A DNA stretch of 64,000 nucleotides, taken from assembly GCF_003781945.1 (NCBI RefSeq), contig NZ_RJJW01000008.1, positions 94,629 through 158,628 of the forward strand. The letters run 5' to 3'. Below are positions 1-64,000 of this stretch, in pieces. The notes under the pieces are model-generated. The model was not told where the DNA came from and made no database searches. It saw only the letters and a list, made by a program, of their open reading frames with translations. A program made the position numbers and the translations under genes. The DNA comes from Halorubrum sp. CSM-61. Its GTDB lineage: Archaea; Halobacteriota; Halobacteria; Halobacteriales; Haloferacaceae. Each line of letters opens with the position of its first letter. Within the stretch, counting starts at the first letter, position 1.

Positions 1-63
1 CTGGGGCTTTGGAGGTGTTCACCGTCGATCCCCGAGAGGTCTTCGCCGCAACACCGTCGACCA

Positions 64-110
64 CTTATAAACAACCGACAGCAACGCCACTCGATCCCTT
101 ATAAACAACC
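64..110 (-). promoter_or_regulatory. Duplicated TATA-containing repeat
   Basis: Two identical 13-bp copies of CTTATAAACAACC lie at 64-76 and 98-110, 34 bp apart. Read on the minus strand each contains TTTATAAG, a plausible archaeal TATA box, so they may be tandem promoters for a gene lying left of the window. This is inferred from sequence only. Confidence 0.3.
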
Positions 111-244
111 ACTCCACCATATCGATATATCCACTCCCGCTATCACTCGGCACTGTTTCTTCGGAAGGAGACGATCCGCCGAATATCATCATTTAGTCAA
201 CTATTTTCACAAAGTCTTATAGGTCCTATCACGCACCTTGGGGG

Positions 245-973
245 ATGAGCAACGTTGAAGACCAGCGAAACGACCGGACCGGTTCAGTGGTCGAGATCGA
301 GCTCACCGTTCGGAACGAGGGGTACCCGTTCGTCGGCGTGTCGAAGGAGGAGCGCTGTCGGGTCGAGCTCGCGAACATCGTCCCGCGTCCGGAGGCGCAG
401 TACGCGGAGTTCTTCAACGTGTTGGGCACGTGTCCCTCCCGGGTTACGAGCCACGCGGACGCGTACGAGGACGTCGAACCCTCGCTCCTCAGCGAGTACG
501 AGGACGGCGGCCTAGTCGAGTTCGTCGTCTCGGGGAGCTGCCCGGCGTATCGGCTCGCCGAGCTCGGCGCCCTCCCGAAGACCGTCGAAGGCGTCGACGG
601 CCGGGGCCGCGTCGTCGCCGAGATCCCGATGCGGTACGACCCGTCGGCGGTCACGGGACGGTTTCTCGATGAGTACCCGGACTTCGAGCTGCTGGCGAAA
701 CGGACCAAAGAGGCCCATACGGCCATGCTGACCCCCGCGACGCTCCAGCAGTCGGTCCTCGACGAGCTGACCGAGAGACAGCGGGAAGTCCTCCGGACCG
801 CGTTCGAGATGGGGTACTACGAGTGGCCGCGCGACTGTACGGGACAAGACGTGGCCGACGAACTCGGGGTCGCGTCGGCCACGTTCTCGGAACACGTCTT
901 CGCGGCCGAGCGCAAGATCCTCACGTTCCTGTTCGAGAACGCCGACGAGACCCGACCGACCGGCGGGACGTGA
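245..973 (+). CDS. Bat-type HTH-10 transcriptional regulator
   Basis: This 242-residue protein is a haloarchaeal transcription regulator of the bacterio-opsin-activator (HTH-10) class. The N-terminal part, about residues 15-150, resembles the small input domain found in these regulators. The C-terminal part, about 170-232, starts with LTERQREVLRTAFEMGYY and continues through GQDVADELGVASATFSEHV, the usual HTH-10 helices. It probably binds DNA in the cytoplasm and responds to an unknown signal. A TATA-like CTTATAGG at 215-222 sits about 25-30 bp upstream of the ATG, as in leaderless haloarchaeal transcripts, which supports this start. The gene faces the HalOD1-type gene convergently. The family is clear from the C-terminus; the targets are not known. 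Confidence 0.85.
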   Translation: MSNVEDQRNDRTGSVVEIELTVRNEGYPFVGVSKEERCRVELANIVPRPEAQYAEFFNVLGTCPSRVTSHADAYEDVEPSLLSEYEDGGLVEFVVSGSCPAYRLAELGALPKTVEGVDGRGRVVAEIPMRYDPSAVTGRFLDEYPDFELLAKRTKEAHTAMLTPATLQQSVLDELTERQREVLRTAFEMGYYEWPRDCTGQDVADELGVASATFSEHVFAAERKILTFLFENADETRPTGGT

Positions 974-1004
974 CCGTCGATCGCGGCGCGTCCACCCGTC
1001 GCTC

Positions 1005-1325
1005 TCAGTCGTCCTCGCCGGGCGAAACGTCGATCCGCCCGTCCGCGTCGACGGTGACGGTACGCCCCTCGAACGCGAACGTCACGCGCCCGCTCGCGAA
1101 GCGGTGCGGCGATTCGAAGAGCCGGTCGAGCGCGTCGGGATCGATCGCTTCGTAGAGCGGCCCCAACTCCTCCGGAGCCGTTTCGAGGGCGTCCGCGACC
1201 GACTCGACGACACGGACGGAGGGAGGCGTATCGGATTCGCCGAAAAAACTCGACGCGGACGCTTTCGACGAGGTCTCGGCGCTCGGCTCCTCGTCTTCTC
1301 GTCGGGGGTAGTTAGGTGGAGCCAT
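1005..1325 (-). CDS. HalOD1-type output domain protein
   Basis: A small haloarchaeal protein of about 106 residues. The C-terminal half, with SVRVVESVADALETAPEELG, the LDRLF segment and FEGRTVTVDADGRIDV, matches the pattern of the HalOD1 output domain, a small domain found alone or attached to two-component proteins in haloarchaea. The first residues are polar and disordered. The ATG at 1325 (MAPPNYPRRE) is preferred over a longer in-frame start because the extra N-terminus is basic and unlike haloarchaeal proteins. It converges on the Bat-type regulator gene. The biochemical role of HalOD1 is not established. Confidence 0.75.
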   Translation of the reverse strand: MAPPNYPRREDEEPSAETSSKASASSFFGESDTPPSVRVVESVADALETAPEELGPLYEAIDPDALDRLFESPHRFASGRVTFAFEGRTVTVDADGRIDVSPGEDD

Positions 1326-1488
1326 GAGATCGGAGCGATTTGACTGCCAACGAGCGGAAAAGGCTGGCAAGCGGTTTATGCTACGTCCCTGTCTCTGAAG
1401 GGTCGGGAACGCACCCGGGGATTTAACTGATCCAAAACGGCCGCAGAAGCTAGCCGATCCAAAACGCCACAGAAGCGGCGGACGCGCC

Positions 1489-1944
1489 TCAGAGCTCGAC
1501 GCCCGACGGGATCAGGCTCTCGTTGCGCAGGAGGTTCCCCTCGTGGTCGTACACGAGGAAGGTGTCCTTGTCGTAGGCGACGAGCCGCTCGCCGTCGACG
1601 TCGATCTCGACCCGGTAGCGGGCGTCCTCGTCGCCCGCGGAGTCGCGCGCGGCGCGGATGAAGGGGAGCACGTCCGTCGCCGTCTCGTTGAGCTCGAGGA
1701 CGAAGTCCCCGGTGTAGCGGTTCGTCACGCCGACCACGCCGTCCGGGTCGGCCGCGGCCGAGAGCGGCTCGCGGAGCCGGAACGCCACGTCGACGTCGTC
1801 GGCGTCGAGGAGGTCGCCACCGGTCCCCGAGAGCCGGTCGCGGAGGAGTCCGTCCGGTCCGTGGAAGTCGATACGGACCAGCGGCGTCGCCGGCCGGTCG
1901 TCGTCGACGCCCTCGACGGTCAGTTCGAAGTAGTCACGCCGCAT
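1489..1944 (-). CDS. DUF5793-type conserved haloarchaeal protein
   Basis: A 151-residue acidic protein beginning MRRDYFELTVEGVD, which I recognise as the start typical of the DUF5793 family. Its function is unknown. It has no membrane segment or catalytic motif that I can see, and a predicted mix of beta strands (VRIDFHGPDG, YRVEIDVDGERLVAYD). The ATG at 1944 is chosen because longer in-frame starts would add a basic, proline/arginine-rich N-terminus. It is divergent from pilB with about 155 bp between the two starts, so both promoters probably lie there. Confidence 0.7.
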   Translation of the reverse strand: MRRDYFELTVEGVDDDRPATPLVRIDFHGPDGLLRDRLSGTGGDLLDADDVDVAFRLREPLSAAADPDGVVGVTNRYTGDFVLELNETATDVLPFIRAARDSAGDEDARYRVEIDVDGERLVAYDKDTFLVYDHEGNLLRNESLIPSGVEL

Positions 1945-2099
1945 TTCCTGTCCGGTACTTCGCGGTCGTCCCGTATGAACGTAACGGGCGGATCCCCCGT
2001 CGAGCCGCGAGAATCGCGGATCCGGCGGCCCCGGTGTCGCCCCTGATAATCGCCGGGGGGATTTTAAACCGCCACGGCGCATACGGCTCCGTAACGACG

Positions 2100-3764
2100 A
2101 TGGCGAGTGACGCGCGCGAGGAGGACGCAGAGGACCGCATCGCGGCCCTCCGGCGGCGGCTCTCGCGAACCTGGGAGGTGGTTCGCGGGTCCGATCTCGA
2201 CGTTCGCCCCTTCAGGCCGGAGGAGGACGGCCCGCTCGCCTCTTTCGCGATCCCCGACGGCGAGCGCGAAGTCGACCGGTACTGGGTGAACGCCCCGTAC
2301 GCGTACGTCGCGATCACCTACGACGAGGCGGAGAGCGAACACCGGTACTACGCGGTCGAGCCCGACTTAGATCGGTTCGAGCGCGACCTCCTCGACCGCG
2401 TGGTCGACGACATCCGGGACCCGCTCCTGTACCGCGAGGGGACCGGGCGGACCGACGAGGAGACCCTCCGGACGGAGCTGGAGGGACTGTTGGAGGGGTA
2501 CGGCGTCGACGTCGGCATGGACACGTTCCACGCGATCTTCTACTACCTCTACCGCGACTTCCGCGGCTACGGGAAGGTCGACCCCCTCCTCAACGACCGG
2601 CACATCGAGGACGTCTCGTGTGACGGATACGACCTCCCGATCTTCGTGTACCACGACGAGTACACCGACGTCGAGACCAACGTCTCGTTCGGGAAGTCGG
2701 CGCTCGACAACTACGTGATCCGGCTCGCTCAGCAGTCCGGGCGCCACATCTCCGTCGGCGACCCCATGGTGGAGACGACGCTGCCGGACGGGTCGCGCGC
2801 CGAGCTCGCGCTCGGCGAGGAGGTGACCCCCCGCGGCTCCGCGTTCACGATCCGCCAGTACGCCGAGGACCCGTTCACACCGATCGACCTGATCGAGTAC
2901 GGCACGTTCTCGGTCGAGCAGATGGCGTACTTCTGGCTCTGTATCGAGCACAACAAGAGCCTCATCTTCGCGGGCGGCACCGCCTCCGGGAAGACCACCT
3001 CGATGAACGCGGTGTCGATGTTCGTCCCGCCGCGCGCGAAGGTGCTCACCATCGAGGACACCCGCGAGCTCTCCTTATACCACGACAACTGGCTCTCCTC
3101 GGTCACTCGCGAGCGACGCTACGAGGGCGCCGACATCGACATGTACGACCTGCTGCGGTCCGCGCTGCGCCACCGCCCCGAGTACATCGTGGTCGGCGAG
3201 GTCCGCGGCGAGGAGGCGATCACCCTGTTCCAGGCGATGAACACGGGCCACACCACCTTCTCGACGATGCACGCCGACTCGATCGAGACGGTGATAAACC
3301 GGCTGGAGAACGAGCCGATCAACGTGCCGCGCGCGATGGTCCAGTCGCTGGACATGCTGTCGATCCAGACGCTCACCCGCTCCGGCGACCAGCGCGTTCG
3401 ACGCGCGAAGACGATCGGCGAGATCGGCGGGATCGACCAGCGGACCGGAGAACTCGACTACTCCTCGGCGTTCGAGTGGGACGCCGAGACCGACGAGTTC
3501 ACCCGGAACGACTCGTCGCTGATGGAGGAGATCGCCGACGAGCGCGGCTGGTCTCGGTCGGAGCTACTCCGCGAGGTCCGGCGCCGCGAGCGGTTCCTCG
3601 AGCTGCTCCGCGGGCTCGGCGTCACCGACTACCGCGCCTTCACCGCCCTCGTCAACGAGTACTACGCCGACTCCGAGCGCGTGATGGACCGGCTCGAAGA
3701 GCGGAGCGACGGGGAGGTCGGGGCACGGGACGACGGCGGAGTCGAGGCACAGGCCGACCGATGA
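2100..3764 (+). CDS. pilB: Type IV pilus assembly ATPase PilB
   Basis: This 554-residue protein is a GspE/TadA-type secretion ATPase that powers assembly of archaeal type IV pili at the membrane. Walker A (AGGTASGKTT) is near residue 291. The Asp box region (LTIEDTRELSLY) follows, and Walker B (YIVVGEVRGEEA) is near 361. A downstream His-rich GHTTFSTMHADS stretch is typical of the family. The start at 2100 (MASDAREEDAED) gives a normal acidic haloarchaeal N-terminus. The next gene encodes the PilC membrane platform and overlaps it by ATGA, so the pair is translationally coupled. Haloarchaea carry several pilB-pilC pairs, so the paralogue number cannot be given from this sequence. Confidence 0.93.
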   Translation: MASDAREEDAEDRIAALRRRLSRTWEVVRGSDLDVRPFRPEEDGPLASFAIPDGEREVDRYWVNAPYAYVAITYDEAESEHRYYAVEPDLDRFERDLLDRVVDDIRDPLLYREGTGRTDEETLRTELEGLLEGYGVDVGMDTFHAIFYYLYRDFRGYGKVDPLLNDRHIEDVSCDGYDLPIFVYHDEYTDVETNVSFGKSALDNYVIRLAQQSGRHISVGDPMVETTLPDGSRAELALGEEVTPRGSAFTIRQYAEDPFTPIDLIEYGTFSVEQMAYFWLCIEHNKSLIFAGGTASGKTTSMNAVSMFVPPRAKVLTIEDTRELSLYHDNWLSSVTRERRYEGADIDMYDLLRSALRHRPEYIVVGEVRGEEAITLFQAMNTGHTTFSTMHADSIETVINRLENEPINVPRAMVQSLDMLSIQTLTRSGDQRVRRAKTIGEIGGIDQRTGELDYSSAFEWDAETDEFTRNDSSLMEEIADERGWSRSELLREVRRRERFLELLRGLGVTDYRAFTALVNEYYADSERVMDRLEERSDGEVGARDDGGVEAQADR

Positions 3765-5917
3765 TCGCGTATCTCCCCTTAGTCGCCGCGGTCGGGTGCT
3801 GTCTGGCGCTGCTCCTGCCCGCGGTCGACGACGGGGCGGACCTGGTCGTCACCCGGATCGCGTTGGCGATCTTCGGCGAGTACGTCGGCGAGGACGGCCC
3901 CCGGCGGCGACGCCAGCGGGACCTGATGCGCGCCGCCCACGTCGGGGGGACCCACCGGACGTACGCCGCCAAGACGCTCCTGTACGCGAGCGTGCTCGGC
4001 GTCGCCGGCAGCGTCATCGGCGTGTACGCGGCGGCCGGGCTCCTCTCCGCGCTCGACGTGAGCGAGGCGGCCTTCCGCGAGTCGCTCCCCGCGTCGCTCG
4101 GGTTCGTCGCCGGGGTGACCCGGCTCACGGAGCTGGGGCTTCCCGAACTATTCCTCGTGTTGACGCTGGCCTCGGCGACGCTGGGCTCCGCGCTCGCGGT
4201 CGGGATGTACTACGGGCGGTGGGAGCTGCTCGACCAGCGCGCCCACGCCCGGGGGGCGGAGATCGACGCCACCCTCCCGCGAACCGTCGCGTTCATGTAC
4301 GCGCTCTCCCGGTCGGGAATGCCGTTCCCGCGCGTGATGGACACCCTCGCGGAGAACGAGGCGGTGTACGGCGAGGCGGCGACGGAGCTGTCGGTGGCCG
4401 TCCGCGACATGAACGCCTTCGGTACCGACGCGCTCACCGCGCTCCAGCGCGCCTCCCGACGCACCCCGAGCGACGACCTCGCGGACTTCGCGGAGAACCT
4501 CGCGTCCGTGCTCGGCACCGGCCAGCCCGTTTCGACGTTCCTCAGCGACCAGTACGAGCTGTATCAGGAGGAGGCCGAGTCGAAACAGCGGCAGTACCTC
4601 GAGCTCCTCTCCACGTTCGCGGAGGCGTACGTCACCGCCTTAGTGGCCGGCCCGCTCTTCTTCATCACCATCCTCGTCGTGATCGGGCTCGTCTTAGAGG
4701 ACACCCTCCCCCTGTTACGCGTCGTGGTCTACCTCGGGGTGCCGCTGGCGACGTTCGGGTTCGTGGTCTACGTCGACAGCGTCACGCAGGGGGTCGGCGG
4801 CACCGAGACCGTCGACCTCTCGGAGCCGATCGAAGAGGGGACGAAGGCGGGGCGTGCGGGCGACGCGGATCCCGCGGGCGACGCGGTACAGGCCGACGGG
4901 GGCGTGCCGGCCGACGAGCGCGTCCGCGAGCGTGACCGCTGGGCGACGAGCCGCGAGCGCCTCCGGGCGTACGACGGGATCCGGTCCCTCCGTCGGTGGG
5001 TCGCCTCGCCCGTCGAGAGCGTGCTCGACGCGCCGCACGCGGTGTTCCTCCTCTCCGTGCCGCTCGCGGTCGTCGGCCTGCTCGCGACCGCGTTCCCGAT
5101 CACCCTCGGACCGCCGACGGAGATGGTCGCGCAGGTCGAGCGGCCGGTCGTCGCCGCGACCGCGCTCGTGCTCGCGAGCTACGCCGTCGTGTACGAGGCG
5201 CGCAAGCGCCGGGTCCGCCGGATCGAGGCGGCGGTCCCCGACTTCCTCGACCGGCTCGCCAGCGTCAACGAGGCCGGGACCTCCGTGGTCGGGAGCGTCC
5301 GGCGCGTCGCGGACTCGAACCTGGAGGCGCTCACCGACGACCTGAAGCGCACCCGACGCGACATCGACTGGGGCGCCGACGTGGGCACCGCGCTCCGGCG
5401 ACTGGAGCGACGCGTCCGGTCGCCGATGACCTCGCGGGCGGTCGCGCTGATCACGAACGCGATGCGCGCCAGCGGCGACATCGGTCCCGTGCTCCGGATC
5501 GCGGCCGACGAAGCGCGCGCGACGTGGTCGCTCCGCCGGGAGCGCCGGCAGGTCATGTTGACGTACCTCATCGTGATCTACATCTCCTTCCTCGTCTTCC
5601 TGGGGATCATCGCCTCGCTGTCGGTGTCGTTCATCCCGGCGATCGAAGAGGCGGCGATCCCCGGCTCGGGCGTCGGGACCGGCGCCGGCGACCTCCCCGG
5701 CGCGCCGGGCGGCCCCTCGGGGATCACGGACGGCCTCGGCGACATCGAGGCGAGCGCGTACGAGCAGCTGTTCTTCCACGCCGCCGCGATACAGGCGGTC
5801 TGCTCCGGACTCGTCGCCGGGCAGCTCGGCGAGGGATCGGTCAGAGACGGCGTGAAACACGTCGTCGTCCTGCTACTGCTGACGATCGCCGCGTTCCTCG
5901 TCATCGCCGTAGTGTGA
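3761..5917 (+). CDS. pilC: Type IV pilus membrane platform protein PilC
   Basis: A 718-residue polytopic membrane protein with two type II secretion F (T2SSF) domains, the partner of PilB in archaeal pilus assembly. It begins with a membrane segment (MIAYLPLVAAVGCCLALLLP). The first T2SSF domain lies around residues 165-320 and is followed by hydrophobic helices (LFFITILVVIGLVL). An acidic linker at about 365-395 leads to a second set of helices and a second T2SSF domain around 490-640. The C-terminus ends in further membrane helices. The ATG overlaps the pilB stop as ATGA. The doubled domain and length fit haloarchaeal PilC proteins. Confidence 0.92.
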   Translation: MIAYLPLVAAVGCCLALLLPAVDDGADLVVTRIALAIFGEYVGEDGPRRRRQRDLMRAAHVGGTHRTYAAKTLLYASVLGVAGSVIGVYAAAGLLSALDVSEAAFRESLPASLGFVAGVTRLTELGLPELFLVLTLASATLGSALAVGMYYGRWELLDQRAHARGAEIDATLPRTVAFMYALSRSGMPFPRVMDTLAENEAVYGEAATELSVAVRDMNAFGTDALTALQRASRRTPSDDLADFAENLASVLGTGQPVSTFLSDQYELYQEEAESKQRQYLELLSTFAEAYVTALVAGPLFFITILVVIGLVLEDTLPLLRVVVYLGVPLATFGFVVYVDSVTQGVGGTETVDLSEPIEEGTKAGRAGDADPAGDAVQADGGVPADERVRERDRWATSRERLRAYDGIRSLRRWVASPVESVLDAPHAVFLLSVPLAVVGLLATAFPITLGPPTEMVAQVERPVVAATALVLASYAVVYEARKRRVRRIEAAVPDFLDRLASVNEAGTSVVGSVRRVADSNLEALTDDLKRTRRDIDWGADVGTALRRLERRVRSPMTSRAVALITNAMRASGDIGPVLRIAADEARATWSLRRERRQVMLTYLIVIYISFLVFLGIIASLSVSFIPAIEEAAIPGSGVGTGAGDLPGAPGGPSGITDGLGDIEASAYEQLFFHAAAIQAVCSGLVAGQLGEGSVRDGVKHVVVLLLLTIAAFLVIAVV

Positions 5918-5956
5918 GTCCATCGGAGCTAAATCGGTCCGGCGCCACCTTCCGAT

Positions 5957-6607
5957 ATGAAACCCCAGTCCGTCGGCGACCCCCGGTCCACCTACGACCG
6001 CATCGCCGCGCACTTCTCGAAGACGCGGGAGTACGCGTGGCCGGAGGTCGAGTCGTTCCTCGACGGGCGCGCCGCGGCCCGCGCGCTCGATCTGGGCTGC
6101 GGCAACGGGCGCCACGCGGAGCTCCTCACGGAGCGCGCGGACGCGGTCGTCGGCGTCGATCTCAGTCGCGAGCTCCTCCGGGAGGCGGTCGATCGGGCCC
6201 GCGAGCGCGGGTACAACGGGACCGCGTCGTTCGTCCACGGCGACGCCGCGACCCTGCCGATCGCGACCGACGCGGTCGGGCTCGCGGTGTACGTCGCCAC
6301 CCTGCACCACCTCCCGTCGCGCGAGGCCCGGGTCCGGAGCCTCGACGAGCTCGCGCGGGTCCTCGCGCCGGGCGGGACCGCGCTGGTGAGCGCGTGGAGC
6401 ACGGCCCACGACCGGTTCGACCGGGAGGAGGGGTTCGACACGACGGTCGACTGGACCCTCCCGGGCGGCGAGACGGTGCCGCGGTACTATCACATTTACT
6501 CGCCCGAGGAGTTCGAAGCCGACCTCGCGGAGAGCGCCCTGCAAACGGTCGACTCAGACGTTTCGAGCGGGAACTGCTACGCGACGGTCACCGCTTCGGA
6601 CGACTGA
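5957..6607 (+). CDS. Class I SAM methyltransferase, Trm9-like
   Basis: A 216-residue cytoplasmic methyltransferase. Residues 12-33 (YDRIAAHFSKTREYAWPEVE) resemble the N-terminus of Trm9/ABH8-type tRNA wobble-uridine methyltransferases. Motif I, ALDLGCGNGRH, is near residues 43-53 and binds S-adenosylmethionine. Motif II acidic residue is in VVGVDLSRELL and motif IV in VYVATLHHLPS. It lies 39 bp after pilC on the same strand and is probably expressed separately. Assignment to the SAM family is firm. The tRNA substrate is inferred from overall resemblance only. Confidence 0.85.
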   Translation: MKPQSVGDPRSTYDRIAAHFSKTREYAWPEVESFLDGRAAARALDLGCGNGRHAELLTERADAVVGVDLSRELLREAVDRARERGYNGTASFVHGDAATLPIATDAVGLAVYVATLHHLPSREARVRSLDELARVLAPGGTALVSAWSTAHDRFDREEGFDTTVDWTLPGGETVPRYYHIYSPEEFEADLAESALQTVDSDVSSGNCYATVTASDD

Positions 6608-6667
6608 TTATCGCGATCGATACCGGCGGGCGTGGATTAAAGAGACAGTGACGACCGCGTCGATGTA

Positions 6668-9220
6668 ATGAGTTCTACACGTCTGGATCGCCTTCTGCGT
6701 CGGATCAGCCCCGACGCGATCACTCGGAGCTACCTCGCGAAGTTCGCGGTCGTCGTGTTGGTGGTCGTCGCCGCCATCGGCGCCGTGGGCGCGGTCACCT
6801 ACGCGGAGACGACCGAGCAGCTCGAGGCCAGCGCACAGGAGGACTACACCGCCGTCGCGGAGCTGAGCGCCATCGAGCTCGACGGCTGGGCGAGCGAACG
6901 GCGCTCGATGGCCCGCGAGATCGCCGACAACGAGGCGTTCACCCGCGACGCCGACTCGCGGGCCGGGTACCTCAGCTCGCACCACTCGCGGACGGCCGAG
7001 GAGGTGGTCGCGCTCCACCACGTCGACCGCAACGAGGGGACGGTGCTCGCGTCGAGTCGAGAGGGGAGCGACGCCGGGAGCGCCGTCACGGGCCAGGAGT
7101 GGTTCGACGACGGCCTCCTGTTCGGCGACCAAGTGTACACGACGCCCGCCTACGAAGCCGACGGACAGCGCCGGGTCGCGTACGTCGCGGCGACTCCGAT
7201 GCGCGATTACCTCGTGATGGAGGTCGATCTCGGTCCGGTCGTCGCCGACCTCCGCACGCCGACGGAGGGGGCGTTCACGACGGTCGTGCAGGGCGACGGA
7301 ACGATCGGCGCGAGCGACCGCGAGGGCGTCGCCGGGGAGCGGTACAACGGGGGCATTCGGTCGGCCCTCTTCGACGAGGAGAACCCGGTCGGTCACGTCG
7401 CGTCCGCGACGTTCGGCTTCGCCGAGGGGACCGAGTACTTCGTCGCGTACGCGCCGGTCCCCTCCGAGGACTGGTCGGTCGCGGTCCACGTCCCCCTCTC
7501 GGAGGCGTACGCCCTCTCGGGGATGATCGGGCGGAACCTGCTCCTGATCATCGGGGTCGCTATCGTCGGGCTCGGGCTGCTCGGCGCGACGCTCGGTCGC
7601 GGGACCGTCGTCGAGCTCAAGCGCCTCGGGAACCGGGCGCGCGAGCTGGAGGCCGGGAACCTCGACGTGGACCTAGAGACGGGCCGGCGAGACGAGTTCG
7701 GCGACCTCTACGGGTCGTTCTCGACGATGCGCGACTCGCTGCGCGAGGAGATCGAGTCCGCGGAGACCCAGCGCGAGCGCGCGGAGGCCGCGAAGGCGGA
7801 GAGCGAGGCGTTCGCGCGGACGCTGGAGGAGCGCGCCGCGGCCTTCGGGGCGACGATGGAGGCGTGCGCCGACGGCGACCTCACCGCGCGGCTGGAGGCC
7901 GAGTCCGACGATCCGGAGGCGCTCCGCGAGATCGCCGACGGGTTCAACGACGCCATGGACGAGCTGGAGGCGACGATCGCCGAGGTCGACGCGTTCGCGG
8001 GCGAGGTGGCCGCGAAGAGCGAGGCCGTGACGGACGGCACGGACGAGGTCGCCGAGGCGGGCCGCGAGACGAGCGACGCGGTCGACGAGATCTCGGCGGG
8101 CGCGGAGCGGCAGAGCCGGCAGCTCGCCGACGTCGCCGGCGAGATGGAGGACATGTCCGCGACCGTCGAGGAGGTGGCGGCCTCCGCCGAGCAGGTGGCG
8201 ACCACCTCGCAGCGGGCGAGCGATCTCACCGAGCGGGGCCGCGAGGCGACCGGCGACGCGGTCGACGAGCTCCACGGGATCGAGAAGCGCTCGGAGTCCG
8301 CCGCCGAGACCGTCGAACGGCTGGAGGCCGAGATGGCGGAGGTCGACGAGATCGTCGAGACCATCTCGGAGATCGCCGACCAGACGAACCTGCTCGCGCT
8401 GAACGCCTCCATCGAGGCGGCCCGCGCGGGCGAGGCCGGCTCCGGCTTCGCGGTCGTCGCCGAGGAGGTGAAGGCGCTCGCGGAGGAGACGCAGGAGTCT
8501 GCCGCCGAGGTCGAGACGCTAATCGACGGCCTCCGCGAGCGCACCGACGAGAGCGTCGCCGAGATGGCCGCGATCCGCGAGGGGGTCGACGACGGAGTCG
8601 ACACCGTCGAGGAGGCCGAGGACGCGCTGGAGGCGGTCGCCGAGCGCGTGACCGAGGCCGACGACGGCGTCCAGGAGATCTCCGGCGCGATGGACGCGCA
8701 GGCGTCGTCCGTCAGCGAGGTCACCGGCGCCGTCGACGACCTGGCCGGCGTGAGCCAGCAGACGACCGCGGAGGCGACGACCGTCGCGTCGACCGCCGAG
8801 GAGCAGGCCGTGACGCTGCGGGAGGTCTCCGAGCAGGCGCACGACCTGACGGAGCGCGCCCGTGACCTGCGTCGCATGACCGACGCGTTCGACGTGGGCG
8901 AGCGAGGGGCGGAACTCGGTGGTGGCGCCGCGGCGGATTCCGGAGCCGACGCGGGGGTCGAGCTCGGAACCGATACTGAAGCCAGGGGAGGAGCCCACGT
9001 CGACGACGAGGAGGAGACCAGGCCGAAATCGGAGCCGGAAACCGGCGACTCCGCGTTCACGTTCGGCGCGGAGGAGACGGAGGGGACCGACTCGTCGGTG
9101 AGCGCCGACGGCGGCGTCGAGCGCGCGGTCGAGGAGACGGCGCCGACGGGCGAAGCGCGCGAGACCGACGAACCGAACGCGCGGCTCGACGGGTCGTCCG
9201 ACGGGACCGCAGAAGAGTAG
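6668..9220 (+). CDS. Methyl-accepting transducer (Htr) with Cache-like sensor
   Basis: An 850-residue membrane transducer that passes an outside signal to the CheA/CheW taxis machinery. TM1 is at about residues 24-46 and TM2 at about 288-312, enclosing an extracytoplasmic domain of Cache type ([36 protein letters not shown]). HAMP segments follow, at about 312-365 and again near 390-445. The long coiled-coil signalling domain has the conserved tip around residues 568-607 ([20 protein letters not shown], then [20 protein letters not shown]). The last hundred residues are a low-complexity acidic tail. The ligand cannot be told from sequence. A TATA-like ATTAAA lies about 30 bp upstream of the ATG. 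Confidence 0.92.
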
Positions 9221-9258
9221 CCGCGCCGCCTACCGCGGCGGTCGAGTCGCGGATCGTC

Positions 9259-9543
9259 TCAGTCGGCGACCGCCTCGTGGCCGGTCCGCGCGTCCTCGGC
9301 CAGCGGCGTCGCGATCTTGTAGGCCGCGTACAGCCCGAGCACCGCGACGCCGGCCAGCACGACCCCCGTCCGGAGCTGCGGCGAGAACAGCGGAGTCGCG
9401 ATCACGTCGCCCGCCTCGTTCGTGAGCGGGACCGGACTGTACGGTTGGCCGACGAGGAGCTCTAAGACTCCCATGCCGACGATCCCGAACAGCAGTAGTC
9501 CCGCGCTCAGCGCCATCGCCGCCTTGTCGATGATGTCTGTCAT
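9259..9543 (-). CDS. Small membrane protein, DoxX partner
   Basis: A 94-residue protein with two hydrophobic helices, about residues 8-32 (AAMALSAGLLLFGIVGMGVL) and 60-80 (GVVLAGVAVLGLYAAYKIAT). A short extracytoplasmic loop joins them. It follows the DoxX gene by 13 bp on the same strand, and AGGTGA sits upstream of its ATG as a ribosome binding site, so the two are co-transcribed. It is probably an accessory subunit of the DoxX-type membrane protein. I do not recognise a named family, and the role is inferred from the operon. Confidence 0.7.
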   Translation of the reverse strand: MTDIIDKAAMALSAGLLLFGIVGMGVLELLVGQPYSPVPLTNEAGDVIATPLFSPQLRTGVVLAGVAVLGLYAAYKIATPLAEDARTGHEAVAD

Positions 9544-9556
9544 TGGATGTCACCTC

Positions 9557-10081
9557 TTAACCGAGCAGGTAGCGGAGTTTCGGGTGCCGTTCGACCACGT
9601 CGAGCGTCTCGATGACCGCGTCGAGGCCGTAGTACCGGCCGGCCGCGAGCACGATCATCGTCATGAACAACAGCAGGCCCATGAAGTCGCCGTTGACCAG
9701 CCCGTTGCCGAACCCGGCGTTGCCGACCCAGAACAGGACCATGAAGACGACCCCGCCGAACGCGGCGAGCCGGGTGAACGCGCCCGCGATCAGCGCGAGC
9801 CCGATCAGGGTCTCGAACAGGGGGACGCCCGGCTCGATGAGCCACGCGAGGTTGTTCCCCATCCAGACCGGAATCCCGCCCAGCGCCGTACCCGACATCT
9901 CCTGCATGTACGCCGGCCCGTAGCTGTACGAGAGCCCGTCCTCGATGAGCTTCGTGACTCCGGCGTGGAAGAACCACCAGCCGGTGACGACGCGCAGGAA
10001 GGCGATCCAGTACGCCGCCCACGGGCCGTCCAGTGCGAACTCGACCTCGTCGACCAGGGGATTGCTCGATTGGTATGACAT
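9557..10081 (-). CDS. DoxX family membrane protein
   Basis: A 174-residue polytopic membrane protein of the DoxX/DoxD family. Archaeal DoxD is a thiosulfate:quinone oxidoreductase subunit, while many DoxX proteins have no proven substrate. Features seen are four hydrophobic helices, the early WIAFLRVVTGWWFFHAGVTK segment typical of DoxX, and a later GLALIAGAFTRLAAFGG helix. The ATG at 10081 (MSYQSSNPLVDEV) sits about 36 bp from a TATA-like element covered by a palindrome (10111-10130), fitting a short-leader transcript. It heads a two-gene operon with the small membrane protein at 9259-9543. Confidence 0.85.
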   Translation of the reverse strand: MSYQSSNPLVDEVEFALDGPWAAYWIAFLRVVTGWWFFHAGVTKLIEDGLSYSYGPAYMQEMSGTALGGIPVWMGNNLAWLIEPGVPLFETLIGLALIAGAFTRLAAFGGVVFMVLFWVGNAGFGNGLVNGDFMGLLLFMTMIVLAAGRYYGLDAVIETLDVVERHPKLRYLLG

Positions 10082-10110
10082 CGTCGTCACCTTACGGGTG
10101 TACGTTTGGT

Positions 10111-10130
10111 GGGTGCCCATATATGCACCC
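10111..10130 (-). promoter_or_regulatory. Palindromic operator over the DoxX promoter TATA box
   Basis: GGGTGC and GCACCC form an inverted repeat around CCATATAT. On the minus strand the centre reads as a TATA-like box about 36 bp upstream of the doxX ATG, so a bound dimer would block transcription. Upstream, three imperfect repeats ending in CGNTTCT lie at 10130-10142, 10148-10162 and 10169-10181 and could be activator sites. All roles are inferred. Confidence 0.45.
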
Positions 10131-10315
10131 AGAACGCTTCTAATCCTCTGAAAACGGTTCTAAGTGCGCTGAAGCGGTTCTGTATATTGTAGTTCTTTAA
10201 GTAAGGATGTTGACGATCGACGGTGTCGAAGAGACGCCGCCGTCGTCGAGAACACGGAACGTTTATGAGAACCGTTCGGCCTACGTGTAGACGCGTCAGC
10301 GACGGACGCACTCGC

Positions 10316-10386
10316 GCGCCGGTGGTCTAGTGGTAGGACCTGAGCCTTCCAAGCTCATGGCCCGGGTTCAAATCCCGGCCGGCGCA
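10316..10386 (+). tRNA. tRNA-Gly (UCC)
   Basis: A 71-nt tRNA. The acceptor stem GCGCCGG (10316-10322) pairs with CCGGCGC (10379-10385), with discriminator A at 10386. The D-arm contains TCTAGTGGTAGGA. The anticodon stem GAGC/GCTC encloses CTTCCAA with anticodon TCC at 10348-10350. The T-arm reads CCGGGTTCAAATCCCGG. CCA is not encoded. The 3' half is duplicated downstream, so this gene is an integration target. Confidence 0.95.
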
Positions 10387-10583
10387 CTCGCTTCGTTCGT
10401 GCGCCGCCCGTACTCCCACTCGCTCGCTACGCTCGCTCGCGGGAGTCCCGGCCGGCGATTTTCCTCGCTTCGCTCGGAAAATCCTGAGAGGGGTTTGAAC
10501 CCTGGAAGTCGCAGCCCGGAACGGCGCGAAGCGCCGCACGCCCGGATCGTCTTCCTCCGGTTCAAATCCCGGCCGGCGCACTC
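10365..10583 (+). repeat. Duplicated tRNA 3' end (att-like direct repeats)
   Basis: The last 22 bases of the tRNA-Gly gene plus CTC (10365-10389) recur exactly at 10559-10583, giving a 25-bp direct repeat 194 bp apart. Such copies are left when a tyrosine-integrase element inserts at a tRNA and restores its 3' end. The short stretch between holds no gene, only GC-rich inverted sequence, so it may be the remains of a nearly deleted element or of two successive insertions. A tyrosine integrase lies at 62424-63659. No further copy was noticed inside the window. Confidence 0.7.
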
Positions 10584-10677
10584 TCCGACAGAGAACTTCT
10601 CTGTAGTCAATCCTCTATCCAGTGCTATCGGAAAGAATATTAGTCGAAAAGTGGTCCTACCAGTGAACTACCCTACC

Positions 10678-11922
10678 CTACTCGCTCACGGCTGACGCCG
10701 TTCGCTCCTTGAGGGTAGGGCTTCCTGTTTCCACGACGCGCTTTACAGACACCGAATCGGTGTCCGTAGGGAACGCAGTCTCCACAGGCGTTGATTCGGA
10801 GTGTCCCACTCCTACGTCTTCGAGGCCACGAGAAAGAATGTTCCACGCCGCGTTCGCGTCCCTGTCCGCCTCAAACCCGCAGGCGGGACAGGAGTGTTCA
10901 CGGACCCACAACGGCTTCTCCGTCGAGACGCCGCAGGACGCACACTCCTTGGTCGTCCCTCTCGGGGTGACTGCCACGAAGTGCGTCCCCTCGCGCTCAC
11001 ACTTGTATTCGAGCAACGAAAAGAACGTCCGCCATGCTGCCGACGCGGTGTTGCGGCTGTTCGACGGCGACTCCATCAGCCCCTTCACGTTCAGGTCTTC
11101 GACCGCCACGAGGTCGTACTCCCGAGCGTAGTAGTTCGTGAGTTTATGGAGAAAATCACGGCGCTTCCGTCGGAGATCGGCGTGACACTCCGCGACGCGA
11201 CGCCGTTGCTTCTCGTAGTTGTTCGACCCGTGTTGCTTCCGCGAGAGTTTCCGTTGCTCACGCTCCAAGCGTTCACGCTCGTCGGAGAGATCGAGCGACT
11301 CGACCGCCGTGCCGTCGGTGTCGTGGGCGTACTTGAGAATCCCCACGTCAATTCCGACGCACTTCTCGGGATTTTCGGGGGGTTCGGGCGGTTCACCGTC
11401 GATTTGGACGCCGAACGTGGCGAACCACTCGCCTGTCGGTTCCTTCTTGACCGTGACCTGCTTCACGGTGGCGTCGTCGGGGATGGCGCGGTGGAGCCGT
11501 ATCGGTATATCCGCGAGTTTCGAGAGTGACAGCACAGTCTGACCGCCCTTCTTGTCGAGCTTGAAGCCAGACTGGTTGTACGTGAAACTGCGAAACTCCC
11601 GTGGCGGCTTCCACTTGAGTTGACCGACTCCGTAGCCGTTCTCCTTGAGTTTGGAGAGGCTTTTGAGATTGTCGAACAGCCGTTCCACGACGGTTTGGAG
11701 AACCTTCGAGTACACGTCGGAGAGGTCGTCCCACCATTTCTTGAGGGTGGGGAGTTCCGACCGAAGCGTGGTCATGGACGGCAGTTCGCCGTGTTCATCT
11801 TGGTACTCGTTAAGCCGATAGAGCGTGTGGTTGTAGAGTTGCCTACAAATGTCCCGATGGCGGTCCAACTCCTCTCGGTGGGCGTCGGACGGCTTGAGGC
11901 GATACTTGTAGGCGTAGTACAT
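10678..11922 (-). CDS. tnpB: TnpB, RNA-guided nuclease of IS605-type element
   Basis: A 414-residue TnpB (OrfB) protein. TnpB proteins are guided by an RNA from the transposon right end to cut DNA, and are ancestral to Cas12. The RuvC catalytic triad is present: D192 (GIDVGILKYA), E275 (VAVEDLNVKG) and D355 (DRDANAAWN). The zinc-binding knuckles CASCG and CPACG are at about 327-349. All key residues are intact, so the protein is probably active. The ATG at 11922 overlaps the tnpA stop. The stop lies inside the right-end hairpin, where the guide RNA is normally encoded. Confidence 0.92.
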   Translation of the reverse strand: MYYAYKYRLKPSDAHREELDRHRDICRQLYNHTLYRLNEYQDEHGELPSMTTLRSELPTLKKWWDDLSDVYSKVLQTVVERLFDNLKSLSKLKENGYGVGQLKWKPPREFRSFTYNQSGFKLDKKGGQTVLSLSKLADIPIRLHRAIPDDATVKQVTVKKEPTGEWFATFGVQIDGEPPEPPENPEKCVGIDVGILKYAHDTDGTAVESLDLSDERERLEREQRKLSRKQHGSNNYEKQRRRVAECHADLRRKRRDFLHKLTNYYAREYDLVAVEDLNVKGLMESPSNSRNTASAAWRTFFSLLEYKCEREGTHFVAVTPRGTTKECASCGVSTEKPLWVREHSCPACGFEADRDANAAWNILSRGLEDVGVGHSESTPVETAFPTDTDSVSVKRVVETGSPTLKERTASAVSE

Positions 11923-12338
11923 CAGCTCTCCCGCTGGTCTTTGACATACTGTTTCAGCACATCCAACGACACCTGCCCAGTCGAGATAAGACAGTACGAG
12001 TCGTTCCAGAACGAGTCGCCCCACAGCTCGGTCTTCAGTTCATCCTCGTATTCGTTACGGATACGGCGGGCGGTCGCGCCCTTGACTGTATTAATGAACT
12101 TCACGAGGTCCGTGGTTGGTTTCGCTCGGAATAGGATGTGAACGTGGTCGTCCTCTCCGTCGAGGTTCGTCAGTTCGACACCGTACTTGTCCGTGAACCC
12201 GCTGATAACCCCACGAATGAATTGGATTCGCTCCTCAGTTAGCACTCCGCGCCGATACTTCGTAGTGAGTATCAGGTGGTAGTGCAGGGAGTACGTCGAA
12301 TGCGCTCCCGAATCGAGGTCGTACTCCATTGGGTTCAT
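11922..12338 (-). CDS. tnpA: TnpA, HUH transposase (IS200 type)
   Basis: A 138-residue Y1 transposase that cuts and rejoins single-stranded DNA at the element ends. The HUH motif is H65-V-H67 in DDHVHILF. The catalytic tyrosine is probably Y131 in VLKQYVKDQ. The start chosen, MNPMEYDLDSGAHSTYSLHY, matches the usual family N-terminus; a start five codons earlier is possible. It overlaps tnpB by four bases on the same strand. Length and motifs are normal, with no sign of decay. Confidence 0.92.
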   Translation of the reverse strand: MNPMEYDLDSGAHSTYSLHYHLILTTKYRRGVLTEERIQFIRGVISGFTDKYGVELTNLDGEDDHVHILFRAKPTTDLVKFINTVKGATARRIRNEYEDELKTELWGDSFWNDSYCLISTGQVSLDVLKQYVKDQRES

Positions 12339-12482
12339 ACTGTAATACAACACCCAAATGTAAAATTATTACGACGGCGTTGGCCTGTGGGCCTGTAACC
12401 GTATCTTCAGATGAACAGGTGATGACGGCGCTGTATCCCCACCCTACTCCGCTCCCTTCGGTCGCTCTGTTGAGGGTGGGGG

Positions 12483-12724
12483 CTTAGCGCCTATATCAAG
12501 CTAAATCTGAGCTGGTCCAGATCTTATCATTATTCGGAAGTATTGAATAGCACAGTTCAGCTATCTCGTGGTCTGAGATGAGAACGGTGCGAACGAGAAT
12601 ACTTTCCGACTCAAAGCATCGGTGACGCCGACTCGATGCGTCGTTACGAGAAGGTGTCGTCTGTCGTGACTACCGGTTCCACCTCATCAAGTGGCGATCT
12701 CCACTCTCTCCCCGACTCGATGAG
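12483..12724. other. No gene between two insertion sequences
   Basis: About 240 bp between the IS605-type and ISH8-type elements. I see no convincing coding frame, RNA or repeat. It is probably a fragment of disrupted older sequence. Confidence 0.4.
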
Positions 12725-14127
12725 GCATCTGTCTTTAGTTAAGCGAGAAACCGCGAGATAGCGGCGGCTTATCGAGGCATCTTTCGGAAGGAATGAGGAA
12801 GTCCAGTCTGTGCACGACAAGGACTCCTCATCTCGAATTATGCGTCGACTCACTACACTGTTTCCCTCTGAGTTCCTCGAAGAGCACGCCGAGGAACTCG
12901 GCGTGGTCGAACGTGACCGCAAGCTCCAGATCCCTGCCTTCGTTTGGGCGTTCGTGTTCGGCTTCGCCGCAGGCGAAAGCCGAACACTCGCCGGGTTTAG
13001 ACGCTGTTACAACTCTACTGCCGATGAGACGATCTCTCCGGGTGGATTCTATCAGCGGTTGACACCGACGCTTGCAGAGTATCTCCGCGACCTCGTCGAG
13101 CGCGGTCTCGACGAGGTCGCTGTTCCTAACGCTGTTGACGCTGATATCGACCGATTTAGAGACGTGATGATCGCTGATGGAACGGTGTTGCGGTTACACG
13201 AATTTCTCTCAGACCAATTCGAAGCCCGCCACGAGGAGCAGGCTGGAGCGAAGCTCCACCTGCTCCACAATGCCACAGAGCAGACGATTGAACGGCTCGA
13301 TACTGCTAACGAGAAAACGCACGACAGCACCTTGTTCAAAACAGGGCCGTGGCTTGAGAATCGCCTCGTGTTGTTCGATCTTGCCTACTTCAAGTACCGC
13401 CGGTTTGCGCTGATCGACGAGAACGACGGCTACTTCGTGAGTCGGCTGAAGCAGAACGCAAACCCGGTGATTACGGCAGAATTACGGGAATGGCGCGGCC
13501 GCGCCATTCCCTTAGAGGGCAAGCAGCTCCGAGCTGTTCTCGATGACCTTGACCGGAAATACATCGATGTGGAGGTCGAAGTCGAATTCAAACGGGGGCC
13601 GTACAATGGGACACAGTCGCTGGATACGAAGCGATTTCGCGTCGTCGGCGTCCGCAACGAGGACGCCGACGACTACCACCTGTACATGACGAATTTAGCT
13701 AGGGAGGAGTTCTTTCCGGCGGATTTAGCGGAGATCTACCGCTGTCGGTGGGAAGTTGAGTTGCTGTTCCGGGAGCTGAAGACGCAGTACGAATTGGACG
13801 AGTTCGACACGAGTGACGAACACGTGGTGAGGATCTTATTGTACGCAGCGCTGCTGTCGCTGCTTGTAAGCCGCGATCTGTTGGATCTAGTCACTGAGCA
13901 GGCGGATGATGAGCTTGTGTTTCCGACAGAGCGCTGGGCGGCGACCTTCCGGTCGCACGCCCAGCTCATTCTCCACGAACTCGGTGAGTTCCTCGGCTAC
14001 TCACCGCCGCCGCTGCTCGACCGGCTGATCGAAGACGCTCAAAAGATCCACCAGCAACGACCAATCTTACAAGAGACGCTCGCTACCGCTACACAACCGA
14101 GGTGTGAGGCTTAACTAAAGACGGATG
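12725..14127 (+). mobile_element. ISH8-type IS4-family insertion sequence
   Basis: A 1.4-kb element bounded by 20-bp terminal inverted repeats with one mismatch: GCATCTGTCTTTAGTTAAGC at 12725-12744 and the complement of GCATCCGTCTTTAGTTAAGC at 14108-14127. It holds one transposase gene. The length agrees with ISH8-type elements. The ten bases flanking each side do not match, so no target duplication remains; the flanks have probably been rearranged since insertion. Confidence 0.88.
12840..14114 (+). CDS. IS4-family transposase (ISH8 type)
   Basis: A 424-residue DDE transposase. The first Asp is D113 (IADGTVLRLH), the second D180 (LVLFDLAYFK), and the Glu is E305 in the IS4 Y-(2)R-(3)E-(6)K signature YRCRWEVELLFRELK. 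The start at 12840 (MRRLTTLFPSEFLEEH) is preferred as the usual family start; an in-frame ATG ten codons earlier exists. The stop falls just inside the right inverted repeat. The gene is full length without frameshift and is probably functional. Confidence 0.9.
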   Translation: MRRLTTLFPSEFLEEHAEELGVVERDRKLQIPAFVWAFVFGFAAGESRTLAGFRRCYNSTADETISPGGFYQRLTPTLAEYLRDLVERGLDEVAVPNAVDADIDRFRDVMIADGTVLRLHEFLSDQFEARHEEQAGAKLHLLHNATEQTIERLDTANEKTHDSTLFKTGPWLENRLVLFDLAYFKYRRFALIDENDGYFVSRLKQNANPVITAELREWRGRAIPLEGKQLRAVLDDLDRKYIDVEVEVEFKRGPYNGTQSLDTKRFRVVGVRNEDADDYHLYMTNLAREEFFPADLAEIYRCRWEVELLFRELKTQYELDEFDTSDEHVVRILLYAALLSLLVSRDLLDLVTEQADDELVFPTERWAATFRSHAQLILHELGEFLGYSPPPLLDRLIEDAQKIHQQRPILQETLATATQPRCEA

Positions 14128-14147
14128 CTCGAGCGGTGGGTGTTTCA

Positions 14148-14497
14148 GGTTTTGACATAGTCCCCGCGCTGAAGCGCGAGGCTTGCTCCTCGATTCTCCA
14201 TAAGTAGCCTAGTCGTTGCCAACGCTGAATTGCTCGTATTCTTTCACTGTATTCAACACAACACTTGTATTCGACTATTGGACATCTGTACCAATCAATA
14301 TTCGCTTGATTTGATCGTTCATGTCATCTGTATCTAGGAATTTCCCGATCGCGACGATATCGTAGTCCCCCGTCGTCTCGTAGACGCTCACGATCTGCGG
14401 TTCGTTGTGAAGCGCTTCCGTAAACCACAATATCCAAACTCAGCGGCGCGGCACCGTGGGAATCCTCGCGCTTCAGCGCAGGGAGGATGTCAAGCGA
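14148..14497. repeat. Inverted IS1341-type ends flanking a gene fragment
   Basis: TTGACATAGTCCCCGCGCTG with its GCGCTGAAGCGC hairpin (from about 14152) and a similar sequence in the opposite orientation (about 14464-14496, reading CTTCAGCGCAGGGAGGATGTC) bracket an AsnC/Lrp gene fragment. These sequences resemble the hairpin ends of solo-tnpB elements common in haloarchaea. No tnpB is present. The block may be a MITE-like unit or two separate scars. Confidence 0.5.
14209..14418 (-). pseudogene. AsnC/Lrp-family regulator, C-terminal remnant
   Basis: Reading the minus strand from 14418 gives EALHNEPQIVSVYETTGDYD, then IVAIGKFLDTDDMNDQIKR, followed by SNTSVVLNTVKEYEQFSV, the RAM/AsnC effector-binding domain of haloarchaeal Lrp regulators. 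There is no DNA-binding half. An in-frame TAG interrupts the domain just before SNTSVV, and the natural stop is at 14209-14211. It is a 5'-truncated, nonsense-bearing relic between two IS ends. Confidence 0.75.
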
Positions 14498-14498
14498 T

Positions 14499-14760
14499 CT
14501 CGGCATCAGACCACTGATCAAGCACTGCATCTTCACTCCATGCGACCACGCACACAACGCCAGAATCGACGATAACCGCTACAATCAGCGCTCGATGACT
14601 GAAACTGTGAACTCGGCTGTGAAGCGCTTGCTTGGCTTCGCCGTGCGAGCGCGGTCATGGCTTCGTGAGTTCCGTGAAATCGCGCTGATGTGTGTCGTCT
14701 ATAACATCTAACGCTTCGTCAAACAGTGACTCTCTCCGTCTTACAGCGATTCAACACAGC
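14499..14760 (+). pseudogene. IS5-family transposase 3' remnant
   Basis: This stretch matches the last part of the IS5 copy at 18257-19196, from LGIRPLIKH through the DNRYNQRSMTETVNSAVKR region (holding the catalytic Glu) to the inner part of the right terminal repeat (GCGATTCAACACAGC at 14746-14760). The 5' two thirds are missing. Near the end the frame breaks at AACATCTAACGC where the other copy reads AACATCAACCGC. It cannot be active. Confidence 0.85.
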
Positions 14761-14962
14761 TGCCGAACCCAAACGCGACCCGTCGATCACCAGTCCGCGT
14801 CTCGAGCGGAACGGCACGGGGGTGGAACCCGGCCGAAGAACTTCACCGATTGACGTGCCCCCGCCGGTCGGCCACCCGCGAGCGGGCCCTCGTTCCCGGG
14901 CGATTCCTTCGCGGGTGTGCGACGGTGTCGGTTCCAGGCGGGTCCCGTACTCACAGTGACGG

Positions 14963-15397
14963 TCATCCCCGTTCTTCCGGGTGTGAGCCGTACAGGGACG
15001 TTCCCACCCGTTCTTCCACGACCTCGATGAACCTCTCGCTCGTCATTTCGTACCGTGTATACCCGTCCGACGTTCTCTCCCGATCGACGGTGGCGACGAC
15101 ATCGCCGTCGATTCGGATCCCCCACGCCTCGCCGGGGGCGACGTCGAGACCCATCAGTTGGATCTCGACGCCGTAGGCCGTCTCCAGCCAGTCAAGAAGC
15201 GGCGGGACGAGCGTGTCGTCCGCGAACCGCGGCGGTTGATACGGGGAGAGGTCGTGTTCTCTGAACTCCACGACGGCGTCACGCCACCAGTCCGGTAGGC
15301 GATCGATGTCGACGTTCGCGTACGGATCGTCTCCGTCGAGCCACTCCGGCGGTTCGATGCCGTCCCGTAGCGGTCGTCCCTCGTTATGTCGAGTCAT
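14963..15397 (-). CDS. Hypothetical protein linked to Rieske gene
   Basis: A 144-residue acidic cytoplasmic protein, last gene of the minus-strand set amidohydrolase, Rieske protein, this gene, starting 50 bp after the Rieske stop. The ATG at 15397 (MTRHNEGRPLRDGIEPPEWL) is preferred because the upstream extension is arginine-rich and overlaps the Rieske gene. It contains LPDWWRDAVVEFREHDLSPY and a beta-rich middle (WGIRIDGDVVATVDRERTSD). I recognise no domain. Placement suggests a role in the same catabolic pathway, but this is inference only. Confidence 0.65.
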   Translation of the reverse strand: MTRHNEGRPLRDGIEPPEWLDGDDPYANVDIDRLPDWWRDAVVEFREHDLSPYQPPRFADDTLVPPLLDWLETAYGVEIQLMGLDVAPGEAWGIRIDGDVVATVDRERTSDGYTRYEMTSERFIEVVEERVGTSLYGSHPEERG

Positions 15398-15447
15398 TGT
15401 CCGAAGGGTACGAGTGGTTGGGAACGTCTCGTTTCGAAACGGTGGGA

Positions 15448-15831
15448 CTACAGTTCGACGTAGACTTCGCCGTCGCGAACGTGGACGTCGTACGTCGGCA
15501 ATCGGTAATCGTCGCTCGCCGTGTGAGTGCCGTCGGTGATGTCGAACTCCCACCCGTGCCACGGGCACGCGACAATCTCGTCTTCACACGCCCAGACGAG
15601 TTCGTCGTCCTCGTCGACGTCGAGAGTTCCGCCCAGCAGGCCTTCACAGGCCGGTCCCCCTTGATGTGTACAGTAGTTCGACAGTGCGTGGAGTTCCCCG
15701 TTCGAGTTGAAGACGGCTATCTCCCGCCCCGAGACCTCGACGATAACGCGCTCACCGTCGCCGATGTCCTCGGCTGCGATGACGTGGTGTAGGTCGTCTC
15801 GGTCTGGGCCAGGTTGTGTGGATTCACTCAT
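15448..15831 (-). CDS. Rieske [2Fe-2S] ferredoxin-like protein
   Basis: A 127-residue soluble Rieske protein. The cluster-binding boxes are NYCTHQGG (Cys-X-His, about residues 52-59) and CPWHGWEFD (Cys-X2-His, about 89-97). The size fits the small Rieske ferredoxins that hand electrons to oxygenases, or a stand-alone Rieske protein. The segment EISGREIAVFNSNGELHALS-like around residues 30-50 is the usual Rieske strand pattern. It starts two bases after the amidohydrolase stop, so the two are co-translated. No oxygenase large subunit is in the window. Confidence 0.88.
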   Translation of the reverse strand: MSESTQPGPDRDDLHHVIAAEDIGDGERVIVEVSGREIAVFNSNGELHALSNYCTHQGGPACEGLLGGTLDVDEDDELVWACEDEIVACPWHGWEFDITDGTHTASDDYRLPTYDVHVRDGEVYVEL

Positions 15832-15833
15832 GC

Positions 15834-16946
15834 TCAGTCGAAGGCGTACACTCGCTCCGCGGTCTTACCGTAGATATTCTGTATCTCCTCGCTGGAGAAC
15901 TCCGAGCGGAGCATCTTCAGTAGCTCTCCGGTGTTGTCGAAGTCGAAGTGCGGATAGTCAGAGGAGAACATCAGACTGTTCTCACCCTCGAAGTGCCGGA
16001 TCGTCTCCGTGAGATACGCGGGGTCGTCTAGGCCCTCGACGGGCTGGCTCGTCACGTAGAACTGGTCTTTGAGGTACTCGCTGGGGCGTTTCTCAAGCAT
16101 CGGCGCGTCCCACTTCGCCCCCATGTAGTCGTGATCGAACCGCCGCATGAAGTACGGGTACCAGCCGAGCCCGGACTCCTGGATGACGAACGTCAGATCG
16201 GGGAACCGTTCGGGAACGCCCCGAGTCAACATGTCCGCCAGGTTCGTCTGGTGCATCATGTTGTGCGAGGTTGCGTGAACGGGAAGCGCGCGATCCATCG
16301 CCTGCCACGTCGACGGGAACCGCGTCATCATCGTTCCGGCGGCGTTGTGCATCTTGATCGGCAGTCCAGCCCGCTCACACGCGTCGTAAAGCGGGTAGTA
16401 GGACTCGTGACCGAGGAGTGGATCGACCGACCCGCTCGGGATCATCACCGCCGCGATGCCGTCCTCGTCAGCGCGACGTTCGACCTCTTCGGCCGCCTTC
16501 TGTGGCTTCTGCGGGGCGACGAGGGCGGCTCCGTACAGGCCATCGTCGGGGTCGACGATCTCGTCGAGGAGCCAGTTGTTATACGCCGTCGCGAGCGCGG
16601 CGGCGAGGTCGTCGTGGTGAACGGCCCCGAGATAGAGGTTCTGCGTGGGAGTGATTATCGCTTTGTCCCACTCCACGAGGTCCCGCCCCGTTTGGATGTC
16701 CTCCTTGGTGCGGACGGTTTCGGAGTCGGCTTTCCCGATCGTCACCGAGTACACCATCCCGTGGGCGGGATAGACGCGGCCGAGGTACCCGTAGTCGTCG
16801 CCCTGCTGGCTATTCAACAGCTCGTCGAACGGGCTCTCGAGGTACGGGAGGATGTCTTCTTGCCGCTCCGTCAGGTGGAAATCGGTGTCGACGATGACCT
16901 CCAAGTCGTCGATCGACCGGATCTGCCGTTCCGTGGTCGAACTCAT
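15834..16946 (-). CDS. Amidohydrolase-2 family metal-dependent hydrolase
   Basis: A 370-residue TIM-barrel enzyme of the amidohydrolase 2 group, which includes aromatic acid decarboxylases and other metal-dependent hydrolases. Metal-site features are VIVDTDFHL near residue 22 (the usual D-x-H type site), HNAAGTMMTRFPS near 210, and MFSSDYPHFDFDN near 335, the conserved Ser-Asp-Tyr-Pro-His box. The ATG at 16946 (MSSTTERQIRSID) is preferred over an ATG three codons earlier. With the Rieske protein and divergent IclR regulator it suggests breakdown of an aromatic or cyclic compound. The substrate is unknown. Confidence 0.85.
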   Translation of the reverse strand: MSSTTERQIRSIDDLEVIVDTDFHLTERQEDILPYLESPFDELLNSQQGDDYGYLGRVYPAHGMVYSVTIGKADSETVRTKEDIQTGRDLVEWDKAIITPTQNLYLGAVHHDDLAAALATAYNNWLLDEIVDPDDGLYGAALVAPQKPQKAAEEVERRADEDGIAAVMIPSGSVDPLLGHESYYPLYDACERAGLPIKMHNAAGTMMTRFPSTWQAMDRALPVHATSHNMMHQTNLADMLTRGVPERFPDLTFVIQESGLGWYPYFMRRFDHDYMGAKWDAPMLEKRPSEYLKDQFYVTSQPVEGLDDPAYLTETIRHFEGENSLMFSSDYPHFDFDNTGELLKMLRSEFSSEEIQNIYGKTAERVYAFD

Positions 16947-17218
16947 ACAAACCACATGGTCGATCGCAGTTATATACTCCGAGGCGATTCACGACGACGG
17001 AACGCGTCTTAGAGGAAATCTAACGGCTCCGTACGCGTTCTCCCTTCGTCGACCCCCGTGAGAGGGAACGTGTCCGGGACACACACCGATCCGAGCAGCT
17101 GAGGGCGAACGAGAAACGACGGGACCCGTTCGAAATGGTGTACTCTTTCGGGAAACGATATTCAGATCTGTTTCTCATTGGCGAAAATATTTGTGCTTGC
17201 CATACACTGGATCATCCG

Positions 17219-18010
17219 ATGGAGAACTGGAAACCAGGCGGTATCGACCCTGAATCGAGAGGATCGACGATACAGAGTATAGACACGTCGTTCGCTATCG
17301 TTACGGCCCTCCGCGAATCGGACGGGGCAGGTGTGACCGAACTCGCCGAGAGGACGGGACTCTCGAAGAGTTCAGTCCACAAGCACCTCCGGTCGCTGAT
17401 GAAACACGGTTGCGTAGTGAAGGAGAGCGAGGAGTACCGGCTCGGGCTTCGGTACCTCGATCTGGGCGCACACGTGCGGGAACAGTATCCAGGTTCGACG
17501 GAGATCAAACACAAACTCCGCGATCTCGCGGCGGAGACGGGAGAGAGCGCGCAATTCGCGGTCGAAGAGCGCGGCCACGCGGTCGTCCTCTACCGTGAAG
17601 TCAGTCACGGAGGCGTTTATTCGCGGGGTCGAGAGGGCCGCCGCTTCTGTATGCACCAGACGGCCGCGGGAAAGGCGATCCTCTCGTGCTACTCTGACCA
17701 GTGGGTTCGCGAGATCGTCGACCGTCACGGCCTCCCGGCGGCGACGCCACAGACGATCAGCGACGAAGTGGCGCTGTTCGACGAGCTCGCGGATATTAGG
17801 GACCGTGGCGTCGCGTTCAACAGCGAGGAGAGCACCGAAGGACTCCGATCGGTGGCCGTTCCCGTTACGGGACCCGACGGTGGCGTCCTCGGTGCGCTGG
17901 CCGTCGCGGGACCGACACACCGTCTCACTGGCGAGCGATTCGAGCGGGAACTCCCGGATCTCGTCCGAAGCGTCGTGAACGAGGTCGAGTTGAACCTCGC
18001 CCATTCGTGA
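17219..18010 (+). CDS. IclR family transcriptional regulator
   Basis: A 263-residue IclR regulator. The N-terminal winged helix is at about residues 18-75 (SIDTSFAIVTALRES, GVTELAERTGLSKSSVHKHL). The C-terminal effector domain is at about 90-255, with CMHQTAAGKAILS and the GVAFNSEESTEGLRSVAVPV stretch typical of the family. Starts upstream of 17219 are possible, but MENWKPGGIDPESRGS gives a normal length. It is divergent from the amidohydrolase-Rieske operon across about 270 bp, so it most likely controls that operon in response to its substrate. Confidence 0.88.
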   Translation: MENWKPGGIDPESRGSTIQSIDTSFAIVTALRESDGAGVTELAERTGLSKSSVHKHLRSLMKHGCVVKESEEYRLGLRYLDLGAHVREQYPGSTEIKHKLRDLAAETGESAQFAVEERGHAVVLYREVSHGGVYSRGREGRRFCMHQTAAGKAILSCYSDQWVREIVDRHGLPAATPQTISDEVALFDELADIRDRGVAFNSEESTEGLRSVAVPVTGPDGGVLGALAVAGPTHRLTGERFERELPDLVRSVVNEVELNLAHS

Positions 18011-18030
18011 CGTCCCCGCGTTCGTCGGCG

Positions 18031-18146
18031 GGACGCGCGATCGAATACATTGAATCGCACGACCTCCTCGATCACGCAACGGAGATCGGGACGTATATCG
18101 GGTCACGGTTCCGGAGGCTTGCCGAGGATGTCCCCGAGATTTTCGA
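18031..18146 (+). pseudogene. Class III aminotransferase-like fragment
   Basis: A short frame reads AIEYIESHDLLDHATEIGTY then IGSRFRRLAED, which resembles the small-domain helix of class III (GABA-type) PLP aminotransferases. No active-site lysine region is present and the frame dissolves before an IS5 element at 18257. It is probably a gene relic. The identification rests on about thirty residues and is tentative. Confidence 0.4.
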
Positions 18147-18256
18147 CAGAGAATTCCGCGAGTACGCGAGAAACCTCCCCTTGAAGTGGGAGGAAATCAC
18201 GGCGACAATATCATTCTTTAGCGTGATTGTGAGCCCGTTATGGTGTCGGGAACACT

Positions 18257-19196
18257 GGCTGTGTTGAATCGCCATACGGAGGCGAGGTAGGCCGCTAAAT
18301 CAAAGGAGTTGAATCGGGAGAGTTCCGTTGACCATGACGCAAATCTCCCGCTTCATCGGGGAGGTTGTACCGGTTGCTCAAAGAGTTACTGGCGATGGAG
18401 GCGAATCCGCCGCCCCGGATGGTGGCGGCGGATTCGCCGACTACGCACTCGTTTCCCTTCACTGTCTGCGGATTTACCTCGATTCGTCGTACCGCATGAC
18501 GATCGACCTGCTCAAAGAGATGCCACAAATAACCGGGGAGATCGGCCTCAACGCGGCCGATCTCCCCGCGCCGTCCACGTTGTGTAAGGCGTTCGACCGG
18601 ATCAGCATGAGCGTGTGTCGAGTGCTGCTGCGCCAGTCGGCGCAGCTGCACGATCTCTCTGAACACGCCGCGATCGACGCCACGTTCTACGATCGCTCAC
18701 CAGCTAGGCGCCACTACTGCCAGCGAATCAGCTACCGCGTTCAGAAGCTCAAAGTCACGAAACTCGTCGATACAGCGTCTCAAGCCGTCCTTGACGTTCA
18801 CTGCTCAACGAACCGGGAGGGAAGTGACGCCGATCTTGCTGAGCAGATCGCCCGCCGGAATATGGGCGATCTGCGGTCTCTCGCGGCCGATAAAGGCTAC
18901 GACAAGCAATCGCTCCGCGAAGGATTACGTGAGCTCGGGATCAGACCGCTGATCAAGCACCGCATCTTCGCACCGTACGACCACGCACACAACGCCAGAA
19001 TCGACGATAATCACTACAATTAGCGCTCTATGACCGAAACTGTGAACTCGGCTGTGAAGCGCTCGCTCGGCTTCGCCGTGCGAGCGCGATCATGGTTTCG
19101 TGAGTTCCGCGAAATCGCGTTGATGTGTGTCGTCTATAACATCAACCGCTTCGTCAAACAGTGAATATCTACGCCTTATAGCGATTCAACACAGCC
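18257..19196 (+). mobile_element. IS5-family insertion sequence
   Basis: A 940-bp element with perfect 16-bp terminal inverted repeats, GGCTGTGTTGAATCGC at 18257-18272 and its complement at 19181-19196. It carries one transposase frame broken by a TAG codon. The flanking bases do not show an obvious target duplication. A truncated relative lies at 14499-14760. Confidence 0.9.
18328..19164 (+). pseudogene. IS5-family transposase with in-frame TAG
   Basis: The frame would encode a 278-residue DDE transposase (MTQISRFIGEVVPVAQ start two codons in). The Asp residues are in AAIDATFYDRS and LAADKGYDKQS, and the Glu is in RSMTETVNSAVKR. Codon 232 at 19021-19023 is TAG where the copy at 14499-14760 has CAG (Gln). 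The frame then continues open through the catalytic Glu to TGA at 19162-19164. Without readthrough the product lacks its catalytic Glu, so this copy is probably inactive. Confidence 0.85.
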
Positions 19197-19402
19197 CATT
19201 GAGGATTCCCGGCATCTCGTTCAGGTAATCTTCGAGCTTCCGGAGTGGTTTGTTGATTTCCTGAGGGTGTCATAGAACGAGTAGCACACCAAAGAGCAGG
19301 GTGAATGCTGAGGTAGATGAGCTCAGCGACCCTGCAAGATGATCCTTCGATAGATTCGTTCTTTAATTCCGTGGAAACCGAGACGTTAGCGCTGCTTGAT
19401 AG

Positions 19403-20299
19403 TCACTCGAAGTCATCAAGCGATGTTTGCTCCAACTTCTCCTGAACGTCATCTACGAACCCGTCCACCTTCCGTTGGAGCGCCTGTAAGGACTTCGAGA
19501 CCACCCTCCATTCGTCTTTTCTCCCTGCCTGAACTTTCTCGATGTGTTCATCCAGTCCCTGCCGCTGGTACTCCGTGAGGATGGTCTCCGTGTGTGCTCG
19601 CAGCTCGTTTTTTAGGTTGTTATCGAGGTCAATCCACAGCGGGTGAGCATCCTCAAGGAGATCGTCGGCGTCAAACGTGTTCTGTTTGAGTGCGACGTGA
19701 ACAGTGGATTGGAGGATGCTGATGGTGAACTGGCGGTAGTCATCATCACCAGTCCCCACGTCAAATGGGAAGTAGTCCGTTGGCAGACGGCGTGTGTTCG
19801 TGAAGATGGGAAATTCGTCTTGGAGATCAACGAGATTGAATTCGTAGTTGTCTAGCGTCCGAATGATGTACTGGTTCGCGTCCTCATCGAAGTGAACGAC
19901 CGCAAAATCGTTCTCAGGTAGGTGTGGGTTTTCGTCGAGGTCTTCGAAGGATGAGTACGAGAATTCAGCGTCGAAGTCCTCTGTGGCATCGGCGGCGGAG
20001 ACGATACCGCGAGTCAGCAGAACTTCGGGTGAGTGATGCATTGACTCATACTTCTGGTTCTGTTCCTGCTTAATGAAGTACGACTTACAGTCGATGATGA
20101 TAGAATGGTTATGGGCGCGGCTGGTGAGAATCAAATCTGGATTCACCGAGTCGCCCTCATGGACGAAGCTCGGATCAATGATGTCAACGGTGTAGCCTAG
20201 GTTCCGCAGAGCGTCGGGGAACGTCCTGTCGAGCTGGCACAGCCCAATCCACGCATTAATCTGGAGGGTGTGATCGGAGAGGTTCTCCATCACACTCAT
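19403..20299 (-). CDS. PD-(D/E)xK-type nuclease, hypothetical
   Basis: A 298-residue protein. Residues 54-72 (P54-D55, then IIID70-C-K72-S) give a plausible PD-(D/E)xK nuclease site, as in restriction-type and repair nucleases. The C-terminal third is helical and probably coiled coil (RKDEWRVVSKSLQALQRKVD). The ATG at 20299 overlaps the TGA (20296-20298) that would end the upstream frame if its internal amber codon were read through, so the two genes were originally coupled. The family is not recognised by name. A defence or DNA-processing role is inferred. Confidence 0.65.
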   Translation of the reverse strand: MSVMENLSDHTLQINAWIGLCQLDRTFPDALRNLGYTVDIIDPSFVHEGDSVNPDLILTSRAHNHSIIIDCKSYFIKQEQNQKYESMHHSPEVLLTRGIVSAADATEDFDAEFSYSSFEDLDENPHLPENDFAVVHFDEDANQYIIRTLDNYEFNLVDLQDEFPIFTNTRRLPTDYFPFDVGTGDDDYRQFTISILQSTVHVALKQNTFDADDLLEDAHPLWIDLDNNLKNELRAHTETILTEYQRQGLDEHIEKVQAGRKDEWRVVSKSLQALQRKVDGFVDDVQEKLEQTSLDDFE

Positions 20300-20403
20300 T
20301 CTTCCACCTCCATTGTAGCGTTCGAGTCATAGTGCCGTTGAAGATTCGAGTAGATGCGGAGAGCGGTGTTCCCACATGCCTCGTCGCCGAGGTAGAGTCG
20401 TAG

Positions 20404-21390
20404 CTACTTGGGACAAATCTCAATCGTGTATTTGTCGTTATTGTGGAGATCTACGCCTTTTATTTTCCAGTACTGGTCATCGAGCTTGGTCTTCGCACCC
20501 CAGAGTCGAAGCGGGTTCTTCGCCGTAATGATATTCTCGATGAACTGCCGGACGTCTTCGATCTCGTTGTCCAGTTCGATCACGAGTGGGGTACCGTCCA
20601 TCCCCGTCCCGTGTTCCTGAGATTCGTATGAGAGCCGGTGGTTCTCCTCGATCTTCCGCAGAAGCGTTGCGTATCGCTCCTTAATCTCAGCTACGGTGTC
20701 AAGATGGAGTTGGATAGAGTCGCCTCCACTAGTGGTGAACCGTCCGTTGTGGGTTACTCGCTCTAAAATGAACGAGCCGTTCACGTTCCGTTTGATGCCG
20801 ACGCTGGAGAGGGAGAGGAAGCTGGATAGTTCGTCATGACTGTCGAGAATGTCGAACAGAGTTCCGGTTCCACGACCGCTACTGCGCACCGAGAGATCAC
20901 CGAAGTCCAGCCTCTCGTCGATGTAGTCTTCGGAGAACACGTCGTCAGCGTCGTAACTGACGCCCACGTCGCGGAACTCACCCATGTCCATTACCTCACG
21001 CTGTTGCTCGATCGGCATCCACGTGTAGTCGAGTCCGTTGCGGACGCCGCTCACCATGTCTTGGACGACTTTCTTTGCGTCCTCAGATTCTTCGAGGGTG
21101 TAGAGCGTCCAGAATCGAGAGTCCTCGTGATCGAGGAAGAAGGTGTACTTGGTAGCGTTGCGTTGGATGATGAGTTCTTGTAAGTCGAAGTCTACCTCGC
21201 GAGCCTCTGTTATGTCCACTCTCTCGTGGAGTTCCTCCGGAGTGACATTGGACTCAATGAGGAAGGTCTTGAGCATTGTCTGCCCGGGTTGCAATTCTTG
21301 TTCTTCCACCAACTCGTCGTACGTACCCTCGATGGTGTGCTGGAAGACGTCGAAGAGGTCTCGTCTGCTCTGGATAGACGAAGTGGACAT
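20404..21390 (-). CDS. Hypothetical protein ending at an in-frame amber codon
   Basis: A 328-residue protein of unknown function (MSTSSIQSRRDLFDVFQHTI start). It has no motif I recognise; strand-rich segments such as ATKYTFFLDHEDSRFWTLYT are visible. The stop is TAG at 20404-20406. The same frame then stays open for 35 codons (LRLYLGDEACGNTALRIYSN and on) to a TGA overlapping the next gene by ATGA. This suggests a premature amber codon, or readthrough, in a gene once 364 residues long. It lies upstream of a PD-(D/E)xK nuclease gene in one operon. The AT-rich TATTTAAAT at about 21503-21511 could be its promoter. Confidence 0.6.
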   Translation of the reverse strand: MSTSSIQSRRDLFDVFQHTIEGTYDELVEEQELQPGQTMLKTFLIESNVTPEELHERVDITEAREVDFDLQELIIQRNATKYTFFLDHEDSRFWTLYTLEESEDAKKVVQDMVSGVRNGLDYTWMPIEQQREVMDMGEFRDVGVSYDADDVFSEDYIDERLDFGDLSVRSSGRGTGTLFDILDSHDELSSFLSLSSVGIKRNVNGSFILERVTHNGRFTTSGGDSIQLHLDTVAEIKERYATLLRKIEENHRLSYESQEHGTGMDGTPLVIELDNEIEDVRQFIENIITAKNPLRLWGAKTKLDDQYWKIKGVDLHNNDKYTIEICPK

Positions 21391-21622
21391 CAGCGTTCTC
21401 GTATTTGATCCTAGTTTACTAGGTGTGTTAGTAATTGGCAATCCACGGTGAAAGTGGATCCATTACGGCACGTGGGTGTTCTCTTGTTGGTTTGTGGAAG
21501 GGCTATTTAAATTCGTGGTGGGTAGGGAGAGACAACGCACAGTAACCCGCTTCTGGTCGTGATTATTGCGCTAATCCCCGCCACTCGATATCATATCAGA
21601 CCCGCAACGGGCGTGTGAGAGG

Positions 21623-22597
21623 TTATTGTTTGAACGCTTTCGCCACAAGCAGTGGGAAGACAAGTGTAGCCTCTGCTTCCACTTGTGTGTAGTTCGTCTG
21701 GTTTTCTTTGATCTTCCCCCAAGAAACAGCCTCGTTCGGCGGTGCACCCGATAATGACCCATCACCCTCCATCCCCGTTGAAATATACACCACGTAATCC
21801 GCTCCTCCTCGAAAGAGGTTCGTCATGATTGCATGGTGTTTCGGTACTCCACCCCCCACCGCGATGAGCCCCGTCGAGTCCGCCAGCAGCCCATCTTCAA
21901 TTAGCGAGTCATAGTCGTCCAAAATCTCAATACCCACTTCTGAATCGTACCCTTGACGGTAATAGTAGAGGAAGTTCCCGACCTCGGAGTCCGTCAACGC
22001 TGGACAGTACACCGGTACGTCGTTGTCCGCGGCCTGCTTCAGAACCGAATCCTCATCCTCAAGAGTTTCACCTAACTCGCGTGCGAACGACGTTGGTGTT
22101 CTCACTTTCTCCTCTGCGAAAAAGTCCTCAAAGAAATCATACAGATACTCTTCCAACCACACATACCGGTCAGAAGGAACGAAGAGATTCCCGAGCCGAT
22201 TGATCCCACGCTCACGGAGCGATGCCTCGTCTGCGTCCCATTTTCCCATCTTGAATGGCTTTGCCGTCTTGATCACGTCCTCGGTCAGCGATCCAGACGT
22301 CGTAATAACTACGTCCACATACCCCTCTCGAACGAGATACGCGACGGTCTCGCGCAGCCCCGACGAGATGATGTTTGACGTGAACGTGAGGTAGACAGTG
22401 GCGTCCGCCTCCTGCATACGTTCGGCGATGTCGATTGCCTCTGCGAGCTGCGTCGCCTGGAACCCCGTTGTCCCATAGGCGTCGAGCATCTCGTCAAAAT
22501 CAAATTCTCCACGAAAGTCGTAGCCACGAACATCCGGCGTGTCAGGTTCCTCATCACTCCCAGGAACGACGTCGCTGTGAGAGTCATCTTTGTCCAT
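21623..22597 (-). CDS. Deoxyhypusine synthase family protein
   Basis: A 324-residue member of the deoxyhypusine synthase family, which modifies a lysine of aIF5A using spermidine or agmatine and NAD. Diagnostic stretches are FTSNIISSGLRETVAYLVRE, the NAD-site GGGVPKHHAIMTNLFRGGAD, and SGAPPNEAVSWGKIKE with the catalytic lysine at about 295. The normal lysine and Rossmann residues are kept, so it should be active. Finding it beside hypothetical genes and a plasmid-type origin is unusual, since this is an essential core gene. It may be a second, accessory copy or a dhs-like paralogue with another substrate. Confidence 0.85.
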   Translation of the reverse strand: MDKDDSHSDVVPGSDEEPDTPDVRGYDFRGEFDFDEMLDAYGTTGFQATQLAEAIDIAERMQEADATVYLTFTSNIISSGLRETVAYLVREGYVDVVITTSGSLTEDVIKTAKPFKMGKWDADEASLRERGINRLGNLFVPSDRYVWLEEYLYDFFEDFFAEEKVRTPTSFARELGETLEDEDSVLKQAADNDVPVYCPALTDSEVGNFLYYYRQGYDSEVGIEILDDYDSLIEDGLLADSTGLIAVGGGVPKHHAIMTNLFRGGADYVVYISTGMEGDGSLSGAPPNEAVSWGKIKENQTNYTQVEAEATLVFPLLVAKAFKQ

Positions 22598-22716
22598 ACT
22601 ACTGGATAATCTGACGCCGGTTTGAAGAACTCGGAATCGGTCTCCAAGCCGTTGATGAAACCCTCAACAATTGAGAGTTGGTGACTAAGAGCCGTCAGAA
22701 GCCCTTGAGAACAGAG

Positions 22717-23070
22717 TCACTCTTCCTCGTACGCGAGGTTCATCAGCCATTGGGAGAAGGCGTCTGCCTGCGGATCGACCTCTTCCTCACCGATGAATGG
22801 CGAGAGCATGTCACCCGCCATCAGCAGTGAAAAATCACGATCAGATGCCGTTGGTTCGAGATAGTAGGTCCGCTGACCTTCGTACACCGTTTCCTCACGC
22901 TGGATCAGCTCGGCACTCTCAAGCCCTTCGACTAGTCGGCTTCCTTTCCGCGAAGAGACACCCAGCTCTTTCCAAAAGTCGCTCTGGTGAATCCCACCTG
23001 TCTCACGGACCAGTTCAAGACCCGCACGTTCGTCCTCCGAGAGATCGGCTTCACCCTGTGACGCACTCAT
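22717..23070 (-). CDS. Winged-helix DNA-binding protein
   Basis: A 117-residue acidic protein. Residues 10-60 (SEDERAGLELVRETGGIHQS, then FWKELGVSSRKGSRLVEGLE) form a likely winged helix-turn-helix, followed by a beta wing (QREETVYEGQRTYYLEPT). The C-terminal tail is acidic. It lies upstream of the deoxyhypusine synthase-like gene on the same strand with about 120 bp between. It is probably a small transcription regulator; its targets are unknown. Confidence 0.65.
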   Translation of the reverse strand: MSASQGEADLSEDERAGLELVRETGGIHQSDFWKELGVSSRKGSRLVEGLESAELIQREETVYEGQRTYYLEPTASDRDFSLLMAGDMLSPFIGEEEVDPQADAFSQWLMNLAYEEE

Positions 23071-23182
23071 ATTCCAACAGCTAACGTGTATCCATTATAA
23101 TCGTTCTTTCTGTCGCTAACACTCGTTATGAGATTGGCCGTGATTGCTGTGCTGATCAGGTCGATCCACCGGAGTGAATCCC

Positions 23183-23491
23183 TCAATAGTCCCCGGCAGA
23201 GTCGAACACGTCGGTGAAGTCCTGAAGAATATCTTGTGACGACTTTCCATCAGCACGAGATGGAATTGGATCCTCCCAGCATTCGACCTCGAGTGTTTGT
23301 GTATCCGATATCTGATGCGGATCAGTCGTCACGTTGAGAATTGCCGTGTGATAGATAGCAAGGAGTCGGTGATCATGGACACTCACGTGATCGATGCCAG
23401 CTCGATTCAGGACTGCTGGAATATCCGTGGGACTAGAGAGAGATACCGAGACGGTTGGAGAATCCGGGTCACCCATACCAACGATTCTCAC
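23183..23491 (-). CDS. Hypothetical protein, 102 residues
   Basis: A short acidic protein beginning MRIVGMGDPDSPTVSVSL, with alternating strands and helices (DIPAVLNRAGIDHVSVHDHR). A second start at the sixth codon is possible. No family recognised. It stands alone on the minus strand between the winged-helix gene and the coiled-coil protein gene. Codon use looks haloarchaeal, so I take it as real with moderate confidence. Confidence 0.5.
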   Translation of the reverse strand: MRIVGMGDPDSPTVSVSLSSPTDIPAVLNRAGIDHVSVHDHRLLAIYHTAILNVTTDPHQISDTQTLEVECWEDPIPSRADGKSSQDILQDFTDVFDSAGDY

Positions 23492-23615
23492 ATCAGACAG
23501 ATAAACTACCTGTGCTGGAGAGCCTCAAGGGACTCGCGTCGAGCGTTGAGAAACACCCACGTTTGGGCCGACGTCGACCGTAACGTGTCTCACCCCGTCA
23601 CGTCGCCAGACGGAC

Positions 23616-24608
23616 TTATCGGTCGGCATTCGAGCGTGTGTGGTACGACTGTCCAGACTTGAATTCGGTCAGTTCCTCGATCCGCGATTCGAGCTCTTCG
23701 ACTTCATCGCGGAGCTGGTCGGCGTCGTCAGCATCGCTCGCCGCAAGTTGGTCTTTCAGCCCTTGGAGTCGCGTCTCCTTGCGGTCTTCGTCCACCTCGG
23801 CTTTCCGAACGTACTCGGTTTCTTCAATCTCGTAGACGTCGCGTTCAGCGACATCAGTCACCTCGAGGGCGTCGTCAACCTTCCCGCGATCAACGCTCAC
23901 CACCCGATCACGGTCGATCCCGGCTGATTCGAGCGTGTCCAGCACCTCCTCGTCATCTTTGAGCGAGCGGTTCGTCCGAGCCGTCCGCTGGACCGAGCCG
24001 TACGATCCCGAGACCGGTCGGTCGTGGTGGAGTCGGTCTAAGAGCGTGTCCGCGATCTCCTTGCGGAGGTCGTTGGCGTTCCGTTGAACGTCCGAGAGCA
24101 AGGTATACAGGTCGATGAGTGTCCCTGTCTCGACCCCTTCGAGCGCTGTAACCTCGTGGCGTTCCAGCGCGTCGACGAGCAACAGCGCATCCGCGTAGAC
24201 ATCGAGATCAGGTTCTGTCCGTTCGTCGGAAGCAGGCTCAGAGGACGGGCCCTCGTCCAGTAACAATGAGGTGGTTGGTGCTTCAGTCTCGATGATCACA
24301 CCTCGGTCGTCGTTCACCTCGAATCGTGGATGGAGACTCAATACCGTCGGGTATGGATCCGCATCGGGTGGGAGTCGATCAAGGTCGAACCCATCGGTAG
24401 AGTCGGAGACACGTCGATATAGTGTCTCGAACTGGTCTTTTTGAAGCGGTCGCGACTCACCGCTATCTGAGAATCTGATGATGACACGGTGTTCCTGGAC
24501 GCCAGTTATCTGAAACCGGTCGTTCGAGAGTGGTGTCCGGAGCGTCGCTCCTTCCGGGAGGTCATCTAACCGCTCAAGGAGATTGTGCCAGCTGACCCGA
24601 AACGACAT
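23616..24608 (-). CDS. Hypothetical coiled-coil protein
   Basis: A 330-residue acidic protein of unknown function. The N-terminal 80 residues are beta rich (MSFRVSWHNLLERLDDLPEG, FQITGVQEHRVIIRFSDSGE). The middle, about 140-215, is helical (DALLLVDALERHEVTALEG). The C-terminus, about 285-325, is a clear coiled coil (ADDADQLRDEVEELESRIEE). The start at 24608 is chosen because the upstream extension is not acidic and runs into AT-rich origin DNA. It is the first gene left of the replication origin and may belong to the plasmid-like backbone. Confidence 0.6.
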   Translation of the reverse strand: MSFRVSWHNLLERLDDLPEGATLRTPLSNDRFQITGVQEHRVIIRFSDSGESRPLQKDQFETLYRRVSDSTDGFDLDRLPPDADPYPTVLSLHPRFEVNDDRGVIIETEAPTTSLLLDEGPSSEPASDERTEPDLDVYADALLLVDALERHEVTALEGVETGTLIDLYTLLSDVQRNANDLRKEIADTLLDRLHHDRPVSGSYGSVQRTARTNRSLKDDEEVLDTLESAGIDRDRVVSVDRGKVDDALEVTDVAERDVYEIEETEYVRKAEVDEDRKETRLQGLKDQLAASDADDADQLRDEVEELESRIEELTEFKSGQSYHTRSNADR

Positions 24609-24773
24609 ATTCGTAGTGAGAGAGCGCGATGATAAATGTCTGAGGTTGTTGACAGAGATTATCGATGGATTCGTCATTGGGTGGTTATAGTCACTTTTTG
24701 GTTGTGGTGACGGAGGTGAAATATAACAGGAAGATACGACTGGGTCCACGGATTCAAGATATTTTACCACTAG

Positions 24774-27143
24774 ACGCACCCCTCTGTCGACTTGTTCAAC
24801 AAAACCACCTGTATATAGAGGGTCACCTCTATCGATTTGTTTCGCGAGGAGTTACCCATAGGAGATCGGTATTGAATTAGTGGAGAGAAGTTCTTTCCAC
24901 GCCCTAGTGGGAGGTTTCCATTGCTGATCAAAATTGAGCATAGGACCACTCCTACACGTAGTCGGGGGATTCACCACGACCGTGTCCCTAGGACCACACA
25001 CCCACCCCTATCGATTTGTTCTAACGAGAAAGAGTGGTGAGGTGGGTCAATCACGGGGGAGCCAAGGTGGATATGGTTAATCAGAATAATATCCTTCGGC
25101 TAAATCCATCTTTATAAATTCGATTCTGTTATAATTGGTGTGTAGAAAGGGGGTTGAACAAATCGATAGGAGTGGGTGTAGAGTAGTTAGTCGAAGAAAT
25201 AAAAGGAGCAACAAGACATCACTCACCACAGTGTACAAGAACTCCGATCCTGGTCTTCGTCGCTTGGTTTCTTGACTTCTTATTTAATATCCTATTAGGA
25301 GGTGAATATAGCGACGAAGAGTGATTAGAACAAATCGATAGACGTGTGTTCTTCTATCTAGCTAGTAGCTAGAACTAGAAAGAAGAAAAAGAGAAGGTGG
25401 AAGAGACTCTCAATTTTGCCCCAAATCGTGACGTAGATGAGACGTTAGTCCAATCTGGAATTCTGTCACCCCTCCCTTCCTTGGAGGCTGGAACAAATCG
25501 ATAGGGGTGAGAGGGTGTGTGGGTATTCTTTTGAATCGGTTGAGACGATAACCCCTAACAAATCGTCGGAGGTTACGGAGAGGAACAGCGTAAACCTCTA
25601 ATACCGTGGATTTGACGGTCATACCGGCAGAAAAGAAATCGACAGGGGAATCTTTTAGTATTTTGGTAGAGTGGGTCCCAATATGCCCACGGATCCTGGT
25701 CCCGAGGGAACCTCCGAGTCCACGGGTTCTATCAAAGATCTCATTCTCGAGCAGGAAGAAGCCGCGAGTCTCATCAAGAACCGGTCGCTCCTTGAGCCGA
25801 ACGAGATCGTCGACGAAGAACGTATCGTCGGTCGTGACACACAGCTCACCGATATTACTCAGCACCTTCGCGTCGCAATAAGTAACGAGCGACCGCCGAA
25901 TCTTCTCCTCTATGGTCCTTCTGGAACCGGGAAATCTCTTATCATCAACGCTGTCTGTCAGAACATCGTCGAACTCTGCGAAAGCCGTGATATCCGGTTC
26001 GGCGTCATCCAGATGAACTGCCAGAACGTGGGAACCCTCGGCGCAGCTGTCTACGAACTTTCCCGAAAGGTGGCGAACGACATCGGAACAACTGTCGATG
26101 TCCCGGAACATGGAGTTCCAAACAAGAAAAAATGGCGCGAACTCTACCGTCTGATCAACGACCACTACGATACAGTTGTATTTATTCTCGATGAACTCGA
26201 TATGCTCGTCGGTCGTCGAGATAAAGACGAGCCCGCTTTTTCGCGCCTTCTCTATCAGCTCTCTCGTGCTGGAAGCACCGACGAGATTACTGCCCAAGTC
26301 TCTGTCACTGCCATCACTAACGACACGAAGATGATGGAGAGTGTGGGAAGTCGCGCTCTCAGTTCCTTTACCCCTGAGGACGTTCACTTTAGTGACTACG
26401 ACGCCGACCAGCTCCGGGAAATTCTCCGGGCTCGGGAGGACGCCTTCCACGAGGATACACTCAGCGGTGACGTCATCCCGCTTGCAGCTGCATTCGCTGC
26501 CCAAACCAATGGAGACGCACGGAAGGCGATCGACCTGATGCGAACAGCTGGGTCGATTGCGGAAAAAACAGGTGCAGACAAAGTCCGGGAGGAACACGTT
26601 CGACAAGCCCAAGATAAGGTTGAGAAGAACCGCGTGTTGGAGGTGACACGTGGGATTAGTACGCAGAAGAAGCTCTGTCTGTTCGCGACTGCAGCTGTGG
26701 CCCGTGAGGATGGAACTGGTGCAGCAAGGAGCCCGATTGGATACCGGGTGTATCAGTACTTGACAGGTACCCTAGATTCGGATCAGTACCACCAGGAGAC
26801 GTACGTGAATAAGATGAAAGAACTCACGACGTATTCGTTGGTCGAGACAGAGCGGAAGAGTCAGGGACCACACTCGGGTAGCTACCTCGAGTTCACGTTT
26901 GGTGAGAATCCGGAGACTATCATCGAGACGCTCCGAGAAGATTCGCGGCTAGACGACGTCCACAATGACGAACTCCGCACCGTCGTGAATGCACAGCTCA
27001 ATCAGTAGGGTGTTCACCGAACAAGTCGATAGGGGCGAGGGTGTTATCGATGACTCAGTTTTATCGGTGACAGGAACAAGTCGATAGAGGTGGGTCTACA
27101 GACTGTGGTGGTCGCTCACACAACAAATCGATAGGGGCGACTG
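24774..27143. other. Replication origin region with ORB repeats
   Basis: Nine copies of an origin-recognition-box-like repeat, consensus GAACAAATCGATAGGGGTG, surround the orc1 gene. Three are in reverse orientation at 24774-24797, 24819-24843 and 24996-25021. Three are forward at 25156-25178, 25328-25350 and 25491-25516. Three more forward copies follow the gene at 27019-27043, 27074-27096 and 27122-27143. A decayed copy is near 25635-25651. An AT-rich segment (about 25081-25140) lies between the reverse and forward sets and is the likely unwinding element. Inverted boxes around AT-rich DNA beside orc1/cdc6 is the standard haloarchaeal origin layout. No other gene lies in 24609-25682. Confidence 0.88.
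25683..27008 (+). CDS. orc1: Orc1/Cdc6 replication initiator
   Basis: A 441-residue AAA+ initiator of the archaeal Orc1/Cdc6 family, which binds origin boxes and loads the MCM helicase. Walker A is GPSGTGKS at about residues 78-85. Walker B is FILDELD at about 167-173. Sensor residues follow near ITNDTKMME, and the sensor-2 region reads NGDARKAIDLMRTAG. The C-terminal winged helix ends the protein. The ATG at 25683 (MPTDPGPEGTSEST) is preferred to a GTG four codons earlier. ORB repeats on both sides, some within 150 bp of each end, show it acts on its own adjacent origin. Confidence 0.95.
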   Translation: MPTDPGPEGTSESTGSIKDLILEQEEAASLIKNRSLLEPNEIVDEERIVGRDTQLTDITQHLRVAISNERPPNLLLYGPSGTGKSLIINAVCQNIVELCESRDIRFGVIQMNCQNVGTLGAAVYELSRKVANDIGTTVDVPEHGVPNKKKWRELYRLINDHYDTVVFILDELDMLVGRRDKDEPAFSRLLYQLSRAGSTDEITAQVSVTAITNDTKMMESVGSRALSSFTPEDVHFSDYDADQLREILRAREDAFHEDTLSGDVIPLAAAFAAQTNGDARKAIDLMRTAGSIAEKTGADKVREEHVRQAQDKVEKNRVLEVTRGISTQKKLCLFATAAVAREDGTGAARSPIGYRVYQYLTGTLDSDQYHQETYVNKMKELTTYSLVETERKSQGPHSGSYLEFTFGENPETIIETLREDSRLDDVHNDELRTVVNAQLNQ

Positions 27144-27273
27144 TTTAGCATTTTGCGTTACCGATATTCTAAAAATCGTAGATGACGCTGGGATCTTTTG
27201 TGAATGAACGGTACTGTAGTCAACTGATCGAGGAACCACGCTATTGTCGTGAGGAAAACTGACACTCCCGCCT

Positions 27274-27846
27274 ATGGAAGATACACGTATGACGAGCTAC
27301 GTGTTTCGTGTATGGTTGCTCCCGAATCCGCCACTGGAGCTCGAACCCGACGAGGAGGTCTGGCGGGATATCGAAGTCGACGGGTCACATACACTAGCCG
27401 AATTCCACGAGGCGATCTTCGAGGCGTTCGAGCGTTGGGACAGCCACGCCTACGAGTTCATCACGCGCAACGAGGACGGCATCGCGCTCCGGAGCTACGT
27501 CCACCCACAGCTCTACGACGGCGGCCCGAGCTGGCGAGCGATGGACGACGCGGAGATCGACCGCTTCATCGATCAAGCCGTGCCCGACGACGCCTCCGAA
27601 GACGCCAAAGCGCGGTTTCGCGAGCTCCAGTCGAATCCGCCGCCGGAAGGTAACGCCGCCGACACCACGATCGACGAGTTAAATCCGGAAGAGCTGGGAG
27701 CGCTCTCCTACACGTTCGACATGGGTGACAACTGGGAACACTACATCGAACTCCAGGATACTCGCAACGCATCGTTGGACAGTAGCCCCGTGGTCGTCGA
27801 CGAACAGGGGGACGCACCGTCCCAGTATCCCGATATGGACGAGTAG
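27274..27846 (+). CDS. Plasmid pRiA4b ORF3-like family protein
   Basis: A 190-residue acidic protein resembling the pRiA4b ORF-3 family, a small fold of unknown function found on plasmids and transposons. Seen features are YVFRVWLLPNPPLELEP, SHTLAEFHEAIFEAFERWDS (the conserved helix), HAYEFITRNEDGIALRS, and near the end LSYTFDMGDNWEHYIELQD, the F-D-x-G-D-x-W box of the family. The start could also be the ATG five codons later. It converges on a relative at 27863-28654. Confidence 0.75.
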   Translation: MEDTRMTSYVFRVWLLPNPPLELEPDEEVWRDIEVDGSHTLAEFHEAIFEAFERWDSHAYEFITRNEDGIALRSYVHPQLYDGGPSWRAMDDAEIDRFIDQAVPDDASEDAKARFRELQSNPPPEGNAADTTIDELNPEELGALSYTFDMGDNWEHYIELQDTRNASLDSSPVVVDEQGDAPSQYPDMDE

Positions 27847-27862
27847 CGGGTGGTTGTCCCGC

Positions 27863-28654
27863 CTACAGTCGTTTTTCGTCAATGATGGCGGCGGTATCTG
27901 TCCCGGCGATTGTGTCGGATTCTGCCAGCAGGTCGTCGATCTCGTCTGGATCGTAGACCTCCTTGACGATGCAGTAGTACTGTGACGGCGTTCCGAAGTC
28001 GTAGACCATGCTGAGCCGATCCCCTTCTCGGAGCGTCGCACGTTCAGCGATGTCTCCGATCGTCACGCCACTCGCGTTCGTGTACGAGGGGTCGTCGATC
28101 TTCTCATACTGGTGGTCCGGGAGAACGTTGAGTGACGAGTCCAGATACTCGTCTTCGAGGCCGTACATCCGGAGATGAAGATCATCGAGCGTACTGAATC
28201 GACACACGAGCCGATCGAGTTCTGCTATCGTCGTTTCCGGCCGAACGACGATATCGTACCACTCCTCGCGAGCGCGACCCTTCTGCTTCCAGCGAAGACG
28301 GTAGCCGGTGGTGCCGATACGAGATTCTACCTCCATGCTTGCATCCTGTCTCAGCTGGTCGATCTCATCGAGTGTTGCAGCCCAGCAATACGAACAGATC
28401 TCATCTGGCGCATCGCTCTCGAATGCCGTCTTGTCGAGACCTTTCCAGTCAGCATATCGCGGTAAATCGATGTATTCACTCGCGGGTGAGCGCGTACTCC
28501 GATCACACAGCTTCTCGCCGGGCAACTCCTGACGAGGGGAATAGGTCGACCTGCCGACTGGTTCTGCTTTCAGGTCGACGATATGGTCGACAGTCCCTAT
28601 CTGACTGACTTCGATAACAAATCGCTCCAGTATCTCCGTCTCTGAATCGGTCAT
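27863..28654 (-). CDS. Hypothetical protein with pRiA4b-like region
   Basis: A 263-residue protein. The second half (RLRWKQKGRAREEWYDIVVR, TIAELDRLVCRFSTLDDLHL, LREGDRLSMVYDFGTPSQYY) has the same order as pRiA4b-like proteins: strand, helix, dimerised loop and a final Y-D-F-G box. The first half contains two close cysteines (ICSYC). It is the last gene of a compact minus-strand operon starting with the SWIM-domain gene at 31612. The function is unknown. Confidence 0.6.
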   Translation of the reverse strand: MTDSETEILERFVIEVSQIGTVDHIVDLKAEPVGRSTYSPRQELPGEKLCDRSTRSPASEYIDLPRYADWKGLDKTAFESDAPDEICSYCWAATLDEIDQLRQDASMEVESRIGTTGYRLRWKQKGRAREEWYDIVVRPETTIAELDRLVCRFSTLDDLHLRMYGLEDEYLDSSLNVLPDHQYEKIDDPSYTNASGVTIGDIAERATLREGDRLSMVYDFGTPSQYYCIVKEVYDPDEIDDLLAESDTIAGTDTAAIIDEKRL

Positions 28655-28669
28655 GGTTTTGGTAGTCTG

Positions 28670-29158
28670 TTATTCGACATCACTCGGAAGGATTCCATAC
28701 GTTCTGGCGACCGAGACGATCTCTTCGCGGAACTCCTCGAACTCCTCACCGTGCGAGTCCGCGAGTGTTTCCACCTCGTCAGAATATGCCTCGCGGATCG
28801 CTCTCGCTTCGGCCCTCCCCTCGACGGTCGGTTTCCAGAGGGTTGTCGTGCCATAGTCCCCTGATTCGAACGACGGCCCAGATCGCTCGCGTTCTCCGAC
28901 ACACTCGACTAATCCCCGTTCTTGCAGTGTTTGAAGCGCGGTTTCGACTTCAGGTCCGAACTCCGAATCCATCGAGAGAAGCTCTTCGAGTGGCGGCTCT
29001 TCGGATCCACCTTCTGTCGTGATTGCGTCGAGTTGCGTACAGGCTACAACGAGGTCGTCAGTCGTCTTTTCGACGCCAGCGTAATCGTGTTTGTATCGTC
29101 TGTCGTGGGTAGTGAGTTGATCGATGAGTAACCGCTCGATCCACGTCTCGGTTTGCAT
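28670..29158 (-). CDS. Hypothetical protein of SWIM operon
   Basis: A 162-residue acidic protein. Residues 75-115 (ALQTLQERGLVECVGERERS and on to TLWKPTVEGRAEARA) look like the second half of a winged helix, and the C-terminus is helical (VETLADSHGEEFEEFREEIV). It starts 74 bp after the 180-residue protein gene and ends 15 bp before the next. No family recognised. Its place in the operon suggests it works with the SWIM protein. Confidence 0.55.
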   Translation of the reverse strand: MQTETWIERLLIDQLTTHDRRYKHDYAGVEKTTDDLVVACTQLDAITTEGGSEEPPLEELLSMDSEFGPEVETALQTLQERGLVECVGERERSGPSFESGDYGTTTLWKPTVEGRAEARAIREAYSDEVETLADSHGEEFEEFREEIVSVARTYGILPSDVE

Positions 29159-29232
29159 GTCTGTATCCTACGATCGGAATCAACAAAGCGTGTCGCACGA
29201 AGCTGCATGTCGGGACGAACAGCAGCCACCGA

Positions 29233-29775
29233 TCAATCGAGTTTTGCCCGCTCTTTCAGCTCGCCGACTAGGAGATCGAGGATCGCTTCTTTGTCCTCCT
29301 CGGGAACGTTCCTGCCGTCGAGTTCGTCGAACTTCTCTTCCCAGTGATCTATCCACGACCCGAACACGTCCTCGAATGTGTCTTCTGGATCGTCTGCAGC
29401 CCTGACGTCCTCGATCCCCTTCTGAATCATCTCGTGGGGCCCTCCGGCTCCAAGCTCGGCTTCGAGTACCAGCCATGGTTCGTACTCGAAGGTCGAAGAA
29501 AGTTCTTCGATATGCCACGTCTCGTCGTTCAAATCCAGTTGATACTCCGTCACCACGTGAAACCGAGCTGGTGAGGCATCGACACCCGGCACACCCATGT
29601 CCGAAAGGTACACCGTCGGATGACGCTCGATCTGTAACGAGAGCATGTCATCTGCTTCGAACTGGAATCTGAAAGCCCGCTCTCTGATCTTTCCCAGTGT
29701 CAGCCCATCTTCAGGCAGGTCGATGTCACACTCGTCCAGCACGGTGAGAACGCGGTCTTTGGTAGTCCTATCCAT
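29233..29775 (-). CDS. Hypothetical protein of SWIM operon
   Basis: A 180-residue acidic protein starting MDRTTKDRVLTVLDECDIDL. It mixes strands (HPTVYLSDMGVPGVDASPAR, then FHVVTEYQLDLNDETWHIEE) with a helical C-terminus. No motif recognised. A longer open frame upstream is ignored because it is a basic shadow of the SWIM gene. The start lies 19 bp after the SWIM gene stop, so the two are almost certainly co-transcribed. Confidence 0.6.
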   Translation of the reverse strand: MDRTTKDRVLTVLDECDIDLPEDGLTLGKIRERAFRFQFEADDMLSLQIERHPTVYLSDMGVPGVDASPARFHVVTEYQLDLNDETWHIEELSSTFEYEPWLVLEAELGAGGPHEMIQKGIEDVRAADDPEDTFEDVFGSWIDHWEEKFDELDGRNVPEEDKEAILDLLVGELKERAKLD

Positions 29776-29794
29776 TATCCTCACCTGGTTTCGA

Positions 29795-31612
29795 CTACTC
29801 AGTGAAGCCCTCCAACAGTTCCTCGAGCATCGGGCGGAGCTTGTATTTCCGGTAATGTTCGTCTCGGAGATCTTCGACGTAGACACACCACTCATCGAGT
29901 TCACCGACAACTCGGGCGGCCTTTCCGGCAGTTTCCAGCCACTGGACGGCGTGTCGGTACCGTTGGGACTGTCCCTCCTCGATGATTGGCTTGGCTTGTT
30001 CCTTACAGGCGTCGATCGTCCAGTCTGGGTGCTCATCCCAGACTTCCTCGACGACCGGCTCCACGACCTTGTAGTCCGAAAATCGATCCGCGATATCGAT
30101 AGCCGCCTCGTACTGCTCTGCGTACAGGAAGATTTCGACGTGCCGTCGCGCAACTCGCTGCGTCGTGTCCTTGTTCCGAAGCGATGTCACCAACTCTTCG
30201 CGAATAGTCATCCACTCCTCACCGGCGAGTTCCTCTGCCGCTTGGTAGGCCGCAAGCGTCGGCGAGGCTTCGAATGCGGCGATAGCCGCCTCCAAGGCCA
30301 CCTCCGGTTCGTCGAGGCTGGCGGCTCGATCGCGGAGCCACTCGGCCAGCTCAGCTTTCTCGCTGCCGTCTAGTGTCAATCCGCGTTGGGCCACCTCCAG
30401 TGCTGCTCGGGGCCGATCATGGTTTCGCAGCGTCTGGGCTAGTGTGAGTGCTTCGTTCGGGGAGGACAAGTTGTGCCGGCCGTATTCGATCGCCTCGTCG
30501 ATCCGTCCTTCCTCCACGAGCTTGGTTACGTAGTCATCGATCAGATCCGCAGCCTCCGCCAGATCCAGGTACTCCTCGTTGCGACCTTGGCGCTTGAGGA
30601 CGTTGAGGTGAGCCCTGATGAAGTCCTCGGCGTACCACGGTGGATCCCCTCCCCAGAGGTCGGCATAGCCGATATCGCCCTGCATCGCTCGCTGAACCGG
30701 TTCGAAATCCCAGCCCCGTTGGGCGGCTTCGAGCGCGGCACTGTACGGCGGATGGTGTGTATAGCCTCCCATCTCCTGTACCCACGTCCAGAGGCGATCC
30801 TTCCAATCGGTACGCTCGACCTCCGAGAGGTCGGCGGTGAGCAGCGCCTCGGCCAGCACTCGGTCGACCTCGTCGAAGAACTCGAAGATCGCGTTCGAAT
30901 CGTCGTACGAGAGCGCGAGCCACTCTTCGTCCATGAGTTCGTTGGCCAGCGGTTCGAGGATGTCCAGTGCCGTCTCGCCGTCGCCAGCCTCGACGGCTGT
31001 GCGTGCCTGATCGAGAAGGCCTCGCAACTTCTCGACGTCGGTTTCGGCTGCCTCGTACGGGTCGTAGGCGTGAGCGCTTCGCCCCTTAGTCGGTCCGAGA
31101 ATGTTCTGTACCTGCTGGCGGATCGATTCGCGATTGATGTCCGGAGTTCGACCGTGTTCGCCATTCTCCGTCTCGTCTTCTGACTCGGCTGTTTCGAGTT
31201 CGGATTCGATCTGGGATGCCAGCTCCGGGCGACTCTCAATGAGGCTGGTGAGAACGTCACGGAGGATCTCGGGCTCGGCATCCGCGATCAGTTCGGAGAT
31301 AGGCGGTCGCTGGTCGATCCCATCGGAATCGCGGACGTACGTCAGGAGAACGGCGACACGGTGCTTGCAAATCCCACCGTGATCGTACGGACAGGAACAC
31401 GCCGTGTCAACGACCCCAGTTTCGTCGAGATCGATCCGCACCTGGTAGGGCTCGTACTGGCTGCCTTCAACCGCCGCTCGGATCGTCTCACCGCGCCGGA
31501 CGAGCTTGACGACGGCACCCTCGGCGTAGTAGTTTCCCCCCCGGTCGTATGACTGGGGACGTGCCAGATCCCGGACTGCTGCCTCCGTGAGTGTCGGGTC
31601 GGGATCAACCAT
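29795..31612 (-). CDS. SWIM zinc-finger protein
   Basis: A 605-residue protein. The SWIM zinc finger is at about residues 70-85 (ACSCPYDHGGICKHRVAVLL), a Cys-x-Cys...Cys-x-His metal site that binds DNA or protein partners. The rest, from about 130, is a long helical array with repeats of TPR-like character (EEYLDLAEAADLIDDYVTKL, NEALTLAQTLRNHDRPRAAL, EVALEAAIAAFEASPTLAAY). SWIM proteins of this build are common in archaea and bacteria, often near recombination or repair genes. It is the first gene of a four-gene operon. A shorter relative is at 54207-55007. Confidence 0.85.
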   Translation of the reverse strand: MVDPDPTLTEAAVRDLARPQSYDRGGNYYAEGAVVKLVRRGETIRAAVEGSQYEPYQVRIDLDETGVVDTACSCPYDHGGICKHRVAVLLTYVRDSDGIDQRPPISELIADAEPEILRDVLTSLIESRPELASQIESELETAESEDETENGEHGRTPDINRESIRQQVQNILGPTKGRSAHAYDPYEAAETDVEKLRGLLDQARTAVEAGDGETALDILEPLANELMDEEWLALSYDDSNAIFEFFDEVDRVLAEALLTADLSEVERTDWKDRLWTWVQEMGGYTHHPPYSAALEAAQRGWDFEPVQRAMQGDIGYADLWGGDPPWYAEDFIRAHLNVLKRQGRNEEYLDLAEAADLIDDYVTKLVEEGRIDEAIEYGRHNLSSPNEALTLAQTLRNHDRPRAALEVAQRGLTLDGSEKAELAEWLRDRAASLDEPEVALEAAIAAFEASPTLAAYQAAEELAGEEWMTIREELVTSLRNKDTTQRVARRHVEIFLYAEQYEAAIDIADRFSDYKVVEPVVEEVWDEHPDWTIDACKEQAKPIIEEGQSQRYRHAVQWLETAGKAARVVGELDEWCVYVEDLRDEHYRKYKLRPMLEELLEGFTE

Positions 31613-31677
31613 CGCTCGTATGGTATCTACGGATTAAACCCGTAGTAATTGTGGTGGGCGGTTGGGTGGCTGTGTGC

Positions 31678-31932
31678 CTACGAATCTGGAACCCAGACGC
31701 CTTTCACCGGCTGGAAGACGGCGTAGGCGTCGACATCCGACGTGTCGGTCGGATGAGCGGTGTGTAGCGTGAGTTGCCCCCTGCTCGTGTGTTCTCGGTT
31801 CTGTTCAGTTACCCACTCCTCTGCGTCCGCTTTCAAGTCGAAGGCGAGTCGACCATCCTCATCGAAATTCGCCTCCGCGAGTGGTGTCTCGCGAAAGACC
31901 GAGTCTTTGATTTCCACGATGTAGTCGACCAT
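31678..31932 (-). CDS. Hypothetical small protein, 84 residues
   Basis: A short acidic protein (MVDYIVEIKDSVFRETPLAE) with an alternating strand-helix pattern and no recognised motif. The ATG at 31932 is preferred; the longer frame adds an unlikely N-terminus. It lies just upstream of the SWIM gene on the same strand, 65 bp away, and could be part of that transcript. Confidence 0.5.
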   Translation of the reverse strand: MVDYIVEIKDSVFRETPLAEANFDEDGRLAFDLKADAEEWVTEQNREHTSRGQLTLHTAHPTDTSDVDAYAVFQPVKGVWVPDS

Positions 31933-32012
31933 AGCTGTTCGTTCGCGGTAGCTCTCCTTTAGAATTCCCCGTGCTGAACAGATTAGATCTCTGCCAACCG
32001 TACAAACCGTAT

Positions 32013-32396
32013 ATGGAACTGACGCTCGAACATCTCCAGTCTGAGCACCTCGATCCGCTTCCGCTCTTTCAGTCCGAAGAAGCGACACTCTGGCACATCG
32101 ACACCACACACATCCGGACGTGGTCGCCGACGATCACGTCAACGCCAGACTCGCCACAGCCACGATCTGGTCACTCGACGAGGATCGGACATACGCCCTG
32201 CTCGTGCTCCGGGAGAAGGTGGAGTGACGAAGCGATCCCAGAATTACTGCGCTATCTCGCTACCCATCTACATGGATCGGATACGGCCGTAGCGGAAACG
32301 TTCTCCATCGGGGTGTTCACGGCGACTGCGGTCAGGTCGCCTGCGGGCCGGACCGTCTGGTGGCGTGAAGACTACGTCGACGACACCGCCGGGTGA
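32013..32396 (+). CDS. Doubtful hypothetical gene, possibly frameshifted
   Basis: The frame from MELTLEHLQSEHLDPLPLFQ to YVDDTAG is 127 codons. The middle (PTITSTPDSPQPRSGHSTRI) is unlike coding sequence. A neighbouring frame across the same bases reads DDHVNARLATATIWSLDEDR, then TYALLVLREKVE and a stop, which looks more natural. The ends in this frame look natural again. The simplest reading is one gene with two compensating frameshifts, or two gene pieces. Low certainty. Confidence 0.3.
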   Translation: MELTLEHLQSEHLDPLPLFQSEEATLWHIDTTHIRTWSPTITSTPDSPQPRSGHSTRIGHTPCSCSGRRWSDEAIPELLRYLATHLHGSDTAVAETFSIGVFTATAVRSPAGRTVWWREDYVDDTAG

Positions 32397-32459
32397 GGAA
32401 CGGATATCCTCTCGAAGGCCGACCCGAGGAATTACGCCGCCATCCAACCAACAACGCTT

Positions 32460-33056
32460 ATGGATCACACTCACGAGGCGTTCGCTGACGCACTCTCCTC
32501 GGGCGACACCGAGCGCGTGAATCGGGCGATCGACGAAATCGAAAACACCGAACTCGAGGAACGAGCCGCCCTGTTCGACGAGTGTTTCGATATGTGTCTC
32601 GACCTCTACGAGGCCGACGATGGATACCAGCGACAGTCCGTGATTCGCTTTGCGGCCAGTCTGTATCCGCGCTTGGCCTATCGAACGGTCGGTGCGGACC
32701 TCACCGACGAGGCGTTACCGGGTGAGTGGACGCTCGAGGAAATCGCGACCCACCGCGAACGATTGCGGGACCTCTACGCGGACGCGCTCCGCGACGACGA
32801 CGGCCGCGTGCGACGCGCGGCCGCCAAGGCGACCAAGGAACTGGCGCTGACCGCCGAGATGCTTGAAGCCGAGGACGAACTCTGGTCCATGATGGACGAA
32901 CTGGACACGCTCGCCGAGGAGTGTGCAGACTCGAAGCGAAAACATGTCGAGCAGGCCTACGAGAACGTCGCCTTTCACGCGGAGAAGCCGTTTTCCCTAC
33001 TCCCGGACGGGCTTCGGAACGCGCTCGAAGGCGACGACCACAGTAGTGGACGGTAG
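32460..33056 (+). CDS. Hypothetical helical (HEAT-like) protein
   Basis: A 198-residue, almost wholly helical acidic protein. Segments such as RDLYADALRDDDGRVRRAAA and KATKELALTAEMLEAEDELW resemble HEAT-type helical repeats, where DDDGRVRRAAAKA is the usual turn pattern. It starts at ATG 32460 with MDHTHEAFADALSSGDTERV. It is followed by AT-rich DNA with no full gene until 33491. The function is unknown. Confidence 0.6.
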   Translation: MDHTHEAFADALSSGDTERVNRAIDEIENTELEERAALFDECFDMCLDLYEADDGYQRQSVIRFAASLYPRLAYRTVGADLTDEALPGEWTLEEIATHRERLRDLYADALRDDDGRVRRAAAKATKELALTAEMLEAEDELWSMMDELDTLAEECADSKRKHVEQAYENVAFHAEKPFSLLPDGLRNALEGDDHSSGR

Positions 33057-33180
33057 CTCACTCGAACGCTCTTGTGTAGGACATTGTTGATAGCTTGCTG
33101 TCTTGCGATTTCGGTCTATCCCGGGTGAACTCTATTCGGCTTAGAGAGACGTTCAGATCGGTGGTTGTGGCTACTTGTGA

Positions 33181-33366
33181 AAATACCGTGACCGTATCAA
33201 CAATCTCCTACGGAAGAGCGATGAAGAATTATTCCGACTTCGAGAGGAGGGTGTATCTGAATTGCTTGCTGCCACCAAGGAGCCTATTTCTGAATTAGAG
33301 CAGCGCTCTGTAGCCAATACAGCTCTCAATAAATTCTTTGAGGCACGTGATCTTCTTCCTATTTAA
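33181..33366 (+). pseudogene. Orphan coding-like fragment without a start
   Basis: After a TGA at 33178-33180 the frame reads KYRDRINNLLRKSDEELFRL, then REEGVSELLAATKEPISELE, and ends at TAA 33364-33366. It has good helical character but no ATG or GTG near its beginning. It looks like the C-terminal relic of a gene of AT-rich origin. The surrounding 33057-33490 otherwise shows only AT-rich sequence with no gene. Confidence 0.35.
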
Positions 33367-33490
33367 ATCAGATACAAGTGAGAGAACTCATTCCCCTGCT
33401 ATACTGACCTGTAACATTAGTGGTGATCTATAGTATATCAACGATCTCCTATTGCCAAGTTATTTAATTATGTTTTTTATATCATAATCT

Positions 33491-33685
33491 ATGGTAGATG
33501 GAGGTCGAGATTTGGAGCAAGAAATTCAAGCATCGTTTTCTGAGAAAATCTCGGATGAGGATTCGGTTCCAGACGCGGTTGCTGACAGATTAAATGAGTT
33601 GGAGCTAGCGGGTGAACTCACGGAGAGTGCTGAAATCAAAGACGTGATCGATGAGGAGGTTTCAGATGCAGATTCAGAGTATTGA
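33491..33685 (+). CDS. Small acidic protein upstream of Rad50-like ATPase
   Basis: A 64-residue acidic helical protein (MVDGGRDLEQEIQASFSEKI). It overlaps the start of the Rad50-like ATPase gene by 20 bases, which points to translational coupling. No domain recognised; it could be a small regulatory or DNA-binding partner. Base composition is AT-rich like the ATPase gene, unlike the flanks, so both were probably acquired together. Confidence 0.55.
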   Translation: MVDGGRDLEQEIQASFSEKISDEDSVPDAVADRLNELELAGELTESAEIKDVIDEEVSDADSEY

Positions 33686-36110
33686 GGTAGAGAATTTTCG
33701 AGGGATTACGAAGTGGAGCGATGAGGACATAAATGGTCAAAATGTTAGAATTCTAGGTCCAAATGGTTCTGGGAAGAGTTCAGTCATTCAAGCCATTGAA
33801 TTCCTTTTGACCGGCGATATAGACCAACTTCGGGGGCGTGGTAAGCAGCGGGTATCTTTCCGAAAGCATGCTTCCCACATCTTGGCAGATCCAGATGAGG
33901 CAGTTGTTCGTGCAACTGTCGAGGAATCCGGAGAAGGCCAAGTACGTGTTGAACGCTCAGTGGGAGATCCTGACCAACTAAATGTAATAGAGCCAAGTGA
34001 CAAAGATCAGCCACCGGGATGGTTACAGCAACAGATGGACATCGCATCTCTTGGTTATTCGATTTTAACAAGGGATAGGCTCTTACAGTTCATTTCAATA
34101 CCGGAAGGAGAACGTGGCGATAAACTAAACGAACTATTTCAAATTCAGGATATCGATGACAAGCGAACCGCACTAAAGACTACATACAAGAACTATCAAG
34201 ATATAGTTACTACACGTAAAGAGGATAGTAAAGATGCTGAAAAAAGATTTTTCCAGTTATTCAATGGTGAAGTGTCCACGTTAGAGAGAGCGCTTGAGAT
34301 CGTTAACGAACACAGGAAGAACCAGCAAGTGGACACGGTTGACTCACTAGACGAAGATCTGACAAAAGGACTATCTATAGAAAAAGTAACAACACCGGCT
34401 CTTCTTCAGCCTGGTACTCAGGAAGTTCTAGCAGACATTGACGATTGGATTCACCACCGCTCCTCAGAACTGTTTGATATTGAAAAGGACTTGCGAAGAG
34501 ATGTCAAAAACGTTGAAGAACAAGAGCATGCTAAGCGTGATCTTGATACAGTTGACCTCATTTCACGTGGGAAAGACCTGATTGAGGAATACGAAAATCA
34601 GTGTCCACTATGTTTGAAAGAGTGGGACAGTGACGACTTACAGTCACATCTCGAAGACCGGCATCAACGTATCCAAGGTCTTCAATCACTCCGAGATAGC
34701 ATCACATCAAAAAAGTCCGAACTAAGTACATCTCTCACGAGGTTTCAAAGTTTGTTAGAGCAGCTTGTGGCTGATATCGACGATGAACATCCCGAAGAGG
34801 CGACAACTTTCAACAAGGTCATTTCCGACATTGAAGAGTGGGAGTCAGACTTACAGACTGGATCCATGTCTGGGGTACCAGAAACACCAGAAGGTGCGGA
34901 GTACTCAATGCCACAACTATTCCCTGACAGACTAACTAAAGCTGTAAACCAGTTACAATCGAAGTCAGCCTCAAGTGGATCTACTACCGGACAACAAGAT
35001 ATTGAGTTCCTATCCCGAGCAGACGACCGTTACGAAACTGTAATTAAAAAAGAGGCTAGTTATACAGTAGCAAAACGCCGAAAGGAAGTCGCGGAACTGG
35101 TTTACCAAAACTTCTTGGATGCCCGTGAGCGGGTATTAGAGACTGTTTTTAACGAGATTCGTGATAAATTTGAGGATTACTATTCACAGCTGCACTCTGA
35201 TTCAGAAGCAGAAGATTTCAATGCCCTTATCGAACCTACGGACACTGGTGTCCGTTTTGAAGCCACATTCCACGAAGAGGGCACACATGATCCCGACGCA
35301 ATCCATAGTGAGGGGCACCGTGATAGCATGGGATTAGCCCTGTTTCTAGCAATATCCCATGTTGGGGGTGAAGCGATGGATATTCTGCTTTTGGATGATG
35401 TCGTAATGTCGATTGATTCGGGCCACCGTTCTGACATTGCATCCTTTTTATCGGATGAAATATCAGACAAGTATCAAGTTTTGATCACTACACATGATAA
35501 AACGTGGGATAGACATCTTACCCAAACGCAATCCTTTAACAAGCAGGTCCGTTTCTCTAAGTGTTCGTTAGAAGCAGGCCCTCTCCCGGTTGGAGACATC
35601 AGCAATCCCTGGGAGCGCATTCAGCATCATATCGACGAAGACGATGTACCAGCTGCAGCAGCATGGATCAGAAAGACAGTCGAATGGTTTTCGCGAAAAT
35701 CATGTCAGCACCTAGAAGCAGAAGTCCCATATCATGATCTGATCGAAGATGATCTGAATCCAGGATTCATCTTTGGAAAAGCGATTACCACCTACCGAAG
35801 TCGCTTAGAAGATGGTCAAATCACACAGAGAACCGACTGGACTCAGGATGAGATCGATGCCGAAATAGATCGCCTCACCGATACCCTTCGAGATCGACAG
35901 CGTCACCTCCAATTTCTCAATTCTAACATCCACCATAACGAGCCAGAGGCGTCATTCTATACCGGAGAAGAGCTAGCCCACCAGAGAGAGGTGTTTAAAA
36001 AGGCATACGAGATACTCTACTGTACCGACTGTGATAGTTGGATCAAACAAGGTGACTGGGGAGTCTACTGCAAATGTGCGACTCGTGTTGAGGTAGAGCC
36101 CAATCACTAA
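33666..36110 (+). CDS. Rad50/SMC-like ATPase with zinc hook
   Basis: An 814-residue ABC-type ATPase of the RecF/Rad50/SMC group. Walker A is GPNGSGKSS at about residues 31-39. Flanking coiled coil surrounds a hook-like CPLC near residue 313. Walker B is DILLLDDVV near 571, followed by a His-switch region (LITTHDKTW). The C-terminus has four close cysteines (CTDCDSW near 785 and YCKCA), a probable zinc ribbon. ATPases like this work in DNA-end repair and in many phage-defence systems. The gene is clearly AT-richer than its flanks. An in-frame tail continues after the TAA, and AddB/AddA-like genes follow on the same strand. Confidence 0.85.
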   Translation: MQIQSIEVENFRGITKWSDEDINGQNVRILGPNGSGKSSVIQAIEFLLTGDIDQLRGRGKQRVSFRKHASHILADPDEAVVRATVEESGEGQVRVERSVGDPDQLNVIEPSDKDQPPGWLQQQMDIASLGYSILTRDRLLQFISIPEGERGDKLNELFQIQDIDDKRTALKTTYKNYQDIVTTRKEDSKDAEKRFFQLFNGEVSTLERALEIVNEHRKNQQVDTVDSLDEDLTKGLSIEKVTTPALLQPGTQEVLADIDDWIHHRSSELFDIEKDLRRDVKNVEEQEHAKRDLDTVDLISRGKDLIEEYENQCPLCLKEWDSDDLQSHLEDRHQRIQGLQSLRDSITSKKSELSTSLTRFQSLLEQLVADIDDEHPEEATTFNKVISDIEEWESDLQTGSMSGVPETPEGAEYSMPQLFPDRLTKAVNQLQSKSASSGSTTGQQDIEFLSRADDRYETVIKKEASYTVAKRRKEVAELVYQNFLDARERVLETVFNEIRDKFEDYYSQLHSDSEAEDFNALIEPTDTGVRFEATFHEEGTHDPDAIHSEGHRDSMGLALFLAISHVGGEAMDILLLDDVVMSIDSGHRSDIASFLSDEISDKYQVLITTHDKTWDRHLTQTQSFNKQVRFSKCSLEAGPLPVGDISNPWERIQHHIDEDDVPAAAAWIRKTVEWFSRKSCQHLEAEVPYHDLIEDDLNPGFIFGKAITTYRSRLEDGQITQRTDWTQDEIDAEIDRLTDTLRDRQRHLQFLNSNIHHNEPEASFYTGEELAHQREVFKKAYEILYCTDCDSWIKQGDWGVYCKCATRVEVEPNH

Positions 36111-36221
36111 TTTAAGTCTCATTATACTCCTCAGTTAGATTCATTAGAAAGATTTCATCAGTTTCGCGAAGAAATACTTGAGGCGGTGGAGGATGTAGAA
36201 ACAGCTCTTAAGAATCGCTGA
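36111..36221 (+). other. In-frame open tail after the ATPase stop
   Basis: Directly after the TAA at 36108-36110 the same frame stays open for 36 codons and reads FKSHYTPQLDSLERFHQFRE then EILEAVEDVETALKNR before TGA at 36219-36221. It is a good amphipathic helix. The TAA may be a nonsense mutation in a once longer gene, or this may be the remnant of another small gene. There is no ATG in it. Confidence 0.4.
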
Positions 36222-36278
36222 TAATCAGAATATAGTATCCTAACAAAGATTTAACCGATACCGACGACTCCACGTGTT

Positions 36279-38864
36279 GTGCCATTTACCCGCGCAAAAT
36301 CATCACGTCAACTCTACGACGAAGTCAAATCGTACGACCGAGTGATTACTCCAGATGGACCGCTCGCGAGTGCCCTCAACCGCCAGCTTGATCGGTCACA
36401 CCTCGGTCCGTTTGCTATACCCCCACGTCGCCTTGCGGTCGGTCGCCGGCAAGAATCTGAGGACCGACTCGCGTTCCTCGGCATGATCACAAATGAAGAT
36501 ATTTCGTGGAAACGGTGCGCCTACGCAGTCGGGAATATCCTCCAGTGTTGGGAACACCAAGGATCCCACGAGGCTATCTTCGAGTACGACGCCTACATCG
36601 ACGAGGCTACCGAACGCGCAGTTGAGCGAATCGGTGATCTTGAAACGGCATCGATGAAGCTCACAAACGACACTATCGAGTCAGATCTCGATGTGGTCGT
36701 CGTCGAGCCGAAGATGCTTACCCAACTCGAACGAGCGTATCTGCCTACTGAGTACGATACGGTCAGTCTCTTTGCCGACACAGAGTTTGAGCTGTCGCCG
36801 TTTCGCATCCATGATTCACCGACAGCGATCATCGAAACGGTGGTGAATGGGGTCACCGAGACAAACGCCGAAAACGTCGGGATTGTCCTCGATCAGGAAA
36901 GCGAGTACTCACCACTCATTGAGTCCGCCCTCGAGGCAGCCGACATCCCATTTTTCGGCGGACCAGGCTTTACTGATCGCAGCGAACACCGCTTGTTCCT
37001 TCATCTCCTCCGGACTGCTCACCGTGGAACTGACACTCGAATCAGCGAGATTCGATCGCTGCTGACAGCTTTTGACTGCGATGTTACCGACCGTGAGGCG
37101 GACAAGCGGCTCCACGAACTCGATGATGGTGACCTTTCGTGGCTGATCGACTTCTGTCACGAGATTCAGGAGTACACGTTTTCGGACGCGCTCTCGGCGT
37201 TCGAACACCGTGCCGACGACACGCTTGATGCCTTTCGAGCGGAGCTAAATGAGCTTGGCATCGCCGACGAGCCCGTTACGGAGGCGCGCCTCGACGAGCT
37301 GTCGTTCTATCTACAGACGTATGAGGTACCTGTTGACCGGGATAACGAAGGCGTCCTGCTCGCTGACGCGAAGTCGGCATCATTCGTCGGCCGTGAGGTC
37401 GTCTTCTATCTAGGCCTCGATGACCGGTGGACACATTCGGCACCGCGTCGTCCGTGGGTTGATCAGGAAGCTCAGTTCACGCGGAATCTCAAGAGCTTCC
37501 AGTTGCTGTTACAGAGCGGGAGCCAGCAACACTATCTCGTTCAGGATGCAACCGGCGGATCGCCGGTTACCCCGTGTCTGTACTTCGAAGAGCTCCTTGA
37601 ACGAGAATACGATCGTTTCTCAGAACTGCCGTCTACCACCCATCAACTCCGATCTGAACCACATGATGGGGCTGTATTCAACACAGAGTCAGTTGACGTG
37701 TCTCCTGAACCAGTCGAGACGATCAGTAAGTCGAGTCTCAACACCTACGTGAACTCACCGCGAGATTACTACTTCAGCCGGATCGTCGACGGCCCAGAGA
37801 AAGAGTATCTCACTGAAGGCAACCTGTTCCATGACTTTGCGGAGTTCTACGTCACCCATCCTGCGGTCGTCGACGACGCGGCGCTGACAGAAGTCGTTGA
37901 CCTCATGCTTGATGAAGTCCGTCCGCTGATCCGCTCCGTTGATGAACAGACTCGCCGCACTGAGTACCGTGTTAGCCTCGAAACAATCGTCTCGTACCTC
38001 GACGACAACCCCTCGAAAGACGGAGCGTTCCTTACACCCTCTAGCAGTACTGAGAACGCTATTGCCGACTACTTCGGGTACGATATCGAGTCGCCGGTAA
38101 CTGAACGCCGGTTTGTTGATGAGGATCTTGGTATCAACGGAATGATCGACCTTGTCCAGTCGCAAACCGAGCTGCTGGATTACAAAAGCGGGAGTGAGAA
38201 CGACGCCAATTCAATTGTCCAAGACGCCGCGATCGACGAACCATCCGACGAACCGGATTTCCAAGCATTGCTATATCTCACCTACTGGCGCTCACAAACG
38301 CCCGCTCAACAGCTCTCGTTCACGTTCTTTTACGTCACTGAACTCGTCGACGACGCCATCGCCGGTGACGTCGATATCGACGACGCGCTGACGACAGTGA
38401 CATACTATCCCGGATCTCTCACAGATCACGTCCGAACAGAGGAGTTCTTCGAGTACCTTCGTGAGGAGGGGGCGAACAAGTGCCAGAAAATTCTCTCGAA
38501 GATCGACTATCAGACGTACGCTGCTCTCTTCGATGCCACACCACTCGTTGAGACAACTGACAGCGACGAACTCATCGAGTCAGAGTTCGGCCGGACGATG
38601 ATTAAACGACTCGAGGCAGAGATTGGAGAGTACAAGTACGTAAAGACGGGGAGCAAACAGGTTATGCGGGAAATCGCTCGGCAACAGAAGGGTGCGTTCT
38701 TTGAACCTGACCTGGATGCGTTTGAGTCGTTTGTTGAGGAGCGACTGACAGAGCTCAACCGACGTCGTACAGGTGACGAGCCGTTTCCCATTGAGGGACT
38801 TGCTGGCGAGCCGAATTACCGGCGGGTGGATAATCGTGATTTGCTCTTGGAGGGTGACCAATGA
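36279..38864 (+). CDS. AddB-like protein with PD-(D/E)xK nuclease
   Basis: An 861-residue protein starting at GTG. It resembles AddB/RecB-type nuclease subunits. The N-terminal two thirds is helicase-like but lacks a Walker A motif. The C-terminal nuclease domain (about 500-720) contains GINGMIDLVQSQTELLDYKS, whose D...D-Y-K residues form the PD-(D/E)xK core near 620-635. Features such as ETISKSSLNTYVNSPRDYYF at its start are the usual entry of the RecB nuclease domain. I see no iron-sulphur cysteine set, unlike bacterial AddB. It overlaps the AddA-like gene by ATGA, so the two form a complex in all likelihood. Confidence 0.8.
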   Translation: MPFTRAKSSRQLYDEVKSYDRVITPDGPLASALNRQLDRSHLGPFAIPPRRLAVGRRQESEDRLAFLGMITNEDISWKRCAYAVGNILQCWEHQGSHEAIFEYDAYIDEATERAVERIGDLETASMKLTNDTIESDLDVVVVEPKMLTQLERAYLPTEYDTVSLFADTEFELSPFRIHDSPTAIIETVVNGVTETNAENVGIVLDQESEYSPLIESALEAADIPFFGGPGFTDRSEHRLFLHLLRTAHRGTDTRISEIRSLLTAFDCDVTDREADKRLHELDDGDLSWLIDFCHEIQEYTFSDALSAFEHRADDTLDAFRAELNELGIADEPVTEARLDELSFYLQTYEVPVDRDNEGVLLADAKSASFVGREVVFYLGLDDRWTHSAPRRPWVDQEAQFTRNLKSFQLLLQSGSQQHYLVQDATGGSPVTPCLYFEELLEREYDRFSELPSTTHQLRSEPHDGAVFNTESVDVSPEPVETISKSSLNTYVNSPRDYYFSRIVDGPEKEYLTEGNLFHDFAEFYVTHPAVVDDAALTEVVDLMLDEVRPLIRSVDEQTRRTEYRVSLETIVSYLDDNPSKDGAFLTPSSSTENAIADYFGYDIESPVTERRFVDEDLGINGMIDLVQSQTELLDYKSGSENDANSIVQDAAIDEPSDEPDFQALLYLTYWRSQTPAQQLSFTFFYVTELVDDAIAGDVDIDDALTTVTYYPGSLTDHVRTEEFFEYLREEGANKCQKILSKIDYQTYAALFDATPLVETTDSDELIESEFGRTMIKRLEAEIGEYKYVKTGSKQVMREIARQQKGAFFEPDLDAFESFVEERLTELNRRRTGDEPFPIEGLAGEPNYRRVDNRDLLLEGDQ

Positions 38865-41710
38865 GCGACGTTACACCAAACCCGGAGCAACGCGACCTCA
38901 TTGAGTCAACCGACGGCCTGTACATCGTCGACGCTGGTGCTGGCACCGGGAAGACCTTCACTGTCACCCGGCGGTATGCGAACATCGTCGATCAGGACGG
39001 GATCGATCCGTCTGATGTCCTGTTGGTAACGTTCACGAACAACGCAGCTGAGGAGATGCGCGACCGGATTGTGCGGAACACCGAGTACGGTATGCGGGAG
39101 CTCTCGAACGCCCCGATCCAGACGTTCCACTCGTTGGCACACGATATCCTCGACGAACACGGCCATGATGCTCCGACATATCTCGGCGTGGAGGAGACGA
39201 TCACCGGCTCGACGCGGATCATCGAAGACGATATCATCGAACAGGCGCTGTTTCGAGAGTTTATCGGCCAGTTCATCGACTCGCACCCTGAGTACAACGA
39301 GTTCTTCACAGCGATCTCAGAAACGACAGAACTGCTCGATCTCATCAAAGAGCTTTCTGCGAAGGGTGTCTTTCCCACCAAAACCGGCTGGTACCGCGAC
39401 GGTGAATCACACCTCGACGGTGACTTTGCGGCGTTTGAGACGCTGTTCGCCGATATAAATCAACCTCGAAACGGTGGCAGCAAGCAGTCGAAGCTCCGGT
39501 CGAAGCTCAGCAAATATGGGAAAGAGAAAACCTACCTCCCAGAGGCACCTGAGAGATGGGAGCTTCGCGGGAACGCCAAACAGATTCCAGCGGATGTCGC
39601 TGGACGCGTTTTCGAGGACGATCGAACAGCACTCAAGCAGTTCGTTCACGATGTGTATCACGCCTACCTTGAGTTTGCGCTTCGACGGAACTACCTGAAC
39701 TTCGGGTTCCTTCAGCTGTTTGCGTTCGTCCTTCTGTGTGAAGACCACGATCTTCGAGAACGACTGGGCTACGAGTATGTGATGGTCGACGAGTTCCAGG
39801 ACTCCAGTGAGATCCAGTTCAAACTCATGCTTCTTCTGGCCGGCACAGAGAATATCTGTGTGGTCGGTGACTGGAAGCAAAGCATCTACAGCTTCCAATA
39901 CGCCGACGTCGACAACATCCGCGAGTTCGACGAGCGACTCGACCGGTTCGCCGAAGAGCTGAATCGGGACGCAGATCGCGTCACATTCCCGACGACGACA
40001 GCTGCCAGCAAACAACTGACACGGAACTACCGGTCGACCCAATCTATCCTAAGGTTCTCGACACAGGCGCTGACGGCTCGTGCGACGAACAGTGAGTTAC
40101 TCGATGTTGAGGCAATCTCCGAGGCGGTCACACGGTTGAAGGCGGACACAGACCATGACGAGAGCCGTATCGAGGCGCTCACGAGTGAGGATGAACACGA
40201 GGCGATTCTCGCGAAAATCGACGACATCGTCGACAATGATGACTACGCCGTTGAGGGTGACGATGGCGAGTACCGCGCGCCGACGTACGGTGATATCGCC
40301 GTTTTGACCCGGACTCGCGATTTCGGCCGGGACCTACTCGACACGGCAAGCGAATACAACCTGCCGATGGCCTACGAGGGAGGGATCGAAGTCTTCCGAA
40401 CCGATGCTGCGAAATTGCTGTTAGCGTGGCTCCGCATCCTCGAACGTGACGCCGACCGTGGTTGGGCACTCGTCTTAGAAGAGGCCGGATACACAATCGA
40501 CGAGGTGAAAGCGATCACCGATCGCGGGGCGTACCCTGAAGCGATGGTTACCTTCCGTGAAAACCTTCGGGAGATGGAGACATTCGGGGGTGTCGCCCGT
40601 CGCGTGTTCGATCGGTACGACCGGAGTGGTCCAACCGCGGACGTTGTCCTTGACACTATTCAGTCGGTCCACGGGACGACAACGTTCACTCGTGGAGAAC
40701 TCATCCAGTTTATCGAAGCCGCGATCGAAGAGGGCAGCACCCATGAGGTCGACGCTGGTGCGGGAACGAATGCGGTGACTGTTCAGACGATCCACGCAAC
40801 GAAAGGGCTCGAATATCCGATTGTCATCCTCGCGAATATGAACACGAACAAGTTCCCATCAACCGGTGGCAGCGGGAGCGATATCGCGTACACAGACCCA
40901 ATCGGACTCCGACAGAGAAAGGTGTACTCTGAGGAGGCTCACGATGTCCCACACGTCTACGACAACTGGCAGACAGACGTTCTCAATAAGTGTCTCTCCC
41001 AGAACTACGATGAGGAACGCCGACTGCTCTACGTGGCTATTACGCGTGCTGAGAGCCACGTCATTCTAACCGGCGGTGAGAATCCAAATGTGTTCCTCGA
41101 CGAACTCCCCGTTAATATCGAAACAGTCGACCCAGATCTGTCGTCCTTCAGCGCAGTAGACAACGAGTCTTCACCGTTTACCGTTGACATTCCGGATCCT
41201 GATGGGCCAGCAAGCTACTCCCCGCATACGTTCATCGACGATGCCGTGTTCGAAGGAGACACCGGTGGTCGAGGGATAGAGTTTGGCTCTGAAGTCCACG
41301 AGTTCGCAGAGCGGTATGTGCTCGGTGAGGCTGTCGACACCGGGGACAACCCTGATAAGGAGAATGTGAAGGAATTCTTAGACTCACTTGACGGCAAGAG
41401 GAAAGCTGAGATCGACGCGTTCCTTCCGTTGACTGTCGATGACAAGGAGGTGACGATCGGCGGGATCATCGACTTGCTCCATATTACGCCTGACCGGGTT
41501 GATATCATCGACTACAAAACTGACCTCACGACCCACGCCGAAGACGAGTACGAGAAACAGCTCAGTATTTACTACCACGTCGTTGCCGACCAATATCCAG
41601 ATCGGTCGGTCACTGCATCGATTTTCTACACCAATGATGGTGACCGGCGGGGGATCACCCATCTCAGCAAATCAGAACTCAAAGACCTGGTCCGAACACA
41701 CCGTGCGTGA
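38861..41710 (+). CDS. AddA-like UvrD-family helicase-nuclease
   Basis: A 949-residue SF1A helicase fused to a RecB-type nuclease. Helicase motifs: Walker A DAGAGTGKT at residues 24-32; motif Ia LLVTFTNNAAEEM; motif II MVDEFQDSSEIQ; motif III VGDWKQSIYSF; motif IV NYRSTQSIL; motif V VQTIHATKGLEYPIV; motif VI YVAITRAESHV. The C-terminal nuclease site is IGGIIDLLHITPDRVDIIDY-K with the D...D-Y-K triad. With the AddB-like partner it should unwind and degrade DNA ends for recombination, or destroy invading DNA. Haloarchaea normally rely on Mre11-Rad50 and HerA-NurA, so an AddAB-like pair next to a Rad50-like ATPase is unusual. Confidence 0.88.
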   Translation: MSDVTPNPEQRDLIESTDGLYIVDAGAGTGKTFTVTRRYANIVDQDGIDPSDVLLVTFTNNAAEEMRDRIVRNTEYGMRELSNAPIQTFHSLAHDILDEHGHDAPTYLGVEETITGSTRIIEDDIIEQALFREFIGQFIDSHPEYNEFFTAISETTELLDLIKELSAKGVFPTKTGWYRDGESHLDGDFAAFETLFADINQPRNGGSKQSKLRSKLSKYGKEKTYLPEAPERWELRGNAKQIPADVAGRVFEDDRTALKQFVHDVYHAYLEFALRRNYLNFGFLQLFAFVLLCEDHDLRERLGYEYVMVDEFQDSSEIQFKLMLLLAGTENICVVGDWKQSIYSFQYADVDNIREFDERLDRFAEELNRDADRVTFPTTTAASKQLTRNYRSTQSILRFSTQALTARATNSELLDVEAISEAVTRLKADTDHDESRIEALTSEDEHEAILAKIDDIVDNDDYAVEGDDGEYRAPTYGDIAVLTRTRDFGRDLLDTASEYNLPMAYEGGIEVFRTDAAKLLLAWLRILERDADRGWALVLEEAGYTIDEVKAITDRGAYPEAMVTFRENLREMETFGGVARRVFDRYDRSGPTADVVLDTIQSVHGTTTFTRGELIQFIEAAIEEGSTHEVDAGAGTNAVTVQTIHATKGLEYPIVILANMNTNKFPSTGGSGSDIAYTDPIGLRQRKVYSEEAHDVPHVYDNWQTDVLNKCLSQNYDEERRLLYVAITRAESHVILTGGENPNVFLDELPVNIETVDPDLSSFSAVDNESSPFTVDIPDPDGPASYSPHTFIDDAVFEGDTGGRGIEFGSEVHEFAERYVLGEAVDTGDNPDKENVKEFLDSLDGKRKAEIDAFLPLTVDDKEVTIGGIIDLLHITPDRVDIIDYKTDLTTHAEDEYEKQLSIYYHVVADQYPDRSVTASIFYTNDGDRRGITHLSKSELKDLVRTHRA

Positions 41711-41742
41711 TTCCTTCCACTCCTAACGAGGTCCCGACCACT

Positions 41743-42438
41743 TCACCTCAGGTGGTTAATCTGTGCAGACAGATACTCTTGGAGAGCGGTGACCGTTTCT
41801 TCTGAGACAGCTGAGGCCCCGAAGTCACTCCGAAATCCGTGCTTGAGTTCGTCGCTCTCCAAGATATCCAGTCCACGCTCAAGTTGCTCCCGTAGGGCAT
41901 TGTCGTCTCCTCGCCGCAGATGGGGCGTGACAGCGTTGAGGTCGATCTCTTCAGCCACTGCCAGGACGTCTCGGAGGTCCGTTTCTCGGCCACTGTGGAG
42001 CTTTGCCGCCACGAGGACGGCCCCATCGATGACTCTGCCCGTCGTCGTCACTGTGCCCCCGCTCACCTCCTGTTGGTGGCTGTGGTCGTACAGGTAGTCG
42101 AATGACCACTGTGCCTCCGTCTGGCGACACCCGAGTCCGTTTACTAGGAGATCGAAGCCGATCGGCTGCTGCGGCGTGAGCCGCTTCTCGTACTCGATTA
42201 CCTCGGTGTCGTAGAACCATTCCTTGGCGTGGCTGTCCGTTTCCTCGAATCCCTGCTGTTCGAGGAACTCGACGAAGTCAGCCTTGGAGTCCGGCGCGAC
42301 GACGATATCGAGGTCCGTGGAGAAGCGAGCGTTGAACGCTGAGACAGCGTAGCCGCCAACAAGAACGTACTCGTGGCTCTCTTGGGTGAGCTCTTCGAGC
42401 AGTTCGATGAGCGCGTCACTTCGGTTATTGAAGCTCAT
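41743..42438 (-). CDS. Nucleotidyltransferase, AbiEii-like
   Basis: A 231-residue protein with a DNA-polymerase-beta type nucleotidyltransferase fold. The signature G28-G29 in YVLVGGYAVSAF is followed by D42 and D44 in STDLDIVVAP. A third acidic residue is in FDLLVNG. It resembles AbiEii toxins and related nucleotidyltransferases. It is the second gene of a pair with a winged-helix protein, overlapping by ATGA, the normal arrangement for AbiE-type systems. The toxin role is inferred; the target is unknown. Confidence 0.75.
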   Translation of the reverse strand: MSFNNRSDALIELLEELTQESHEYVLVGGYAVSAFNARFSTDLDIVVAPDSKADFVEFLEQQGFEETDSHAKEWFYDTEVIEYEKRLTPQQPIGFDLLVNGLGCRQTEAQWSFDYLYDHSHQQEVSGGTVTTTGRVIDGAVLVAAKLHSGRETDLRDVLAVAEEIDLNAVTPHLRRGDDNALREQLERGLDILESDELKHGFRSDFGASAVSEETVTALQEYLSAQINHLR

Positions 42439-43109
42439 GGCTGTGCCCGTTCGGTCTCTCGATACGTGACGCCGAGGTCGAGGTCCTCGTACATCCGATC
42501 GAACATCGCCAGCGCCGACTGGAACTGGGCGTAGTTCTCGCGCATATACTCGATTGTCTCGTCTCTTGGGATCACTGGGTACCCCTCGACGTGTTCGATG
42601 TCGAGTGACGCGCGTGGTTCAAGGACGATCTGCAGCGGTTCGTTCAACTCCTCTCGGGGCTGTCGCTCGAATGCGGTGGGAAGGTCGAAGGACTCAAAGA
42701 ACGCCCCCCAGGCGTCGACATCCCGCTCACGGACGGCTAGGAACAACGGATAGTCGTTGGGCTCGCGACCGACCTGGTAGCCGCCCTGAGTCCACACGTA
42801 GACGGCGTCGATCCGCGCAAACGCGAACGGCCAGTCACCGAACTGTGGGATGACGTAGGCCTCTTCGATGGAGGGTGGACTGATGCTGGCGCTGGCAGCG
42901 ACGAACTCGAGCGCTGCGTCGCGTACGCGCTCGTCGACGACAGTGAGGCCGTCGTCATAGGAAACGTAGCCTGCGTCTTCCAGCCGATTGACGGCCTGTC
43001 TCACTGTCTCGTAGGGCGTATGGAGGTGTTGAGCGACACGGCGGATGGAGTCACCACTCTCGATGGCGAGGATAATCTGCGCCGCCGTGTCGTCGAGCAC
43101 TTCGTACAT
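42435..43109 (-). CDS. Winged-helix protein, AbiEi-like antitoxin
   Basis: A 224-residue protein. The N-terminal winged helix (about residues 5-60) reads AAQIILAIESGDSIRRVAQH, HTPYETVRQAVNRLEDAGYV. The remainder is an uncharacterised domain (YVIPQFGDWPFAFARIDAVY). It begins at ATG 43109 (MYEVLDDTAAQ); the upstream extension is the shadow of the divergent gene region. It precedes the nucleotidyltransferase with an ATGA overlap. As in AbiEi, the HTH would repress the operon and neutralise the toxin. The role is inferred from domain order. Confidence 0.7.
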   Translation of the reverse strand: MYEVLDDTAAQIILAIESGDSIRRVAQHLHTPYETVRQAVNRLEDAGYVSYDDGLTVVDERVRDAALEFVAASASISPPSIEEAYVIPQFGDWPFAFARIDAVYVWTQGGYQVGREPNDYPLFLAVRERDVDAWGAFFESFDLPTAFERQPREELNEPLQIVLEPRASLDIEHVEGYPVIPRDETIEYMRENYAQFQSALAMFDRMYEDLDLGVTYRETERAQP

Positions 43110-43275
43110 CTGGTAGTTACCGGTAATACGGTAACAGACAAAAATCTTACTCGACTGGCGATAATGACGATCTCTCCATCCGTCTCGAAAGTCGTCTTGA
43201 GCCCTGAAAAAACGAAGATAACTGAGATCACCACCCGCCGGTACGCTTTTATCAGAACTCTGAGTCGGCTTTTTT

Positions 43276-44205
43276 ATGCTCACCACACCGAACAGGGGAC
43301 AGAGACAAATTGACGACGGGACGGTTTCCCAGTCAGCGCTGGATCTGCTGTACGCGATTGGCGAGTGGTACAACGGCGCTGAGTTCCATCGGGATGGGCA
43401 GTTGCTCTCGATCGCGACCTCACAGCCGCCGAAGCTTCAGACACTCATCGATTGTGGCGACAATTTTTGGGACTACCGCTACGCAGACGCGTTCGATGAG
43501 TTAGAATCTCTCGGCTGGGTTCGCGGGAGTGAGGACCCTGAGTGGATCCTGTCCAAGCCCGTGAAGTGGGCTCCGACGCGCCAAGGTCGGGCGGCGATTG
43601 GTGATTTCTTCCGCGAGGAGTTCATCGAGAAGTACAAAGGAATCATCCGCTCTGACGGCGGGCTCGTCGGGTACTTGGACGAGACGCTGACGCACCGGAC
43701 GGGCGTGGAGCTCTGTCACTTTGCTGGTGGACACCCGATCTCTGCAATAGGAGACTTCAAAGATCACCCGTGGGAGAATATTGTGATGTACCCAGGCAAT
43801 CGCAGACACACTCGACCGGATGTCGGCACCGCCAACGAGTGGACCAGCTGGGAAATCATCACCAGCCACGACGATCTCGTCGAGACCGCCGAGAAGTTGA
43901 TGCGGATTCGCGGCCAGTACGAATACGTCCGCTGGCTTTTCGACACGCGAGAGACTGCCTTCCGTGTGCTGTCGTTCTTCCACGAATCGGACCTTACCGA
44001 CATCCAGATCGTGAACGCGCCGTACGATAATTCCGAGAACTACTCACTCCAGACCGGTCGGGACTTTCTTAAGCGAAGTCGCGAGGACGATAGGTACTGC
44101 GTCAACGGCATCGACCAACTCGAAACGCTCCAGTCCCTCTGGGATCAGAAAGAGCACTTCGCCCAGACCTACAACCAGAAACCGCCGATCGAATCCACTC
44201 TGTGA
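43276..44205 (+). CDS. Hypothetical protein abutting an IS605 scar
   Basis: A 309-residue protein of unknown family, divergent from the AbiE-like pair. The N-terminal 110 residues look like an extended winged helix (SQSALDLLYAIGEWYNGAEF, ELESLGWVRGSEDPEWILSK). The middle contains HTRPDVGTANEWTSWEIITS. The stop codon TGA at 44203-44205 lies exactly where homology to the IS605 right end begins (GTGAACTACCCT), so the natural C-terminus may have been lost to that insertion. It may belong functionally with the AbiE-like genes. Confidence 0.6.
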   Translation: MLTTPNRGQRQIDDGTVSQSALDLLYAIGEWYNGAEFHRDGQLLSIATSQPPKLQTLIDCGDNFWDYRYADAFDELESLGWVRGSEDPEWILSKPVKWAPTRQGRAAIGDFFREEFIEKYKGIIRSDGGLVGYLDETLTHRTGVELCHFAGGHPISAIGDFKDHPWENIVMYPGNRRHTRPDVGTANEWTSWEIITSHDDLVETAEKLMRIRGQYEYVRWLFDTRETAFRVLSFFHESDLTDIQIVNAPYDNSENYSLQTGRDFLKRSREDDRYCVNGIDQLETLQSLWDQKEHFAQTYNQKPPIESTL

Positions 44206-44352
44206 ACTACCCTCTCCTACTCGCTCACGGTTGAGGCTATTCGCTCCTTGAGAGATAGGCTTCCTGCTTTCAAGACGCTCTTTGTGGACATAACTGTGTC
44301 CGTAGGGAGCGCGATCTCCACAGACGTTCCTTCGGAGTGTCTCACTCCTAGT
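44203..44352 (-). mobile_element. IS605 right-end remnant
   Basis: This stretch matches 10664-10813 of the intact element: the right-end hairpin and the last codons of tnpB. It has many substitutions and small gaps, and the hairpin is only partly kept. No full reading frame remains. Confidence 0.85.
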
Positions 44353-44546
44353 TGTCAACTACCCCACCCTACTTCGCTCAGTCTCTCGACTTCGCTCGTT
44401 GAGAGAAGGGCTTGTCCGTGAGATCGGCCTCGAACCTGTCCGGGTGGGCGGTGAATTCGAATCGGGATGTCCGCGAGTTTGGAGAGTGACAGCACAGTCT
44501 GACTGCCCTTCTTGTCGAGCTTGAAGCCAGTCTGACTGTATTTCAT
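44353..44546 (-). mobile_element. Second IS605 remnant with tnpB fragment
   Basis: Another right-end-like hairpin (ACCCCACCCTACTTCGCTC) is followed directly by a piece matching about 11490-11592 of tnpB (YSQTGFKLDKKGSQTVLSLS). A large part of tnpB is missing between them. Two scars side by side imply two events or one insertion with deletions. The rest of 44547-44602 holds nothing recognisable. Confidence 0.75.
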
Positions 44547-44602
44547 ATAATTGTCTATTTCTCGGTTCTTCCAGACTAGACCCTGTTCCGGAATCCAGTT
44601 TT

Positions 44603-45011
44603 GGGATAGGAGGGGGTGTGGGGGGGTCTATGAATAATGGAAGCGGCCGAAAAGGTGGGGGTGGGGGGTCCTGGAATTATGCCGCTCGACCGCGTCAAAC
44701 CACGATATCAGGCTCGTGAGTCTCTCATAACCTCAAATCCCAAAATCGATCTTTGAAACTTAGGGTTTTTTATAGGATACACGCGAACAATATCCGCGAT
44801 GAGTTTCAATCGGGTTGTGTAGTGAACAACACGATTAGTATATGACAGAACCACATCTCCGTGAGATCTGAGTCGGTCTTCTCCCGATTTCTGTGGTGGT
44901 GGCGTCTCTCCCGTGGAATCGTCCTCGTTTTCTAAGTCACATCTGCCGAGAGGGTGGTACCTTCTCAGCCCGTTCCATTATTCATAGACCCCCTCCCCCA
45001 CCCTTATCCAT
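44603..45011. repeat. Long inverted repeat flanking AT-rich DNA
   Basis: The left arm at 44603-44642 and the right arm at 44975-45011 are near-perfect complements. Each contains GTCTATGAATAATGGAA preceded by a long G-run (for the right arm, on the minus strand). The 330-bp interior has no coding frame I trust and includes an AT-rich stretch near 44750-44790. It could be a MITE or an origin/centromere-like site. There are no flanking repeats to prove transposition. Confidence 0.6.
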
Positions 45012-45146
45012 CTTTGTTCTGTTTCGAGATATCTCCCGGTCAGATTCTCTCAAAATATTCTATCGAGGATCTGTGAGTTAGTGTGAAAATACGACCTTAT
45101 CGAGAGAGTGGCGTAGCTTTACACCCCACCAGTGACGACTGTGACC

Positions 45147-46577
45147 ATGGAATCGCCACGGAAACTCACTACTCTTCTCATCATCGCTGGGATGGTTGTC
45201 CTCGCCGGTTGTGCCGGCGGGGTCCCTGGTGATCCAGCCCCTGCTGATACGGAACCAGCCAACGGTTCGTCAACCATCACAACCAACGGGAGTGTTGAGG
45301 TCCACTACGTCAACGTCGGTCAATCAGTTAGTACGCTCATTACGGGCCCAAACGGTGAGACGTTGCTCGTCGATACGGGCCACTATAACGACGACGGCGA
45401 ACACGTACTAGCGTATCTCCAACGTCACGATATCTCGCGGATCGACCACCTCGTAACATCGCATAGTGACGCGGATCACATCGGTGGAAACGCCGCGATC
45501 ATCGAGTACTACGAAACAGAAGCCGACGGGATCGGCGCAGTGTACGACCCCGGTATCGCGTCAAGCACACAAACCTACGCCGAGTATCTCGACGCGATCG
45601 AAGCACACGACGTGACACTGTACGAAACGCGCGAAGGCGACACGATCGACTTTGGTGATGTCGACGTCAATGTTCTCGGACCACCGGACCCGTACCTCGA
45701 AAACGAAGATCGCAACGAGAACAGCATTGTCCTCAAGCTCAGCCACGGCGAAACGAGCTTCCTGCTCTCAGGCGATGCCGAGGACGATCAGGAAGCATAC
45801 CTCGTCGACAAATACGGGTCAGAGCTGGAGTCGACAATTCTGAAAGCCGGCCACCACGGCTCTGCGAGCTCGTCAAGTGGAGCATTTCTTGATGCGGTCG
45901 ATCCGCAAGCAGTCGTAATCTCGAGCGCGTATGATTCCCAATACGGACATCCCCACGAGGAGGTCCTCGAACGACTCGCTGAGCGTTCACACCCAGCGTA
46001 TTGGACCGCCACGCACGGCAACATCGTCTTGACTAGTGACGGACAGACCGTTACTGTCCAAACCCAGCGAGACGCCCCGACTGATCCGAGTACGCTCCGT
46101 GAGGGCGATCCGATCGACGTTGGAGTGCCTGACGCTGTTAGTGACCGTGCCCGCATTGAGAGCGATGGGACAACCAGTATCGACACCGGCAGCACCGACA
46201 CTCCCGACGAGACGGACAGCGAGACTGATGAGACGACGGCTGAGGCTGGCCTGACAGTCGCCGAAATCCACGCGGACGCGACTGGTGATGACCGAGACAA
46301 TCTGAACGACGAATACGTTGTCTTTGAGAACACCGGTAACGAGACGCTGGATCTGTCTGGCTGGACGATCGAAGACGAAGCAGGCCAGAGGTACACTGTT
46401 CCCGAGGGGTTCGAGCTTGCTGCCGGTGATACCGTGACACTTCATACAGGGAGTGGAACGAGTACAACTACTGAGTTGTACTGGGGTTCTGGGTCGCCGA
46501 TTTGGAACAACGACGGGGACACCGTGATCGTCAGTACTCCTAACGGGGAGCGTGTCCTAGAGGAGACATATTCATGA
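45147..46577 (+). CDS. ComEC-like MBL-fold lipoprotein with lamin-tail domain
   Basis: A 476-residue exported protein. The signal peptide ends in lipobox VLAGC (Cys22), so it is a membrane-anchored lipoprotein. Residues 50-310 form a metallo-beta-lactamase fold of the ComEC type: LLVDTGHYND, the metal motif TSHSDADHIGGN, FLLSGDAEDDQEAYL and KAGHHGSASSSSG. The C-terminal 110 residues are a lamin-tail (LTD) domain (YVVFENTGNETLDLSGWTIE). Such proteins may be extracellular nucleases or hydrolases; the substrate is unproven. The ATG at 45147 gives the best signal peptide. It overlaps the DUF3006 gene by ATGA. Confidence 0.85.
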   Translation: MESPRKLTTLLIIAGMVVLAGCAGGVPGDPAPADTEPANGSSTITTNGSVEVHYVNVGQSVSTLITGPNGETLLVDTGHYNDDGEHVLAYLQRHDISRIDHLVTSHSDADHIGGNAAIIEYYETEADGIGAVYDPGIASSTQTYAEYLDAIEAHDVTLYETREGDTIDFGDVDVNVLGPPDPYLENEDRNENSIVLKLSHGETSFLLSGDAEDDQEAYLVDKYGSELESTILKAGHHGSASSSSGAFLDAVDPQAVVISSAYDSQYGHPHEEVLERLAERSHPAYWTATHGNIVLTSDGQTVTVQTQRDAPTDPSTLREGDPIDVGVPDAVSDRARIESDGTTSIDTGSTDTPDETDSETDETTAEAGLTVAEIHADATGDDRDNLNDEYVVFENTGNETLDLSGWTIEDEAGQRYTVPEGFELAAGDTVTLHTGSGTSTTTELYWGSGSPIWNNDGDTVIVSTPNGERVLEETYS

Positions 46578-46873
46578 CTGATCTAGTTGATCTGAAAGAC
46601 GGCGAATACACAGCCGTTGTGGACTCAATCGAAGATGGGTTAGCCACCGTGTTTTTCGAACGCGATGGCGAGGAGGTAGGGAATGCTGTCTTGGAAGCTG
46701 ATCGACTCCCTGAGGACGGAAAACATGCTGATGCGATCCTCACAGCCACCGTCGTCGACGGCGACTTGGAGACAGTACAGTACGAACCCGAGCAGACCAC
46801 GAAGCGATCAGACGCAGTTCAGAATCGGTTTGATCGGCTCTCAAAACGACCGCCGTCAGAAGAGGACTCGTAG
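46574..46873 (+). CDS. DUF3006 protein
   Basis: A 99-residue protein starting MTDLVDLKDGEYTAVVDSIE and continuing EDGLATVFFERDGEEVGNAV, the typical short beta-barrel sequence of DUF3006. Members regularly follow ComEC-like MBL genes, as here, with a four-base overlap. It has no signal peptide. Its role is unknown, presumably as partner of the MBL protein. The C-terminal tail is charged and probably disordered. Confidence 0.8.
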   Translation: MTDLVDLKDGEYTAVVDSIEDGLATVFFERDGEEVGNAVLEADRLPEDGKHADAILTATVVDGDLETVQYEPEQTTKRSDAVQNRFDRLSKRPPSEEDS

Positions 46874-46883
46874 GACCCTCAGG

Positions 46884-47759
46884 TTACGTCACAAGGTGGT
46901 TACCCGGTTTCTTAGTCCATTGCTGGCCGACGTACTCCGCGATGAGCACGAGTACAGTAACGATCATGCCGGTCGCAAACCCTGTTCCATGAGCAATTAC
47001 GCTGACAAATCGCCCCGTTTCATCTAGTTGGACTTGGAATAACTGCGAAAGGAGTACGACCACTACTACACAGCCAACTACGATAGGCAGGAGTCCATCA
47101 CGCTGTGACCAAGCCCATGCCCGCCACGTCGGAATTTTAGGCCTGTTTCTGGCAATCCCGATTCCGATCGCGGAGGCAACAATCGTACACAGGACGACAG
47201 CTACCGACGGAGACAACACAGCAGACGTGAATGTGAGCGCGGAGAGCGCTCCGAGAACAATTGTTCCAGTCGTCGCCACGCCAGCGTCGTAGCCATACCT
47301 AGCGGTCGCTGTGCGTGCCAGTGAGACGTACAGCAATCCACCAAACGCACTCACGACGCCGGAAAATCCGCGTGCCGTCGTTGCGTCCGCAACGAGATTC
47401 CACTGGACCTTCAGCAGCCAGTAATCCACGAGCTTTGTCATCGGCGGTGCGAGCACAAGACACCCGACTACAGCGAACCAGAACGGACGTCGACGCGTCC
47501 ATGTCATAGAGAGTGCGTACGCTGATGCCATCACGATCGCGTACCACGTGACGCTGGACGCTAGATGCGAAACGCTATCGTGGAGGATTGCCGCGGTCCA
47601 CGCCGAGACAACAGTGGGCTCGCCGTACGTGAACAGGAACTGCGAGCGGAGTGCTTCGGGGAGAAGGAAATGAACAGCGACGAGGACCCCAACTACCCCA
47701 GAGAGAATGGCAATCTCCATCGCGTCGGTTGAGGTTCGGGCTCCCTGTCGTCGAGACAT
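46884..47759 (-). CDS. Rhomboid-like intramembrane protein
   Basis: A 291-residue protein with about seven membrane helices. Rhomboid-like features: LHDSVSHLASSVTWYAIV early (His residues), GFSGVVSAFGG (the Ser of the GxSG box near residue 133) and AHGTGFATGM near residue 264 (the catalytic His helix). If active it would be an intramembrane serine protease. The match to classical rhomboids is partial, so the alternative is an inactive relative. It converges on the DUF3006 gene. The ATG fourteen codons later is also possible. Confidence 0.6.
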   Translation of the reverse strand: MSRRQGARTSTDAMEIAILSGVVGVLVAVHFLLPEALRSQFLFTYGEPTVVSAWTAAILHDSVSHLASSVTWYAIVMASAYALSMTWTRRRPFWFAVVGCLVLAPPMTKLVDYWLLKVQWNLVADATTARGFSGVVSAFGGLLYVSLARTATARYGYDAGVATTGTIVLGALSALTFTSAVLSPSVAVVLCTIVASAIGIGIARNRPKIPTWRAWAWSQRDGLLPIVVGCVVVVVLLSQLFQVQLDETGRFVSVIAHGTGFATGMIVTVLVLIAEYVGQQWTKKPGNHLVT

Positions 47760-47855
47760 TCACGCTGGGTTGACTAGGAGCAAATAAAAAGGGACAGATC
47801 GGTCCACTCGTGGGGGGCCAAATATTCGGAAGTTGGATAGCGATCGAGCATAATC

Positions 47856-47897
47856 TTAACCAACAAAAATTGAAGGTGAAAAGCGCATGTTGGTTAA
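47856..47897. promoter_or_regulatory. TTAACCAACA palindromic site A
   Basis: TTAACCAACA (47856-47865) and TGTTGGTTAA (47888-47897) form a perfect 10-bp inverted repeat with a 22-bp spacer, in the intergenic region between the rhomboid-like gene and the zinc-ribbon gene. It matches site B at 49892-49931, also between divergent genes. It is probably a binding site for a dimeric regulator. Confidence 0.55.
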
Positions 47898-48023
47898 TCG
47901 TGCTGGTGGTCTACTCCACCGGAAACCTGGTGCGTTTGGCCCGCAAAGCCGCCAAAAGCTTAGGTTCAAGCCGGGTGATATTCATTTGGAAGGGACTGTC
48001 ACACGCTCCTTCCACCCCTTCGC

Positions 48024-48176
48024 ATGAACGCTGATGAATCGCCCCTCGGTCGGTGCCCGAAATGTGGTGAGGACATATCCGAAGCATGGATTCTCGTTGA
48101 GTACGAGAAGGACGACGGCACAGAGGGCGTGTGGACCGAGTGTCCGGCTTGTGAGGACGTTGTAGCCCCGGAGTAG
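48024..48176 (+). CDS. Small zinc-ribbon protein
   Basis: A 50-residue protein with two CxxC pairs, RCPKCGED near residue 11 and ECPACEDV near 40. They surround the segment SEAWILVEYEKDDGTEGVWT. This is the pattern of a conserved family of tiny haloarchaeal zinc-binding proteins (I believe DUF7837). Many such micro-proteins are regulators, but this one is uncharacterised. It starts at ATG 48024, about 50 bp before the TRAM gene, on the same strand. Confidence 0.75.
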   Translation: MNADESPLGRCPKCGEDISEAWILVEYEKDDGTEGVWTECPACEDVVAPE

Positions 48177-48229
48177 AGAGACAGCAGAGTAATGTGTGAT
48201 TCGCCGCGTATGCGGTGTACGGTCTACAA

Positions 48230-48643
48230 ATGGATATCTCAGATCAACTTCAGTGTCTGTTCTCAGGGAAAGTCGAAGAGCGTAACGGATCATATATGAT
48301 TGAGATACCGGAACAAGAGCTCCGCCTGGGGAACCTAGAGGCGGACGAAACGTACCGTATCGCTGTGTTGCCGTCACCCACGACCAGCGACCCCACCACT
48401 ACTGACACCGATCCACAACCCGAGCAGGCGTCACAGACGCCCCCCGTCGAGGAAGGAGAGCAACGCACCGTCGAAATCGAAGATATTGGCGATCAAGGCG
48501 ATGGGATCACCCGTGTTGAGCGCGGGTTCGTCGTCATTGTTCCCGACACCAAACAGAGTGAGCGTGTCACTATCGAGATCACTGATGTCCGCGAGAATGT
48601 CGCCTTCGCGGAAGTTGTCGATCGCGTCAGTTACTACGAGTAG
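48230..48643 (+). CDS. TRAM domain protein
   Basis: A 137-residue protein. The C-terminal half (EEGEQRTVEIEDIGDQGDGI, then TRVERGFVVIVPDTKQSERV) is a TRAM domain, an RNA-binding beta-barrel used in RNA chaperones and tRNA-modifying enzymes. The N-terminal part (DQLQCLFSGKVEERNGSYMI) is a family-typical strand region, joined by a proline/threonine linker. The ATG at 48230 (MDISDQLQ) is chosen because it matches related haloarchaeal proteins. It is probably a cytoplasmic RNA-binding protein. Confidence 0.85.
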   Translation: MDISDQLQCLFSGKVEERNGSYMIEIPEQELRLGNLEADETYRIAVLPSPTTSDPTTTDTDPQPEQASQTPPVEEGEQRTVEIEDIGDQGDGITRVERGFVVIVPDTKQSERVTIEITDVRENVAFAEVVDRVSYYE

Positions 48644-48747
48644 TTTGAACCGTTCAATCTCTTTGTCTGTGGGCGGGATCGCGTGAGCGATACAGGAGAT
48701 TCACTTATGTTGGCCCGTGGGATTTGTGCTTGCTCTCGACGAAATAG

Positions 48748-48872
48748 GACACTTCACAGAGGAAGTAGAATGAGTACAACTATTGAGTTGTACTGGACTT
48801 CTGCTGCTCCGTTGTAATACAATAACGAGGATACCGTGATCGTCACCAATGCTAACAGTGGGCGCATCTTAG
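48748..48872 (+). pseudogene. Lamin-tail domain remnant (partial duplication)
   Basis: This stretch matches the end of the MBL-LTD gene (46437-46560): ACACTTCA, GAGTACAACTA, TGAGTTGTACTGG and GATACCGTGATCGTCA recur in the same order with scattered changes and stops. It is a decayed duplicate of the last LTD codons, about 2.3 kb from the source, on the same strand. No frame remains. Confidence 0.75.
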
Positions 48873-49756
48873 TTGGTGCTAGACGTCGGCCAGTCGGATG
48901 TAATGCCGACCAGCTCGGCACTCATTCGCCAGAGTCGCCGTCGCACCGTTTGGTTCGTTGCCTCGGGTGCAGGATCTGTGGGACCATCGCTGCCGATATA
49001 TTGGCCACTCATAGAGCCGTACGTCGGCTCCACCAAGAGCGTTTGGAGGCGTACGGCGGCTGCCTGTTTTGAGGTGGCGACACCCGGAACCAACCCCGCG
49101 ATCCGAACCAGCAGTCGCGTTCGGAGCGACGCCTCGCGGAACAGGTCCGTCGACGGAACGAACCCCGGATGAACGCAGTTGACTGTGACCGCTGAGTCAC
49201 CTGAGAGCCGGTCATCAAGTTCGACCGTGAACGCGATGTTCGCCAGCTTCGAGCGGGCGTACGCGTCGAGTGAGTCGTACTCGTCCGTCAGCTGTAGGTC
49301 GTCCAGATCGAGTGTTGCCCGCCGATGGATGTCCGAGGCAGTAACGACAACACGCGGATCAGGTGCGTCACGGAGATGGTCGAGTAATTCGTATGTCAGG
49401 AGGTAGGGGGCCAAGTGGTTCACCGCGAGCGTGATCTCGATTCCGTCTGGACTCTCACGACGTGACCCAGCCGAGAGTCCAGCGTTGTGAGCGAGGACAT
49501 CGATCCGATCGTACTCGCGTTTCACGGTTGCTGCGAGGGACCGGATGGTGGATTGGGAGGCGAGGTCAGCCTGATGGAACTCGATTGTTCCGGCAAGGTC
49601 TTCGGACTGTTCTGTGAGGGTGGCTCCCTTCGACTCGTCGCGGCCGACGACTGCGACGGTCGCACCTCGTTGTGCAAGGTTGACCGCTGCCACCCGTCCG
49701 AACCCGCTTGTTCCGCCGGTGAGAAGGATCGTGCGGTCGGAGAGGTCGTCGGTCAT
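48869..49756 (-). CDS. SDR family NAD(P)-dependent oxidoreductase
   Basis: A 295-residue short-chain dehydrogenase. The nucleotide site is LLTGGTSGFGRVAA at about residues 10-23. NAG appears in LAHNAGLSAGS. The catalytic Tyr-x-x-x-Lys is in YARSKLAN, and a Ser is in VTASDIHRR. The length and layout suit retinol-dehydrogenase-like SDRs; the substrate is unknown. The start at 49756 (MTDDLSDRTILL) is preferred because the upstream stretch is a basic extension. It is divergent from padR with site B between them. Confidence 0.85.
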   Translation of the reverse strand: MTDDLSDRTILLTGGTSGFGRVAAVNLAQRGATVAVVGRDESKGATLTEQSEDLAGTIEFHQADLASQSTIRSLAATVKREYDRIDVLAHNAGLSAGSRRESPDGIEITLAVNHLAPYLLTYELLDHLRDAPDPRVVVTASDIHRRATLDLDDLQLTDEYDSLDAYARSKLANIAFTVELDDRLSGDSAVTVNCVHPGFVPSTDLFREASLRTRLLVRIAGLVPGVATSKQAAAVRLQTLLVEPTYGSMSGQYIGSDGPTDPAPEATNQTVRRRLWRMSAELVGITSDWPTSSTN

Positions 49757-49891
49757 ACCCCGTTTCGACGTCGACGGTCCAAAAGCGCGAGGAGCACATA
49801 CATGGCACCGATCACGCGGACGCCGTCGGTGAGGTGTTCGTTCCACTCCACCGACTCCGGGTCTTCGTACACGAGCGGCCGCTAAATACTC

Positions 49892-49931
49892 TTAACCAAC
49901 AGATTGGAGAGTAAGAGTGCGTGTTGGTTAA
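49892..49931. promoter_or_regulatory. TTAACCAACA palindromic site B
   Basis: TTAACCAACA (49892-49901) and TGTTGGTTAA (49922-49931) form the same 10-bp inverted repeat as site A with a 20-bp spacer. It lies between the SDR start (49756) and the padR start (50055). This location suggests autoregulation by PadR and control of the SDR gene. Confidence 0.55.
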
Positions 49932-50054
49932 TTCAGATATTATGATCTCCTGAGCTACTACTCTACTGTGTTCGATGCTGACAGAGAAGCTATCATTGGA
50001 ACATCATTTCGAAGATCAGTAGTTATTTCAAAACTTGAATACGTTAGGTGGAGT

Positions 50055-50336
50055 ATGTATGATCTCACGGGCTTTCAACGCGACTTGCTGTACGTAATTG
50101 CCGGCCTTGATGACCCACACGGGCTCGCAATCAAAGACGAACTCGAGGACTACTACGAAAAAGAGATCCACCACGGTCGGCTCTATCCGAATCTCGACAC
50201 GCTCGTTGAGAAGGGACTTGTCGAAAAAAGTCAGCGCGATCGACGAACTAACGAGTACACCACCACTCGTCGAGGCACCAGAGAGATCGAGGCCCGAGCT
50301 GAATGGGAAGCCAGGTATATTGACCACGACGCGTGA
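50055..50336 (+). CDS. PadR family transcriptional regulator
   Basis: A 93-residue PadR winged-helix regulator. It reads MYDLTGFQRDLLYVIAGLDD, then HGLAIKDELEDYYEKEIHHG and LYPNLDTLVEKGLVEKSQRD, the haloarchaeal PadR pattern with its wing and basic strand. The C-terminal dimer helix is short. An earlier in-frame ATG at 49968 is rejected because it adds an unrelated N-terminus. Site B about 125 bp upstream may be its operator. PadR proteins usually act as repressors. Confidence 0.88.
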   Translation: MYDLTGFQRDLLYVIAGLDDPHGLAIKDELEDYYEKEIHHGRLYPNLDTLVEKGLVEKSQRDRRTNEYTTTRRGTREIEARAEWEARYIDHDA

Positions 50337-50492
50337 TCGAACCGCTACGTTCGAGGACTGTTTGACTCTAGTACTTCACGTCCCTCAAAAGCCGAACCAA
50401 ACTTCGAACTCGACTAAACACCCGACAGAGGAGCAACAACTGTTTGCCAATAAAAAGAAAATTTGATTATGATCGAGATCTAATTATGAACT

Positions 50493-50795
50493 ATGAGTAA
50501 GACAGAACAGTCAAATAATTCTGAAAAAGAGATCGTCGCCGTCACTAAGCACGGCCAGGCGACCATCCCAAAACGGTTCCGCGAGAAGCTCGGGATCGAA
50601 GCGCCTGGGAAGGTGTTGTTCCGGGAAACCGAAGATGGAGAGGTGATCGTTGAACAGGTCCGCTCACCGAGCGAGATGCGCGGCTTTGCCGCCCGTAGCG
50701 AAGCGAGTACGGACAAGCCTGCGTCCGAGATCCTCAAAGAGAAACGCGACCAGGACCGGAAAGAACGTGACTCGCAGTTCTCAACTGAAGAGTAA
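50493..50795 (+). CDS. AbrB/MazE-type antitoxin (VapB-like)
   Basis: A 100-residue protein. The swapped-hairpin AbrB domain is at about residues 14-60: VAVTKHGQATIPKRFREKLG, then APGKVLFRETEDGEVIVEQV. The C-terminal tail (about 60-100) is charged and disordered, suited to wrap a toxin. It overlaps the PIN gene by one base (TAATG). It probably represses its own operon and neutralises the PIN toxin. Confidence 0.85.
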   Translation: MSKTEQSNNSEKEIVAVTKHGQATIPKRFREKLGIEAPGKVLFRETEDGEVIVEQVRSPSEMRGFAARSEASTDKPASEILKEKRDQDRKERDSQFSTEE

Positions 50796-51214
50796 TGTCG
50801 GTTCCTGACCGCGTTGTCTTCGACGCCGAGCCACTGATAGCACACGCCGACGATGAACCAGGCAGCGAGATTGTAGAAGAGTATCTCGACGCGGTCGCAG
50901 TCGAGGACACCGTCGGCTACGCCAGCTACGTGAATCTCGCTGAGATCCGGTACACAATCGCCCGAAAGTACGACCGCGACACAGCCGACGAGTATCTCGA
51001 CTGGCTGACTGATCTCGGTATCAAAACGGTAGATGTCGGCGATACTTGGACGGACGCCTCGGAGTATACGCTCAGGTATAATCCTGCGCTTGGCGACTCG
51101 TTCGCGCTGGCAACGGCTGAACATGTCGACGCGACGCTCTTCGTTGGCGGTGACGACGATTATGACGATGTCTCCGATATCCCGATCGAACGATTCCGCG
51201 ACGGTTCCGCGTAG
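50795..51214 (+). CDS. PIN domain toxin (VapC-like)
   Basis: A 139-residue PIN-domain ribonuclease. The acidic metal residues are seen in VVFDAEPLIAH (D10), NLAEIRYTIAR (Glu), GDSFALATAEH (Asp) and LFVGGDDDYDDV (Asp). PIN toxins cut RNA, often tRNA or rRNA. The partner antitoxin gene lies directly upstream. All the key acidic residues are present, so the toxin should be active. Confidence 0.85.
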   Translation: MSVPDRVVFDAEPLIAHADDEPGSEIVEEYLDAVAVEDTVGYASYVNLAEIRYTIARKYDRDTADEYLDWLTDLGIKTVDVGDTWTDASEYTLRYNPALGDSFALATAEHVDATLFVGGDDDYDDVSDIPIERFRDGSA

Positions 51215-51280
51215 GCACCCGTTCGAAGACCTCCAAATCGGTGTAGTTGACGGAGAACTGAAAAGCCATGAACTAACTAT

Positions 51281-52324
51281 TCAGTGGCCGGCTGCGGGAT
51301 GCGTATCGTCGTCTTGATCGGTATCAATCGGTTCGTAGTCGTAGTCCATCCCCACGGGAGTGAAGCCAGGAACGTAGCTAAACCGTTTGCCAGGCTCTCC
51401 GTAGAACATCACGGGGAGAGTGCCTCGACCGTCACGAGCGTTGTACTGTGGAGGCCATTCGTTGAGTTCAGCAGACGGCTTGTACACGTGAGGCGCAGGA
51501 AGCGCACCCCGTTCAAGATCCCGCAGATCGAGGACCCGAACTTCGAAGTGGCGGGCGAGCTCCTCAGCCCGAGCTGTGATATCGGTCGTATGACAGAGGA
51601 CCGGCATGGCCCGGCAGGCAAACGCAATCGTACACAGCCGGAAGATCGTCGACGGCGTGATCGTGTCGCTCGTCCAGTCTTTACACTGAGCGACAATCCA
51701 ATCAGTCGGCTGCTGTTGTTTTGGCTTCCGCTTGGCGACGACATCGACCTCGAGACCGAACAGGTGCTGGCGCGTCTCTGCTTGATACCCCCACCGCATC
51801 AACGCGCGTTGGAGTTGATACTCAAGCCATCGCCCATCGCCAACCCCACGCCCAGCCACGTCTACATAGACAGATCGGTGACTGGAGAGTTGCTCAGGCA
51901 GCGTGGAGTTGTCCGTCGACCCCTCAGAAAGTGCGTCCTGAAGGATGACGATGTGGTCTTGAATCGTTTCGAGTGTTTGCTCGATCGAATACTCTTGTGA
52001 GGAGTGGTCGTACCCCTGAATGGAGAGATCCTCAAGCAGCCGATCGAGACGTAGTTCGATGTGATACAGTACCTGAGCAGGGCCATCCCACGTCACCACC
52101 TCATGATCGCCTTGGGACAGGGGATGCTCTGTATCCGCGAGCTGTCGACGGATCGCTTTGAGCGCGTAAAGCGCGAGGAACAACCGCCGCCGTGTGGTGA
52201 CAGCTTGGACGGTCGTAAGTGTCTCCTCTTCTGAGAGAGCGTCCCGAAGGGTCTCGATCGTGTCGATGAGTTGGGTGAGTTCACGATCGAATCCCGGTGG
52301 AAGCGAGAGTGGTTCGTCCGTCAT
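51281..52324 (-). CDS. Mrr-like restriction endonuclease
   Basis: A 347-residue protein. The N-terminal half (about 1-150) is helical and of unknown role. The C-terminal half is a PD-(D/E)xK nuclease of the Mrr type: GRWLEYQLQRALMRWGYQAE, then FGLEVDVVAKRKP (catalytic Asp) and DWIVAQCKDWTS (the Q-x-K element). Mrr enzymes cut modified or foreign DNA. Its start overlaps the previous gene by ATGA, so it is the third gene of a three-gene operon, and it converges on the PIN toxin gene. Confidence 0.82.
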   Translation of the reverse strand: MTDEPLSLPPGFDRELTQLIDTIETLRDALSEEETLTTVQAVTTRRRLFLALYALKAIRRQLADTEHPLSQGDHEVVTWDGPAQVLYHIELRLDRLLEDLSIQGYDHSSQEYSIEQTLETIQDHIVILQDALSEGSTDNSTLPEQLSSHRSVYVDVAGRGVGDGRWLEYQLQRALMRWGYQAETRQHLFGLEVDVVAKRKPKQQQPTDWIVAQCKDWTSDTITPSTIFRLCTIAFACRAMPVLCHTTDITARAEELARHFEVRVLDLRDLERGALPAPHVYKPSAELNEWPPQYNARDGRGTLPVMFYGEPGKRFSYVPGFTPVGMDYDYEPIDTDQDDDTHPAAGH

Positions 52325-53007
52325 TTGGAGAGTGGACTAGGGGTGAAGTGCTGGCGAGTCAGCGCTGTCTCTGAAAGCGGGAGGAGCGTTGGCTGTCCGT
52401 GAGTGCGAAGATGGTGGTAGAACTCGTCTGTCGTCGCAGGATACCACTGTGGGCTATCGCGCTCCCGGTAGCGAAGTTCGTCGTCGACAGAGACGACTAC
52501 GCCCTGTTCGGTTGTGGCCGTCTTCGCGAACACGAGCGCTGGTGGATCCGGGCGCGCCCAGCTGTCACGGATCCACTCAACCATCGTTTCAAGCGGTGTC
52601 GGGTCGACAGGATCAGGGTACCGGGCGGCTGCTGGCGCGCGTATCGCGACGTCCTCGACACGGTCGCTACCACAGGAGCGCCACCCCGTGCCAGTCCACT
52701 CGAGTTCACGGCGTGTCCAAGACTCGCCTGTGCTGTCGGGTTCGAAGCGGAGGCGATGCGGTGGCGCACTCGGTGGGTTCCATTGAAGCAGGCAGGCACC
52801 GTCGTCAGCAAGCGTGAGGTCATCGCGACTGCGGTGAGACGCGAACAGTGCGGCATCGATCTGTGCCTGTGCCCGCCGGAGAGTTGCGAGTGGATCGCCA
52901 CCCGGCATCGAAACGACGTCGTCACCATCGTTGACCGCTTCGAACAGCCGGTGGAAGTTGGAGTCGATCTCTCTGAGCGTCTCCAGTTCACGCTGGGAGT
53001 CAGCCAT
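52321..53007 (-). CDS. Hypothetical protein in Mrr operon
   Basis: A 228-residue protein with no recognised domain. It starts MADSQRELETLREIDSNFHR, an acidic helix, and has a beta-rich middle (DDGACLLQWNPPSAPPHRLR, GESWTRRELEWTGTGWRSCG). It overlaps the upstream gene by one base (TAATG) and the Mrr-like gene by four, so the three are co-translated. It may be a specificity or control subunit for the nuclease; this is inference. Confidence 0.6.
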   Translation of the reverse strand: MADSQRELETLREIDSNFHRLFEAVNDGDDVVSMPGGDPLATLRRAQAQIDAALFASHRSRDDLTLADDGACLLQWNPPSAPPHRLRFEPDSTGESWTRRELEWTGTGWRSCGSDRVEDVAIRAPAAARYPDPVDPTPLETMVEWIRDSWARPDPPALVFAKTATTEQGVVVSVDDELRYRERDSPQWYPATTDEFYHHLRTHGQPTLLPLSETALTRQHFTPSPLSK

Positions 53008-53390
53008 TAGGCGCCCTCCGAGTCCGGCTTGTAACACGCAGTCTGGAGTCGGCGGATGTGTTCGGCGAGGGGTTCGGTCGCGTCTGTCGGAGAGACGGAC
53101 TTCGATCGGTCATCAAACGCGATTGCGCCGCATTCATCGAGCGTCTCGAGATGCGATTGGGTCAGCGAGATGTAGACTGAGGTGCGTTCGTTGCTCCTGA
53201 TTTTACTGGGGTCAATCGCATTCTCAATGGCGGCGATTTCGACGGCCAGATCACCTGCGGTAATTGCTCCATGCGACTGTGAGAGTGAGAGCAAGACGCG
53301 CCGGCGACGACTGTTTGAGATTGCGTTGAACGCACGGTCTGGATCCATCGGGATGGCGAACGAGGTCGGATCGTCGGTGGCTTCGGTCAC
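53007..53390 (-). CDS. DUF7344-type winged-helix protein
   Basis: A 127-residue protein. The N-terminal DPDRAFNAISNSRRRRVLLS followed by GAITAGDLAVEIAAIENAID and VYISLTQSHLETLDECGAIA is the winged-helix pattern of haloarchaeal DUF7344 proteins. These are probable transcription regulators. It is the first gene of the Mrr-like operon and may control it. Confidence 0.75.
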   Translation of the reverse strand: MTEATDDPTSFAIPMDPDRAFNAISNSRRRRVLLSLSQSHGAITAGDLAVEIAAIENAIDPSKIRSNERTSVYISLTQSHLETLDECGAIAFDDRSKSVSPTDATEPLAEHIRRLQTACYKPDSEGA

Positions 53391-54206
53391 TTAGACCGAC
53401 CCCACGATGACTGTTCGACCGGCGTTTCGCTGGCGACGGTTCGGTGGGTTACTGGAACTGGGCTGTACAACGCGGTGTGTCAGTGGGTCAGTGTCGAGTG
53501 AGGCACTCTGGGAAACAGAGTTATCACTCCTGGCCCTATTTGGGTTGGTTGCTGTCATTGGCTGGCAGCACGACTCCTCCGGCGCTTGGACGCCGGAGGG
53601 TTCCGTCAGGAATCGTGCGTGTCGTGCGTGAGTTGTGGAGAACTGCTTGTAACTTTTATATGAGTACCACAAACTAGGAGTCGGTTATTTGGCCATTTGA
53701 GGGCCTCTACAGTCGGAATTACCTTGTATTCTTAATCACCTGTTAAACTACGCTCCATCCACCACCGGTGGGTAAAAACAATCCGTCACTGCGGCGACTC
53801 TTCTCTATCTACTCAATAGACGGAGTAGGCCAAGTGAGTCAGGCCTGATCTCGAGCCGACGCACAAGCGTAGCGACTCGAATTTGACATGGTCGAGGGGA
53901 GGTGTTGACAGCTCCTCGACCACAAGGCCGCTGACAGCGCCGTGAGAAACAGTTGACTGCCCAAATGTGGAAACGGACTCGGTCATCTACCAAATGGCAC
54001 AGCGGGTCCAGCAGGCGAGCTCACCAACGGTGGTCGAACACCAGCAAGTGGTGGAAGTCTCCGATATGTTTCCACGATATCCTCACTCAAGTATTCGTTC
54101 GTGCTCGTAACTGTGGAAGACCTCAAAAGAGACGCTTTTGAGAGGTGGCGGCCACAAGTGTGACAAGAGTATCGAGATCAGTAGAGTGATTTCGGAAGGG
54201 CTCCGC
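53391..54206. other. Gene-poor gap before the SWIM gene
   Basis: I see no convincing gene in these 0.8 kb. A short hydrophobic frame at 53407-53631 is possible but unsupported. A strong hairpin, CTCCGGCG/CGCCGGAG with loop CTTGGA, sits at about 53578-53599. It resembles the hairpin ends of IS605-type elements and may be a scar or a terminator. The stretch around 53640-53665 is AT-rich. Confidence 0.4.
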
Positions 54207-55007
54207 ATGAATGTCGATACAGAAACCATCCAGGACCGATGTACCGATCCCGTGTTTGAGCGGGGACAAACCTATCGCAGGGAGGGACGGATCCAGCAGC
54301 TCGACCGGTTCGACGATCTCGTGTCAGCCGTTGTCAGCGGATCGAACCCGTACGACGTGACTATCAAATTCAGTGGCCGAAGTCTCGAGACTCAGTGTAC
54401 CTGCCCATACGACGGCCAAGGCGACTGCAAACATATTGTTGCGGTGCTCCTAGCTATCGCAGGTGACCCGCCAAAAGATGAGAGTGAGCGTATCGAGGCT
54501 CTCCTTGCGGACGTCCCTGTCGAAGAGCTGCGTGCATTCGTCCACGAGATTCTTGCCACTCACAGTACGGTCCGAGAACAGTTTCTCGCGCAGTTCGGTG
54601 ACGAACACAAATCGGTCGATGAGTATCGACAAGAGATTGAACACTTATTCGAGCAACACGCCGATCCGGTTGTATTCGAAGCGATCGACTTCTCTCGATT
54701 CTTCGATATTGCTGAACAGTACCGTGAGCGCGATCGATACCTCGCCGCTACGACTGTCTATCGAGCAGTGTTTGAGGAAGTGGATGAGAATTTCAATTGG
54801 ATCGACGGTTCCTACGACCACTACGCACAGACGCTCCAGACCGCTCTCGATGGATACATCGACTGTATCTTGGCGACTGATCCCAACCCTGAGGACTTCG
54901 AGACGTACGCGGGTGTTTTGGAAACCCGGGCATCGACAGAGTCAGCAATCAACAGCGAGCAGTTCCGGCGAGCACTCGACGATCTTGAAGACCAATATCG
55001 CGAATAG
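54207..55007 (+). CDS. SWIM zinc-finger protein (short form)
   Basis: A 266-residue protein. The SWIM finger is at about residues 60-80: TQCTCPYDGQGDCKHIVAVL. The C-terminal part is helical (ELRAFVHEILATHSTVREQF, SRFFDIAEQYRERDRYLAAT). The front third is like that of the long SWIM protein at 29795-31612, so the two are paralogues with different tails. The start at 54207 (MNVDTETIQDRCTD) is chosen over an earlier in-frame ATG because it aligns with the paralogue. It converges on the CetZ gene with only 12 bp between stops. Confidence 0.8.
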   Translation: MNVDTETIQDRCTDPVFERGQTYRREGRIQQLDRFDDLVSAVVSGSNPYDVTIKFSGRSLETQCTCPYDGQGDCKHIVAVLLAIAGDPPKDESERIEALLADVPVEELRAFVHEILATHSTVREQFLAQFGDEHKSVDEYRQEIEHLFEQHADPVVFEAIDFSRFFDIAEQYRERDRYLAATTVYRAVFEEVDENFNWIDGSYDHYAQTLQTALDGYIDCILATDPNPEDFETYAGVLETRASTESAINSEQFRRALDDLEDQYRE

Positions 55008-55019
55008 ACGACCACAATC

Positions 55020-56192
55020 TCAAAACAGTGACTCCAGTTCCCCGTCGCTATCCATCAACTCCGAGAAACGGTCCTCACTCTCGTCAGTGATCTCCCCGAG
55101 ATTCTGTTGCGCTTCGATTGCGACCTGCTGGAGCTCTTTCACGCGCGGGACGTTCGTCACGCCGCCGAGCAGTACGAGCGCTGCGACCGTCCCTTCTCCA
55201 CGCCGCGGATAGTCACCACCACGGACCTCCATCGAGCCGGTCTGTTCTTCGAGCCACTTGCGACCGTGCTCAATACCCTTCCGGTTGAGATACTCTGGTG
55301 GGCCGGCAACCACAAGCAGCGCCCGCTCCGTGCCCTTCACTTCACAGGGCAAAGTGAGTCGACCCAGCGTCGCCTTCCGGACGAGACTCGTGATCCGGTT
55401 GGTCGCCTCTGTACTGTCGATCCCAGCATTCGAATCGCCACGGAATCGCGAGAGCAACCCCTTCCGCTCTGGTTCGTCCACCTCGACGTCGGCATAGCCT
55501 AGCGAGGATATCCCGCCGCCTTTGAGTGTGTTAATGATCTCCGAGGAGTCGACCACACTCTCGGCGATGTCGCTTCCTTCGGTTATCTCGCCCGCACTGA
55601 AGAGAACGCCAAACCGCTGGACTAGCTCCTCGTTGATCGCATCGAACCCTTCCTCAACGGATTCACCCGAACTGCGCCACGCGTCGTTGTCGAACAGCAT
55701 GAGGTTGTCCACCTCATCGACAAACGTCTTGAGAGACCGAGCGGCGTTCAGAGTGTAGATCCCACCCTCGTTGCTGCCGGGCAGAATACCGAGTCCGTAC
55801 ACAGGTTCGGTGTAGATTCGCTTGAGGTTCTTGGCGATCACGGGTGCCCCACCCGACCCCGTCCCGCCACCAAGCCCCGCAACGACGAGGAACGCATCGA
55901 TCTCGTGGACCGGCACCTCGTCAAGCGCTCCTTGGATCTCGTCGATATCCTCCTCGGCCACTTCTGCGCCCAACTCGTTATCTGCGCCCACGCCGTGACC
56001 CTTCACTCGCGATTGCCCGATCAGGATCCGGCGGTCTGTCGGGAGGTGGTCGATTCCTTGGAGATCTGCTTTCGCCGTGTTGACGGTGATCGCTCCCCGA
56101 ACGATATCAGCGCCTGTCCGTGCGTCGTAGGCCAGGAACTCGTCGACCACCTTCCCACCCGCCTGTCCGACCCCGATCAATGCGAGTTTCAT
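55020..56192 (-). CDS. cetZ: CetZ-type tubulin/FtsZ family GTPase
   Basis: A 390-residue tubulin-superfamily GTPase. MKLALIGVGQAGGKVVDEF at the start and the tubulin signature GGGTGSGG (residues 108-115) form the GTP pocket. A NLMLFDNDAW segment and helices H10-H11 follow, then a tail (about 375-390) that is short and acidic. This is the haloarchaeal CetZ family, known for control of cell shape. The ATG at 56192 gives the usual N-terminus. It lies 186 bp downstream of a small RHH-type gene on the same strand and near a phased repeat array. That context suggests a plasmid-segregation (TubZ-like) use, which is inference. Confidence 0.9.
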   Translation of the reverse strand: MKLALIGVGQAGGKVVDEFLAYDARTGADIVRGAITVNTAKADLQGIDHLPTDRRILIGQSRVKGHGVGADNELGAEVAEEDIDEIQGALDEVPVHEIDAFLVVAGLGGGTGSGGAPVIAKNLKRIYTEPVYGLGILPGSNEGGIYTLNAARSLKTFVDEVDNLMLFDNDAWRSSGESVEEGFDAINEELVQRFGVLFSAGEITEGSDIAESVVDSSEIINTLKGGGISSLGYADVEVDEPERKGLLSRFRGDSNAGIDSTEATNRITSLVRKATLGRLTLPCEVKGTERALLVVAGPPEYLNRKGIEHGRKWLEEQTGSMEVRGGDYPRRGEGTVAALVLLGGVTNVPRVKELQQVAIEAQQNLGEITDESEDRFSELMDSDGELESLF

Positions 56193-56378
56193 GTGAACAC
56201 ACCACGTGTAGATACGCAGGTCGGACTGATAAAGGTTAGAAGCTCGAAAATATCGGGAAGAGGATGATACCACACGAAAAGCGTCGATACCTCCCATGTG
56301 GTCTCGGTCGTGAGATAGAGTGCGAGTACAGTTCTACATCCTCTGGTGAAATTGTGTGTCGTGGTTTGTCGAGTTCCC

Positions 56379-56738
56379 TTACTCGTTGTAGGGGTGGGTT
56401 TTCGTGTCGTGGTACCAGCCGTCGCCACCGAAGTATGGATGTGGTGTGACGAGGTCAACACCGGTCGTTCCTTCAGGCAGTGGCATGTTCCCAATCTTCT
56501 TACTCTGTTCTGCTATCTCTCTGCTGAACTCCATGTTAGAGTTGATACCAAACTCTCGAAGCATCCGCTCCAGCTTGATGTTGATCTGCTCCATCTTGAT
56601 CCGCTGGTGGCGGTTGTTCACACCTTCTCGAAGGAGCAGTTCATGTGCTCGTGTTTTGGGGATGTCGTGGTAGTCTGCAATCTCATCGATGAGGTCCGCT
56701 AATTCGTCGGCTACGTAGCCGGAGATTTTCGTCGGCAT
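56379..56738 (-). CDS. RHH-type DNA-binding protein beside cetZ
   Basis: A 119-residue protein. Residues 1-45 (MPTKISGYVADELADLIDEI, then ADYHDIPKTRAHELLLREGV) have the strand-helix-helix pattern of ribbon-helix-helix DNA-binding proteins. The middle is helical (MEQINIKLERMLREFGINSN) and the end is a unique tail (HPYFGGDGWYHDTKTHPYNE). It is the nearest gene on the array side of cetZ, same strand. RHH proteins of this size serve as centromere-binding partners in bacterial and archaeal plasmids. The match is by pattern only. Confidence 0.65.
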   Translation of the reverse strand: MPTKISGYVADELADLIDEIADYHDIPKTRAHELLLREGVNNRHQRIKMEQINIKLERMLREFGINSNMEFSREIAEQSKKIGNMPLPEGTTGVDLVTPHPYFGGDGWYHDTKTHPYNE

Positions 56739-56839
56739 CGCGATGTCTCTCGCGTAGTGGGTAATCAATGTGTCTGGTGAGTAACAAGGATTGATAATCA
56801 GTAGACATCCTCAATAACACTAGGGACTAGTCATGACTC

Positions 56840-57260
56840 TCCTAGCAGCGAGTGTCCTCACGCGATTCCCAACCGGACTGTGGAGGCGGTCATCGCTACC
56901 CGCCTGGTTGTATCTGCCCTGCCCGCAGCTCGTTGTCTCTGCCTGTCCCCACACTGAAAGTGAGTGGCTGTGTTGACGCGACTGTCTCTACCGGACGTCG
57001 GTCGTCGTTCCTCCGTGGGTGTGCCCGCCGGGATGATCTACTCGCTTGGTTGCGATAGCCACTCTGTCCGGACGGGCCACCTCCCGATCGGCGTCTGTCT
57101 CAACTTCTGACCGACTCGTCTCTCCCTTGCTAATTCAGTATCTGATTTCTGATACACTCTCTGCGACATCTCGCCCGATCTCATCTGTCTCTCCCTACTT
57201 CTTGGCTCCGGCCCGTCTCCTCGCCACGCGACCGACCTTCTGGCTAATTTGCTCTCAAAG
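56840..57260. other. Pyrimidine-rich non-coding stretch
   Basis: The + strand here is unusually rich in C and T (CTCTCTGCGACATCTCGCCC, TCTGTCTCTCCCTACTTCTT) for about 400 bp. I find no good gene or repeat in it. It separates the RHH gene from the iteron array and may be a leader, a small RNA or part of the segregation site. Confidence 0.4.
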
Positions 57261-57405
57261 CCCCTAACATTGTGAATTCACGGAACCTAACCACAGGGGA
57301 GGAGAGGCATATTAGAGCATCTCTAAAGCTCTCTCAGACCCTCAGAACCCAACCAGCGGGATTATCGGATAGGGTTAGTTAATGAAGAAACACCTCTATG
57401 AGCTT

Positions 57406-57877
57406 CCCGTCTTGTCATTATTTCATATATCAACAAACAAATAGTATTCATTACAAAGTACCCCAACTCGCTTCCAGTCGTGTCATTATTAGCTGTGTTT
57501 TTGGATTCAACGGTGTTCATTACAGAAGGGTCGCATCTGCCCACCGTCTGGTCATTATGGAATTAATGAAAAAATACGCCTAACCCGCCCCCGTCTAGTC
57601 ATTAACTCTTGTTGTCGGAAGTGTCAATATGTTTGTGAGTGGCATTTTCTGTTTCATTACAATATGCCTGTATTTGGCTCTCGTCGTGTCATTATTGATT
57701 TCATGAACAGCTCCCGATTCTACGGTGCAGTCTTGTCATTACATCTTTGATGAGATTGGGCCGGACTCTTGGATCATCAAGAAATTGGTTAATGATAATC
57801 TTCCTAATATCGCCCCCCGTCTTGTCATTAAGGGTTTAATGAGGAGAGGGTACTTTCGCGGTCCCGTCTTGTCATTA
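57406..57877 (+). repeat. Phased iteron array, 137-bp period
   Basis: Eight direct copies of a 15-bp core, consensus CCCGTCTTGTCATTA, start at 57406, 57474, 57543, 57590, 57680, 57727, 57816 and 57863. Copies 1, 3, 5 and 7 are 137, 137 and 136 bp apart; copies 4, 6 and 8 are 137 and 136 bp apart. Within a unit the cores are 47 bp apart, except 68 bp in the first. A weaker TTCATTACA recurs about 35 bp before copies 2, 3 and 5. Copies 3 and 7 are followed at the same distance by an inverted TTAATGA. It is not a CRISPR: cores are short and spacing is regular but unequal. Confidence 0.9.
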
Positions 57878-58164
57878 ATTAGATTCTCTACCCAGCTATT
57901 GTCTTATTTATTATATATGGAACGATTTCGTTTGTGTATCTGGGTCTGAGAATTGACGCTCGGTGGTCCTGTCGCGTGGGCGGTATCCGCACACGATACG
58001 ATCTGGGTCGCCTTTCTTCGTTAGTTTGTTTTGGTCTCTGCCAGATGAGAGTTCGTTGTATTAGTGATGGATGAAGCTTCTCAGAGTGTGGGTGAAAACA
58101 ATTCTATGGCCCCAGATTGTTGTTCTAGATGGTCACAGATTGTGGTCTACACGGCCCTAGTTGG

Positions 58165-58230
58165 CCGCGAGATATTGCCGAGACAACCGTGAGATATTGC
58201 CGAGACGACCGCGAGATATTGCTGAGGTAG
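58165..58230 (+). repeat. Three tandem 22-bp repeats
   Basis: Three tandem units starting CCGCGAGATATTGCCGAGAC at 58165, 58187 and 58209, each 22 bp with a few changes. They end four bases before the stop of the large ATPase gene (58234), so they lie in its 3' flank. Such short tandem repeats can be binding sites or a transcript-end structure. The role is unknown. Confidence 0.85.
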
Positions 58231-58233
58231 TTG

Positions 58234-61200
58234 CTAGTCGTCTCCTAGATCCTTTCTGAGTTTGTTGATGCCGAAGATTTTCTGCGCGCCATCTGCGTCG
58301 AGTTCGCCACTGACTTTCTCGAAGTTGTCTGATTCTCGTGCCTCAATATAGCCGAGCTGACCAGTGAGCGACGACAGCAGCTTCCGCATCCCGTCGACAT
58401 CTTTAACGACCCAGATGGCGTCGGCATCTGCGTCTCGGAGTTTGAAGAAGTCGTCTACGACGTGTCGTCGCTTCTCCGGAGACAGCTCAACTTCGATGAC
58501 TTTGTCCCGATCGTCGGGAGATTCCTCTGTCGCCTCGACGTAGAGATCGAATTTGAGTTCGCTGCCCTCAGGGGTGTAGTACATGTATGTCTCGTAGCCG
58601 AGCCCGTCGTAGTATGCGTCAATGAGCTTGACGCCGACTCGATGTTCTGGGCTTTCCCGACCGTACTCACCGCCGTCTCGCGGCGCGAGATTCTTTCCTG
58701 CGACGACGGTGGCTTCGTCTGTCGGCCAGTAGTACGCCTGTCTGTTTCCGAGTTCGAACTTCTCTAAGAACCCCCACTCGATGAGATCGGGTGCCGTCTC
58801 GCTGTACGGGAGGACCTTCATCGAGTCCTTGATGTGGTAGCCATTGAGCCCGTCTGTGAGAGCGTCGAAGACCATCCCGAGGAACGCCGCGTGGTCGTCT
58901 GTGAACTCCTCGGAATCTTCCGGAGCTTCCTCTCCATCGTCCGAGTCTTCGTCGTCATCTCCTCCAGATTTCACGCCGCTGTCCATGTCGATCGCTTCGT
59001 GCTGCCGGTTGACGCAGTGGCGATCTCGGCTTCTCTCACGAACCATATCCGCGCGAGAGCTGACGTTGAACGGTCCCGCGCTGTGCCCTGGCGGGATGGG
59101 AAGTGGTCGGAGCGTGAGTATCTCTGGCTTCTGTTTGTGGAAGCCCGTCGACGGCAGCTGGACGATCCACTCCCCTCGGCGGAGCCCTGCGATGCGGTCT
59201 TTGATCTCGTCGTTTTCGAGATCTTCGTGGAACAGCGACTCGGCTAAGAGGTCGTCCGTCGCGACGTTGCCGATGATCTTCGTGTTGATGTTGTTCAGGA
59301 TTTCCTTGTACGCACGTCGGTTATCCTGCGGGTTGTCCCCGAGAACCTGCTCGGGATACTGCATGATGAGCCCGAGCGAGAGGTTGAACTCACGCCCTTT
59401 CGGGAGGAGTTCTCGGTAGACGATTTCGTTGCGAGCGATGTTCGCAGACTCCTCGATGATGACGTTCGTGATGTATTCATCATCGTCTGGCGTCCAGATG
59501 GACTGGGCCGAAGTCCACAGGTGTGAGAGGAACAGGACCGTGAACACTTCGCTGCTGGCCCCGCGCAGACTCCCCGTGTCGATGAGGACGACCTTGTTCG
59601 AGTTGAGGATGCTCTTCATGTCGAGCATCGGAATCTGCTCTTTGTTGTACCAGTTGGTGTCCTCGTTCCAGTACTCCTCGTCGACTGTGTACGACAGCAT
59701 ATCCCAGATGAAGTCGCGCTCTTTCAGCTTCCGGATCCGGTTGAGGACCGCGTCGGTCGTGTTCATGAACTGGCGCGCGTCCTTCTCAAGGTGGGATTCG
59801 AGGATGGACGTCACCTGCGTGTCGACCGTTCGCGGGATGGCCTTGAGAACCGTCTCGTAATCCTTGTCGAGATCCTCGACCTGCTTGCCGAACTTCTGGA
59901 ACTTCTGTGCGGCCTCCATGAGTTCGCCGATAGAGAAGTAATCCTTCCCGTGTTCGCTGTCGAACAGCGCCTTGATCAGGTTGGTGAGGATTTCGTTCGC
60001 GACGAACGCCTGCTCCACTGTTTTCTTCCCGAGGACGAATCTGAGCAGCTGGAAGTAGTGGTCGATGATGTCCTGTTTGGCTGTCTCTCGTGCCCGTCCT
60101 GCGCCCTCTGTGAGCGGTCTGAGGTCGAAGAAAGGCATCCCCGGAACCATCCCATCTGCTTCCGGGATTTGGATGTATTCGACCTCGGAGACGTTGCCGA
60201 ACAGCGTCCGGTGACACCGCAGGTAGTTCTCACACATCTCGCCGTCTTTGGGATCGATGAGGATTGTCGGCCCCTCGAGACTGTGGTGGGTGGTGAGCAT
60301 GTCGTTAATCGTCGCGACCGTTTTCCCGCTCCCAGTCGTTGCTGCGCGGATGTAGTGCTGGGTGAGATGGTCTGCCGATAGCGACAGTGCGTCTCGCTTC
60401 GCGAGGTGGTCCCACCACTCGTTTTTCTCCTCGATGGCGCTGATTTTCTCTGGTCCCTCAGAGTTATCTCGGAGTGCTGTGACGGCGTGACCGATCGTCA
60501 TCCCGGTCGAGAACTCCTTGAAGACTTCTTCGTTCGGGGAGGTGAGCGGGGACTGAGCCGTCGGTCTCCCACCGGTTCCGCCCCGACTCGCTTTCGGGAG
60601 CGTGTCGATTGACGGGACCGTGATGAAGTTTGAGAGCTCGTCGATGTTACAGACGAGGATGGGTTTTCGCCGCGACCAGGACTCAAGCCCGTTGGGATAG
60701 GTGATGCCGTGGTGGAGCATCCGCTTGTACTCAGGTTCGTTCGTGCCGAGGTAGTTCCCCTCGATCGAGTAGAACTTCCCACTGAGCTGGTTGAGCGAAT
60801 CTTGGAGATTCCGGGCGCACTCGGTGTCTGATGTCGCCGCTCGGAGCGTGACGTTGTACGTGTGAGATGGGTCTTTCAGGTCGATCTGTCCCATCCGTCC
60901 CGTGCCTGAGCGGTAGCCTGCTGTCTGAGAGTCGTGGATTGAACCGCCGATTTCGTGGGGCGTATCACTACGATGGCGCTCCTGTCGCTCTTCGTCAGAG
61001 ACGCCAAGGACCCCGTCGAGAAGCGTCCGAAGGACAAGGCCGCCGGTCGTGTGGACGCCCTGTTTGAGGTTTCCTTTCTGGCGTTCGGCCTTCGGAGACC
61101 AGTCTGCGCGTGGCTCGAAAACCGCTTGAAAGACGACCGAGCCCTCCGTTTGGATGATGGTTTCGAGGAGATTGGAGAGTGGCGAGCGTTCGATCGTTTC

Positions 61201-61953
61201 GTTGTCGAACGATGAGAGCGTCGTCATCCAGTCTCGTCGTTTCTCCTCAACGCCCTCCCAGCGAACCATCTCGGGGACATCATCGAAGACGTTCGTGATG
61301 TCAAAGTTTTCCCGTCCGAATTCGAAGTTCTCTGGATACTGCGATCTCGTAGTGCTTTCGAGTCGGTCACAGGTGACTTCGCCACGCTCTCCCGGCCCGA
61401 TGAAGAACTTGAACTGGACTTCATCCTCGGGCTTGTAGATGATGAATTCGAAGTTGGGGGAGGATTCGATGAAGGGAATATGGAGATCCATATCAAGCGG
61501 GAGCTTCCGTCCGTTGCCAGATCGATGGAGTCCGTACAGTTCTCGTTTGACCGTCTCTGAGTTCACCTCCTCACGGACCGGAGTTATCTGAATGTATTCT
61601 TGTTCGGATTCGATCTGTTCGATGAAGTCTTCCGCTTCGTCACCGTTGAGTTCCCCACTAAGTTGGGGGTCGGCAGATGACTCATAATTTGCTGGAAGTT
61701 CCGAGAGTCTGGAGTCAGGAGAATTGTTTGAGGCGTCCTCGAAGATATCGAACTCGCCTTCAGATTTCTTCGGTGTGGGACTTCCTTCCTGCCTGTTAGA
61801 TGGATCATTTGGCGCCGAGGTTCTGCTGTCGACACTGCTGTCAGAACTCTCATTCAAGGGATACGGCTGGTTTTCATAAGGTTCCTGTGGACCGGCGGGT
61901 CCTCCAGGTGATGGAGGATCGCCTTTCCGGTGATTGTCTTTTTGACTCACCAT
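58234..61953 (-). CDS. TraG/HerA-like conjugation-type ATPase
   Basis: A 1239-residue protein. The N-terminal 110 residues are disordered and rich in Ser/Pro/Asp. The ATPase domain has Walker A AATTGSGKTVATIN near residue 552 and a Walker-B-like VVLID near 805, then ITNVIIEESANIARNE, an acidic pair typical of the VirD4/TraG and HerA families. A further GLIMQYPEQVLGD follows, the usual arginine-finger-side helix. The C-terminal 150 residues (LKFDLYVEATEESPDDRDKV, then IEVELSPEKRRHVVDDFFKL) look like a nuclease-like or DNA-binding domain. It probably pumps DNA in transfer or segregation. The predicted size is large for the family. Confidence 0.8.
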   Translation of the reverse strand: MVSQKDNHRKGDPPSPGGPAGPQEPYENQPYPLNESSDSSVDSRTSAPNDPSNRQEGSPTPKKSEGEFDIFEDASNNSPDSRLSELPANYESSADPQLSGELNGDEAEDFIEQIESEQEYIQITPVREEVNSETVKRELYGLHRSGNGRKLPLDMDLHIPFIESSPNFEFIIYKPEDEVQFKFFIGPGERGEVTCDRLESTTRSQYPENFEFGRENFDITNVFDDVPEMVRWEGVEEKRRDWMTTLSSFDNETIERSPLSNLLETIIQTEGSVVFQAVFEPRADWSPKAERQKGNLKQGVHTTGGLVLRTLLDGVLGVSDEERQERHRSDTPHEIGGSIHDSQTAGYRSGTGRMGQIDLKDPSHTYNVTLRAATSDTECARNLQDSLNQLSGKFYSIEGNYLGTNEPEYKRMLHHGITYPNGLESWSRRKPILVCNIDELSNFITVPSIDTLPKASRGGTGGRPTAQSPLTSPNEEVFKEFSTGMTIGHAVTALRDNSEGPEKISAIEEKNEWWDHLAKRDALSLSADHLTQHYIRAATTGSGKTVATINDMLTTHHSLEGPTILIDPKDGEMCENYLRCHRTLFGNVSEVEYIQIPEADGMVPGMPFFDLRPLTEGAGRARETAKQDIIDHYFQLLRFVLGKKTVEQAFVANEILTNLIKALFDSEHGKDYFSIGELMEAAQKFQKFGKQVEDLDKDYETVLKAIPRTVDTQVTSILESHLEKDARQFMNTTDAVLNRIRKLKERDFIWDMLSYTVDEEYWNEDTNWYNKEQIPMLDMKSILNSNKVVLIDTGSLRGASSEVFTVLFLSHLWTSAQSIWTPDDDEYITNVIIEESANIARNEIVYRELLPKGREFNLSLGLIMQYPEQVLGDNPQDNRRAYKEILNNINTKIIGNVATDDLLAESLFHEDLENDEIKDRIAGLRRGEWIVQLPSTGFHKQKPEILTLRPLPIPPGHSAGPFNVSSRADMVRERSRDRHCVNRQHEAIDMDSGVKSGGDDDEDSDDGEEAPEDSEEFTDDHAAFLGMVFDALTDGLNGYHIKDSMKVLPYSETAPDLIEWGFLEKFELGNRQAYYWPTDEATVVAGKNLAPRDGGEYGRESPEHRVGVKLIDAYYDGLGYETYMYYTPEGSELKFDLYVEATEESPDDRDKVIEVELSPEKRRHVVDDFFKLRDADADAIWVVKDVDGMRKLLSSLTGQLGYIEARESDNFEKVSGELDADGAQKIFGINKLRKDLGDD

Positions 61954-62251
61954 AAAAAATTCGACACAACCGGGTTAAATGAGTCTTTTGGGGGGGTGCT
62001 GAGGCAATATTCGGGCTAGAATTTAACCAACAGGGAACTGACATTCTAACTCAATATCCCTCTACTACTCAGAATGAACAATTCCGGGATCAAGCCCCGA
62101 GGCACTCGACCTGCTCATCTGTAGATCATGGTTCGTGTAACACTCAGTCGAATCTCTTTCCGTAAGTGTCGATCACTCGCATCTCCATGACTTGATGCGG
62201 TTCAGTGATATGAAGAACGCTGCCGTGGTGGTTACGAACGCAACTGATTCC
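61954..62251. promoter_or_regulatory. Upstream region of the ATPase with half-site C
   Basis: Upstream of the ATPase start (61953) lies one half, TTAACCAACA at 62023-62032, of the palindrome seen at sites A and B. No second half is found nearby. The rest of this stretch shows nothing I can call a gene, only ordinary intergenic DNA. Confidence 0.35.
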
Positions 62252-62461
62252 TCAGGAGAATCCTACGGAGGAGCAATCGTCGACCACTCGGTTCCGTTCC
62301 GTCTCCAGATCTAGAAGACCTTGGGCGAGAAGCGTCGTATAAAGCTTGTCGATGCACCGAACCTCAAGCATGGGGAAGTAGGGCTTACATCGAACAAGGG
62401 CAATTCGTCTCGGAGTAATCCCCTCATCGGTCGATTTCTTCCAGAGCTTCCGTAGCGACAT
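62252..62461 (-). CDS. Possible small protein after the integrase
   Basis: A 69-residue frame starting MSLRKLWKKSTDEGITPRRI, then KPYFPMLEVRCIDKLYTTLL. It overlaps the 3' end of the integrase gene by 38 bases. The helical look of its middle suggests a winged helix or a relic of one. There is no ribosome site or homologue to support it, so it is tentative. Confidence 0.3.
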   Translation of the reverse strand: MSLRKLWKKSTDEGITPRRIALVRCKPYFPMLEVRCIDKLYTTLLAQGLLDLETERNRVVDDCSSVGFS

Positions 62462-63659
62462 CGCCCAATTCCCCGGCCTCGATATGTGAGTAGCGCTCTC
62501 GGACCATCTCTTCGGAGTTATCGAGATAGCGGGCCGCCACCGTGTACCCAAACGCGCGGACAAGTACTTCACCCATCCCACGACGGCCGCCGTGCGGAGC
62601 AAGATAATCGTGTTTCGGATGGTCGATGTCGATCTCTGCGTCATCCGAGAGCCGTTGGAGAATCGACCGTGCGCCGTCCGTCGTAATCGATGGCGGCCGA
62701 AAATCCTCATCAAGCGCTAGCAGTAAGTCGCGAGCGTACTCCTCACGGCGCTCAGTAATTGCTTCTAGGCGTTCCCCTCGGTCGGCTAGCTCATCCTGGA
62801 CGAGCCCTGCGAGCGTCCGTTGGTCGAACGTCGGAAACACCGGCCAGCGCTCCGTCGGTGGGTCCATAAGTCGACGATAGCTCCGCAACGGCGAGATCAC
62901 CGGGTCGGGGAGACTGGCGGCGTCCCACTGCTGTTTTTTCCGGTAGACGTCCATGCTCCCGTCCTCGAGCGAGAGGTCCTCCCAGCGGACGCCGCGCCGG
63001 CGCGGGTCGTTCGGATCCCGGAGGAGTTCCCCCACGCGGACGGCCGTGTACGCGAGGACGAACACCAAAGCCCGGTCACGAGCCGCCTTCAGCGCCACAT
63101 AGCGCGCTCGCTGCTTGTCGGGGTGATCAGTATCCTCCGAAAGTGTCGTGTACGCTTCGACGGCATCGCGAGCCCGTTCGTCGACGTGGCGGGTGAGAGC
63201 GTGGCGCTGTTCGGACGTCCAGGCCTGCTGGTCACCGGGCTTGCGGCCGTCGTCCTCCGGCAGCGGCGCCATCGCGCTCGCCCGCTGCGCGTAGTGCGCT
63301 TCGAGATACCCCTCATTGACGCACCAGCCACACCACGCAGAGATATAGCGATAATAGGTTTGGACGGTGTTCTGTTTGAGGCCACGGTCACCAGCGAGAT
63401 GCCGGGCGTACTCGCGGAAGACACGTTCGTCGAGATCGTCGAAGGTGGGATCACGATCGACATTGTCCGAGACGATTCCTGTCCAGTCGTCGCCGCCGCG
63501 GTCGCCAGCGGCCCACTCGGAAAACCGCTCGAGTTCGCGTGCAGCGTTACGTCGGTAGTTCCCACCGTCGCCACCGCGGCCCTTCCCCTTGTCCTGGAGG
63601 TAACGTTCGAAGCTGTCGTCAAGAGCGTATTCAGACTGGGAAGACCGATCGTCGATCAT
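62424..63659 (-). CDS. Tyrosine recombinase/integrase
   Basis: A 411-residue tyrosine recombinase (XerC/phage integrase class). The N-terminal SAM-like DNA-binding domain is at about 10-130. The catalytic domain has R208 (AYTAVRVGELL), H356-x-x-R359 (PHGGRRGMGE) and Y390 (RERYSHIEAGE). All active residues are intact. It lies at the opposite end of the accessory DNA from the tRNA-Gly att repeats, so it may be the enzyme that inserted the element. A plasmid-resolution role is the alternative. It is followed on the same strand by a possible 69-residue gene. Confidence 0.9.
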   Translation of the reverse strand: MIDDRSSQSEYALDDSFERYLQDKGKGRGGDGGNYRRNAARELERFSEWAAGDRGGDDWTGIVSDNVDRDPTFDDLDERVFREYARHLAGDRGLKQNTVQTYYRYISAWCGWCVNEGYLEAHYAQRASAMAPLPEDDGRKPGDQQAWTSEQRHALTRHVDERARDAVEAYTTLSEDTDHPDKQRARYVALKAARDRALVFVLAYTAVRVGELLRDPNDPRRRGVRWEDLSLEDGSMDVYRKKQQWDAASLPDPVISPLRSYRRLMDPPTERWPVFPTFDQRTLAGLVQDELADRGERLEAITERREEYARDLLLALDEDFRPPSITTDGARSILQRLSDDAEIDIDHPKHDYLAPHGGRRGMGEVLVRAFGYTVAARYLDNSEEMVRERYSHIEAGELGDVATEALEEIDR

Positions 63660-63681
63660 CGGTCTTCACCTCGTTGGTGTG

Positions 63682-63999
63682 TTACCGGAATTCGTCGGCT
63701 GTGATCATTTCGAGATATTCGACGCTGACGTACCGAAAGTCGATACGGTCGCTGAAGCCATGTTGCGGAAGAAGCGTCTCGGCGGCTCCTCCTGCGGGTT
63801 TGTCGGTCGTTAAGAGCACAACGTGATCGGCCCGTCCAGTGTCGAGTAGTTGGGCAACAAGTCCGACGAGTGCCGTATCCGCTTTCTCGATGCTGTCCTC
63901 GTCGCGGTCGGTCTCGCTGGCGATGAACCGACGCGTTTCGTCCATTACCGTCGAGACGAGTGGGTTGGCGTAGTCGAGCTCGTCCGCAACAACGATCCA
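63682..63999 (-). CDS. PIN-like protein, partial (runs off the window)
   Basis: The frame continues past the window edge. The visible 105 residues start WIVVADELDYANPLVSTVMD and contain KADTALVGLVAQLLDTGRAD and VVLLTTDKPAGGAAETLLPQ, the acidic D..D arrangement of PIN-like domains common next to haloarchaeal integrases. It ends 22 bp upstream of the integrase start on the same strand. The first half is missing, so the function stays open. Confidence 0.6.
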   Translation of the reverse strand, partial: WIVVADELDYANPLVSTVMDETRRFIASETDRDEDSIEKADTALVGLVAQLLDTGRADHVVLLTTDKPAGGAAETLLPQHGFSDRIDFRYVSVEYLEMITADEFR

Positions 64000-64000
64000 G

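Follow-up and report, generated by a model that had tools for sequence, protein, structure and literature searches.

This locus raises the question of whether an orc1 gene in low-GC DNA of Halorubrum sp. CSM-61, together with the repeats around it, makes up a complete replication origin and, if so, to what kind of replicon that origin belongs. The window, meaning the whole 64,000-nucleotide stretch that was analysed, corresponds to bases 94629-158628 of contig C20. Its search recovers nine full boxes, AACAA[AG]TCGA[TC]AG, flanking an intact orc1, and all nine ORBs listed in a first-pass annotation are among them (Table 1). At 3 or fewer mismatches the window holds 10 matches against 0.97 expected, a count that none of the shuffled sequences reached, and throughout the 3.7-Mb draft genome AACAARTCGAYAGRNG is matched perfectly at these nine sites alone. 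The arrangement described in the first pass is also borne out by position and strand: 3 reverse and 3 forward boxes upstream of the gene are oriented outward from a 132-bp centre, an inverted layout kept in about 30 loci, and the remaining 3 sit 3′ of orc1. The G-rich end of the boxes is as short as had been claimed, with 2 to 4 G per box (the longest run is 4, and some boxes have just 2). Where the earlier set of nine fell short is in completeness, since an alignment of 22 relatives adds two conserved box-like sites, at 25557 and 25633, and the count of conserved boxes, as read from that alignment, is at least eleven.

Table 1. Coordinates of the origin cassette and of the element that carries it (window positions)
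Feature	Position	Strand	Basis
tRNA-Gly(TCC), insertion target, left element end	10316..10387	+	ARAGORN
Left att-like repeat, tRNA-Gly 3′ end	10365..10389	+	Repeated at 10559 and C16:1839 (1 mismatch)
Second copy, tRNA-Gly 3′ end	10559..10583	+	Repeat search
ORB R1 (AACAAGTCGACAGAGGGG)	24779..24796	-	Motif search and column conservation
ORB R2	24824..24841	-	Motif search and column conservation
ORB R3, inner reverse	25003..25020	-	Column identity 99.5%
Centre, probable unwinding/helicase-loading region	25021..25156	.	Predicted role
ORB F1, inner forward	25157..25174	+	Motif search and column conservation
ORB F2	25329..25346	+	Motif search and column conservation
ORB F3	25492..25509	+	Column identity 99.2%
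Degenerate ORB F4 (AACAAATCGTCGGAGG)	25557..25574	+	2 mismatches; column identity 96.5% in 22 loci
Promoter box P (AAGAAATCGACAGGGG)	25633..25648	+	1 mismatch; 99% column identity
TATA-like element of orc1	25653..25660	+	Conserved TTTTAGT; predicted role
orc1/cdc6 initiator gene, 441 aa	25683..27008	+	TIGR02928, Pfam Cdc6_lid and Cdc6_C
ORB D1, 3′ of orc1	27020..27037	+	Motif search
ORB D2, 3′ of orc1	27075..27092	+	Motif search and column conservation
ORB D3, 3′ of orc1	27122..27139	+	Motif search and column conservation
Tyrosine-recombinase-like gene, SAM-like domain, on element	62424..63659	-	Pfam Phage_int_SAM_5, E 9e-7; weak XerA match

The AT-rich centre of the first-pass annotation survives only in part. 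In the window copy the locally most AT-rich 40-mer (75% AT) does fall between the inner boxes, but the centre as a whole is 58% AT versus 55% in the upstream region, and the 40-mer is not conserved in the comparison with relatives, so AT-richness was rejected as a conserved feature. The length of the centre is 132-134 bp in most relatives, and the highest AT content lies at ~25083-25140.

The orc1 gene, for which annotated relatives place the start at the ATG at 25683 (there is an in-frame GTG at 25671), encodes Walker A (GPSGTGKS), Walker B (FILDEL) and lid (GDARKA) motifs and a C-terminal winged helix; it matches TIGR02928 with 396 bits against a cut-off of 181, and the nearest solved structures are A. 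pernix 2v1u and S. solfataricus 2qby. An AAA+ and winged-helix orc1/cdc6 gene thus stands directly beside the boxes, as in an ORB-type origin. The protein is under strong selection, given a dN/dS of 0.02-0.05 despite saturated synonymous change in the distant copies. About a dozen other Orc1 genes are present in the host genome, and at those of their loci with clear repeats the repeats differ from the cassette boxes. Promoter box P, found in all 22 aligned loci and, at 1 mismatch or fewer, in 22 of 29 clade rows, ends 4 nt before the TATA-like TTTTAGTA, which is itself centred about 27 nt 5′ of the orc1 ATG. In haloarchaeal leaderless genes a TATA element is expected about 27 nt before the start codon, and the spacing here fits a leaderless transcript. 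A scan for sigma-70-type promoters returned matches at chance level, with a bacterial-type consensus that is not meaningful for an archaeon. The promoter box probably serves autoregulation of orc1 by Orc1.

How far does this unit extend? The span of 24774-27143 proposed in the first pass coincides almost exactly with the conserved block, since DNA comparison finds only ~24772-27170 shared with most relatives. This 2.4-kb cassette recurs at about 30 loci in many haloarchaeal genera and families, and its recurrence with unrelated flanks fits a portable module. Orc1 relatives at 90-100% identity occur in Halorubrum, Haloarcula, Haloarchaeobius, Haladaptatus, Natrinema, Natronococcus, Halobacterium, Haloquadratum and others; the copies in H. 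amylolyticum and H. halophilum are near-identical to the window cassette, and that of Haloarcula amylolytica, which belongs to another family, has 95% DNA identity across the whole block, which indicates recent transfer. Conservation is concentrated in the boxes, with a mean column identity of 0.963 inside them versus 0.633 outside (22 aligned loci); when boxes were placed at random in 20,000 trials, the upstream value was never reached and the downstream value was reached at p ~0.003. A viral source for the cassette is unsupported: IMG/VR viral contigs gave no match to Orc1, and the two matches in a phage search were distant, partial and from one virus that appears in two records. In the window, 41743-43373 holds a nucleotidyltransferase-like gene and an HTH gene that together resemble a toxin-antitoxin pair, and in Haloarcula amylolytica and Halorubrum californiense part of this stretch lies directly 3′ of the cassette.

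The best evidence for a self-sufficient plasmid origin is that the cassette is the sole Orc1 place, by tblastn, on four complete circular plasmids: those of Haloarcula marina (94.5 kb), Halomarina BCD28 (119 kb), Salarchaeum japonicum (135 kb) and Natrinema zhouii (224 kb). The description of the locus as a complete haloarchaeal orc1/ORB origin in accessory DNA is thus supported and gains its type, that of the only orc1/ORB module such plasmids carry. On the first three of these, which were read whole, all boxes are confined to the cassette; GC skew of three complete plasmids gave no clear pointing to it, and non-Orc replication proteins may be present among the hypothetical genes of the cassette plasmids. 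A natural initiator knock-out is found at 3001-5396 of NZ_CP034941.1, a 607-kb Halorubrum ezzemoulense megaplasmid (L181) with other Orc1 genes, where an orc1 99.6% identical to that of the window is split by an IS1595-family transposase gene and all ten boxes beside it are intact. On the Halomarina BCD28 plasmid a nuclease/helicase pair lies close to the cassette. It is similar to a pair in the window, where 33651-41710 encodes on one strand an SMC-like ATPase (a weak Lamassu LmuB-like match), a PD-(D/E)XK nuclease and a UvrD helicase, possibly a defence or recombination module.

One claim of the first pass did not hold, namely that the GATCGAT-like core is particular to this origin. A sister Orc1 clade (~67-73% identity, more than 40 loci) has boxes of the form GAACAC[AT]TCGATAGAGGGGTG, and a third clade (~56% identity) has ACAC[AT]TCGATGACGGGG; with TCGAT in all three clades, uniqueness of the core was rejected. 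The base that does distinguish the window origin is an A in place of C at box position 5. Sister-clade loci such as Natronomonas pharaonis PL131 and Natrinema zhouii plasmid unnamed2, with GAACACATCGATAGAGGGGTG boxes, share the TCGATAG core, the divergent upstream boxes and a downstream array, and differ from the window origin in having C at base 5, a longer G-run and an array that is mostly reverse. Box type tracks the Orc1 clade (A-type, AACAA, in 31 rows and B-type, AACAC, in 45, counting rows with boxes found), and on a quick Orc1 tree built without bootstrap it requires the minimum number of changes. The only fixed differences between the first two clades in the C-terminal DNA-binding region are at residue 355 and, in the wing, at 398, 401, 404 and 405; the probable recognition helix has no fixed difference between them. 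This distribution suggests that it is the wing of the winged helix that reads the differing base at position 5, in a domain that also varies at many unfixed positions. The A and B types occur together in at least five genomes (L042/L056, L028/L045, L018/L068, L025/L071 and L041/L054). It was already known that each Orc family has ORBs of its own (PMC3528665); a one-base box difference between close sister Orc1 clades was not found in the literature examined. The combined proposal, in which the wing recognises a one-base code (A versus C at position 5) that sets compatibility groups and a promoter box provides autorepression of orc1, is offered tentatively, and we think it somewhat unlikely to hold. 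If true, the code would sort the plasmids into compatibility groups and so allow both types to share one cell, and the promoter box would exemplify an archaeal initiator repressing its own gene, like DnaA. A separate oddity is the Natronosalvus caseinilyticus plasmid NZ_CP100395.1 (L188), where three tandem A-type boxes about 42 bp apart (864-963) lie upstream of a clade-C orc1; these could be what remains of an A-type array, or they could act as a decoy against plasmids of that type.

The chromosomal setting of the window copy is explained by integration. GC content drops from ~0.70 to 0.55-0.56 just past tRNA-Gly, and direct repeats of the tRNA-Gly 3′ end lie on both sides of the element, at window positions 10365 and 10559 and at C16:1839. 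Contig C16 reads, in order, a copy of an insertion sequence that is also in the window, ~1.7 kb of low-GC DNA, the tRNA-end repeats and a chromosomal flank; in several related genomes this right flank (C16:4838, 84% match) is no more than a few hundred bases away from the tRNA. In H. amylolyticum, moreover, the site is empty, with high-GC chromosomal sequence common to several relatives starting ~250 nt past tRNA-Gly, and a 9.6-kb block that contains the cassette, at 99.5% identity, is on another contig of plasmid-like GC. Taken together, the repeats, the C16 flank and the empty site place the cassette in an element inserted at tRNA-Gly. As assembled, the element would span at least ~63 kb, split over contigs C20 and C16, and may be one element or several nested ones. 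Its recombinase-like gene is ~52 kb from the left end, and the assembly is incomplete ahead of the right end. In the genus this tRNA-Gly is an insertion hotspot, with low-GC DNA or repeated tRNA ends after it in many genomes. The tRNA-Gly end repeats are in tandem at window 10365-10583 and at C16:1743-1968 (L173), with their order swapped between the sides, which suggests repeated insertion and excision at this site. Among the other contents of the low-GC region are a CetZ tubulin-like gene (55020-56297; CetZ_C, 269 bits) and a complete deoxyhypusine synthase gene (21623-22597), a gene of essential type that here lies on mobile DNA and has 99% identity to its H. amylolyticum counterpart.

The three boxes 3′ of orc1, all within 131 bp of its stop codon, fit an array that titrates the initiator better than they fit a component of the unwinding origin. 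Among relatives the array ranges from 1 to 7 boxes, spaced 42-55 bp apart, which is what is expected of a tunable titrating array. Its orientation is forward in the A-type clade and mostly reverse in the sister clade; orientation thus seems unimportant, and titration fits better than initiation. Seven-box arrays are seen in Haloquadratum (L036, 7336-7667, 53-bp period) and in Haloarcula marina (L172, 38028-38372, 47-bp period). A precedent is oriC2D of Haloarcula hispanica, a downstream ORB cluster that lowers oriC2 activity in a manner graded by box number and has no ARS activity by itself (PMC3936714); by analogy, the array here probably titrates Orc1 as well. That precedent also speaks against the view that the array is not a titrator but a partition (centromere-like) site or a further site of initiation. 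The tandem, expandable, iteron-like character of the array and the ParA genes near the cassette on some plasmids would suit such roles, but ParA does not always adjoin the cassette and none was found among the genes scanned in the window, and we regard this alternative as improbable.

On all of these lines we consider it highly probable that the locus is a haloarchaeal plasmid-family replication module, carried into a Halorubrum-like chromosome by a mobile element at tRNA-Gly. In this reading Orc1 would bind its own AACAA[AG]TCGA[TC]AG boxes, and the six divergent boxes would place it around the 132-bp centre and start replication, with DNA unwinding and MCM loading at that centre; the tandem boxes 3′ of the gene would titrate Orc1, with consequences for copy control and incompatibility, and the box at 25633, beside the TATA-like element, would let Orc1 repress its own promoter. 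Specific use of adjacent ORBs by Cdc6 proteins has been shown elsewhere (PMC3936714). Two predicted H. hispanica origins with good ORBs had no ARS activity, however (PMC3528665), so structure does not prove function. A refinement of the same explanation, in which the chromosome replicates from its own origins while the cassette is dormant and fires only on excision of the element or failure of the main origins, is quite possible, and we would put its chances at about even. The oriC4-cdc6H origin of Haloferax mediterranei is such a case, a dormant and recently acquired chromosomal origin that becomes essential once the others are deleted (PMC4595724), and several of the dozen or so other Orc1 genes of the present host have unrelated boxes. 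An intact cassette under purifying selection could still fire in principle, but near-identity to the H. amylolyticum and H. halophilum copies implies a recent arrival, and for that reason the intact state tells little about whether this host uses it. Another alternative is that the boxes, the downstream ones or perhaps all, are mainly operators and that the locus is no origin, Orc1 being a transcription regulator like Sulfolobus Orc1-2, a non-initiator according to PMC9738581. One box does lie at the orc1 promoter. Yet tested haloarchaeal origins are laid out in this way, with divergent boxes about a fixed-length centre, several complete plasmids have no Orc1 gene besides that of the cassette, and the boxes are absent elsewhere in the genome and elsewhere on the three plasmids read whole; we therefore give this alternative very little credence.

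As a plasmid-family module, the locus adds a bounded and widely shared 2.4-kb cassette to the known haloarchaeal orc/ORB origins. A plasmid origin caught in a chromosome through tRNA insertion would be an instance of the event thought to have given archaea multiple origins. Near-identical cassettes on plasmids and chromosomes, along with a sister type that differs by one base, make dormancy, copy control and specificity testable with matched constructs, and the cassette could serve as a broad-host vector origin for haloarchaea.

Among characterised systems, oriP-cdc6K of the Haloarcula hispanica megaplasmid pHH400 is likewise a megaplasmid orc/ORB origin, with ARS activity shown (PMC3528665); its initiator has 28% protein identity to the Orc1 of the window and its commonest repeat word, AACAGCGGACA, is unrelated to the window boxes, so it was rejected as a close relative. 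By description, the module resembles the acquired or plasmid-type orc/ORB origins oriC4-cdc6H and oriP1-cdc6L of Haloferax mediterranei and oriP2-orc13 of H. volcanii pHV4, a group in which some are chromosomal and dormant until needed (PMC4595724). In layout, a close likeness is to oriC2-cdc6E with oriC2D in H. hispanica. That system has 11 downstream ORBs as against 3 in the window, and the passages of PMC3936714 on oriC2-cdc6E describe no promoter box, whereas the window module has one and sits on an integrated element. It too has ORBs 5′ of the initiator gene and an array directly 3′ of it, and it is there that plasmid-like incompatibility and titration have been shown (PMC3936714).
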